DNA from: Planctomycetota bacterium
GTDB lineage: Bacteria > Planctomycetota > JACQVX01
Direction: 5' to 3'
DNA length: 33,748 bases
Assembly (NCBI GenBank): GCA_016209495.1
Contig: JACQVX010000210.1
Coordinates: forward strand, 1 to 33,748
Shown here: positions 1-33,748 of the stretch, in pieces
Numbering within the stretch: position 1 is the stretch's first letter
Layout: the number at the start of each line of letters is the position of its first letter
Notes under the pieces: model-generated
Databases searched by the model: none
What the model was told of the DNA's origin: nothing
The model's input: only the letters and a program-made list of their open reading frames with translations
Made by a program: the position numbers and the translations under genes

Positions 1-1
1 C

Positions 2-529
2 GCCGCCCCGGCCTCCCCGGACGCCGCGGACGGCCCCCCCCGCGCCTCGGCGACCGTCCCGGCCCTGGTGGAGCCCTCGGGATCCTCCCCCGGCGCCGCC
101 CCCACCACGACGCCCCCGCGGGCCCCGGGGCGCGCGGGCGGCGTACCGCCCCTGATCCTCGTGGTGGACGACGAGGCCTCGGTCTGCGAAGCCCTGCAGC
201 GGGTCTTCCTCTCGGGGGGCTACCGCGTGGCCACGGCCGACAGCGGGGTCGTGGCGCTCCAGGTCATGATGCGGGAGCCCCCGGACCTGGTCCTCCTGGA
301 CCTCCGTATGCCCATCATGGGCGGCCTCGAGGTCCTGGGCACCATGCGCTCCGAGGAGCGGCTGCGCCGGGTCCCGGTCCTCGTCCTCACCGCCGACACC
401 CAGAAGGAGAGCATCCGGGCGGCGGCCGCCCTCCGCGTCGCGGGCTATCTGGCCAAGCCGGCCGACCCGCGGGAGCTCCTCGCCCGCGCCGCCAAGGTCG
501 TGGGCGCCCGGTCGAGCCAGAAGGCGTAG
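2..529 (+). CDS. C-terminal receiver domain of an HDOD/REC signalling protein (5' end outside window)
   Basis: The reading frame is open from the window edge to TAG at 527-529. The first ~45 residues are a Pro/Ala/Thr-rich linker. A complete CheY-like receiver follows: VVDDE acidic pocket, phospho-acceptor Asp in LLDLRMP, LTAD switch residue and AKP lysine, so it looks phosphorylation-competent. An identical linker-plus-receiver arrangement ends each of the three paralogues downstream, so this is most likely the 3' part of a fourth copy whose HDOD part lies upstream. A GTG at 68 could open a free-standing receiver, but the frame runs through it without a stop and no good ribosome binding site is seen there. 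Its receiver is the most canonical of the array together with that of the gene starting at 2832. Confidence 0.8.
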   Translation, partial: AAPASPDAADGPPRASATVPALVEPSGSSPGAAPTTTPPRAPGRAGGVPPLILVVDDEASVCEALQRVFLSGGYRVATADSGVVALQVMMREPPDLVLLDLRMPIMGGLEVLGTMRSEERLRRVPVLVLTADTQKESIRAAAALRVAGYLAKPADPRELLARAAKVVGARSSQKA

Positions 530-541
530 GAGATTCCTCGG

Positions 542-561
542 GGCGGGGGTATAACCCCGCC
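542..561 (+). promoter_or_regulatory. Hairpin with embedded -10-like TATAAC, directly before an HDOD gene
   Basis: GGCGGGG (542-548) and CCCCGCC (555-561) form a perfect 7-bp stem around a 6-nt loop, ending 2 nt before the ATG at 564. The loop and stem edge contain TATAAC (550-555), a good -10 match only 8 nt before the ATG, but no convincing -35 is present. There is no T-tract for a terminator and no Shine-Dalgarno fits. It could be a near-leaderless promoter, a structure hiding the start codon, or both. Confidence 0.4.
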
Positions 562-563
562 TG

Positions 564-2819
564 ATGAAGTCCGCCCAGGACCGCGCGCAGCGCCGGGCCC
601 ACGTGCTCCTGGCCGACGGCAACGCGAAGGTCTCGTCCATCCTCGCCACGGCCCTGCGCCAGGCGGGGTACCAGGCCTCCCTGGCGGCCACGAGCCGCGT
701 GGCCTACCTGAAGGCGGTGCAGCTCCGGCCCGACGTGGTGGTGGCCGATGTCCAGCTCCCCCCGGAGGGGGGGGCCCGCCTGGCGGTCGCGCTCCGGGGC
801 CATCCCGTGAGCCGGCGGACCCCCCTCGTGCTGAAGGGCCTCCCGGGCGAGCCGCGCTGGGAGGAGGCCTTGAAGCGTGCCGGGGCCACGGCCACTCTGC
901 GGCGGCCCCTCCAGTGGGGCTCGCTGTCGGCCCTGCTGGAGGCGATCCTGCGGTCCTCCCACGACCGGCAGGCCGCCCCGGGCCGGCCACCGCCCCTGGC
1001 GGAGTCGGAGGCGCGCTCCGACGAGGAGCTGCTCCGCGACCCCGGGGCGATGCCCAGCGACAAGCTCCTCCGGATCGGCGCCCGGGTGAACCAGCTCGCG
1101 GCCTTCCCCTTCGTCGTCGCGAGGGCCCTGGCCATCTCCGACGACCAGAAGAGCGGGGCCCGGGACCTGGCCGAATGCATCCGCAGCGACCCGGGCCTCA
1201 CGGGCAACCTCCTCAAGCTGGCCAACTCGGTCCACTTCGCCCGGCGGGGCAAGGCCATCTCCGACATGGGAGAGGCCATTGTCCGGATCGGGTTCCGCGA
1301 GACCCGACGGCTGGTCCTGGCCATGCCCCTGGTGGAGATGTTCCCCCGCGAGGGGCGGAGCCGCGCCTCCGACCGGCTGGACTTCTGGCTCCACAGCCTC
1401 CTGGCGGCCTGTCTGGCCCACGAGCTGGCGAGGCGGGCCCGCCACCCGGCCCCGGAGGAGGCCTTCGTGGCGGGCCTCCTGCACGACATGGGCAAGCTGG
1501 TCATGGACGAGTGCTGGCCGGACCTCTACTGGGAGGTCCTGGAGCGCGCCGCGGAGGGCGACTGCCGCACCCTGGACGCGGAGCGCTCGGTCCTGGGCCT
1601 CACCCACGCCCAGATCGGCGAGACCATCATGGAGCGCTGGAACCTCCCCCGCTCCGTCCGGGACGCCACCCTGTACCACCACGAGCCGGAACGGGCGCGG
1701 GAGGCCCTGGGCGGGAAGGACCTGCTCCTGGCCCAGGTCCTCTGTCTCGCCGACCAGGTGGCCAAGGCCCTGGGCATCGGCGCCGCCGGCGACCGCTTCC
1801 TGGTGGATCCCCCGGCGGAGGCCTGGCAGGCGGCCGCATGCCCGATGGGCCTGAGGCTGGAGGACCTCGGGCCGGTGTTCCGCGAGGTCAACGTCTTCCG
1901 GGAGTTCCTGCGCCTGGGCGCCACGGAGATCGCCCCGGCCCGGGACACCCCCCACTCGCGCGCGAAGACCATCCTGCACCTGGACGAGCGGCGCCGGGCC
2001 GCCTCCCTCCTCAGGCTGGAGCTGGAGGCCCAGGGCTACACCCTCCGGGGCCTCGAGGACCGGGGCGACTCGCCGGTCGACCTGCTCCTGGTGGAGCTGA
2101 GCGACCGGAACCGGCTGGCCGAATACGAGGCCATGGTCGAGACCGGAGGGGCCGGGGGGCGAATCCCCCTGGTCCTCATCCGCGAGGACCCCTTCGAGGT
2201 GAACGAGGCGGACCGAGGCCACACGGCCTCGATCCGACAGCCCTTTGACGCCCGCGTCCTGGAGGGGGTCCTGGATACCCTCCTCCTGGGCCAGACCGTG
2301 GCCCGTCCCCCCCTGGTGAGTCCGGAGGTCCTGGCGGCCGAGGTGGAGGCGCTCCGCAAGGAGCTGCAGGGGAGGCTGGCGGCGCCACCGGCACCGGCAC
2401 CGCCACCGGCCCAGGCGCCAGCGCTGGCCGCGGCGCCGGGCCGGAAGTCCACGGTCCTGGTCCTGGACGAGCGGACGGAGTCGCGCATCGCCCTCATGAA
2501 GCTCCTCGCCTCGCGCGGGTGGCGCGTGGTGACCGCCGGGAGCGGCACCGAGGCCCTCCAGATGGCCGGCGATGTCCCCCCCGACCTCCTGATCATGGAC
2601 CTGACCCTCCCGGACATGGACGGCCTCGTCCTCCTGGAGGCGGTCCGAGCCGACGCGCGGCTGCGCGAACTGCCGGTCCTCATCTGCACCACGGTACGGG
2701 ACCGCGAGCGCATCCGGAAGGCCGCGGCTCTGGGGATCGCGGGCTACATTGCCCGGCCATCTCCGGACGACATCATCCTGCAGAAGGCGGCCGCCGCCCT
2801 GGCGGCGGCCAGCGACTAG
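564..2819 (+). CDS. HDOD domain protein with flanking receiver domains (paralogue A)
   Basis: This 751-residue cytoplasmic protein is likely a signalling scaffold. Residues ~10-130 are a receiver-like fold that keeps a possible acceptor Asp (ADVQLPP) but lacks the acidic pair and has Arg in place of the switch Lys (LRRPL). Residues ~165-375 are an HDOD domain with GLLHDMGKL near 306 and YHH near 370. Residues ~468-575 look like a second, degenerate receiver. An Ala/Pro linker (~605-625) leads to a C-terminal receiver (~628-749) with IMDLTLPDMDG but DE for DD and Arg for Lys (IARPS), so phosphorylation there is doubtful. HDOD proteins usually act through protein contacts in two-component, second-messenger or motility networks; the output here is unknown. 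The ATG at 564 follows a hairpin rather than a clear ribosome binding site. Confidence 0.85.
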   Translation: MKSAQDRAQRRAHVLLADGNAKVSSILATALRQAGYQASLAATSRVAYLKAVQLRPDVVVADVQLPPEGGARLAVALRGHPVSRRTPLVLKGLPGEPRWEEALKRAGATATLRRPLQWGSLSALLEAILRSSHDRQAAPGRPPPLAESEARSDEELLRDPGAMPSDKLLRIGARVNQLAAFPFVVARALAISDDQKSGARDLAECIRSDPGLTGNLLKLANSVHFARRGKAISDMGEAIVRIGFRETRRLVLAMPLVEMFPREGRSRASDRLDFWLHSLLAACLAHELARRARHPAPEEAFVAGLLHDMGKLVMDECWPDLYWEVLERAAEGDCRTLDAERSVLGLTHAQIGETIMERWNLPRSVRDATLYHHEPERAREALGGKDLLLAQVLCLADQVAKALGIGAAGDRFLVDPPAEAWQAAACPMGLRLEDLGPVFREVNVFREFLRLGATEIAPARDTPHSRAKTILHLDERRRAASLLRLELEAQGYTLRGLEDRGDSPVDLLLVELSDRNRLAEYEAMVETGGAGGRIPLVLIREDPFEVNEADRGHTASIRQPFDARVLEGVLDTLLLGQTVARPPLVSPEVLAAEVEALRKELQGRLAAPPAPAPPPAQAPALAAAPGRKSTVLVLDERTESRIALMKLLASRGWRVVTAGSGTEALQMAGDVPPDLLIMDLTLPDMDGLVLLEAVRADARLRELPVLICTTVRDRERIRKAAALGIAGYIARPSPDDIILQKAAAALAAASD

Positions 2820-2831
2820 GCCCAGGCGACA

Positions 2832-5219
2832 GTGGCCAACACCAACACCAACACCAAGCGCAAGAGGAAGTCTTCCGTCCACCTACTCCTGGCCGACGCC
2901 AGCGAGAAGGTCACGGCCATCCTCCAGGCGGCCCTGCGGCAGGCGGGCTACCAGGTCTCCCTGTCCACAGACACGCGCACCGCCTACCTGAAGGCGGTGC
3001 AGTTGCGCCCGGACGTGGTCGTGGTGGATGCGGCCCTCCCACCGGACGGGGGTCTGCGGCTCGTGCACACGCTGCGCTCCCACCCCATCTGCCGCTCCAT
3101 CCCGGCCATCCTCAAGGGGACCCCGCCCGAGCTTCTGGTCGGACCCGAGCTGGACGAGGCCGGGGTCCACGCCGCCCTCACCCGTCCCCTGCGTTTCTCG
3201 GAGCTGGTGGCCCGGCTGGAGGGGGCCCTGCGCTCCGTGCGCAAGTGCGCCCCCACGGACTCGGGTATCGCGGAGGCACAGGGTACCGGGGAGGGGGAGG
3301 CGGAGGACGCCGCGCTGCTACTGGACCCCAAGGCCCTGCCCAGCGTCAAGCTGGAACGGGTGTGCCAGCGGGCCCAGAAGCTGGCCGCCTTCCCCTTCGT
3401 CATCGCGCGGGCCCTGGCCATCACGAGCGACGAGCACGCCGGTGCCAAGGACCTGGCGAGCTGTATCCGGAGCGACCCGGGCCTGGCGGGGAACGTCCTG
3501 AAGGTGGCCAACACGGTGCACTTCGCGCGGCGGGGCCGGGCCATCACCGACGTGAGCGACGCCATCGTGCGGATCGGCTTCCGCGAGACCAAGCGCCTGG
3601 TGGTGGCCATGCCGTTCCTGCGCATGTTCCCGGCCCGCGCGCGGAGCCACGGCCTGGACCGGGTGGAGTTCTGGCTGCATTGCCTGGCGGTGGGCTGCCT
3701 GGCCGGCGAGCTGGCGCGCCGCTCGGGCTACCCGGCCCACGAGGAGGCCTTCATCGCGGGTCTACTCCACGACGTGGGGAAGCTCATCCTGGACGAGTGC
3801 TTCCCCGAGGTCCTGGACCAGGTCCTGGAACGCTGCACGGCCGAGCAGACCCGGATGGTGGACGCGGAGCGCGCCCTCCTGGGCATCGCCCACCCGCAGA
3901 TCGGTGAGATCCTGCAGACCCGCTGGAACCTCCCGCGGGTCCTCCGGGACGCCACCCTCTACCACCACGACCTGGGCCGGGCCTCGGAGGCCCTGAGCGG
4001 GGCCTCCCTCCAGCTCGCGCGGCTGGTGGACGCGGCCGGACAGGTGTCCAAGGCCCTGGCCCTGGGCGGGGCCGGCGACTCGGTCCTCGTGGACCCGGGC
4101 GAGGCGGTCTGGAGGTCCCTGGGGCTTCCCATGGGGCTCCGGCTGCGGGACCTGGAGGGGGTCTACCGGGAGTTGAACATGTACCGGGAGTTCCTGAGCC
4201 TGGCCACGGGCCCCATCGAGCCGCGCCGTGAGACGGAGGCCCGGCGGGGTTCCACGGTCCTCTGGGTCCGGGAGCGGCCCCAGGGCGCCTCGCTCCTGGA
4301 CCTGCTCCTGGAGGAGCGCGGCTATGGCGTCGTCCCGTTGGGGCGGCAGTCGGAGGTCCCCGTGGACCTGATCCTCGTCGAGGCCGAGGACATGGCACGC
4401 CTGGACGAGTACCAGGCCCTCGCCTCCTCCGGCCCCGAGGGCCGCCGGATCCCCCTGGTCCTGGTCTCCAGGGACCCCTACGAGGTGGCGGAGGAGGCCC
4501 GCGCCCACACGGCCTCTATCAAACGTCCGTTGGACGCCCGCGGCCTGGAGGGGGTCCTGGACACCCTCCTCCTGGGACAGACCGTGGCCCGGCCCCCGCT
4601 GGTGAGCCCGGAGGTCCTGCGCGCGGAGGAGGAGGCCCTGGAGCGGGAGGTGGCGGGCCGCCTGCGCGACTCGGCGGTCCGCCGCGGCGACTCGACCACG
4701 CGGATGCAGACGCTGCGCGCACCGGCGGCGGAGGCACCCACGTCCACAGCCGCGCCCGCGCCCGCTACCACGCCCGCGCCCGCGCCCACGCCGACGGCCA
4801 CGACCACGACCCCATCCGAAGCTGCACCCGGCTCACCGCACATGTCCACCGTCCTCGTGGTGGACGACAACCTGGCCATCCGCATCGCCCTGCAGAAGCT
4901 CATCGCCTCGGGCGGATACCGCGTGCTCACGTGCGCCAGCGGGGTCGAGGCCCTGGAACGGCTCCGCGCGGAGGCGCCCCAGCTCCTGGTCCTGGACGTG
5001 ATGATGCCCATGCTGGACGGGTTGCAGGTCCTGGAACAGCTACGCCAGGAGGAGCGGTTCCGGGGGCTCCCGGTGATCCTCTGCACCGCGGTGCGGGACA
5101 AGGAGCGGGTGGTGCAGGCGGCCCGTCTGGGCGTCTCGGGCTACATCGTCAAGCCCTTCGACCGGAAGACCATCCTCGCGAAGGTAGCCCAGGCGCTGGC
5201 GCCGCGGGGTGCGCCGTGA
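2832..5219 (+). CDS. HDOD domain protein with flanking receiver domains (paralogue B)
   Basis: This 795-residue paralogue of the preceding gene starts 12 bp after it, probably at GTG 2832, with an N-terminal Asn-Thr repeat from an AACACC tandem run. Domains are a degenerate receiver (~16-135; VVVDAALPPDGG kept, Lys replaced by Arg), HDOD (~169-380; GLLHDVGKL near 312, YHH near 377) and a degenerate receiver (~473-580). A long Thr/Ala/Pro linker (~616-670) and a C-terminal receiver (~672-790) follow. Unlike paralogue A, this last receiver has every hallmark: VVDD, VLDVMMPMLDG, CTA and IVKPF. A stretch at the end of the middle receiver (from about 4546) is almost base-for-base identical to paralogue A (from about 2260), which suggests recent duplication or gene conversion. 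Its role is inferred only from domains. Confidence 0.85.
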   Translation: MANTNTNTKRKRKSSVHLLLADASEKVTAILQAALRQAGYQVSLSTDTRTAYLKAVQLRPDVVVVDAALPPDGGLRLVHTLRSHPICRSIPAILKGTPPELLVGPELDEAGVHAALTRPLRFSELVARLEGALRSVRKCAPTDSGIAEAQGTGEGEAEDAALLLDPKALPSVKLERVCQRAQKLAAFPFVIARALAITSDEHAGAKDLASCIRSDPGLAGNVLKVANTVHFARRGRAITDVSDAIVRIGFRETKRLVVAMPFLRMFPARARSHGLDRVEFWLHCLAVGCLAGELARRSGYPAHEEAFIAGLLHDVGKLILDECFPEVLDQVLERCTAEQTRMVDAERALLGIAHPQIGEILQTRWNLPRVLRDATLYHHDLGRASEALSGASLQLARLVDAAGQVSKALALGGAGDSVLVDPGEAVWRSLGLPMGLRLRDLEGVYRELNMYREFLSLATGPIEPRRETEARRGSTVLWVRERPQGASLLDLLLEERGYGVVPLGRQSEVPVDLILVEAEDMARLDEYQALASSGPEGRRIPLVLVSRDPYEVAEEARAHTASIKRPLDARGLEGVLDTLLLGQTVARPPLVSPEVLRAEEEALEREVAGRLRDSAVRRGDSTTRMQTLRAPAAEAPTSTAAPAPATTPAPAPTPTATTTTPSEAAPGSPHMSTVLVVDDNLAIRIALQKLIASGGYRVLTCASGVEALERLRAEAPQLLVLDVMMPMLDGLQVLEQLRQEERFRGLPVILCTAVRDKERVVQAARLGVSGYIVKPFDRKTILAKVAQALAPRGAP

Positions 5220-5225
5220 TTCTCC

Positions 5226-5253
5226 TTGGACTGCCGCGCCGCGCCCCTACAAT
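5226..5253 (+). promoter_or_regulatory. Candidate sigma-70-type promoter before paralogue C
   Basis: TTGGAC (5226-5231), a 16-bp spacer and TACAAT (5248-5253, five of six consensus bases) lie in the 78-bp gap before the GTG at 5298. The predicted start near 5260 would give a leader of about 38 nt carrying the ribosome binding site. The 16-bp spacing matches other promoters in the window. The -35 matches only in TTG. Confidence 0.5.
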
Positions 5254-5297
5254 GCCCACCTTCGAGAGTCGGCCGGATTCGGGGCGGGGGAGTTGAC

Positions 5298-7634
5298 GTG
5301 GGCCGCACCAACGGCACCGATGCCAGACGGCGGGACGTCCACATCCTCGTGGCGGACCCGAACCCCAGGGTCAGCCAGATCCTGGACCTGGCGCTGCGGG
5401 AGCTGGGTTACGTGGCCCTCACCGCCGAGAACGGCGTGATGGCCTACCTGAAGGCCCTGCAGCTGCGCCCGGACGTGATCCTGGCCGACGCGGCCCTGCC
5501 GCCCTACGGCGGCGTGCGGCTGGCGGAGTCGCTGCGCGGCAACGCGGTCTCGGCACGCGTCCCCCTCATCATCAAGGTGCCCGGCGGCGACGAGCGCTGG
5601 GAGGAGGCGGCCCGGCGCGCGGGGGCGGCGGGGACCTTGGGCCGCCCGTTGCGCTTCAGCGAGTTCCGGCGCACCGTGGAGACCCTGCTCCGCGGCGCCG
5701 GCAAGGCCCCGCCGCTCCCGGGCGACGCCGAGGTCGACGCGGGGGCCGAGCACCGGGACGACATGGCCCTGTTGCGCGACCCGAAGGTCGTGGCCTCAGA
5801 GAAGCTGGACCTCATCGCCCGCCGGGCGAGCAAGCTCGGGGCCTTCCCCTTCGTGGTGGCGCGCGCCCTGGCCATCTCCAGCGACGAGAAGAGCGGCGCC
5901 AGGGAACTGGCCGAGGTCATCCGCAGCGACGTGGGCCTGGCGGCGAATATCCTGAAGCTGGCCAACACGCCCCACTTCGCCCGGCGCGGAAGGGCCATCG
6001 CCGAGGTGGCCGAGGCCATCGTCCGCATCGGCTTCCGGGCCACCAAGCAGCTCGTCCTGGCCATGCGGGTGGTGGAGATGTTCCCGCCCCGCGCCCGCAC
6101 CCGGGCCGGGGACCGCTCGGACTTCTGGCTGCACTCCCTCGCCACCGCGTGCATGGCGAGCCACATGGCGAGGATGGCCCGCTACGCGCAGCCCGAGGAG
6201 GCGTTCATCGCGGGGCTCCTGCACGACATCGGAAAGCTGGTCCTGGACGAGTGCTTCGAGGAACTCTTCCACGACATCGTGGAGCTGGCCGCCGACGACG
6301 GCTCCCGCACCCTGGACGTGGAGCGGGAGGTGATCGGCGTGGGCCACCCGCAGATCGGGAGCACCATCCTGGAGCGCTGGAAACTGCCTCGATTGATACG
6401 GGACGCGGTGCACTACCACCACGAGCCGGGACGCGCCTCGGAGGCCATGAGCGGCAACGACCTCGTCCTCGCCCGCCTGGTGAGCATGGCGGATCTCGTG
6501 GCCAAGGCCCTGGGCGCGGGCGGGTCGGGCGACCGGGTCATCCTCGAACCGACGCCTGAGGCCTGGCCGGAGGCGGGCCTGCCCCTGGGGATCCAGCGCA
6601 AGGACCTGGGTCCGGTCTACCGCGAGCTGAACATCTTCCGGGAGTTCCTCCAGCTGGGGGGCACGGAGATGGCGCCCCCCTGCGAAACCGAGGCCCGCAA
6701 GGAGGGTCGCATCCTCTACGAGGACGAGCATTGCCGCGAGGTCTCGGTCCTCCGGCTCTTCCTGGAGCTGCAGGGCTACACCGTCCTCGCCCCCGGTGCG
6801 CACGCAGGGGTGGAGGCGGACCTCTGCCTGGTGGAGGCGGCCTCGAAGGAGAACCTGGAATTCCTCCGGGCGAGGGCCGGTTCGGTGGGACCCGAGGGGG
6901 GCGCCGTCCCGCTGGTGGTGCTGGGGGACGGGCTGGGCCTGGAACGCCCCGGTCCCGACGGGGGCGGGGCGGAGGCCCGCCTGGGGCCCACGCCGCTGAG
7001 GGCCGCCTGCGACGCCCGCGTCCTCCAGGAGACCCTGGACACGCTGCTCCTGGGCAAGGCCGTGGAGCCGCCCCCCGTCATCCCCCCGGAGGCCCTGCGG
7101 GCGGAGGAGGCGGCCCTCCAGCGGGAGCTGAAACACCGGCTCCAGGCCCAGGGGCGGACGTCCGCAGCGCCCGCCGCGGTCACGACCGCGCACACGCCCA
7201 CGCCCACGCCCACGCCCACGCACACGCTCACGCTCACGCCCCCACCCCCGCCTCCGGCAAGACGCGCGGCCGTGAAGCCCCTGGTGCTCGTCGTGGACGA
7301 GGAGGCGCAGAGCCGCATAGGGATGATGCAGATCCTCTCGGCCCAGGGGCTGCGCGTCTCCACCGCGGCCAGCGGCCTGGAGGCCTTGCAGCTCCTGGGA
7401 CTCGAGCGTCCCTCCCTCGCCATCCTGGACCTGGGCCTCTCGGACATGGACGGCTTCCGGGTCCTGGCGCGCCTCAGGGAACCCGGCTCGGAGGTCCCGG
7501 TCGTCGTGTGCAGCCTGCGGAGGGACCGGGAGACCATCGTCCGCGCCGCGGGCCTGGGGGTGGTGGGGTACCTGGCCAAGCCCGTCAAGCCCGAGGCGCT
7601 CGCGGCGAAGGTCCAGTCCCTCCTGGCCCGGTAG
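5298..7634 (+). CDS. HDOD domain protein with flanking receiver domains (paralogue C)
   Basis: I place the start at GTG 5298, which follows a purine-rich GGCGGGGGAG site by about 5 nt and aligns the N terminus with the paralogues; an upstream frame-open TTG at 5226 overlaps the promoter. The 778-residue product has an N-terminal receiver-like domain (~13-132; LADAALPP kept, Lys lost), HDOD (~167-375; GLLHDIGKL near 308, YHH near 373), a divergent middle receiver (~468-588), a Thr-Pro/Thr-His linker encoded by CACGCC-type tandem repeats (about 7193-7255), and a C-terminal receiver (~661-778) with VVDEE, ILDLGLSDMDG and AKP, so probably still phosphorylatable. The 3' end overlaps a converging - strand gene by 50 bp. 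Confidence 0.85.
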   Translation: MGRTNGTDARRRDVHILVADPNPRVSQILDLALRELGYVALTAENGVMAYLKALQLRPDVILADAALPPYGGVRLAESLRGNAVSARVPLIIKVPGGDERWEEAARRAGAAGTLGRPLRFSEFRRTVETLLRGAGKAPPLPGDAEVDAGAEHRDDMALLRDPKVVASEKLDLIARRASKLGAFPFVVARALAISSDEKSGARELAEVIRSDVGLAANILKLANTPHFARRGRAIAEVAEAIVRIGFRATKQLVLAMRVVEMFPPRARTRAGDRSDFWLHSLATACMASHMARMARYAQPEEAFIAGLLHDIGKLVLDECFEELFHDIVELAADDGSRTLDVEREVIGVGHPQIGSTILERWKLPRLIRDAVHYHHEPGRASEAMSGNDLVLARLVSMADLVAKALGAGGSGDRVILEPTPEAWPEAGLPLGIQRKDLGPVYRELNIFREFLQLGGTEMAPPCETEARKEGRILYEDEHCREVSVLRLFLELQGYTVLAPGAHAGVEADLCLVEAASKENLEFLRARAGSVGPEGGAVPLVVLGDGLGLERPGPDGGGAEARLGPTPLRAACDARVLQETLDTLLLGKAVEPPPVIPPEALRAEEAALQRELKHRLQAQGRTSAAPAAVTTAHTPTPTPTPTHTLTLTPPPPPPARRAAVKPLVLVVDEEAQSRIGMMQILSAQGLRVSTAASGLEALQLLGLERPSLAILDLGLSDMDGFRVLARLREPGSEVPVVVCSLRRDRETIVRAAGLGVVGYLAKPVKPEALAAKVQSLLAR

Positions 7635-8136
7635 AAGTCCTCACGCCGAGGGCCCACGCGAGCGTCACGAGGACCGAGACGAGGGCCGCCTCCACCGCCG
7701 ACGCGGCGTCCAGACCGCGCCAGTCCGGGAGTCGGTCCATGAGCCCGCCCCACTCGCGCGGCCCCGGCAGCCCCCGCAGGGCGTCGTGGAGGTCCCCGGG
7801 GCGCCAGGCCAGGGGCAGGCCGCACTGGCCGAGCGCCCGGACGACCCAGTCCAGGTCCGGGATGAGGGCGAGCCCCATCCAGACCGCCTCCCGACGCCAC
7901 CACCAGGCCCCCGCCAGCGCCGCCAGGACCGTCACCGCCATGAAGACGAGCCAGAAGGCGTCGTCCCAGCGGGGGTCGGACGGGTGATAGGTGAGGCGGG
8001 CCAGGTCGTCCAGGATCACATGGGAGGCCACGGCCAGGGGGGCCCCCAGGCCCAGGGCCAGGGTGCGCGGTGCCCCCGATCGGTCCGCGAGCCGGCCCAG
8101 GATGGCCCCCGCGGCCAGGTGGGTGATGGCCTGCAC
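7585..8136 (-). CDS. Small integral membrane protein, YdjM/DUF457-like metal-dependent hydrolase
   Basis: The product is 183 residues from GTG 8136. It begins with THLAAGAILGRL, followed by ASHVILDDL, YHPSD and IPDLDWV. A TH near the N terminus, an SH-x3-DD and further acidic/His residues between hydrophobic helices recall the membrane-bound metal-dependent hydrolase family (YdjM, DUF457). Several membrane segments are visible (around VFMAVTVLAALAGAWWW and VEAALVSVLVTLAWALG). The C-terminal ~20 residues are Pro/Gly-rich, and this part overlaps paralogue C antisense, so the true end of the functional domain may be earlier. It is the last gene of the - strand envelope block, 37 bp after the lipoprotein gene. 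The family call is from motifs only and the substrate is unknown. Confidence 0.6.
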   Translation of the reverse strand: MQAITHLAAGAILGRLADRSGAPRTLALGLGAPLAVASHVILDDLARLTYHPSDPRWDDAFWLVFMAVTVLAALAGAWWWRREAVWMGLALIPDLDWVVRALGQCGLPLAWRPGDLHDALRGLPGPREWGGLMDRLPDWRGLDAASAVEAALVSVLVTLAWALGVRTSTGPGGTGPSPRAPRA

Positions 8137-8173
8137 CGGGCCTGTGCCCTACGCCCGGCCCGGCCGCCGGCGG

Positions 8174-9997
8174 CTAGAAATCGAAGTGGACCCGGACGTG
8201 GTCGTTCGTGGGTCCGCCCGCGCCTACCTGCACGTTCTGCAGGGCCAGGCCCGGGACCAGGCTGAGCTGCACCCGGCTCAGGGACTGGCCCAGGATGGGG
8301 AGGGCGGGAGGCAGGGCCATGCCCACCAGGACCTGCACCCGCCGCTCGTCCACCGCCGCCACGGGCTGGTCCACCACGTCCACGTAGAAGGACGGGTCCA
8401 CGGCCCCGTTGAAGACCAGGGAGCCGTTCAGGACGCCCAGCTCCAGGCCGGCGCGCAGGTGGACCGCCACCGTGAGGACCTTCTCGTAGCCCGACCCCCG
8501 GTCCACCAGGACGTCCATGTGGACCTCGCCCCAGGCCACGCGGATGGGCCGCGGGTCCGCCGGGTCCATGAGGACCACCGGCGGCATGAGGGGGCGCAGG
8601 CGGAAGGCGATGGGGTCCGTGGGGCGGACCAGGGGCGAGAACTCCGGCAGGAAGCGGGTGAGCAGGCTCCCCTCCAGGCGCAGGCCTGTCCCGCCCGTGG
8701 CGCCAGGATTGCCGTTGCCCGCGAAGGTGCTGGCGTCGATGGTCTGGGCCAGGAGCCCCGCGCGCCAGGCGACGTAGAGGGCGCGGTTCACCAGGTCGTC
8801 GTCCAGGGCCAGCTCGGCCCCGGCGGCGGCCTGGAGGACCGGCGGCGCCCCCGCCGTCACGAGCGACCCGGGGCGCGCGGGCAGGGTGGGGTCGATGCCC
8901 CCGTCCACGTCCAGGCTCAGGTCCAGGAGCAGGCCGTCCGCGTCCAGGCGCGGCACCGAGCGCACGGAGCGGAAGCTCAACCGCCGGCCCTGCACCGTCA
9001 GGTCCATGGGCTGGCCCAGCCGCGCGACACCCTCGGCGACGATCCGGGCCAGGTCCTGGGTGAAGATGCGCCGCACGAAATCGGTGACGGCGGTCGAGAG
9101 GGGGGCCTGAAGGATCGACACCAGCCACTGGGGAAGTCCCGAGGCCACCTGGAAGCTCACCCCCTGGATATCCACCACGGGGTTGGTCATCTGGGCCTCG
9201 AGGCGCCCCGCGGCGTTCACCCCCACGGTGAAGGAGGCCGCCAGGTGCACGCGGGAGACCAGGGCCACGCCCCGGGTGTCGGGATAGCGCAGGCCGCCGG
9301 TGGACCGGGCCTCGAAGTCCAGCTCCATGTCCTGGGCCACCGCGTCCACCTCGAGGCGCCCGGCCAGGGGGGTCGCGCGCACCGACGAGCTCCGCGAGCG
9401 GGTGCCCAGGAGGTCCACCACGGTGGTGGTCACCGTGACTCCGGCCACCTGCAGCGGGCCCTGGAAGATGGGGTTCAGGGGCGAGAGGGCCCTCGCCAGC
9501 CCCGGCCCCGCGATCATCGTCTCCAGGCGCCGGGCCAGGGTGTCGAAGCCCCCGCGAGAGACACGCAGCTCCACGGCGCGCTCCACGGGACGGCCCGGGG
9601 CGTCGAAGTCTCCACGGAGGACGCCCACGCTGGTGTCCTGCTCCCCCCCGGGGAGCCCGCGGGTGCGGGCATGGATCACGTTGAGGCCCACCGCCAGCGG
9701 GACCGTCGCGCGCCAGCGCCCCGCCGGGTCCACCGGGACGACCTGCCCCCCCACGTCCACCTCGCGCACCGCGCGATCCAGGACCGTCCCCTCCACCACC
9801 GTCTGGGGGACGCCGAGGTGGGCGCCCCGCTCGGGGACGTCCACGCGCAGGGCCGGCGGCGCCGGCAGGGTGCGGGAGAAGGCCGCCGCCGAGCCCCGGC
9901 GGGGGGCCGCCCCCCACTTGTGATCGAAGCCCTCGGCGCAGCCCAGGACCCCCGCCAGGGCGAACCCCAGGGCCACCACGGCCTGCCCCGCGCGCAC
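8174..9997 (-). CDS. Large lipoprotein with N-terminal Ig-like domain
   Basis: The 607-residue product starts at GTG 9997, one base after the TAG of the porin gene upstream, so the two are likely translationally coupled. A hydrophobic leader ending VLGC (Cys20) marks a lipoprotein. Residues ~45-120 resemble a glucodextranase-B/Big-type Ig domain (VEGTVLDRAVREV ... VPLAVGLNVIHARTR). The remaining ~480 residues are rich in beta pattern with amphipathic stretches such as LARRLETMIAGPGLARAL and APLSTAVTDFVRRIF. They could be a lipid-binding TULIP (BPI-like) fold, which would suit a place beside FadL and a desaturase, but this is a weak impression. I do not recognise a specific family. Location is the inner leaflet of the outer membrane or the periplasm. 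Confidence 0.75.
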   Translation of the reverse strand: MRAGQAVVALGFALAGVLGCAEGFDHKWGAAPRRGSAAAFSRTLPAPPALRVDVPERGAHLGVPQTVVEGTVLDRAVREVDVGGQVVPVDPAGRWRATVPLAVGLNVIHARTRGLPGGEQDTSVGVLRGDFDAPGRPVERAVELRVSRGGFDTLARRLETMIAGPGLARALSPLNPIFQGPLQVAGVTVTTTVVDLLGTRSRSSSVRATPLAGRLEVDAVAQDMELDFEARSTGGLRYPDTRGVALVSRVHLAASFTVGVNAAGRLEAQMTNPVVDIQGVSFQVASGLPQWLVSILQAPLSTAVTDFVRRIFTQDLARIVAEGVARLGQPMDLTVQGRRLSFRSVRSVPRLDADGLLLDLSLDVDGGIDPTLPARPGSLVTAGAPPVLQAAAGAELALDDDLVNRALYVAWRAGLLAQTIDASTFAGNGNPGATGGTGLRLEGSLLTRFLPEFSPLVRPTDPIAFRLRPLMPPVVLMDPADPRPIRVAWGEVHMDVLVDRGSGYEKVLTVAVHLRAGLELGVLNGSLVFNGAVDPSFYVDVVDQPVAAVDERRVQVLVGMALPPALPILGQSLSRVQLSLVPGLALQNVQVGAGGPTNDHVRVHFDF

Positions 9998-9998
9998 G

Positions 9999-11468
9999 CT
10001 AGAACCGCCTCTCGTAGGAGACGAGGATCACGTCCTGCACCAGCTTCTGCCTCGCCCCGTCGGCGTCGGCGCTGGACCGGCTGGTCCCCGTGGAGATGGT
10101 CTCCTGCCAGGCGTGCTCCCATGCCAGGTCCACGACCCAGGCCTCGCGCCGGTAGCCCGCCCCCAGGGTCCCGTGGTGTTGGGCGAACCCAGACCCGCCC
10201 ACCAGGACCGTGTTCGCCGGCACCGGGTTCGTCCCCACGCTGTGGCCGCCGCGCAGGACCAGGCCGCTCGCGGACTCCCACTCGAGCCCCGCGGCCGCCA
10301 CGTACTGGTCGCGCCAGTGGAGCGGGATCCTCGCCGTGAAGTCGGGCCCGCCGTTGATCTCGTTCAGGTCCGGGTTGTCTCCCCCCTCGAGGCGAAAGAC
10401 CGCCTCGCGCATGGCCTGGGACCACTGGATCCACTTGGCCTCTCCCGAGGCGCGGAAGCCCCGGGGCAGGTCGCGGGCGAGGCCCAGGACGGCCTGGCGC
10501 GGGATGCGGAAGCCCTCCACCTCGAAGTCGTAGCGGGCCCGGCCGTCGACCCCCCCCGCGGGCAGGAAGGTGGAGAGGACGACGCTCTGCGCGGCCTGGA
10601 GGTCCCTCTGCAGGTTGGCGAAGCCCTCGGTGGCGTCCACCCGCGCCTCCCCTCGCACCGGGCCCACCAGGCCCAGGTCGCGGTAGGAGAGCCCGACCCG
10701 CGTGGCCCGGTCCGGCCGCCAGGCCAGGCCCAGGAGGGCGGTGCCCCCGTGGCCCCAGCCCTGGGCGTCCACCTTGAGCGCGGGGCCGCCGGGGCCACCC
10801 CCGGAGGCCAGGCTGAACAGCTCGGCGAAGGTGAGGGTCTCGCCGTTGATCCGGAGCGGCGTCCCGGAGGGCTGGATCCGGACGATCCCGCCGGGTCGCT
10901 GGGCCCTGGGGTCCCCGGCCCCGGCGCCGGAGCTGCCGGTCGCGACCCCACCGTCGGCCTCCACCTCGGCCCGGGTCGCCAGGTAGCGGAGGCCCAGCCC
11001 CAGGCTCAGCCTCTCCGAGACCCGGTAGGCGAACGAGGGGCCCAGGGAGGCGATGAGCAGCCCGCCCCCCGCGGCGCCCGGGTAGGCCCCGAAGCCCCAG
11101 CGCCAGCGATCCCCGTGGCCGTAGACGCTCTCGGGTTCGAAGACGGTGGCGAAGGTGGGGATGGGGTTCCAGCGCCCCGGTCCCCCGCGGCCGTAGCCGG
11201 CCCGCGGGGTCTGGTAGTAGGTCACGTCACGGCGCAGGCCCACGGCCACCTCGGTGGAGCCGGGCCCCATCCACCCGAGGAGGGCCGGGTTGGCCTCCTG
11301 GGCCGTGGCTCCGTCCCCCAGGGCCGCGTCGATGCCCCCGCGACCCCCCGCGCGGGCGTTGATGGCCACGGCCTGGGACCCGTTGGAGGCGGGGGAGGGG
11401 CGAACCGCCAGGGCCACGGTCAGCCCCAGGGCAGAGGCCCCGACCAGGGCGAGTCGCGCGAGGGCCAC
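9999..11468 (-). CDS. FadL/OmpP1/TodX-family outer membrane transport protein
   Basis: This 489-residue protein starts at GTG 11468. A signal peptide (~1-28) is followed by the FadL-type N terminus: SQAVAINARAGGRGG, then ALGDGATAQEANPALLG. The protein ends in YERRF with a C-terminal Phe, as expected for a BAM-inserted beta barrel. Repeated amphipathic strands (RVGLSYRDLG, RYDFEVEGFRIPRQAVLGLAR, GTLGAGYRREAWVVDLAWEHAW) fill the C-terminal half. FadL proteins carry long-chain fatty acids or other hydrophobic molecules across the outer membrane. The desaturase just upstream and the lipoprotein just downstream suggest lipid handling. The substrate cannot be told from sequence. A palindrome about 70-87 bp before the start may be an operator. 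Confidence 0.85.
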   Translation of the reverse strand: MALARLALVGASALGLTVALAVRPSPASNGSQAVAINARAGGRGGIDAALGDGATAQEANPALLGWMGPGSTEVAVGLRRDVTYYQTPRAGYGRGGPGRWNPIPTFATVFEPESVYGHGDRWRWGFGAYPGAAGGGLLIASLGPSFAYRVSERLSLGLGLRYLATRAEVEADGGVATGSSGAGAGDPRAQRPGGIVRIQPSGTPLRINGETLTFAELFSLASGGGPGGPALKVDAQGWGHGGTALLGLAWRPDRATRVGLSYRDLGLVGPVRGEARVDATEGFANLQRDLQAAQSVVLSTFLPAGGVDGRARYDFEVEGFRIPRQAVLGLARDLPRGFRASGEAKWIQWSQAMREAVFRLEGGDNPDLNEINGGPDFTARIPLHWRDQYVAAAGLEWESASGLVLRGGHSVGTNPVPANTVLVGGSGFAQHHGTLGAGYRREAWVVDLAWEHAWQETISTGTSRSSADADGARQKLVQDVILVSYERRF

Positions 11469-11537
11469 GCGGACGGCGGGTCGGCTGGGGACGATGGCGC
11501 ACTCTCCTCCCGGGGCTACCGAGCAAAGGCGCCACCA

Positions 11538-11565
11538 GGTTCACATTCGTGAACCAAAAAGTCAA
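11538..11565 (-). promoter_or_regulatory. Palindromic operator candidate overlapping a -35 region before the FadL-like gene
   Basis: GGTTCAC (11538-11544), a 4-base centre and GTGAACC (11549-11555) form a perfect 7+7 palindrome in the one AT-richer patch of this gap. Reading the - strand, TTGACT (11565-11560) lies immediately before it and would act as -35; 16 bp later comes TGAACC (three of six -10 matches), inside the palindrome. A repressor bound here would block such a promoter. The arm structure resembles a TetR-type operator, but no regulator of that kind is in the window. Confidence 0.45.
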
Positions 11566-11635
11566 GCCTATATCCGGGAAGGACATGGCGCGCCCGGGGG
11601 GAGCCCCCCCGGTACCTACGCAAGTCCCTGGGGTG

Positions 11636-12505
11636 TCAGGGATCTTGATACTGTAGAGACCGCGAGGCGGCGACGGTCGCCAGGGGTCGGAATCCGGGGC
11701 GAGCCGGGACGGTCACCCTGAGGCCCCGCGCCAGGCCCACCAGGGCCAGGGCCCGGATGAACCACCACCCGGGGTCGGGCTGGACCCAGTGCTCCCCCGC
11801 GTTGGCCGCGGAGGCATGGCGGTGGTGGTTGTTGTGCCAGGCCTCCCCCATGGTGGCCAGGGAAAGCCACCACACGTTGCGGGAGAGGTCCGGCGTGGCG
11901 TAGGTCCGGCTGCCTACCGTGTGGCAGACGGAATTGACGCACTGCGTCATGTGGAAGCAGAGGACGAGCGGGACGTAGATGCACCAGAGGGTGCCGCCCG
12001 GTCCCAGGGCAGCGAGGGCCGCCCCCAGGAGGAGGAGGTGCGGGAGGGCCTCATGGCGCTGCACCCAGGCCAGCCCGGGGTTGGCAGCCAGGTCCCGGGT
12101 GCCGACCAGGTAGTCGGCCTCCCGGTCCGACTTCGTCAGGATCCAGCCCAGGTGGGCCCAGAAGAACGAGTCCCGGGCCGAGTGGGTGTCCCGGGGCGTG
12201 TCCGCGTAGCGGTGGTGCAGCCGGTGACGCCCCGCCCACACCAGGGGCCCGCCCATGAGGGCCATGGCGTTCCCCCAGGCGAAGAGCGCCTCCAGCCATC
12301 TCGGCGAGCGGAAGGCCCCATGGGTCAGCCCCCGATGCAATCCGATGACGGCGCAGCCGCATGCCACGTAGAGCGGGATCATGACCCCCAGGTAGGCGGG
12401 CCGGAAGGGGAAGGCCAGCGCGCCGGCGGCGGCCAGGTGCAGGAGCGCCAGGAGCCCTGTGTTCGTCCAGTCGATGCGCGGCCGAGGACGTCCAGCCTGG
12501 ACCAT
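11636..12505 (-). CDS. Membrane fatty acid desaturase (acyl-CoA/acyl-lipid delta-9 type)
   Basis: This 289-residue diiron membrane enzyme introduces a double bond into fatty acyl chains. All three histidine boxes are present: HRGLTH (57-62), HRLHH (94-98) and HNNHH (224-228, in the characteristic EAWHNNHH context). The family motif around NSVCHTVGSRTY then SRN is also seen. Hydrophobic pairs (~17-58, ~76-90, ~157-190) fit four membrane spans. ATG 12505 is preceded by GGAGG at ~10 nt. It lies 92 bp after the response regulator and 167 bp before the FadL-like gene on the same strand, consistent with membrane-lipid remodelling under two-component or separate control. Positional specificity (delta-9) is an inference from family likeness. 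Confidence 0.9.
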   Translation of the reverse strand: MVQAGRPRPRIDWTNTGLLALLHLAAAGALAFPFRPAYLGVMIPLYVACGCAVIGLHRGLTHGAFRSPRWLEALFAWGNAMALMGGPLVWAGRHRLHHRYADTPRDTHSARDSFFWAHLGWILTKSDREADYLVGTRDLAANPGLAWVQRHEALPHLLLLGAALAALGPGGTLWCIYVPLVLCFHMTQCVNSVCHTVGSRTYATPDLSRNVWWLSLATMGEAWHNNHHRHASAANAGEHWVQPDPGWWFIRALALVGLARGLRVTVPARPGFRPLATVAASRSLQYQDP

Positions 12506-12540
12506 GGATGGTGACCCTCCAGGTCATCATCCTAGTGGGC

Positions 12541-12582
12541 GGCCCGGGTGCGGGCCCGTCAAAGGAAGGTCACACGTGTAAC
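12541..12582 (-). promoter_or_regulatory. Intergenic hairpin and imperfect palindrome between response regulator and desaturase genes
   Basis: GGCCCG/CGGGCC (12541-12546 and 12551-12556) make a 6-bp stem with a 4-nt loop, and GTCACAC/GTGTAAC (12569-12582) forms a 14-bp palindrome with one mismatch. The palindrome sits 64-77 bp before the desaturase ATG, a reasonable operator position. No convincing -35/-10 pair is seen: TAGGAT occurs at 12534-12529 on the - strand, but the nearest TTTGAC is too far away. The hairpin lacks a T-tract. Confidence 0.3.
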
Positions 12583-12597
12583 ATCTTGACCGGACCG

Positions 12598-13308
12598 CTA
12601 CTGACGGACGAAGCGGTAACCCACCCCCCGGACGCTCTGGAAATATCGAGGTCTCGCCGGGTCCTCCTCGAAGTAGCGCCGGAGGCGGACGAGGAAGTTG
12701 TCCACGGTGCGGGTGACCAGGGCCCCGGTGACCCCCCAGGCCTCCCGGAGCAGCGTGGCCCGGCTCACCGCCTCTCCCTCCCGGGCCGCCAGGGCCCGGA
12801 GGATGGCCACCTCCCGGGTGGTGAGGGTCAGCTCGCGCCCGTCCGCCTTCCGCCCCCGGGCGGCCTGCAGGTCCACCTGCCAGTCCCCGATGCGGAGCAT
12901 CTCCTCCGCCCCCGCGGCCTGCCCCTCCAGCGCCGCCCGGTGCCACACCTGGCGCCGCAGGGCCACCCGCACGCGGGCCAGGAGCTCGTCCAGGTCGAAG
13001 GGCTTGGTGAGGTAGTCGTCCGCCCCCGACTCCAGCCCCTGGACCACGTCCTGGGGCAGGTCCCGGGCGGTGAGGAGGATCACCGGGGTGTAGATGCCCG
13101 AGAGCCGGGCCTCCCGCAGGACCTGGAAGCCGTCCTTCCCGGGGAGCATGACGTCCAGGATCACCAGGTCGTAGCGCTCCGAGCCCAGGCGCTCCAGGGC
13201 CCCGTCGCCGGTCCCCTGGGCATCCACGTCGTAGCCCGCGTTCCGCAGGTTATAGGCGAGGGCGCCGGCCAGGTGCTCCTCGTCCTCGACCAGGAGGACC
13301 CGCGACAT
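12598..13308 (-). CDS. OmpR-family response regulator
   Basis: The 236-residue product from ATG 13308 has a receiver (1-~120) with acidic pocket E8-D9-E10, acceptor D52 (ILDVMLPGKDG), T80 and K102 (TKPFD). The C-terminal winged helix (~140-236) ends in TVDNFLVRLRRYFEEDPARP and VRGVGYRF, typical of OmpR/PhoB DNA-binding domains. Its start lies one base after the kinase stop codon, so the pair is co-translated. It is the cognate partner of the kinase. The targets are unknown, but the desaturase gene immediately downstream is a plausible one. Confidence 0.92.
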   Translation of the reverse strand: MSRVLLVEDEEHLAGALAYNLRNAGYDVDAQGTGDGALERLGSERYDLVILDVMLPGKDGFQVLREARLSGIYTPVILLTARDLPQDVVQGLESGADDYLTKPFDLDELLARVRVALRRQVWHRAALEGQAAGAEEMLRIGDWQVDLQAARGRKADGRELTLTTREVAILRALAAREGEAVSRATLLREAWGVTGALVTRTVDNFLVRLRRYFEEDPARPRYFQSVRGVGYRFVRQ

Positions 13309-13309
13309 G

Positions 13310-14284
13310 CTAGACCGCCGCCGCCTCGCCCGCCACCGCCGGCAGCTCGATGCGGATCCGGGTCCCCTGGCCGCGGCCGGCGCTGGAGGCCGAGACCCGG
13401 CCCCCGTGGGCCTCGACGATGGTGCGCACGATGTAGAGCCCCAGGCCCGTGCCCTTGCGGCTCCGCTCCGGGTCTCCGTCCTCCACGCGCCAGAAGCGGT
13501 CGAAGACGCGCGCCAGGGCCCCCTCGGGGATGCCCAGCCCCCGGTCCTCCACCTCCACCACGGCCCTGAGCGGCCCCTCGCGGCGGGTCCGGAGGCAGAG
13601 CCGGCAGGGTCCGGCCCCCGCGTACTTGACCGCGTTGTCCGCGAGGTTGTCCAGGACCTGGCGGAAGAGGCTCGTGTCCAGCAGGACGACCCCGGCCCCC
13701 AGGGACTCCACGCGGACCTCCGGGGCGCCTTCCTCGCGGGCGTGGAGTGTCGCGAACCCCGCCGCGTAGTCCGCCAGGAACCCGTCCAGGTCCACCGCCT
13801 CCAGGGCGGGCCGGAGCGGCCGGGCGTCGAACTGGGCGGCCCGGAGCACGTTGGCGATGAGCCGGTGGAGCCGTTCCACGTCCTCGAGGATGGCGTCGAT
13901 GAAGCCCCCCCCCTCGGCGCCGGCCGGGGTGACACGACGCAGGGTCTGGGCCTGGAGCTTGATGGCGGACAGGGGCGAGTTCAGCTCGTGGGTCACGCTG
14001 GCGATGAAGTGGGATTGCTGCTGGTTGAAGCGGATCTCGGCGAAGAGCCGGGCGGCCAGGAAGCTGAGCAGGGCCACGATCGCCACCACCATGGCGGAAC
14101 CCAGGGAGAGGAAGGTCCAGTGGAAGGCCCCGCTGGACTCCTCCTCCCGCACGGCCATCTCGCGGATGCGCTGATAGTCGTGGACCAGGACCACGTTCCA
14201 GAGGACCCCCAGGGCCACCACCAGGACCAGGACCACGAGGAACAGGGCCACGGGGCCCGACAGGGTGCGGCGGCGCTCGGCCAT
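13310..14284 (-). CDS. Sensor histidine kinase
   Basis: I start this protein at ATG 14284, which gives 324 residues and a normal N terminus; the frame is open further upstream but runs antisense-like through the neighbouring gene. Two membrane helices (~11-33 and ~57-80) flank a periplasmic stretch of only ~22 residues, so sensing is likely within the membrane or indirect. HisKA carries phospho-acceptor H99 (SVTHELNSPL). The ATPase domain has N box DNLADNAVKYA, G1 DRGLGIPEG, F box FDRFWRVED and G2 KGTGLGLYIV. No HAMP or PAS domain is seen. It lies 47 bp after the PHP-domain lipoprotein gene and one base before its regulator. Confidence 0.92.
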   Translation of the reverse strand: MAERRRTLSGPVALFLVVLVLVVALGVLWNVVLVHDYQRIREMAVREEESSGAFHWTFLSLGSAMVVAIVALLSFLAARLFAEIRFNQQQSHFIASVTHELNSPLSAIKLQAQTLRRVTPAGAEGGGFIDAILEDVERLHRLIANVLRAAQFDARPLRPALEAVDLDGFLADYAAGFATLHAREEGAPEVRVESLGAGVVLLDTSLFRQVLDNLADNAVKYAGAGPCRLCLRTRREGPLRAVVEVEDRGLGIPEGALARVFDRFWRVEDGDPERSRKGTGLGLYIVRTIVEAHGGRVSASSAGRGQGTRIRIELPAVAGEAAAV

Positions 14285-14331
14285 GCGGGCGGATGGTAGC
14301 ACGCCCACGGCGTGGGGCCAGCGAACTACGT

Positions 14332-15816
14332 CTACCGGCCGGCGTAGATGGGGCTGGTGATGGCGCCCCGGCAGTAGCCCGGGTCCTTGAGGCTGGCGTT
14401 CAGGACGCGGTCCACGTCGTCCGGGAGGAGGACCGTCGGGAGCACGGTGCCCAGGTTGGTGTGGAGCGCGCCCCCCGGGACCATGACCGCCATTGCGGCA
14501 AGGGCCGCCCAGCGCTGGCCCGTCGCCTGGGCCGCCTGGAGCAGGGCCAGGTGGCGATTCCGCGCGGCGGGGTCGATGGCCTCGTAGACGTCCACCCGGT
14601 ACCAGTCGAGCGCCGCCGGGACGTCGCGCACCTCGGCGATGTGGTGCGGGCCGACGATGGCCTCGGTGTGCAGGACCTGGCCGCGCTTCACGAAGTCGAT
14701 GCGCCCCCCCGTCGCCCCCAGCACCTCCGCGCGGAAGACCACGGGGGCGCCGGGCGAGACCTCGTCCCCGATCAGCGCCTCGTAGACCCTGTCGCCGTCG
14801 CCGTCGGCCGCGAAGGTCACGAAGGGGCCCACGGGGGTGCGGGAGATGTAGGTACGGCCCTCGCGGATGGCGTCGAGGACGCCCTGGACGTCCCGGGAGC
14901 GGGCGTAGACATGGGTGGTGGGGCTCCCCTGGGGGAGCAGCATGTGCCGGTCGCCTCCGCCCACGGCCGTCACGCGCCGTCCGGAGTTCAGGTAGCTCTC
15001 CCAGAACGTCAGGGCCTGCAGGCTGGAGGAGCCGCGTCGGTCCGCCACGGCGGTCACGAGGTGCGGGTTCGGCGCGAGGCCGACCGCCGTGAGACCGAGG
15101 CCCGCCGCCTTGTCGTCCAGGTCCCGCTGCGTGCGGGGCGCCCAGGACCGCATGGACCACTGGCTGTGCCACACCTCGATGGCGTCGAAGGCCTTCGGGT
15201 CCACCACCCAGAGGTGGTTGCCCTCGTCGAGGGGGTGGTCGAGGACGAAGACCCCCCCCTGGGCGTGGACCTCATCGATGACGGCGTCGACCTCGGGCGC
15301 GAGGCCGGCGCCGCGCGTCCGGTAGTCGGGCTGTATGGGCCGGGTGAGGCCGATGGCCCCGGCGTGCATCCCGCTGCCCCACTCCATGCCCCGCAGGATC
15401 ACCATCCGCCCGGAGGTCGCGTCCGGGTCGGTGATGACGTCGTTGGTCCGGTGGTCGGTGATCGCCAGGAAATCCAGGCCCACGTACTCCGCCACCTGGA
15501 TGGTCTTGCGCGTCGGGTCCCCGCCCTGGCGCCGGGCGTCGTCGCTGTGGGTGGCGGTGTGGGAGTGGAGGTCGCCGCGCAGCCAGGTCCCGGGCGCGGG
15601 CTGCCGGGGCACGTGCGCGGGCGGGGCGGGGGGCGCTGGGGGCGCAGGGGGCGCAGGGGGCGCCGTGGAGGCAGGGGCCGCCGATGCGGCCCCCGGCGCG
15701 CCACCGGGGGGGCCTGCCGCCTGGACGGTGGTGCGCTTGCCGGCGCAGCCGGCCAGGGCGAGGGCCAGGGCGAGGACCGCGGCGGACACGACGGGGCCGG
15801 ATCGAGGACGAGCCAT
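14332..15816 (-). CDS. PHP-domain (CehA/McbA-like) metallohydrolase lipoprotein
   Basis: The 494-residue product from ATG 15816 (GGAGG-like site just upstream) has a lipobox LAGC (Cys24) and a low-complexity Pro-Pro-Ala repeat linker (~50-70) that holds the enzyme off the membrane. The catalytic part starts with RGDLHSHT, then AITDHRTND, VFVLDHP and GGGDRH. These are the metal-binding motifs of the PHP superfamily as found in CehA/McbA metallohydrolases. The family cleaves phosphoesters and, in characterised members, carbaryl and related esters; the natural substrate here is unknown. It heads the - strand group that continues into the two-component system and has its own clear promoter. Location is the periplasmic face of a membrane. 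Confidence 0.85.
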   Translation of the reverse strand: MARPRSGPVVSAAVLALALALAGCAGKRTTVQAAGPPGGAPGAASAAPASTAPPAPPAPPAPPAPPAHVPRQPAPGTWLRGDLHSHTATHSDDARRQGGDPTRKTIQVAEYVGLDFLAITDHRTNDVITDPDATSGRMVILRGMEWGSGMHAGAIGLTRPIQPDYRTRGAGLAPEVDAVIDEVHAQGGVFVLDHPLDEGNHLWVVDPKAFDAIEVWHSQWSMRSWAPRTQRDLDDKAAGLGLTAVGLAPNPHLVTAVADRRGSSSLQALTFWESYLNSGRRVTAVGGGDRHMLLPQGSPTTHVYARSRDVQGVLDAIREGRTYISRTPVGPFVTFAADGDGDRVYEALIGDEVSPGAPVVFRAEVLGATGGRIDFVKRGQVLHTEAIVGPHHIAEVRDVPAALDWYRVDVYEAIDPAARNRHLALLQAAQATGQRWAALAAMAVMVPGGALHTNLGTVLPTVLLPDDVDRVLNASLKDPGYCRGAITSPIYAGR

Positions 15817-15846
15817 GCCTCCCCCCTTCCGACTCCCGGGGGCAGC

Positions 15847-15874
15847 ATCCTAGCGGCGAGCGGGCGGCGGTCAA
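15847..15874 (-). promoter_or_regulatory. Sigma-70-type promoter for the PHP-domain lipoprotein gene
   Basis: On the - strand TTGACC (15874-15869), a 16-bp spacer and TAGGAT (15852-15847) point at the ATG at 15816, predicting a leader of ~25 nt. The 129-bp divergent gap also has a weaker + strand pair, GTGACA (15894-15899) and TATCGT (15918-15923), that could drive the histidine phosphatase operon. Confidence 0.6.
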
Positions 15875-15945
15875 CGAGAGAGAGGCCTCCTGGGTGACAG
15901 CGGCTCGACCCTCCCGGTATCGTGGAGGGCCCTGGGGAGAGGTGC

Positions 15946-16536
15946 ATGGCCCTCGTCTCGCTGGTCCGGCACGGCAAGTCGGCCCGTGGATTCCACGAGG
16001 CGGTGGATCCGGACCTCTCCGGTCGGGGCCACGGACAGGCGCGAGAGACGGCCGCACGCCTGTGCGCGGCCCTCACCCGGCGGCCCGTGGAGTCCTCTCC
16101 CCTGCGGCGCGCCCGCCAGTCCGCCGCGCCCCTGGCCGAGGTCTGGCACGTCCCCGTGGAGGTCGCACAGGCCCTCACCGAGGTCCCCGTCCCCGCGGAC
16201 ATGGGCGAGGGGCGGCTCCACCTCCGCCGCGCCTGGCTGGACGACCTCCTCGCCCGGAAGTACGGGGGCCTGGATGCCGCCATCGAAAAGTGGAGGGAGG
16301 ACCTGATCGCGCACATCCTCTCCCTACGGACGGACACCGTGCTCTATACCCACTTCCTCAACATCAACGCGGTGGTGGGCCACGCCCTCGGCGACACCCG
16401 GGTGGAGGTGTTCAGGCCGGACCATGGTTCCGAGACCCGGGTCCGGGTGGAGGCCGGTCGCATCGTCCTGGAACCGGGTTCGCCGTGCCCTGGCGGCCCG
16501 CCCCCTCCGCTCGCCTCCTCGCCAGGCCCGGGGTAG
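15946..16536 (+). CDS. Histidine phosphatase superfamily protein (SixA/phosphoglycerate-mutase fold)
   Basis: The 196-residue product from ATG 15946 is chosen because GGAGAGG lies 4-5 nt upstream and the fold begins at once with VSLVRHGKSA (RHG at 8-10, His9 the phospho-acceptor). A second catalytic region is SPLRRARQSAAPLAEV and a late His lies in THFLNINAVVGHALG. Members remove phosphate from phosphohistidine, sugar phosphates or nucleotides. It is the first gene of the five-gene operon, 22 bp before the kinase. It might recycle a phosphorylated intermediate or act on the phosphohistidine of the PEP-synthase-like enzyme, but that is conjecture. The last ~15 residues are Pro-rich and not conserved-looking. 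Confidence 0.85.
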   Translation: MALVSLVRHGKSARGFHEAVDPDLSGRGHGQARETAARLCAALTRRPVESSPLRRARQSAAPLAEVWHVPVEVAQALTEVPVPADMGEGRLHLRRAWLDDLLARKYGGLDAAIEKWREDLIAHILSLRTDTVLYTHFLNINAVVGHALGDTRVEVFRPDHGSETRVRVEAGRIVLEPGSPCPGGPPPPLASSPGPG

Positions 16537-16558
16537 ACTCGCGCGGGCGGAGGTCATC

Positions 16559-17125
16559 TTGGGGCAGGTCAGTCCGGGGCGAGTCTTCTGGATCACCGGC
16601 CTCTCCGGCGCGGGCAAGAGCAGCTTCGCCCTGGCCCTCGCGGAGAGGCTGCGCGCGCGCACATCGGCCGTGGTCCTCGTGGACGGGGACGAGTTCCGGG
16701 AGGTCATGGGCGCCGACCTGGGCTACAGCCCCACGGACCGGCTGGAGAACGCCCGGCGGATCTGCCGCGCCTGCCGCTGCCTCTCGGCCCAGGGCCTGAC
16801 GGTGGTCTGCGCCACCATGTCCCTGTTCCGGGAGTGCCACCGGTGGAACCGCCTCCACCTCGAGCGCTACACGGAGGTCTACATCGAGGCCTCGCCCGCG
16901 ACCCTGCGCGGGCGGGACCGGAAGGGGCTGGTCTCCTCGGCCCTGGAGGGCAGGCGGGACGACGTGGTCGGGCTGGGCCAGGGATTCGACGAGCCAGAGG
17001 AGCCGCACCACCGCATCCCCAACGACGGAGGCCTGGAGGAACTGCGGGGGCAGGCCCGCGCCCTCGCGGACCTCTATCCCGAGGGGGCGGGAATGGGCGG
17101 GCGACCGGAGCTCGGGGGCGAGTGA
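16559..17125 (+). CDS. APS-kinase-family (CysC-like) kinase; candidate cytidine diphosphoramidate kinase
   Basis: I choose the TTG at 16559, which has GGAGG 5 nt upstream and gives 188 residues starting just before the P-loop; a longer frame back to 16424 would overlap the phosphatase gene. Motifs are Walker A GLSGAGKSS (14-22), DGDEFRE, then LGYSPTDRLENARRICR, the signature of adenylylsulfate kinases, and a late DEPEEPHHRI. APS kinase phosphorylates the 3'-hydroxyl of adenylylsulfate. No sulfate-activation partner (ATP sulfurylase, PAPS reductase) is nearby. The neighbours instead match the Campylobacter phosphoramidate pathway, where the CysC homologue Cj1415 phosphorylates cytidine diphosphoramidate. 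The family call is firm and the substrate is inferred. Confidence 0.85.
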   Translation: MGQVSPGRVFWITGLSGAGKSSFALALAERLRARTSAVVLVDGDEFREVMGADLGYSPTDRLENARRICRACRCLSAQGLTVVCATMSLFRECHRWNRLHLERYTEVYIEASPATLRGRDRKGLVSSALEGRRDDVVGLGQGFDEPEEPHHRIPNDGGLEELRGQARALADLYPEGAGMGGRPELGGE

Positions 17126-17907
17126 TGGACCACGGGGACTACACCCGGCTGGCGGCCCACTATCACCACCGGGCGGGATACTCGCACCCGGTACTGGGCC
17201 TCATCCTCCGGCACATGGGGGCCTGGCCACCCCCGGTGGGTTTCCTCGCCGCCGACGTGGGGGCGGGGACGGGGAAGCTCACCCTGGACCTCCTGGACCT
17301 GGGCCTCGAGGTGGTGTGCGTGGAGCCCAACACGGCCATGCGCGCCGAGGGGGGACGAGCCACCGCGGGCCTGCGGGCGCGCTGGCAGGCGGGGAGCGGC
17401 GAGGCGACGGGGCTCGATACCACGTCGGCCGACTGGGTCCTCATGGGGTCCTCCTTCCACTGGACCGACCCCTCTCGCTCCCTCCCCGAGTTCCACCGCG
17501 TCCTCCGGCCCGGCGGGCACTTCACCGCCATCTGGAACCCCCGGGAGGTGGAGCGGAGCCCCTTCCACCTGCGCGTGGAGGAGCGCATCCGCTCCATCGT
17601 CCCCGAGCTCTCGCGGGTCTCCTCGGGCGGCGCGAGCTACACCCAGGGGCTGTTCGACACCCTGGTCTCCACGGGCCACTTCGCCGAGGTCGTCCTCCTG
17701 GAGGCCCGCCACGAGGTCGCCATGTCCAGGGAGAGATACCTGGGCTGTTGGCTCTCGGTGAACGACATCCAGGTGCAGGCCGGGCCCGAGCGCTGGCCGC
17801 GAGTCCTCGACGCCATCCGGGAGGAAGCGGCCGGCATGGACACCATCGTCACCCCCTACCGATCCCGCGCCTACACGGCCCGGAGGGTGGATGGCCACGG
17901 CGACTGA
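17125..17907 (+). CDS. Class I SAM-dependent methyltransferase
   Basis: The 260-residue product starts at ATG 17125 sharing one base with the kinase stop (TGATG). Motif I is ADVGAGTGKLTLDLL (~42-56), followed by VVCVEPN (acidic end of strand 2), the motif region DWVLMGSSFHWTD, and VLRPGGHFTAIWNP, as in Methyltransf_11/25 enzymes. A GTG at 17122 is an alternative start. It overlaps the next gene by 17 bp. In the C. jejuni phosphoramidate locus, putative methyltransferases (Cj1419, Cj1420) sit beside the kinase and are thought to supply the O-methyl group, so an equivalent role is plausible. The substrate cannot be read from the sequence. Confidence 0.88.
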   Translation: MDHGDYTRLAAHYHHRAGYSHPVLGLILRHMGAWPPPVGFLAADVGAGTGKLTLDLLDLGLEVVCVEPNTAMRAEGGRATAGLRARWQAGSGEATGLDTTSADWVLMGSSFHWTDPSRSLPEFHRVLRPGGHFTAIWNPREVERSPFHLRVEERIRSIVPELSRVSSGGASYTQGLFDTLVSTGHFAEVVLLEARHEVAMSRERYLGCWLSVNDIQVQAGPERWPRVLDAIREEAAGMDTIVTPYRSRAYTARRVDGHGD

Positions 17908-20272
17908 CGGGCACGTCCTCGCCTTCGGTTCCAAGGCGGAGACCCTCGAGCGCCTGGCACCGCGCCTGCGCGGGGGCCATGTCCCGCCCCTGGCCTGGTT
18001 CACCGTGGGGGCCTGGAGGGCCGACCGCGGGGCGGTCCTCGCCCACCTCCGGGAGGCCCTGGGGGCCGCGGTCCTCCTGGTCCGGAGCTCCGCCCTGTTC
18101 GAAGACGGCGAGCGCGCCTCCCACGCGGGGGAGTTCCTCACAGTGTCCGGGGTCCCTGGCGGCGAGCGCGAGGCGGTCGCCTCGGCGGTGGATCGGGTCA
18201 TCGCCTCCTACGGGAGGGACTCGGCGGCGGACCAGGTGCTCGTCCAGCACCAGGTGGAGCGGGTGCGCCTGGCGGGGGTCCTCTTCACCCGGGACCCGGA
18301 GACCCTTGCGCCCTACCGCATCTTCAACTACGACGACCGCGCGGAAGCCGCCACCGATGCGGTCACCGCGGGCCGGCGGGGCGGCCTCAGGACCTACGTC
18401 CGCCTCCGGGGCGCCGGGGGGCCCTACCCCTCGGAGGGGCTGCGCCGGGTCTACGCGGCGGTGGAGGAGCTGGAAGGCCTCTTCCCCCACGACCGCCTCG
18501 ACGTGGAGCTGGCCGTGGACGCGGCGGGGGAGGTGCAGGTCTTCCAGGTGCGACCCATCGTCACGGCGGCCCCGACCCCGCCGGGCGTGGAGGTCATGGC
18601 CGACTGGCTCGACAAGGCGCGGCGCAAGCTCGCCAAGAGAATGGGACCCCACCCGCACCTCCGCGGCACCCGGTCGGTCTTCGGGGTGATGCCCGACTGG
18701 AACCCCGCGGAGATCGTGGGCCTGCGCCCCAGGGCCCTGGCCCTCTCGCTCTACCGGGAGCTGGTCACCGACGCCATCTGGGCCTACCAGCGCCACGGCT
18801 ACGGATACCGGGACCTCCGCTCCTTCCCCCTCCTCGTCTCCTTCCTGGGGGTGCCCTTCATCGACGTGCGGGTCTGCTTCAACTCCTTCGTCCCCGCCGG
18901 CGTGCGGGACGGGCTGGCGGACCGGCTCGTGAACCACTACGTGGACGCGCTGGTGCGCTCCCCACACCTCCACGACAAGGTGGAGTTCGAGATCGTCCAC
19001 TCCTGCTACTACCCCGGGATCCGCGGCCGGCTGGCGCACCTGGAGGGCGAGGGCTTCACCGGGACCGAGCTGGGCGAACTCCTGGCGGAGCTGCGGGTCC
19101 TCACCCACCGGGTGATACACCCCCGCACCGGGCTCTACCGCGCGGACCTGGACCGGGTCCAGCGGCTGGACGCGCGGCGGCGCGCCGTCCTCGGGTCGCA
19201 GCTCTCGCCGGTGGACGCGTTCTACTGGCTCATCGAGGACTGCAAGCGCTACGGGACGCTTCCCTTCAGCGGCCTGGCCCGGGCCGCCTTCATCGCCACC
19301 CAGTTCCTGGACTCCTTCGTCCGCGAGGGTGTCCTGGAGCCGGGCGACCGGGAGTCCTTCATGCGCTCCCTGAACACGGTGACCCAGCGGATGACGGCGG
19401 ACCTCGCCCGGCTGGGTGGGGGCGCGCTCCCTCGGGACGAGTTCCTCGAGGCCTACGGCCACCTCCGCCCGGGGACCTACGACCTCCTCTCCCCGCGCTA
19501 CGACGAGGCGCCGGACCACTACCTGGGACGCGACCTCCCCTCCGAGGTCCCGCCGCCGCCTCCCCCGTTCGTCCTCCCGCCGTCCCGGGGGCGGGCCATG
19601 GCCTCGCTCCTCTCGTCCGAGGGCATCGAGGCCGAGCCGGGGGCCCTCCTGGAGTTCTGCCGCGAGGCCATCGAGGGGCGGGAGCAGGCCAAGCTGGTCT
19701 TCACGCGCAGCCTCAGCGACGCCCTCGTGCAGGTGGAGGCCCTCGGGCGACGCGTGGGGCTGGACCGGGAGGCCATGTCCCACGTCGACGCGCGCACCCT
19801 CCTCGGGCTCTACGCCTCGCTGGACGCCCTGGACCTCCGGGAGTTCCTGGAGCGGGCCATCGAGGCGAACCGCCAGGCCTACGCCGTCACGCGGGCGGTG
19901 CGCCTCCCCCACCTCATCCTCGACCCCTCGGACGTCCTGGCCTTCCACCTCTCCGAGGGAGAGCCCAACTTCGTGGGCTCCTCCCGGGTGTGCGCCGAGG
20001 TGGTGCGCGAGGCCGAGTTCCGGGGCCGTTCCCTGGAGGGCCGCATCTGCCTCATCGCGTCCGCGGACCCTGGCTACGACTGGATCTTCTCGCGGCGGAT
20101 CGCCGGCCTGGTGACCCAGTTCGGCGGGGCCAACTCCCACATGGCCGTCCGCGCGGCCGAGCAGGGCATCCCCGCCGTCATCGGTTGCGGGGAGCCCAAC
20201 TTCCTGCGGTGGGGCGCCGCGCGCGTCCTGGACCTGGATTGCGCGTGCCGGCGGGTGACCGTCCTCCGGTGA
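17891..20272 (+). CDS. PEP-synthase-like phosphotransferase; candidate L-glutamine kinase (Cj1418-like)
   Basis: The 793-residue product starts at ATG 17891 with GGAGG 5 nt upstream. The N-terminal ~220 residues are an ATP-grasp of the PPDK/PEP synthase type: LLVRSSALFEDGERASHAGEF near 62-82 and a nucleotide-binding end at VELAVDAAGEVQVFQVRP. The middle ~450 residues are unlike PEP synthase, with no PEP/pyruvate TIM barrel visible. The C terminus is the swivelling phosphohistidine domain, GGANSHMAVRAAEQG with His750, where canonical enzymes have TCH or TSH. This three-part layout at ~790 residues is that of Cj1418, which uses ATP to phosphorylate the amide nitrogen of glutamine, yielding AMP and phosphate. 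It is flanked by the other matching enzymes. A rifampin-phosphotransferase-type activity is the main alternative. Confidence 0.82.
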   Translation: MATATDGHVLAFGSKAETLERLAPRLRGGHVPPLAWFTVGAWRADRGAVLAHLREALGAAVLLVRSSALFEDGERASHAGEFLTVSGVPGGEREAVASAVDRVIASYGRDSAADQVLVQHQVERVRLAGVLFTRDPETLAPYRIFNYDDRAEAATDAVTAGRRGGLRTYVRLRGAGGPYPSEGLRRVYAAVEELEGLFPHDRLDVELAVDAAGEVQVFQVRPIVTAAPTPPGVEVMADWLDKARRKLAKRMGPHPHLRGTRSVFGVMPDWNPAEIVGLRPRALALSLYRELVTDAIWAYQRHGYGYRDLRSFPLLVSFLGVPFIDVRVCFNSFVPAGVRDGLADRLVNHYVDALVRSPHLHDKVEFEIVHSCYYPGIRGRLAHLEGEGFTGTELGELLAELRVLTHRVIHPRTGLYRADLDRVQRLDARRRAVLGSQLSPVDAFYWLIEDCKRYGTLPFSGLARAAFIATQFLDSFVREGVLEPGDRESFMRSLNTVTQRMTADLARLGGGALPRDEFLEAYGHLRPGTYDLLSPRYDEAPDHYLGRDLPSEVPPPPPPFVLPPSRGRAMASLLSSEGIEAEPGALLEFCREAIEGREQAKLVFTRSLSDALVQVEALGRRVGLDREAMSHVDARTLLGLYASLDALDLREFLERAIEANRQAYAVTRAVRLPHLILDPSDVLAFHLSEGEPNFVGSSRVCAEVVREAEFRGRSLEGRICLIASADPGYDWIFSRRIAGLVTQFGGANSHMAVRAAEQGIPAVIGCGEPNFLRWGAARVLDLDCACRRVTVLR

Positions 20273-21027
20273 GCCGGCCCGCGCCGGGGCCTGGGCCCAG
20301 GGCCATCCTCCTGGCCGCCGGGCGAGGGACGCGGCTCGGTCCCCTTACCGACGCGCGGCCCAAGTGCCTCGTGGACCTCTGGGGCCGCTCGCTCCTGGAC
20401 CGCGCCCTGGACTCCCTCGGCGCGGGGGGCATCCGCGAGGTGGCCCTGGTGACGGGCTGGCGCGCCGAGGACCTGGCGGGCCGCGGGCTCCCCACGCGGC
20501 ACAACCCGGACTACGAGCGTACGAACATGCTCCATTCCCTGTTCTGCGCCTCCGACCTCATGGGCGAGGACGTGGTCGTGGTCTACGGCGACATCGCCTT
20601 CCACCCGCGGCTGGTGCGGGCCCTCCTCGCGGAGGCCGCCCCCTTCGCGGTCGTGGTGGACGTGGAGTGGCGCCGACTCTGGGCCCTGCGCATGGAGGAC
20701 CCGCTGGCCGACGCGGAGACCCTGCGGCTGGACGCCGAGCTCCGCATCCTCGAGCTGGGCCGCCGGCCGCGCTCCTACGGCGAGGTCCAGGGGCAGTACA
20801 TCGGCCTCTTCCGCCTGCGCGGCGAGGCCCTGGAGGCCGCCCGTGGGCTCCACCGCAGGCTCCCCGAGGAGCGGACCCGCACGATGTTCATGACGGACTT
20901 CATCCAGGCCGCCATCGACGAGGGCCAGCGGGTGCAGGCGGTGCCGGTGCACGGCGGTTGGGTGGAGGTGGATCGCCCAGAGGACCTCTCCGCCTACGAA
21001 CACGCCGGCCCGGGGCTGCTGAGATAG
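20269..21027 (+). CDS. LicC-like nucleotidyltransferase; candidate CTP:phosphoglutamine cytidylyltransferase
   Basis: The GTG at 20269 overlaps the previous stop (GTGA) and gives 252 residues. The N terminus AILLAAGRGTRLGPLTDARPK (Arg11-Lys32 region) is the nucleotide-binding signature of the sugar/choline-phosphate nucleotidyltransferase family. YERTNMLHSLFCA and VVVYGDIAFHP (~106, acidic metal ligand) resemble LicC-type cytidylyltransferases, and HGGWVEVDRPEDL closes the active site as in family members. In C. jejuni the equivalent step is Cj1416, which couples CTP to L-glutamine phosphate. This is the last gene of the operon and is followed by a strong hairpin. A generic NDP-sugar or CDP-alcohol pyrophosphorylase is the alternative. 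Confidence 0.85.
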   Translation: MSRPAPGPGPRAILLAAGRGTRLGPLTDARPKCLVDLWGRSLLDRALDSLGAGGIREVALVTGWRAEDLAGRGLPTRHNPDYERTNMLHSLFCASDLMGEDVVVVYGDIAFHPRLVRALLAEAAPFAVVVDVEWRRLWALRMEDPLADAETLRLDAELRILELGRRPRSYGEVQGQYIGLFRLRGEALEAARGLHRRLPEERTRTMFMTDFIQAAIDEGQRVQAVPVHGGWVEVDRPEDLSAYEHAGPGLLR

Positions 21028-21049
21028 CGTCAACGCCATTCCGCTTGCT

Positions 21050-21098
21050 CTTGCGCGGGCCCCGAGGAGTCGCATCGTCGGGCAAGGGCCCGCGCAGG
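21050..21098 (+). terminator. Long GC hairpin after the nucleotidyltransferase gene
   Basis: TGCGCGGGCCC (21052-21062) pairs perfectly with GGGCCCGCGCA (21086-21096), extended to 13 bp by a G-U and a C-G pair, with a 23-nt loop. It lies 22 nt after the stop at 21027. It lacks a T-tract, so it may be a processing or 3'-protecting hairpin or a terminator needing help. It could instead be a mobile-element scar, as it borders the integrase remnant. Confidence 0.5.
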
Positions 21099-21150
21099 AA
21101 TCACCTGCATGGGTGGTCGCGTTGCGAGTGCAGCCGGTAGAGTAGCCGTG

Positions 21151-21327
21151 GCCGCCGCGCATGACCCAGTGCGAGGCGAAGCTGTGCCTCAACCCGTGAT
21201 AGGTGACGTAGGGGCGCAGCTTGAACGCGGCGTCCGCGTGCGGGTCGTAGACCTCGGAGCACCGGCGACCGTCCGCGTCGATCCAACGGATGCGCCACTT
21301 CCCGAGCTGCTCGACCGGACGGGCCAT
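21151..21327 (-). pseudogene. Deletion-scarred tyrosine recombinase (phage-type integrase) remnant
   Basis: Reading the - strand from ATG 21327, residues 1-28 (GKWRIRWIDADGRRCSEVYD) look like the N-terminal SAM-like/AP2-like start of a phage integrase. They are joined in frame within a few residues to YHGLRHSFASHWVMRGG (43-59), the catalytic His-x-x-Arg box of tyrosine recombinases. Roughly 200 residues between these parts, and everything after the box including the catalytic Tyr, are missing. The frame stays open beyond 21151 but the sequence no longer resembles an integrase. It cannot be active. Its place beside tRNA-fMet fits an integrated element that has been lost. Confidence 0.7.
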
Positions 21328-21370
21328 GGTCCGGTCCTACCGCCCGCCCGGGCCGCCTGCCGACTGCCTC

Positions 21371-21395
21371 GCCGAGCCCCTTGCGGGCGCTCGGC
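21371..21395. repeat. Inverted repeat upstream of the integrase remnant
   Basis: GCCGAGC (21371-21377) and GCTCGGC (21389-21395) pair with CCC/GGG inside and a single bulged C. It lies 44 bp before the integrase start codon. It may be a terminator of the lost element or a recombinase arm site; there is no T-tract on either side. Confidence 0.4.
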
Positions 21396-21570
21396 GGTCG
21401 GCGGAGCCCCGGGCTACGTCTCGAAGCGTTGCCAGGAGGAAGAAGACGAGGTGGAAGACAGGCTCGAACTACCGGTCACCCCCGGGGTCCATGGTCGTGG
21501 TGAAGCCGGGGGTCCAGGCGTGGCGGTGAGTGACAGCAGGCCAAGTCTCGACAGCCCACGCAGGGGCCCG

Positions 21571-21592
21571 GTGGCCTGGAAGTGGCCTGGAA
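21571..21592. repeat. 11-bp perfect tandem duplication GTGGCCTGGAA
   Basis: Two exact copies (21571-21581 and 21582-21592) abut just beyond the tRNA-fMet terminator stem, between tRNA and integrase remnant. This could be a slippage product or a duplicated recombination-site core left by the lost element. Confidence 0.5.
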
Positions 21593-21631
21593 AGAGAAAC
21601 GCGGGCGAGGCCGAGTGGCCAAGCCCGCGTT
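21585..21631 (-). terminator. Rho-independent terminator of tRNA-fMet
   Basis: On the - strand, 6 nt after the tRNA CCA end, AACGCGGGC (21631-21623) pairs with GCCCGCGTT (21606-21598). The loop contains a further GGCC/GGCC stem. The stem runs into a pyrimidine tract (TTTCTCTTT, 21599-21589 region). Placement, stem strength and tract all suit an intrinsic terminator. Confidence 0.75.
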
Positions 21632-21636
21632 CCGGT

Positions 21637-21713
<77 letters not shown>

Positions 21714-21727
21714 ACGTTCGAGGGGCG

Positions 21728-21755
21728 ATTCTAGGGGACGCGGGCGGGCTGTCAA
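21728..21755 (-). promoter_or_regulatory. Strong promoter of tRNA-fMet
   Basis: Perfect TTGACA (21755-21750), 16-bp spacer and TAGAAT (21733-21728) on the - strand. The expected start is about 8 nt before the mature tRNA end. The -35 begins 7 bp after the stop of the upstream HTH protein gene. Confidence 0.85.
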
Positions 21756-21761
21756 GCGCGA

Positions 21762-22457
21762 TCAGGACCGGTCCGGCGTGCCGGACGCAGGCACATCCAG
21801 CCCCGGGGAGGAGGTGCTGCGGAGCAGGGCTGCCACCTCTCCGGGGCCCACGCATGCGCGGGCAGGGTCGCCCTCGGTCGGCACCGGAGGCGAGGAAGCG
21901 AGCGTCACCGGGGTGTCGAGCCGCGTCTTGCGCAACCCCAGGATCAGTTCCACCTCGCCCAGGTGGCGCCCAAGGCGTGAGGCGATCTCCGGGGACCCCA
22001 GTCCCCGGTCCGCCAGGGCATGGACCTCCGCGTGGCGCTCCGGCGGCGACGCCGTGGCCAGAGTGGGCCGCCGCGCGCCACCCGGCGCTGGCGCCAGCCC
22101 CGGTGCCGCAGCGGCTGCCCCTTCCACCGTGCGGGCCAGGGCGGCCGCGGCCGCGCGCTCCAGCTCGTCGCGCACCTGGGCCATGCGGGTCAGCCGGTCG
22201 TCGGCATCGGCGATGAGCTGATTGAGCAGGCGCATCTTCGAGTCCATGCGTCCGTTCATCTCCCGCGCCGTCTCCTGGATCTCGACCAGGAGCCCGTCCA
22301 TGCTCTCCTTCAACGCGGTCTCCTCGCGTTCCGCGGTGTACTGGCGGGCGTCGAAGCCGAAGGCGCGCTGCTGGACACGGTGGCGCCAGCGGAGGAGGAA
22401 ATAGAAGAGGACGGAGATGCCCACGACAAAGGCCACCTGGGAGATGACGTTGGACAT
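21762..22457 (-). CDS. Membrane-anchored coiled-coil protein with C-terminal HTH-like segment
   Basis: I start at ATG 22457 (GGCAGG a few nt upstream), giving 231 residues. A single membrane helix (~5-22, VAFVVGISVLFYFLLRW) is followed by a charged helical stretch (~40-105) of coiled-coil character (EREETALKESMDGLLVEIQETAREM). An Ala-rich linker precedes HAEVHALADRGLGSPEIASRLGRHLGEVELIL (~145-176), which reads as a small helix-turn-helix of the DUF6115/DUF2802-like type. A disordered Ser/Pro tail ends the protein. Proteins of this shape occur in flagellar or cell-surface loci, but nothing here confirms that. It is transcribed away from asparagine synthetase and its stop is 49 bp before tRNA-fMet. 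Confidence 0.75.
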   Translation of the reverse strand: MSNVISQVAFVVGISVLFYFLLRWRHRVQQRAFGFDARQYTAEREETALKESMDGLLVEIQETAREMNGRMDSKMRLLNQLIADADDRLTRMAQVRDELERAAAAALARTVEGAAAAAPGLAPAPGGARRPTLATASPPERHAEVHALADRGLGSPEIASRLGRHLGEVELILGLRKTRLDTPVTLASSPPVPTEGDPARACVGPGEVAALLRSTSSPGLDVPASGTPDRS

Positions 22458-22489
22458 GAACCTGCCGGCCGGGCACCATCGCCCGCGGG

Positions 22490-22495
22490 ATTCTA
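22490..22495 (-). promoter_or_regulatory. -10 element candidate for the coiled-coil/HTH gene
   Basis: TAGAAT on the - strand (22495-22490) equals the -10 of the tRNA-fMet promoter and lies 33 bp before the ATG at 22457. The -35 region is poor (TTCGCC with a 15-bp spacer), so activation may be needed. Confidence 0.4.
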
Positions 22496-22515
22496 CCATC
22501 GCGGCTACGGGCGAA

Positions 22516-22618
22516 GGCGGCCGAAGGCCGCCGAGCGGGTGGGCGACCCCCCGGTAGAGGGTCGCCGTAGCGGCAGGCCGGCAGGCGGCGAGATGCACTC
22601 CCGATGCGGCGGGAGTGC
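22516..22618. repeat. Cluster of three perfect hairpins upstream of asparagine synthetase
   Basis: Three separate perfect inverted repeats lie in 103 bp. GGCGGCC-GAA-GGCCGCC is at 22516-22532, GCGACCC/GGGTCGC with a 9-nt loop at 22543-22565, and GCACTCCC/GGGAGTGC with an 8-nt loop at 22595-22618. They occupy the divergent gap between the coiled-coil gene and asnB (52 bp before its ATG). As RNA this could be a structured asnB leader or a set of protein sites. No known riboswitch class is recognisable. Confidence 0.55.
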
Positions 22619-22670
22619 GTAGGAATCGAACTCTCGCGTTCAGGCGGCGATGCGCCCGGGGACGGGACCC

Positions 22671-24563
22671 ATGTGCGGGATCTGCGGGACCTTCAACCTC
22701 GGGGACGGAACTCCTCCGGTGGATCGCGCGCAGGTCGAGGCCATGCGCGACGCCCTGACCCACCGGGGGCCGGACTCGGCGGGGCTCCACCTGGAGGGCT
22801 TCGCCTCCCTGGGGGTCCGCCGCCTCCGCGTCATCGATCTGGTCACGGGCGACCAGCCGATCTACAACGAGGACCGGACCGTGGCGGTGGTCCTGAACGG
22901 CGAGGTCTACGGCTACCAGGACCTCCGGGCACGCCTGGAGGCCCAGGGCCACCGCTTCCGCACGCGGTCCGACACGGAGGTCCTAGCCCACCTCTACGAG
23001 GAACACGGCGAGGCCATGCTCGACCAGGTGGACGGCATGTTCGCCTTCGCCCTCCTGGACATCCCGCGCCGCCGGCTCCTCCTGGCCCGCGACCCCATGG
23101 GGATCAAGCCGCTCTACACGGCCGTCTTCGCCGGCCGGCTGCACTTCGCCAGCGAGCTCACGGCCTTGCGCTCGGCGGGCCTCCCCGCGGAGCTGGACCC
23201 GGTGGGCGTGGCGGACTACCTGGCCCTGAACTACGTCCCGGGCCCCGGCACCATCTACACCCTCGGGCGGAAACTGGAGCCGGGGGTCGCCCTCGTGGTG
23301 GACCCGGAAGGGATCCGTCCGCTCCGCTACTGGTCGCCGAAGGCCCCCGCGGTGGGATCGGCGCCCCCCTTCCGGGAGGCGGTGCGGGAGCTGCGCCACC
23401 TCCTGGGACAGGCGGTGGCGAGGCAGCTCGTGGCCGATGTCCCCGTGGGGGTCTTCCTGAGCGGGGGCCTGGATTCCGGGAGCCTCCTGGCGGCGGCCAG
23501 GGTCCTGACGAACGCGACGCAAGGGATCCATACCTTCTCGGCGGGCTTCCGGGAGGCGAGTTACAGCGAGCTGGACGGGGCCCGCTCCGTGGCCCGACGC
23601 GCCGGGGGAGAGCACCACGAGCTGGTCCTCGGACCCCCGCCGAGCGACGATCTCCCCCGCATCCTGGGCCGCTTCGACGAGCCCTTCGGGGATACCTCCG
23701 CGGTGCCGCTCTACTACCTGGCGAGGCTGGCCCGGCGCCACGTCACGGTGGTCCTGTCCGGGGACGGCGGCGACGAGGTCCTGGGCGGCTACTCGACCTA
23801 CCCCGCGTGGAGGCTCGCCCAGTTCTACCGCCGCCTCCCGGCCTTCCTCTCCCGGGACCTTATCCCCGCGCTGGCCCGCCGGCTCCCGGTCTCCGAGCGG
23901 AAGCCCTCCATAGACTGGCGGGCAAAGCGCTTCGTGCGCGGGGCCCTCGAAGACCCGGCGGTGGCTCTCTACCGCTGGAAGGAGATCCTGGACGCCGAGG
24001 GGCGCGCCGCCGTCCTGGGACGCGCCCCCGGGACGCCGGACCCGCTCCGCCACTACCTCCTGCGGTACGGCGCGGCCGGCGGCGACCCCTTGCGCCGGCT
24101 CATGGCGGTGGACGCGGGCCTGTATCTGCCGGACGACATCCTCACCAAGGTGGATCGGATGACCATGGCCCACTCCCTGGAGGCGCGGGTTCCCCTCCTG
24201 GACCTCCGCCTGGTGGAGTTCCTGGGGCGGCTCCCCACGGGCTACCTGGTCCGGGGCCTGGGCACCAAGCGCCTCCTGCGCGAGGCCGCCCTGGGGGTCC
24301 TTCCGCGCGCGGTGCGGCTCGGGAGGAAGCGGGGCTTCAACGTCCCCATCGCGCGCTGGCTGCGCGAGGAGCTGCGCCCCCTGGCGCGGGACTGCCTGGG
24401 GTCGCGGCGGCTGCGCGAATCCGGTCTCCTGGAGCCGGAGGCGGTCGGCCGTCTCCTCGACGCGCACGAGAGGCGCGAGGCCGACCACAGCCGCGCCATC
24501 TGGGGGCTCCTGGCCCTGGCGCTCTGGCTGGAACAGGGCGGTCGCGCGAGGGGGGTGGCATGA
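22671..24563 (+). CDS. asnB: Asparagine synthetase (glutamine-hydrolysing)
   Basis: The start is ATG 22671, since this exposes the catalytic Cys2 (MCGICG) after Met removal; an upstream GTG frame would bury it. The 630-residue enzyme has a class II glutaminase domain (2-~200: HRGPDSAG, NGEVYGY, RSDTEV) and an ATP-pyrophosphatase synthetase domain with SGGLDS (264-269), a GDGGDE loop and KVDRMTMAHSLEARVP. It makes asparagine, or amidates another carboxylate, from glutamine and ATP. Length and motifs match AsnB. Members of this family often sit in polysaccharide or natural-product loci, so amidation of another substrate is possible. It overlaps the next gene by ATGA. Confidence 0.92.
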   Translation: MCGICGTFNLGDGTPPVDRAQVEAMRDALTHRGPDSAGLHLEGFASLGVRRLRVIDLVTGDQPIYNEDRTVAVVLNGEVYGYQDLRARLEAQGHRFRTRSDTEVLAHLYEEHGEAMLDQVDGMFAFALLDIPRRRLLLARDPMGIKPLYTAVFAGRLHFASELTALRSAGLPAELDPVGVADYLALNYVPGPGTIYTLGRKLEPGVALVVDPEGIRPLRYWSPKAPAVGSAPPFREAVRELRHLLGQAVARQLVADVPVGVFLSGGLDSGSLLAAARVLTNATQGIHTFSAGFREASYSELDGARSVARRAGGEHHELVLGPPPSDDLPRILGRFDEPFGDTSAVPLYYLARLARRHVTVVLSGDGGDEVLGGYSTYPAWRLAQFYRRLPAFLSRDLIPALARRLPVSERKPSIDWRAKRFVRGALEDPAVALYRWKEILDAEGRAAVLGRAPGTPDPLRHYLLRYGAAGGDPLRRLMAVDAGLYLPDDILTKVDRMTMAHSLEARVPLLDLRLVEFLGRLPTGYLVRGLGTKRLLREAALGVLPRAVRLGRKRGFNVPIARWLREELRPLARDCLGSRRLRESGLLEPEAVGRLLDAHERREADHSRAIWGLLALALWLEQGGRARGVA

Positions 24564-25222
24564 CGCGGCGGCCCGCGGGCCTCCTCCTGGCCTGCGCGGC
24601 GTTCTGCGCGGCGGGCTGCGCCGCCCCCCCGGTCCCGGAGCTGGACTCCTTCCCGGGCGTGGCCGAGCTGGGGGCCCGCCGCGCCCCGCGCTCCCCGCGG
24701 CGAGTCGCCGTGGAGTGCCGCGAGGACCCGGCCCTGGAGGAGGAGGTGGCCTCGGCCCTCCGGCGCTATCCGGTCTTCGCCAGGGTGGTCCCGGCCGCGG
24801 AGGCGGACACGATCCTCAGGCTCCGATTGGAGGACCAGGGTGTCCGCTTCCTCGGGACCAACGACCGATGGGGCTGGAACGTGGCCCTCTGGCTCTACGC
24901 CTGGTTCCCCTCCTGGTGGGTCCGCGACGAGGACTACGAGGTGGACCAGCGCTGGGCGCTGACCCTGTCCTCGGCCGCCTCCGGAGAGACGCTGCTCCGG
25001 ATGGAGTACGACAGGTCGAGGGCCAGGCGGCCCCTGGACGACTTCGAGCGGGGCTGGATCCTGTGGGGGATCTGGCGGGTCCCCGGGGCCCTCGGACAGG
25101 CCAACTGGCGCCGGGTGCGCCGCTCCCTCGCCCCATACCTGCGCCGGGCCGTGGCCGCGGACGTCCTCGGCCTCCTGGCGGGGCACCCGGACGGCCGTTG
25201 GACCGAGGAGACCGACCCGTGA
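24560..25222 (+). CDS. Small hypothetical lipoprotein
   Basis: The 220-residue product begins at ATG 24560, overlapping the asnB stop. A lipobox CAAGC (Cys20) gives a lipoprotein. The middle has an aromatic stretch WGWNVALWLYAWFPSWW (~112-128), either a membrane-embedded or interface segment. Before it, residues ~50-90 resemble the alternation of a small periplasmic alpha/beta domain (EEEVASALRRYPVFARVV ... DTILRLRLED). No family is recognised. It is translationally coupled on both sides, so it probably acts with its neighbours at the envelope. Confidence 0.8.
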   Translation: MTRRPAGLLLACAAFCAAGCAAPPVPELDSFPGVAELGARRAPRSPRRVAVECREDPALEEEVASALRRYPVFARVVPAAEADTILRLRLEDQGVRFLGTNDRWGWNVALWLYAWFPSWWVRDEDYEVDQRWALTLSSAASGETLLRMEYDRSRARRPLDDFERGWILWGIWRVPGALGQANWRRVRRSLAPYLRRAVAADVLGLLAGHPDGRWTEETDP

Positions 25223-28200
25223 GGTCCCTCTGGGCGCGGCCGGGCCTCGCGGCCCTGGCCCTGTCCGCCGCGGGCTGCGGCATCGGGCTGGTCGGCACCG
25301 TGGCGGGGGTGGACGCGGCCACCGGGGTCATCGGCGTGGTGGGAGACGACGACCCGCACCGGCGGGGCGGACCCCTGAGGGTGGCCACGGGCTCACTGCC
25401 GGTGGGGGAACTGGGGACCGCCTACTCGGCGGGCCTGGTGGCGGCCGGCGGCTCGCCGCCGGCCCGCTGGACGCTGGTCGGCGGGGCCCTACCGCCGGGG
25501 CTGGCGCTGGACGGCGCCACCGGGGTGATCGCGGGGACGCCCGCGGCCACCGGTGCCTACGCCCTCGCGGTGGAGGTGGAGGACTCCCAGGGCCAGCGCG
25601 CGGGGCGGGCCCTCTCGCTCCCGGTGGTCCCCCCCCTGGCGGTGGCCACGGGGGCCCTGCCCCGGGCCGTCCGGGGGGTGGCCTACGAGGCGACCCTCGT
25701 CCCGGCCGGGGGCCTCGCGCCCTACCGGTGGACCCTGGCCGCGGGTTCGTTCCCGGCGGGCCTGGGGCCCCTGGCCGAGGACGGACGCATCGCCGGGACG
25801 CCCTCGGCGGCGGGGGCCGGCAGCGTGCAGGTGCGTGTGACCGACGCGCGGGGCAAGGCCGCCTCGGGGACCTTCACCCTCGAGGTGAAGGAGCGGCTGG
25901 CCATCGGGACGGCGGCCCTGCAGGACGCCGTGGAGGGCGCCCCCTACAGCCAGGTCCTCGCCGCCGTGGACGCCCTGCAGCCCCTGCGCTGGTCCCTGGC
26001 GGCCGGCCCCACGGGGGTCGTGGACTTCCCCGGCGGGCTCACCCTGAACGGGGCCAGCGGCGCCATCTCCGGGACCCCCGCCGCGGGCTCCGTCGGGACC
26101 TACACCTTCACTGTCCGGGCGGAGGATGGGGCCGCCGACCGGGACGAGCGTCCCTTCGCCCTCGCCGTGCGTGCCCCGCTCGCCGTGTCGACCTCGGCGC
26201 TCCCGGACGCGGTCAACGGCCGGCCCTATGCCGCGACCCTCACCGCCACGGGCGGCGTCCCGCCCCTGGCCTGGACGCTGGCCACGGGGACGCTACCGGC
26301 GGGGATCTCGCTGCTCCCCACGGGTCAGATCACCGGGACCCCCTCGGCCTCGGCCGGCGACCATGCCCTCGGCCTGCGCGTCACCGACAGCTACGCCGGG
26401 GAGGCGCTCGCCCCCCGGACCGCCACCCGGGCGCTCGGCCTCGCGCTCCTGGACCCGGTGCGCATCCTCACGGCCTCGCTGCCGGAGGCGGAGGTGGGCC
26501 TCGCCTACTCCCGCCCCCTGGCGGCCTCAGGGGGGAGGCCACCCCTCGCCTTCAGCCTGGCGTCCGGGTCGCTCCCCAGCGGGCTCGTCCTGGACGGGAA
26601 CGGGACCCTCTCGGGGACGCCGGACCGCACGGGGGTCTTCGCCTTCACCGCGACCGCCACCGACGCCTCGGCCCCGCCCCTGGCGGCCTCGGCGGCCCTT
26701 CAGGTGGAGACGCTCCCCCGGGTCGCCCTCGCCACCACCTCGCTTCCGAACGGGGCCCGAGGCGTGGCCTACCTGGCCACCCTGGCCGCCACCGGGGGAC
26801 GTGCCCCCCATGCCTGGTCCCTGACCGGCGGGACGACCCTGCCCGCGGGCCTCGCCCTGGACGCCGCGGGGGGCACCATCTCCGGGACCCCGACCGCCGC
26901 GGCCTCCGTGACGGTGGACCTGGCCGTCACGGACTCCCTCGGGGCCCAGGCCCAGCGGGCCGGACTGGGTCTGGCCGTCAAGGCGGACCTGGCCGTGGCC
27001 ACGACGGCCCTGACCGCGGGACGCCGTGGGGAGGCCTACGCCGCCACCCTCGCCGCCTCGGGGGGGACCGCCCCCTTCGCCTGGTCCGTGGCCGGCGGGG
27101 GACTGCCGCCGGGGCTGGCCCTGGGGTCGGGCGGCTCCGTCACCGGGACCCCGACGACCACCGGCGACTTCTCCGTGACGGTGAGGGTCGAGGACTCCCA
27201 GAGCCCGGTCCTCTCCGACAGCCAGGCCCTGGTGCTCCGGGTGGTGGACCCCCTGGAGGTGCTCACCACGGCCCTGGCGGACGCGGAGGTGGGCGTGGCC
27301 CATGCCCAGCCCACCTCGGCCCGGGGCGGCGTGACGCCCCTGACCTGGACCGTGTCGGCCGGGGCCCTCCCGGCGGGGCTGCAGCTCGACGTGTCCTCGG
27401 GCCAGGTCTACGGGACGCCGACGGCGGCCCTCGTCGCGGGGTTCACCCTCCGGGCGACGGACGCGGAGGGGCGCGTGGCGAGCCAGGCCGTCTCGCTCCG
27501 GGTCCACGAGGCCCTGGCCGTCGCCACCTCGGCCCTGCCCGGGGGCGAGGGCGGGAGCCCCTACTCCTCCACCCTGGCGGCGAGCGGGGGTCTGGCGCCC
27601 TACACCTGGGCCCTCGCCTCGGGGGCCCTGCCGGCCGGGGTCACCCTCGGCGGCGGCGGCACCATCTCCGGCGTGCCCGCGGCGGCCGGGGCCTTCGCCC
27701 CAGGGTTCCGGGTCACGGACGCCCTGCCGATCGCGGCCAACGCCGCGGCGGGGAGCGCGACGCGCCAGCTCGCGCTCCAGGTCCGCCCCCCCATCGCCAC
27801 GGGGAGGGACGCGGACCTGGTAGTGGGCCAGAGGGACGTGGGCGGCGGCGAGGTCCTCGCCCGCGGCCTGCTGGAGCCGCGGGGGGTCTCCTACGACGCC
27901 GCGGGGCAGCGCCTCTACGTGGCGGACACGGAGCACCACCGGGTCGTGATCTACACCGGCTACGACGCCGCCAGCCCCCCGGCGGACCCGGCCCCCACGG
28001 CGGTCATCGGCCAGGCCGACCTCGTCTCGGGCCTCCCGGATCGCGGGGGGACCTCACCCACCGCCTCGACCCTGGACTCGCCCTCGGCGGTGCAGGTGGA
28101 GCCGGCCGCCGATCGGCTCCTGGTGGCGGACACGGGCAACCACCGGGTCCTGGTCTACTCGGGGCTCGCCGCCCAGGTGAACGCCTTCCTGGCCTCCGGG

Positions 28201-30189
28201 ACGGCCATCGCCGCCACCTCGGTCATCGGCCAGCCAGGCTTCACCCAGGACTCGCCCAGCTTCGGGCCCTCCCTGGCCACGGACCTGGGGACGCTCAACG
28301 ACCCCACGGGGCTCCACCACGACGGCGCGCGGCTCCTGGTGGCCGACCGGGGGAACCATCGGGTCCTCATCTACGAAGGCCTGGCGGCCAAGCTGGCGGC
28401 GGGGCCCCGTGTCCTGGCGGACACGGTCCTGGGCCAGGCGACGGCCTCCGGGAACCAGGCGAACCGCGGGCTCGCCGCCCCCGGGGCGGACACCCTGGCC
28501 GCGCCCCGGGGCGTCCACTCCGACGGGACGCGCCTCTACGTGGCGGACTCCTTCAACAGCCGCGTCCTGGCCTGGGCGGCGGTCCCCGTGCCGGGGGCCC
28601 ACGGGACCGCCGCCACCCTCGTGGTGGGCGAGCCCGACTTCGCCACGGCCCCCGCCGCCCCCCAGCCCTCCGCCACACAGCTCGGTCTCCCCACCGGGGT
28701 CCTCGCCACGGGGGGGCGGCTGGTGGTCACGGACCGGATCTTCAACCGGGTCCTCGTCTACGACGGCATCGCCGCAGACGTGGCGGCGGCCCCTGGGGTC
28801 CAGAACCCGACCCCCGAGGTAGTCCTGGGCCAGTCGGACCTGGCGCTCGCCGGGATCAATCGCGACCTCCCCCGCCCGGCCGCGACTACGCTGAACGACC
28901 CCTTTTCCGCGAGCACCGACGGGACTCGCCTCTTCGTGGCGGACCGCCAGAACCACCGGGTCCTGGTCTATCCGACCCTGCCGGCCGCGGGCGCCCACGG
29001 TCCCGCGGCCCAGGGCCTGTTGGGCCAGGCCGCCTTCGACCTCGGAGACCCCGGGGGCCACGGGACGAGCCAGCCCACCGACGTGGTCGTCGTGGGGGCA
29101 CGCCTGGCCGTGGCCGACCACCGGAACAACCGCGTCCTCCTCTATGACCCGGTGCCCGGCGGGACGGACCCGCGCCCGACCGCTGTCCTGGGCCAGGCCA
29201 ACCTGGTGAACGCGGAGCCCAACGGCCCCGCTGGGCTCGCCTCCGACCGCACCCTGAGCGGGCCCGCGGGGCTCGCCACCGATGGCACCCGGCTCTACGT
29301 GGCGGATGCAGGGAATCATCGGGTGCTCATCTACGATTCGGCGGCCACCCTCGCCACTGGGGCGGCGGCGGACCGGGCCCTGGGGCAGCAGGACCTGGCG
29401 AGCGGCTTCCCGAACGGCGATGCCACCGGGGCCGGGGGCCAGCCCTTCGACAATACCCTGCGGGCCCCCACGGCCGTCGCCACGGACGGGACGCGCCTCT
29501 ACGTGGCGGACACGGACAACCACCGGGTCCTGGTCTTCGGTTCGTCCCCGGCGGTCTCGAACGCCTCGGCGGACGCCCAGATCGGCCAGAACCCCTCGGG
29601 GGCGGCCCGGGGATTCAACCTGCGGCTGCCCAACCAGGGCGCGGCGTCCCCGGGCGCGGCGACGCTGAGCTTCCCCTCCGGGCTGCTGGCGGACGGGCCG
29701 CGAGACCGGCTCCTAGTGGCGGACGCGGGGAACCACCGCGTCCTGGTCTACGAGGGCATCGCCGCCAAGGTCGCGGCCTTCGCGGCAGCGGGGACCCGCA
29801 TCGCGGCGGACCGGGTCCTGGGCCAGGTGGACTTCGCCTCGAACCTGGCCAACCGGGGCGGGGCGGCCTCCGCCGGTAGCCTGAACCTGGCCATCCCCCC
29901 GCCGCCCCTACCCCAGGCCCTGCTGCCCGTGGACCTGGCCTTCGACGGGACGCGGCTGGCGGTCTCGGACCCCTCGAACCACCGGGTCCTGGTGTGGGAC
30001 GCCTTCCCGGTCGCGAACGGTCAGCCCGCGGATCGGGTCCTCGGTCAGGGCTCCCTCGCCGCCTCCCTCGCCAACCGCGGCGGGCCCGTGGGGGCAGGCA
30101 CCCTCTTCGCCCCTCTGGGGCTCGCCATGGACGCGACGACCCTGTTCGTCGCGGATACGGGTGCGAGCCGGGTCCTGGGGTTCCGGTAG
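25219..30189 (+). CDS. Giant surface lipoprotein with nine Ig-like (He_PIG) and about twelve NHL repeats
   Basis: The 1656-residue protein starts at GTG 25219, overlapping the previous stop (GTGA), with GAGGAG 8 nt upstream. A signal peptide with SAAGC (Cys20) is followed by nine ~85-90-residue putative Ig repeats (~51-857) of the form G-x-P-P-x-x-W-x-L-x-x-G-x-L-P-x-G-L, then GTP. Next come about twelve NHL repeats (~860-1656) with signature VLGQ ... GTRLYVADxxNHRVLVY, enough for two six-bladed propellers or one large one. Such lipoproteins are displayed on the surface or line the outer membrane and probably bind ligands or other proteins. No catalytic domain is seen. It converges on the kelch lipoprotein with only 8 bp between stops. 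Confidence 0.88.
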   Translation: MRSLWARPGLAALALSAAGCGIGLVGTVAGVDAATGVIGVVGDDDPHRRGGPLRVATGSLPVGELGTAYSAGLVAAGGSPPARWTLVGGALPPGLALDGATGVIAGTPAATGAYALAVEVEDSQGQRAGRALSLPVVPPLAVATGALPRAVRGVAYEATLVPAGGLAPYRWTLAAGSFPAGLGPLAEDGRIAGTPSAAGAGSVQVRVTDARGKAASGTFTLEVKERLAIGTAALQDAVEGAPYSQVLAAVDALQPLRWSLAAGPTGVVDFPGGLTLNGASGAISGTPAAGSVGTYTFTVRAEDGAADRDERPFALAVRAPLAVSTSALPDAVNGRPYAATLTATGGVPPLAWTLATGTLPAGISLLPTGQITGTPSASAGDHALGLRVTDSYAGEALAPRTATRALGLALLDPVRILTASLPEAEVGLAYSRPLAASGGRPPLAFSLASGSLPSGLVLDGNGTLSGTPDRTGVFAFTATATDASAPPLAASAALQVETLPRVALATTSLPNGARGVAYLATLAATGGRAPHAWSLTGGTTLPAGLALDAAGGTISGTPTAAASVTVDLAVTDSLGAQAQRAGLGLAVKADLAVATTALTAGRRGEAYAATLAASGGTAPFAWSVAGGGLPPGLALGSGGSVTGTPTTTGDFSVTVRVEDSQSPVLSDSQALVLRVVDPLEVLTTALADAEVGVAHAQPTSARGGVTPLTWTVSAGALPAGLQLDVSSGQVYGTPTAALVAGFTLRATDAEGRVASQAVSLRVHEALAVATSALPGGEGGSPYSSTLAASGGLAPYTWALASGALPAGVTLGGGGTISGVPAAAGAFAPGFRVTDALPIAANAAAGSATRQLALQVRPPIATGRDADLVVGQRDVGGGEVLARGLLEPRGVSYDAAGQRLYVADTEHHRVVIYTGYDAASPPADPAPTAVIGQADLVSGLPDRGGTSPTASTLDSPSAVQVEPAADRLLVADTGNHRVLVYSGLAAQVNAFLASGTAIAATSVIGQPGFTQDSPSFGPSLATDLGTLNDPTGLHHDGARLLVADRGNHRVLIYEGLAAKLAAGPRVLADTVLGQATASGNQANRGLAAPGADTLAAPRGVHSDGTRLYVADSFNSRVLAWAAVPVPGAHGTAATLVVGEPDFATAPAAPQPSATQLGLPTGVLATGGRLVVTDRIFNRVLVYDGIAADVAAAPGVQNPTPEVVLGQSDLALAGINRDLPRPAATTLNDPFSASTDGTRLFVADRQNHRVLVYPTLPAAGAHGPAAQGLLGQAAFDLGDPGGHGTSQPTDVVVVGARLAVADHRNNRVLLYDPVPGGTDPRPTAVLGQANLVNAEPNGPAGLASDRTLSGPAGLATDGTRLYVADAGNHRVLIYDSAATLATGAAADRALGQQDLASGFPNGDATGAGGQPFDNTLRAPTAVATDGTRLYVADTDNHRVLVFGSSPAVSNASADAQIGQNPSGAARGFNLRLPNQGAASPGAATLSFPSGLLADGPRDRLLVADAGNHRVLVYEGIAAKVAAFAAAGTRIAADRVLGQVDFASNLANRGGAASAGSLNLAIPPPPLPQALLPVDLAFDGTRLAVSDPSNHRVLVWDAFPVANGQPADRVLGQGSLAASLANRGGPVGAGTLFAPLGLAMDATTLFVADTGASRVLGFR
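25372..27790 (+). repeat. Array of nine tandem Ig-like repeat units
   Basis: Nine units, each ~250-290 bp, begin near LAVATxALP and end near VxVTDS. They recur with matching codons for WxLAxGxLPAGL and GTP. Units 3, 4 and 9 carry insertions. Divergence between units shows the array is old, not a recent expansion. Confidence 0.8.
27800..30186 (+). repeat. Array of about twelve NHL repeat units
   Basis: Units of ~170-220 bp recur. The DNA for NHRVLVY is nearly constant (for example at 28138, 28357, 28951, 29518, 29731), as is that for GTRLYVAD (28525, 28920, 29284, 29488). This is stronger base-level conservation than in the Ig array and suggests homogenisation between blades. Confidence 0.8.
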
Positions 30190-30197
30190 AGGCTGGC

Positions 30198-32669
30198 TCA
30201 GTTGTGGACGGTCAACGCCGTGGTGACCGGCGTGGCGGCGCCGAAGGCGTCGCGGAACCGGGTGGTCGTGGCCACGGCGATGGTGGAGGTCCCCGGCGTC
30301 ACGGCGATCCCGGCGCCCCCCAGGGTGATGGTGACCTGGTCCGCGTCCGGACCGGCGGCGAAGGTGGCGGTGGCGCCGATGTTCAGGCCTCCGCCCTGGG
30401 TGAAGTCGGCCGCCACCATGGTCCCGTTGACCGTCACGTCCCCGCTGAAGGCGAGCACGAGGGTGTCCCCCGCGTTGACGGTCGCGCTCGAGTCCAGGTC
30501 GCAATAGACCGCGTCCGCCAGCGCGAAACGCGCCACGGGGCGATAGACCTCGGACGTCGAGAGGACCGTCGCCAGGGTGGTGGCGCCCGCGTCGTTCGAG
30601 CGGCCGCCCGTCACGAGGACGGTTCCGTCCGCCAGACGCGTGGCGGTGTGGTAGGCCCGCGCCGTGGACAGGGCCCCGGTGGCCGTCGAGGCGGTGGTGG
30701 CGGCCCCCGTGTCGTCCAGGAGCCGGATGGTCGCCAGGGCCGCGAGCTGGCCCGCCCTGTAGTCGAAGCCCCCGATGACGGCGACGCGGTTCCCGTTCAT
30801 CCGGGCCGCCGCCGTCCCCGCCTGCACGGCGGCGAGCTGGGCGCCAGGCTGCGTCACGACGCCCACCGCCGCCGCCGCGGCCCCGTAACGGTCCACCGGC
30901 GCCAGGCCGTTCGCCCCGGTGTGCCTGTCCGCGTAGACGTTGAGGATCGGGGCCACCGTGTCGATGCCCCCCGCCACCAGGATGGCGTCGTTGGTCCGGC
31001 ACCGGCGCGCCAGGGCCGTGGCGGCCGCGTAACGTGCCGTGAGGGCCCCCGCCGCCGCCTGGACCGTGGCCGCGGTGCGGATGTCCCCCGTCCCGGCGGT
31101 CCCCGCGGGGAAGAGGACCTGCACGCCCGCCAGGGCGTTACCGTTCTGGCCGGGGACGGTTCCCGTCCCGCCGCCGAAGACCACCTGGGGGACGGTGGTG
31201 CGCAGGACCTCGACGAAATGGGAGTGCCGGGCCGTGCCCGTGTTCAGGGTGGTGGGGGTGCCGCTCACCTTGAGGACCTCCTCGAAGGCGTTGGCCTCCG
31301 GGTCGTAGGCCTCGATGGTGGCCAGGACGGTGTTGCCGGTCCCGATGCCTCCAATGAGGAAGACCCGGGCCTTCGCGGCGACCGCGTCCACCGTCAGGCC
31401 CGTCACCAGGGCCGCCGCGTGACGGGAGCGGGCCGATTTCATGGTGGAGGCCACGGTCGCGAAGCGCAGCGTGGTGGGGTCGAAGACCTCCGCCGAGTTG
31501 AGCGGCGTGGCGGGGCTGAAGGTCCGTTCTCCACCCGTGATCAGGACCTTGCGGACGCCGTTGGCGTCGGCCGGGAGCAGCGTGGCGGCATGGCCCACCC
31601 GTTCCAGGGCCATGGTGTGAGGCAGGAGCCGGAAGCTCCCGGAGGCCGGGTCGTAGATCTCCGCGCTCTTCAGGGCCACGGTGGTCTGGCCCCCGGCGTC
31701 GAGGCCCGTCCCGCCGACGACGAGGACCTTTCCGTCGGCCAGTACCGTGGCCGTGTGGAACTGCCGGGCCACGTTCAAGGGACCCGTGGCGGTCGCCACG
31801 TCGCCGGCGCCCACGATCTTCACCGCCGTGGCGGCGGAGGCGTTCGTCCCCTGCCCGCCGTTGGCCGTCGCGGCCGCATCGCGCAGTCCGCCGGATCGGT
31901 CCTCGACCACGGGTGCGCTGCCCACGTTGAGGGTCGTGGTGCCCACGGTGAGGGAGGGGGTCGCTCCCAGGGTCACGACGGCCTCGATGGTGGGGACGGA
32001 GGCCGCTAGCGACTGCCCGGTGATGGTCGCCCCCGTTCCGAGGGACGGGGTGGTGCTCCCGGCCAGGGTGAAGGCATTGGCGGCCGTGGGGTCCGGCGTG
32101 GCGGAGGTGAACTGGATGGGCCGGTCGAAGAGCATGCGCACCGTGTCGCCCTGGGTCACCGTCCCGCTGGCGTCCACGTCCGTGTAGAGGGCCGCGCGCA
32201 GCGTCGGGCTGACGGCCGCCGGGGGGCCGATATCCACGGCCGTGGTGTCGCTCAAGGCGGTCCCGCTGGAGTCCACGATGGCGGTCTGTCCCGCGGCGAG
32301 GGCCAGGGTGGTGGCGGTCCCCGCCACGGTGAGGGCGGGGTTCGCCCCAAGGAAGAGGGTGATCTGGGTCGAGGCGGGGCCGGCCACCACCAGGAACAGG
32401 CTCGTGGTGCCCAGGGTGGGGGCGGTGCCCCCGGCCACGGCGAGGTCGCCCACCGCCACGGTCCCGCTGACGGACACGGCCGTGTTGAAGGTGACGGTGA
32501 GGGTCTCGCCGCCGTCCACGGTCCCGTCGGCGTCCTCGTCGTTAAAGCTCACGCTTGCGATCTTCGCGATCACCGCGGTGCGGCTGCGGCTGCCGCCGCT
32601 GCTGCATGCGGCGGCCACGGCCAGGGCCGCCAGGGGCGCGAAGAGGAGGCACATGCGCTGGGCGTTCAT
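30198..32669 (-). CDS. Kelch-repeat lipoprotein with three Asp-rich calcium-loop-like modules
   Basis: I start at ATG 32669: AGGAG is 6 nt before it, whereas the ATG at 32675 touches the site. The 823-residue lipoprotein (AAAC, Cys22) has Asp-rich modules near residue 44 (DEDADGTVDGGETLTVTF) and near 160 (DVDASGTVTQGDTVRMLF). A kelch/galactose-oxidase-type propeller follows (~290-715; units such as HTATVLADGKVLVVGG and SAEIYDPASGSF), then a third module near 722 (DLDSSATVNAGDTLVLAF) with a C-terminal beta domain. The Asp loops resemble EF-hand/dockerin calcium sites leading into Ig-like strands. No copper-ligand set of galactose oxidase was recognised, so a binding role is more likely than catalysis. 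Confidence 0.87.
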   Translation of the reverse strand: MNAQRMCLLFAPLAALAVAAACSSGGSRSRTAVIAKIASVSFNDEDADGTVDGGETLTVTFNTAVSVSGTVAVGDLAVAGGTAPTLGTTSLFLVVAGPASTQITLFLGANPALTVAGTATTLALAAGQTAIVDSSGTALSDTTAVDIGPPAAVSPTLRAALYTDVDASGTVTQGDTVRMLFDRPIQFTSATPDPTAANAFTLAGSTTPSLGTGATITGQSLAASVPTIEAVVTLGATPSLTVGTTTLNVGSAPVVEDRSGGLRDAAATANGGQGTNASAATAVKIVGAGDVATATGPLNVARQFHTATVLADGKVLVVGGTGLDAGGQTTVALKSAEIYDPASGSFRLLPHTMALERVGHAATLLPADANGVRKVLITGGERTFSPATPLNSAEVFDPTTLRFATVASTMKSARSRHAAALVTGLTVDAVAAKARVFLIGGIGTGNTVLATIEAYDPEANAFEEVLKVSGTPTTLNTGTARHSHFVEVLRTTVPQVVFGGGTGTVPGQNGNALAGVQVLFPAGTAGTGDIRTAATVQAAAGALTARYAAATALARRCRTNDAILVAGGIDTVAPILNVYADRHTGANGLAPVDRYGAAAAAVGVVTQPGAQLAAVQAGTAAARMNGNRVAVIGGFDYRAGQLAALATIRLLDDTGAATTASTATGALSTARAYHTATRLADGTVLVTGGRSNDAGATTLATVLSTSEVYRPVARFALADAVYCDLDSSATVNAGDTLVLAFSGDVTVNGTMVAADFTQGGGLNIGATATFAAGPDADQVTITLGGAGIAVTPGTSTIAVATTTRFRDAFGAATPVTTALTVHN

Positions 32670-32707
32670 CGACATCTCCTGAGGAGTCGGGCGGGAAACG
32701 GGGCGCA

Positions 32708-32735
32708 ATTCTAGCGGGCGGGGTGGGGCAGTCAA
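32708..32735 (-). promoter_or_regulatory. Sigma-70-type promoter of the kelch lipoprotein gene
   Basis: TTGACT (32735-32730), 16-bp spacer and TAGAAT (32713-32708) on the - strand predict a leader of ~32 nt ending in the AGGAG site before ATG 32669. Confidence 0.75.
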
Positions 32736-32747
32736 AGCTCGTCGCCA

Positions 32748-32753
32748 TAGAAT
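32748..32753 (+). promoter_or_regulatory. -10 element candidate very close to the start of the Cys-containing protein
   Basis: TAGAAT ends 11 bp before ATG 32765, so the transcript would begin about 5 nt before, or at, the start codon. The gene also lacks a Shine-Dalgarno. The -35 at 17-bp spacing (GGGGCA) is weak. Confidence 0.4.
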
Positions 32754-32764
32754 GGTCCCCAACC

Positions 32765-33343
32765 ATGGCAGTGCCCCCCCGGATCCTCCGGCCCCGCCGC
32801 TACCTCCTCTGGGCCACCCCCCGTGACGAATGTGGAGGGAGGTCCGGATCGAAGGCCATACCCTTCGAGGTGACCCGCGACTTCGAGGAGGACCTCCTTC
32901 CCCTCTGCCCCACGGCCTCCCGCTGTCCCGACGAGCGGGAGTCGAATCCGAATCCGCTGGGGCACCCGGTCCCGGAGACCTGCCCCTATCGTTTCCCTGA
33001 CAAGGGGTCCTGCATCGCCCGGTACAACCGGACGGCCCTGACCCGGGCCAGCTTCGACCCCGCCGAGGCACGGCGCGCCGCCGGCTACCTGGAGGTCATG
33101 GGCTACGCCGTGGCGTGGGAGGAGCTGGGGCCGGAGGAGCTGGAGGCGCGGACCGGTGGCCGCATCGTCATGGCCCATGGAAAGGTCTACCACTTCCACG
33201 AGCTGCGGCAGGAGGCCGGTCCCCCGGGCCTTCCGCTGGTCCTCATCCGGAACCCCTACCGGGACGAGCGGGAACCGGACGCCGGCGACCCCGAGGGTTC
33301 CGCCTGGGACCTGCGCCACCCGCCGGACGGCGACCGCCGTTGA
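32765..33343 (+). CDS. Hypothetical protein with five N-terminal cysteines
   Basis: The 192-residue product starts at ATG 32765, diverging from the kelch lipoprotein gene. Cysteines at 23, 48, 54, 73 and 83 cluster in the N-terminal half (LCPTASRCP and ETCPYRFPDKGSC), suggesting zinc, an Fe-S cluster or disulfides. Residues ~95-165 look like a compact alpha/beta domain (GYLEVMGYAVAWEELG, GRIVMAHGKVYHFHELR). There is no signal peptide or membrane helix, so it is cytoplasmic. The C-terminal ~20 residues are acidic and Pro-rich. No family is recognised. Its stop codon lies inside the -35 of the tRNA-Cys promoter. Codon use matches its neighbours. Confidence 0.7.
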   Translation: MAVPPRILRPRRYLLWATPRDECGGRSGSKAIPFEVTRDFEEDLLPLCPTASRCPDERESNPNPLGHPVPETCPYRFPDKGSCIARYNRTALTRASFDPAEARRAAGYLEVMGYAVAWEELGPEELEARTGGRIVMAHGKVYHFHELRQEAGPPGLPLVLIRNPYRDEREPDAGDPEGSAWDLRHPPDGDRR

Positions 33344-33367
33344 CAGGCCCACCCGCCCCGCTATGAT
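33340..33367 (+). promoter_or_regulatory. Strong promoter of tRNA-Cys
   Basis: Perfect TTGACA (33340-33345), 16-bp spacer and TATGAT (33362-33367). The TGA stop of the upstream gene (33341-33343) is embedded in the -35 box. The mature tRNA begins 31 bp after the -10. Confidence 0.85.
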
Positions 33368-33397
33368 CCCCGCGGACCCGCCCCGCGGGCGTGTCTC

Positions 33398-33473
33398 GGT
33401 GGCGTACCCAAGTGGCCAAGGGGACGGATTGCAAATCCGTTATTCCCGGGTTCAAATCCCGGCGCCACCTCCA
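33398..33473 (+). tRNA. tRNA-Cys (anticodon GCA)
   Basis: 76 nt including encoded CCA. The acceptor GGTGGCG pairs with CGCCACC, the discriminator is U73 as expected for cysteine, the anticodon stem is CGGAT-TGCAAAT-type with GCA, and the T arm is CCGGG-TTCAAAT-CCCGG. It has its own promoter. Confidence 0.96.
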
Positions 33474-33609
33474 GCAGGACGGCCCGTGAGTGTCGCGATG
33501 ACGGCCTGAACGGCCACCCCCACCTCCCCCACAGGCTGCTCCAATGGACACCCGAGCGCACGAAAGTGAACCCGGGGCGGCTATGCCCCTCTGGAAGGGG
33601 GGAGAGGCC

Positions 33610-33748
33610 GTGGCCGGGAAGGGGCAATGCCGTTCGTGGGGGACCATGGCGCTCGTGTCGGCTGCCCTGGCCGGCTGCGGGAGGACCGGCGGCCCTCCCC
33701 CCAGCCCCGCGTCCATGACCACGTCCGCGTCCACACCCACCCCCGCGC
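33610..33748 (+). CDS. Lipoprotein, N-terminal part (runs off the window)
   Basis: GTG 33610 follows GGGAGAGG by a few nt and gives a leader with basic residues (MAGKGQCRSW), a hydrophobic core and lipobox LAGC (Cys23). ATG 33646 is an alternative but would leave no basic n-region. A Ser/Thr/Pro-rich spacer follows and the frame is open to the window end. Function cannot be judged. Confidence 0.6.
   Translation, partial: MAGKGQCRSWGTMALVSAALAGCGRTGGPPPSPASMTTSASTPTPA

Follow-up and report, generated by a model that had tools for sequence, protein, structure and literature searches.

The first 7.6 kb of a Planctomycetota contig carries, on the + strand, three complete genes for HDOD proteins and the tail of a fourth, arranged head to tail (Table 1), which raises the questions of how these genes are related, how many copies there are, how unusual their layout is and what such a row of signalling proteins might do. 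The window, by which we mean the whole stretch of 33,748 nucleotides that was analysed, is the entire contig C184 of a genome of 4.08 Mb (291 contigs, 86% complete). In the best reading of the data presented below, HDOD response regulators built of familiar parts have undergone a lineage-specific tandem expansion to form this array.

Table 1. Array genes, their modules and repeats, and the nearest two-component gene pair. Coordinates refer to the window unless another contig is named.
Feature	Coordinates	Strand	Evidence
Copy 1, C-terminal part only: Ala/Pro/Thr-rich linker and receiver (155-490)	2..529	+	Pfam Response_reg, residue table
Copy 1, N-terminal receiver, HDOD and middle segment	contig C73 of the same genome, L002:2-1864	minus	sequence match, 57% identical to copy 3
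Copy 2, complete, 751 aa	564..2819	+	open frame, Pfam, AF2 secondary structure
Copy 2 modules: N-receiver; HDOD; degenerate receiver; (short linker) C-receiver	603-929; 1095-1688; ~1968-2291; 2454-2783		
Copy 3, complete, 795 aa	2832..5219	+	open frame, Pfam
Copy 3 modules: N-receiver; HDOD; degenerate receiver; (long linker) C-receiver	2886-3218; 3381-3971; ~4254-4577; 4851-5186		
GC-rich tandem repeat, periods 6 and 18, coding for the Pro/Ala/Thr linker of copy 3	4737..4808	+	TRF
Copy 4, complete, 778 aa from the probable GTG start at 5298	5298..7634	+	open frame, Pfam
Copy 4 modules: N-receiver; HDOD; degenerate receiver; (linker with 6-base repeats) C-receiver	5343-5678; 5841-6428; ~6723-7064; 7284-7613		
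GC-rich 6-base tandem repeat, 12 x CACGCC, coding for the Pro/Thr/His linker of copy 4	7181..7252	+	TRF
HisKA/HATPase_c histidine kinase and OmpR-type regulator, side by side; two-component pair nearest to the array	12598-15172	-	

Pfam identified an HDOD domain (PF08668) in copies 2-4 with scores of 171-185 bits (E 1e-50 to 1e-54; cut-off 22.9), and the HDOD domain of copy 1, on contig C73, scored 177 bits. Response_reg matches to the whole proteins of copies 2-4, each comprising two receiver stretches, had E values of 2e-27 to 5e-39, and the receiver in the tail of copy 1 matched at 6.1e-26. When the N-terminal segments were scanned alone, all four copies matched Response_reg at 34.6-40.7 bits (curated cut-off 30.2). 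Chance is excluded as the source of these matches.

The four middle segments, following HDOD, gave no Pfam match, and the same was true of the equivalent segments of relatives; we therefore turned to profile-profile comparison. Using hhalign, the four middle segments were aligned to the C- and N-terminal receivers with probabilities of 72-83%, and once the corresponding segments of six further HDOD proteins, one of this genome and five of relatives, had been added, the probabilities were 97% (E 8.7e-11) and 94.5% (E 7.7e-8). Profile-profile scores were 33.6-64.1, compared with 14.7-19.5 for the best of 100 column shuffles per comparison and 9.8-16.1 for reversed and methyltransferase decoys. 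An AlphaFold2 model of the middle domain had the order strand-helix-strand-strand-helix-strand-strand-helix, corresponding to a receiver without alpha-2, and this EHEEHEEH order recurred in the full-length model. The top 50 Foldseek matches of the middle model were mostly receivers with E values above 0.03, none of them at E ≤ 0.001; given this lack of a significant match and a moderate pLDDT of 61, the model was used as supporting evidence only. The profile comparisons show that the middle module is receiver-derived, and the predicted fold is consistent with this, the structural part being weak when taken alone. The original prediction, which gave the domain order as degenerate receiver, HDOD, degenerate receiver, low-complexity linker and receiver, depended on the receiver nature of the N-terminal and middle segments. 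A domain search of each protein, in which Pfam located HDOD and the N- and C-terminal receivers and profile-profile comparison placed the middle segment, bore out this order, and the two segments came out as receivers or receiver-derived.

Receiver active sites were read from a single alignment of the 12 array modules and eight receivers of the same genome. The N-terminal modules, although receivers by Pfam, lack the full canonical active site in all four copies (D-[P/G/A/P]/D/[G,G,G,V]/R): each has the phospho-Asp and the first acid but has lost the second acid, the Thr/Ser (replaced by Gly or Val) and the Lys (always Arg). In every copy, the middle module carries Glu in place of the phospho-Asp and has lost the Lys, as far as an alignment across such remote homology can be followed; by this Glu the middle modules classify, in an equally alignment-dependent way, as Asp-less receivers (ALRs). 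Glu is the commonest replacement in ALRs, and a strong association between ALRs and HDOD effectors has been reported (PMC4395418); the middle modules of the array resemble ALRs in both respects. They are, however, more degenerate than typical ALRs, since they lie below Pfam detection, have lost the Lys and lack alpha-2 in the model, whereas the N-terminal modules, which keep the Asp, are not ALRs. The C-terminal receivers are canonical in copies 1, 3 and 4 (acidic pair, phospho-Asp, Thr/Ser and Lys), with D-D/D/T/K in copy 1, D-E/D/S/K in copy 4 and a fully canonical set in copy 3; in copy 2 the Lys is replaced by Arg. Because the phospho-site is kept in the C-terminal receivers and is degenerate in the N-terminal and middle modules, the tethered C-terminal receiver is, on these residues, most likely the phosphorylation input. 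The N-terminal receivers might still be phosphorylated on their remaining Asp, a point that counts against the explanation we prefer below.

The truncated first copy of the original prediction is real as far as its tail is concerned, but within the window it comprises only the linker and one receiver, and its HDOD half lies elsewhere. A search of the genome traced the rest of copy 1, from the N-terminal receiver through HDOD to the middle segment, to contig C73 (3,123 bases), which ends inside the linker; the window starts with linker and receiver, i.e., at the point where C73 breaks off. No overlap is shared between the end of C73 and that of the window, and we infer from their sequences that the two join as one copy 1 gene. 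As both contig ends fall in a linker of the kind coded by GC-rich 6-base repeats, such repetitive, GC-rich sequence is the probable cause of the assembly break within copy 1. Upstream of copy 1, C73 carries a same-strand Fe-S_biosyn gene (2.8e-17) and, beyond it, a divergent gene for a calcineurin-like phosphoesterase. Of the 10 HDOD matches that exceed the cut-off in the genome, four belong to the array, and the unmatched halves amount to one front half and one tail. Since a different gene, Fe-S_biosyn, precedes copy 1 and a single unmatched front half and tail were found, this upstream extension makes exactly four copies the simplest count, where the original prediction had said at least four, and a longer array was set aside.

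The array copies are 48-57% identical pairwise over their full length. Their HDOD cores share 65-67% identity with that of copy 2, compared with at most 39% for the other HDOD proteins of the genome, and in a phylogenetic tree the four cores formed one group with a support of 100/100 and a long stem (1.1 changes per column), in which copies 2 and 4 were sisters; two further rows of this group are duplicates of copy 2 from the window itself, which had been retrieved twice. With the C-terminal receiver of copy 3 as the reference, the receivers of copies 1 and 2 matched better than every other receiver in the genome, and therefore whole genes were duplicated as units. The original prediction of tandem paralogues, three complete and one truncated in the window, is thereby confirmed. 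The middle modules and linkers diverge fast between copies, and the middle segment of copy 4 is the most eroded. Elsewhere in the same genome, two GGDEF domains lie close together on the same strand (G000:C102:10340-12123); signalling genes of this bacterium may therefore more generally tend to occur as tandem copies.

The gaps between the array genes are short (34, 12 and ~78 bases), which suggests that the array is co-expressed. A scan of the array for sigma-70 promoters found no site, and a terminator scan of the same region found one terminator-like site only, at chance level. A stretch resembling TTGGAC–16–TACAAT before copy 4 (5226–5253) was spotted by eye; it lies under the threshold of the promoter scan and is not claimed as a promoter. 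The open frame of copy 4 runs from a TTG at 5226, but translation probably starts at the GTG at 5298 instead, just upstream of which is a G-rich run resembling a ribosome-binding site.

The original prediction also called the layout uncommon. In the set of genomes compared, this genome is the sole member of its class, and the other genomes searched share only its phylum. No HDOD region in 58 other genomes matched copy 3 at E ≤ 1e-60, and a contig search with copy 3 as a single query returned essentially receiver matches, with no convincing HDOD relative of the full layout. A profile built from the four copies found matches at E ≤ 1e-50 in 24 other genomes among 392 searched. Ten loci were examined in full (eight from relatives and two from this genome), and all had the order receiver(s)–HDOD–receiver-like; the extra C-terminal receiver was present in none of the ten. 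Proteins of the phylum (L045, L047, L048, L049, L051 and L062) and of this genome (L005 and L006) show the same core order as the array, including a receiver-like segment after HDOD that has no Pfam match, but they lack the tethered C-terminal module and occur at most two in a row. Tables of all HDOD places in 41 HDOD-rich genomes yielded seven pairs of neighbouring HDOD genes on the same strand, no more than 5 kb apart, but no three in succession. One of these pairs, in a relative (L073, G052:C174:1000-5600), consists of two receiver–HDOD–receiver-like genes in tandem, so that a small tandem duplication of the core has an independent precedent. The claim of an uncommon layout therefore has to be narrowed: the receiver–HDOD–degenerate receiver core is common in relatives and recurs at two other loci of this genome, whereas the tethered extra C-terminal receiver and the quadruplication are what is unusual, and neither was found in the relatives checked. 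A sequence search of solved structures found no protein with the four-module order of the array.

No partner kinase gene was found beside the array in the window, the nearest kinase gene being located at 13310-15172. At 8174-12505 (-), genes for a Glucodextran_B-domain protein, an outer-membrane protein resembling OMPP1/FadL and a fatty acid desaturase possibly make up a lipid-handling cluster that faces the array. Farther downstream are a 793-aa frame (17891-20272, +) with a partial PPDK_N match at its front and a PEP-utilising mobile domain at its end, very long open frames of 872, 1139 and up to 1824 aa (22604-30189, +), whose coding strand is uncertain at this high GC content, and a 957-aa frame with Kelch repeats (30198-33071, -). 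The frames at 22604-25222 and 25728-29147 had no Pfam match.

How might these proteins work? Like the REC-HDOD response regulators Xanthomonas GsmR and Desulfovibrio DVU0330, the array proteins have an HDOD output that follows a receiver within a single chain; they differ from those regulators in that the receiver at the N-terminus is degenerate and the probable phospho-input sits at the C-terminus, behind a flexible Ala/Pro/Thr linker. We lean towards a lineage-specific expansion in which the C-terminal receiver serves as the phospho-input and the degenerate-receiver/HDOD core as a protein-binding output, with inputs that have diverged between copies. Separate histidine kinases, encoded away from the array, would phosphorylate the tethered C-terminal receiver, which would then dock on, or leave, a rigid degenerate-receiver/HDOD/degenerate-receiver core through receiver-type faces, and this change in docking would alter the choice of partner bound by the HDOD core. 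The copies, having diverged, would respond to different inputs; their output may be a common one, possibly through the formation of hetero-oligomers.

A core that only binds proteins would not need metal ligands, and the apparently complete putative set in three of the four cores counts against a pure binding module. The putative HD-type ligands (pattern H...HD...H...HH...D), namely those of FWLH, the HD of LLHD.GK, the H of H.QIG, HH and the Asp of the next helix, are complete in copies 1, 2 and 4, and in copy 3 Gly takes the place of the last, an Asp. It is conceivable, though on balance rather unlikely, that the HDOD core is an active metal-dependent HD-type phosphohydrolase, acting for example on a nucleotide, in which the receivers gate catalysis and copy 3 is a dead regulatory paralogue. 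Besides the ligands, the Pfam HD family also matches copies 2-4 (1e-6 to 1e-12). HD-GYP phosphodiesterases have the HD fold and the ligand set in common with the array cores, but the alignment of the copies showed no GYP motif after the HH pair, its place being taken by [DE]-[LP]-[GE]-R in all of them, and Pfam reported HDOD and not HD_5. The closest solved HDOD sequences were 3hc1 (Geobacter), 3m1t and MmoQ (3p3q/3ljx), with E values of 2e-20 to 1e-23. MmoQ has lost the HD residues, whereas 3hc1 keeps the same ligands as the array, which speaks for a hydrolase and at the same time means that keeping HD ligands is not unusual for HDOD. Two described proteins argue against catalysis: the HDOD domain of SadB, which is described as being without catalytic activity (PMC6543031), and GsmR, described as having neither phosphatase nor phosphodiesterase activity (PMC4114195). 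GsmR is an imperfect analogue, since it lacks the active-site His while three of the array cores have all the putative HD ligands.

We regard as unlikely a second alternative, in which the HDOD cores are effectors of c-di-GMP or a related nucleotide and the ligand and C-terminal phosphorylation form an AND gate. The YbaK-HDOD protein SadB binds c-di-GMP with a Kd of 0.23 uM, but the portion of the source that describes this does not map the binding to HDOD (PMC6543031). A cyclic dinucleotide is probably made in this bacterium, because its genome has 16 GGDEF matches.

The original prediction that the copies form one integrating complex is a fair hypothesis with co-location as its basis. In a stronger version, the four copies would be a single hetero-oligomeric decision device, in which differently wired C-terminal phospho-receivers compete for a common receiver-like cradle, formed around HDOD by the degenerate modules, and copy 3 is catalytically silenced; we give this little credence, although, if true, such a device would amount to a receiver-to-pseudoreceiver logic unit of which the papers found give no description for HDOD proteins. 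Least credible is that the genes are neutral duplicates without distinct functions or are decaying, for while the middle modules and linkers diverge fast and the middle module of copy 4 is most eroded, every frame is intact despite only 48-57% identity, on which ground decay was rejected, and the conserved HDOD cores and C-terminal active sites point to purifying selection.

HDOD is a widespread signalling output whose mode of action is still unsettled. The array offers a natural comparative set for HDOD action and for the role of the adjoining degenerate receivers, in which variants with the same anatomy have diverged: three copies with every putative HD ligand against one without, and three with canonical phospho-inputs against one that is altered.

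Follow-up and report, generated by a model that had tools for sequence, protein, structure and literature searches.

Bonds between phosphorus and nitrogen are rare in nature, and the well-worked glutamine kinase route to them comes from Campylobacter. The C. jejuni locus for O-methyl phosphoramidate (MeOPN) also encodes the methyltransferases Cj1419/1420 and the transferases Cj1421/1422, and the steps of Cj1415 to Cj1418 are reportedly laid out in papers by Raushel. In the literature Cj1418 is named as a glutamine kinase (PMC10971088), function names are given for Cj1415 to Cj1417, including gamma-glutamyl-CDP-amidate hydrolase for Cj1417 (PMC11202532), and the pathway steps of the four proteins have been described for Campylobacter (PMC6429109, PMC11202532, PMC10971088). 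A 2019 review states that the O-methyl phosphoramidate modification had until then been identified only in Campylobacter (PMC6429109), and a paper on the Legionella longbeachae capsule mentions methyl phosphoramidate only by citing Campylobacter work. A putative O-methyl phosphoramidate cluster was inferred for archaeal Borg elements in 2025 (PMC12660748).

Here, we followed up the prediction of a phosphoramidate operon outside Campylobacter in a stretch of 33,748 nucleotides (the window), which is contig C184 of a 4.08-Mb assembly that is 86% complete. The four overlapping genes of the original prediction were confirmed on one strand at 16559-21027 by coordinates and Pfam domains, in the order CysC-type kinase, methyltransferase, ATP-grasp/phosphohistidine enzyme, nucleotidyltransferase. 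The first (16559..17125, + strand; PF01583, APS_kinase, 3e-30) encodes a CysC-type P-loop kinase, predicted to be a Cj1415-like CDP-phosphoramidate 3'-kinase; a ribosome-binding site GGAGG, read from the sequence at 16549..16553 (+), lies five bases 5' of its TTG start at 16559. It is followed by a class I SAM methyltransferase gene (17122..17907, +; PF08241, Methyltransf_11, 2e-15), starting at 17122 or 17125, and by the ATG-initiated gene of the ATP-grasp/phosphohistidine enzyme, a predicted Cj1418-like L-glutamine kinase (GlnK; 17891..20272, +; NF004508, 890 bits). The last gene encodes a LicC-like nucleotidyltransferase (NTPT; 20269..21027, +; PF12804, NTP_transf_3, 1e-17), predicted to be a Cj1416-like CTP:phosphoglutamine cytidylyltransferase. 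Along the operon the overlaps measure 1-4 nt (kinase/methyltransferase), 17 nt (methyltransferase/GlnK) and 4 nt (GlnK/NTPT), and in the kinase and GlnK frames the GC content at position 3 exceeds 0.9, a coding signal typical of high-GC DNA. A gene of the histidine phosphatase superfamily (15922..16536, +; PF00300, 1e-13) ends 22 nt before the kinase start on the shared strand; it is a possible operon start and may be co-transcribed. As a core gene it was ruled out, being kept among related loci in one Azospirillum locus only, and an HMM trained on the two histidine phosphatases, that of the window and that of Azospirillum, matched just these copies.

The operon probably follows the route by which Campylobacter builds the O-methyl phosphoramidate of its capsule, leading to an activated phosphoramidate donor, and its most likely products would be N-phosphoglutamine, a CDP-activated phosphoramidate and the 3'-phosphorylated donor derived from it. 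We infer all chemical steps from what was observed, namely family membership, the predicted GlnK fold, gene linkage, fusion frames and the absence of a hydrolase gene. The 17891 protein would phosphorylate its own H750 with ATP, and the 20269 protein would couple N-phosphoglutamine with CTP to give gamma-glutamyl-CDP-amidate. Removal of glutamate would then yield CDP-NH2, a step for which most relatives encode a dedicated C26-type hydrolase beside GlnK; in the window lineage, which lacks it, glutamate would be removed in trans, for example by a PuuD-like hydrolase encoded on contig C117, or the step would be skipped. The 16559 kinase would phosphorylate the 3'-OH of the CDP-amidate to form a PAPS-like donor, from which a transferase encoded elsewhere would move the phosphoramidate to an acceptor, with methylation by the 17122 methyltransferase.

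Homologues were gathered by the GlnK sequence alone, without use of neighbours, from 14 plasmid records, from 7 of 392 sampled genomes of the same phylum (the window's own included) and from GTDB species genomes, in which at least 565 stretches were positive by pattern and tblastn; the best 80 of these at least 565 stretches were analysed. No Campylobacter sequence was among these best 80, and a virus collection scanned for GlnK relatives yielded none. Neighbour counts cover 93 non-redundant loci, including those from the best 80, and since the sample is biased to sequences near the Vibrio confirmation query, the frequencies are valid for this sample only. The co-occurrence of the families, proposed as a check of the original prediction, was borne out among the loci listed: 85 of the 93 have a stand-alone C26-type hydrolase (78 of them within 500 bp, and always on the same strand when within 3 kb of GlnK) and 88 have a stand-alone NTPT. 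More than one architecture occurs. An NTPT-GlnK fusion frame is present in 54 of the 93 loci, a CysC-type kinase in 31, and at seven listed loci CysC and GlnK share one reading frame; such CysC-GlnK and NTPT-GlnK fusions link predicted steps of the pathway. The methyltransferase HMM family accompanies 25 of the 31 CysC-positive loci versus 1 of the 62 CysC-negative ones (p=6e-16), the exception (L094) being cut off at the GlnK start. The GlnK family has two forms, one with the NTPT-GlnK fusion and one with a CysC-type kinase plus methyltransferase. Beyond the core families and the methyltransferase, frequent neighbour clusters resembled antisense frames of core genes.

The window methyltransferase, whose family is linked with CysC-carrying GlnK loci, is predicted to O-methylate the phosphoramidate. 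The window NTPT matches LicC (PDB 1jyk) at 4e-8 and falls among the stand-alone NTPTs of GlnK loci, nearest to that of locus L033 (support 95), with low internal support elsewhere. For the hydrolases of Azospirillum and Agrobacterium, the two that were scanned, the best model is NF045546, 'gamma-glutamyl-CDP-amidate hydrolase' (about 1e-30); with 107 bits against a cut-off of 250, they stand far from the enzyme that has been characterised. Plasmid AZO_p6 of Azospirillum lipoferum 4B carries CysC, methyltransferase, GlnK, hydrolase and NTPT in that order, which is the window order plus the hydrolase. The survey points to hundreds of sequenced prokaryotes with a set of predicted glutamine kinase, cytidylyltransferase and usually hydrolase. 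Related gene sets are spread over very many bacteria and some archaea, and are not rare outside Campylobacter. The at least 565 GTDB stretches and the putative cluster published for Borg elements (PMC12660748) speak against the idea that such a P-N pathway is special to the window organism. The main idea, a phosphoramidate-activation operon outside Campylobacter, is largely supported and right in kind. The operon belongs to a gene set that is widespread and has hardly been described, and what distinguishes it is the lack of the hydrolase.

The resemblance to the Campylobacter set extends to three of the four core genes plus a methyltransferase, but not to a complete MeOPN core set: a Cj1417-type hydrolase is absent from the operon and from the 86% complete genome. 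A profile built from 15 hydrolase sequences gave best hits of at most 39 bits there, to GuaA, CarA-sized and PuuD-like proteins, while the control genome L104 gave a hit of 242 bits. The GlnK/NTPT overlap (20269..20272, +) marks the site of the hydrolase gene in most relatives, as judged from coordinates and gene orders, and with 4 nt it leaves no room for a gene between. The nearest relative, G036 (95% complete), and the genome of L107 (Obscuribacterales), a Melainabacterium unrelated to the window organism, likewise gave weak profile matches only, to other glutamine amidotransferases and PuuD-like proteins. In all three genomes the CysC, methyltransferase, GlnK and NTPT genes stay together. 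In the GlnK tree the window and G036 are sisters (99) and adjoin a hydrolase-bearing member from Omnitrophota, and L107 stands elsewhere. The simplest reading of this tree and these gene contents is that the hydrolase was lost at least twice, and the hydrolase-bearing sister of the window and G036 clade indicates that its loss is tolerated. An AsnB-like gene at 22650-24563 was rejected as the missing hydrolase; it encodes a class II amidotransferase and lies beyond a tRNA, and the GlnK surroundings of the nearest relative contain no equivalent gene.

Two outcomes of this loss have to be weighed. PuuD-like paralogues of the gamma-glutamyl hydrolase type persist in all three genomes and could do the hydrolysis; the one of the window genome, on contig C117 (NF008471, 102 bits, cut-off 266), could replace the missing enzyme. 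Alternatively, the glutamyl group may be retained instead of removed. Gamma-glutamyl-CDP-amidate would then be 3'-phosphorylated, transferred and methylated, giving an N-glutamyl phosphoramidate. The tolerated loss and the intact clustering of the other four genes in three hydrolase-less genomes speak for this reading, and the PuuD-like paralogues and the lack of known chemistry for an N-glutamyl donor speak against it, so that we regard it as possible but not probable. Its more specific version, in which a sulfotransferase-fold enzyme recognising the PAPS-like donor performs the transfer and the variant arose at least twice by hydrolase loss, is rather doubtful. To our knowledge, N-glutamyl phosphoramidate is not known from nature.

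Apart from the fate of the glutamate, the nature of the amide has to be considered; sequence does not discriminate between glutamine and other amides, or between CTP and other NTPs, as substrates. Activation of another amide or an amino-acid phosphoramidate for a small-molecule or lipid product would agree with the great diversity of the GlnK family (30-57% identity; 49% between the Azospirillum lipoferum and window proteins). It would also agree with members that adjoin CDP-alcohol phosphatidyltransferases or stand alone (L019, L021, L116). However, most relatives have a gamma-glutamyl-hydrolase-like neighbour, which favours a gamma-glutamyl substrate throughout the family, and we consider activation of another amide unlikely.

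The identity of the kinase bears on a further reading, in which PAPS comes from an ordinary APS kinase and a sulfated glycan is what the remaining genes are for. APS_kinase is indeed its top Pfam domain, and it has the P-loop fold and the core motifs GLSGAGKS and DGD in common with the APS kinase CysC. However, it scores 158 bits with NF004041 (cut-off 127) and 108 bits with the apsK equivalog TIGR00455 (cut-off 138.7). The six GlnK-linked kinases that were scanned (window, L015, L022, L033, L085 and L107) all lie above the former cut-off and all below the latter; the window genome's own APS kinase has the reverse pattern, passing apsK with a score of 197 and failing NF004041. In a tree that also included E. 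coli CysC, the Sat-CysC of the window genome and further genomic APS kinases, all 31 kinases linked with GlnK fell into a single clade (ultrafast bootstrap 97, SH-aLRT 96), separate from true APS kinases, a grouping with which would have spoken against the original prediction. As a control, a second CysC of locus L082, encoded far from GlnK, groups with the APS kinases. Within the linked kinases the N of WNR is invariant, and they have a CAT(I/M)S(M/L)F-like stretch not seen in APS kinases, CysC having its own motif in place of (C)AT(I/M)S(M/L)F. The CysC-type kinase is thus distinguishable from APS kinase by sequence, and APS kinase identity was rejected. CDP-amidate kinases such as Cj1415 would be expected to show this pattern.

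The gene context bears on sulfation as well. The statement that no sulfate-assimilation genes explain the kinase is correct for the window, in which ATP sulfurylase and sulfotransferase genes are likewise absent, but not for the genome, since a canonical Sat-CysC fusion is present separately on contig C116. Among the loci listed, sulfotransferase-fold genes detected by HMMs occur in 13 of 32 CysC-positive versus 1 of 63 CysC-negative GlnK loci. Such a trend might be taken for sulfation, and it also fits a transferase using a 3'-phosphonucleotide donor; two CysC-negative loci have CDP-alcohol phosphatidyltransferases instead, a trend that is not significant. With the kinase placed outside the APS-kinase clade and a canonical fusion already available in the genome, a sulfation operon is very unlikely. 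For the phosphoramidate donor preferred here, no transferase, glycan locus or capsule genes were recognised within the 33.7 kb window. The only recognised sulfotransferase of the genome adjoins the Sat-CysC gene and is thus a weak candidate for the phosphoramidate transferase.

GlnK itself, a protein of 793 aa, matches NF004508 (PRK05849) with 890.6 bits over residues 6-792 (cut-off 501), an equivalog that carries the NCBIfam label 'hypothetical protein'. It is the sole member of this family in the window genome, whose other PEP-synthase-like genes reach about 26 bits or less. A clustering with PEP synthase or rifampin phosphotransferase (RPH), which would have contradicted the original prediction, was not found: PEP synthase models, with cut-offs of several hundred bits, give no more than 46 bits, and the RPH family model gives 32 bits (cut-off 999). 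The lack of a PEP barrel, noticed at the outset, was confirmed, as the Pfam scan detected PPDK_N and PEP-utilizers domains and no barrel domain. In the AlphaFold model (pLDDT 91.8, pTM 0.90) the position expected for the barrel, at about 230-680, is predicted to be a mainly helical centre. PEP synthase identity was rejected on both grounds. A fold search of the PDB with this model gave Listeria rifampin phosphotransferases as top matches (about 14% identity), and the matched fold would combine ATP-grasp and swivelling phosphohistidine parts with a helical segment between them, with the barrel absent. RPH-Lm (PDB 5fbs/5hv1) has the same arrangement of ATP-grasp, helical substrate domain and phosphohistidine domain, but differs in the low identity and in genomic setting. 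The predicted phosphohistidine, H750 within GGANSHM, is invariant in alignments of 40-48 relatives and aligns with the histidine of GGLMTH in RPH-Lm. That the 17891 protein is an antibiotic or metabolite phosphotransferase acting RPH-like on a small molecule, beside three unrelated tailoring genes, is highly improbable. RPH does come closest among solved folds and among PDB profile matches, but the score of 32 bits compares with 890 for NF004508, and across phyla GlnK stays linked or fused with NTPT, hydrolase and CysC-type kinase genes; RPH identity was rejected.

These findings offer predicted glutamine kinases from non-pathogens for structural work as well as CysC-GlnK fusions, and they suggest that many annotations as 'adenylyl-sulfate kinase' and 'PEP-utilizing enzyme' are misleading. 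The hydrolase-less branch raises the question whether removal of glutamate is obligatory. If the glutamyl-retaining variant were true, N-glutamyl phosphoramidate would have a place within a phosphoramidate metabolism spanning bacteria and archaea.

Among known systems, the putative Borg cluster (PMC12660748) is likewise predicted, from structure, and lies outside Campylobacter. Azospirillum plasmids (NC_016588.1, NZ_CP039644.1) carry five-gene clusters with the same families as the window, in many cases as direct neighbours sharing one strand, and such clusters also occur in Acidobacteriota, Nitrospinota, Lachnospiraceae and others. No functional description of them was found in the open-licence literature. 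Unlike the window, they keep the hydrolase, and several have a CysC-GlnK fusion. Compared with the MeOPN pathway of C. jejuni, the window is without a Cj1417-type hydrolase, a recognised transferase and nearby capsule genes, it differs in its gene order (CysC, methyltransferase, GlnK, NTPT), and the sequence link to the Cj proteins is indirect, via the NF045546 match of the relatives' hydrolases. In common with that pathway, it unites a predicted glutamine kinase, cytidylyltransferase and CDP-amidate kinase with a methyltransferase in one operon.

In seven homologous loci (L036, L081, L086, L088, L091, L098 and L102), the CysC-type kinase and the predicted L-glutamine kinase GlnK form one open frame, in which a linker of 3-11 residues connects the two parts. 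A nucleotidyltransferase domain is joined to GlnK in one frame in 54 loci (e.g. L058, L061 and L064), and an additional stand-alone nucleotidyltransferase is usually located downstream. The cluster of L076, whose contig is labelled Bifidobacterium breve, is almost identical to those of Solirubrobacterales MAGs; this is probably a mislabelled or contaminated bin.

Apart from the operon, the window contains a receiver-only gene (68-529), followed by three successive proteins of similar build, each combining HDOD and response-regulator parts (564-7634). A tRNA-Met gene is located on the minus strand (21637-21713), with an AsnB-type asparagine synthase downstream of it (22650-24563). A large protein in which He_PIG Ig-like domains recur, alongside NHL repeats, is encoded at 24715-30189; a kelch-repeat protein encoded on the opposite strand (30198-33071) faces it.

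Solitary GlnK homologues, with neither hydrolase nor NTPT nucleotidyltransferase, were observed on large plasmids of Cupriavidus taiwanensis, here with nifK about 7.5 kb away, and Microvirga lotononidis (L019 and L021, both ~7970-10310). GlnK-hydrolase-NTPT clusters lacking CysC adjoin a CDP-alcohol phosphatidyltransferase gene in L020, an Agrobacterium vitis plasmid (7926-13015), and L104 (9896-15396); LysE or cytidylate kinase genes are also neighbours of these clusters. Their product is perhaps a small-molecule or lipid phosphoramidate.

Around the CysC-type form of GlnK loci, sulfotransferase-fold genes are enriched, as exemplified by L015 (13010-14104), L033 (12986-13876) and L107 (7372-8604), and we regard them as candidate phosphoramidate transferases.
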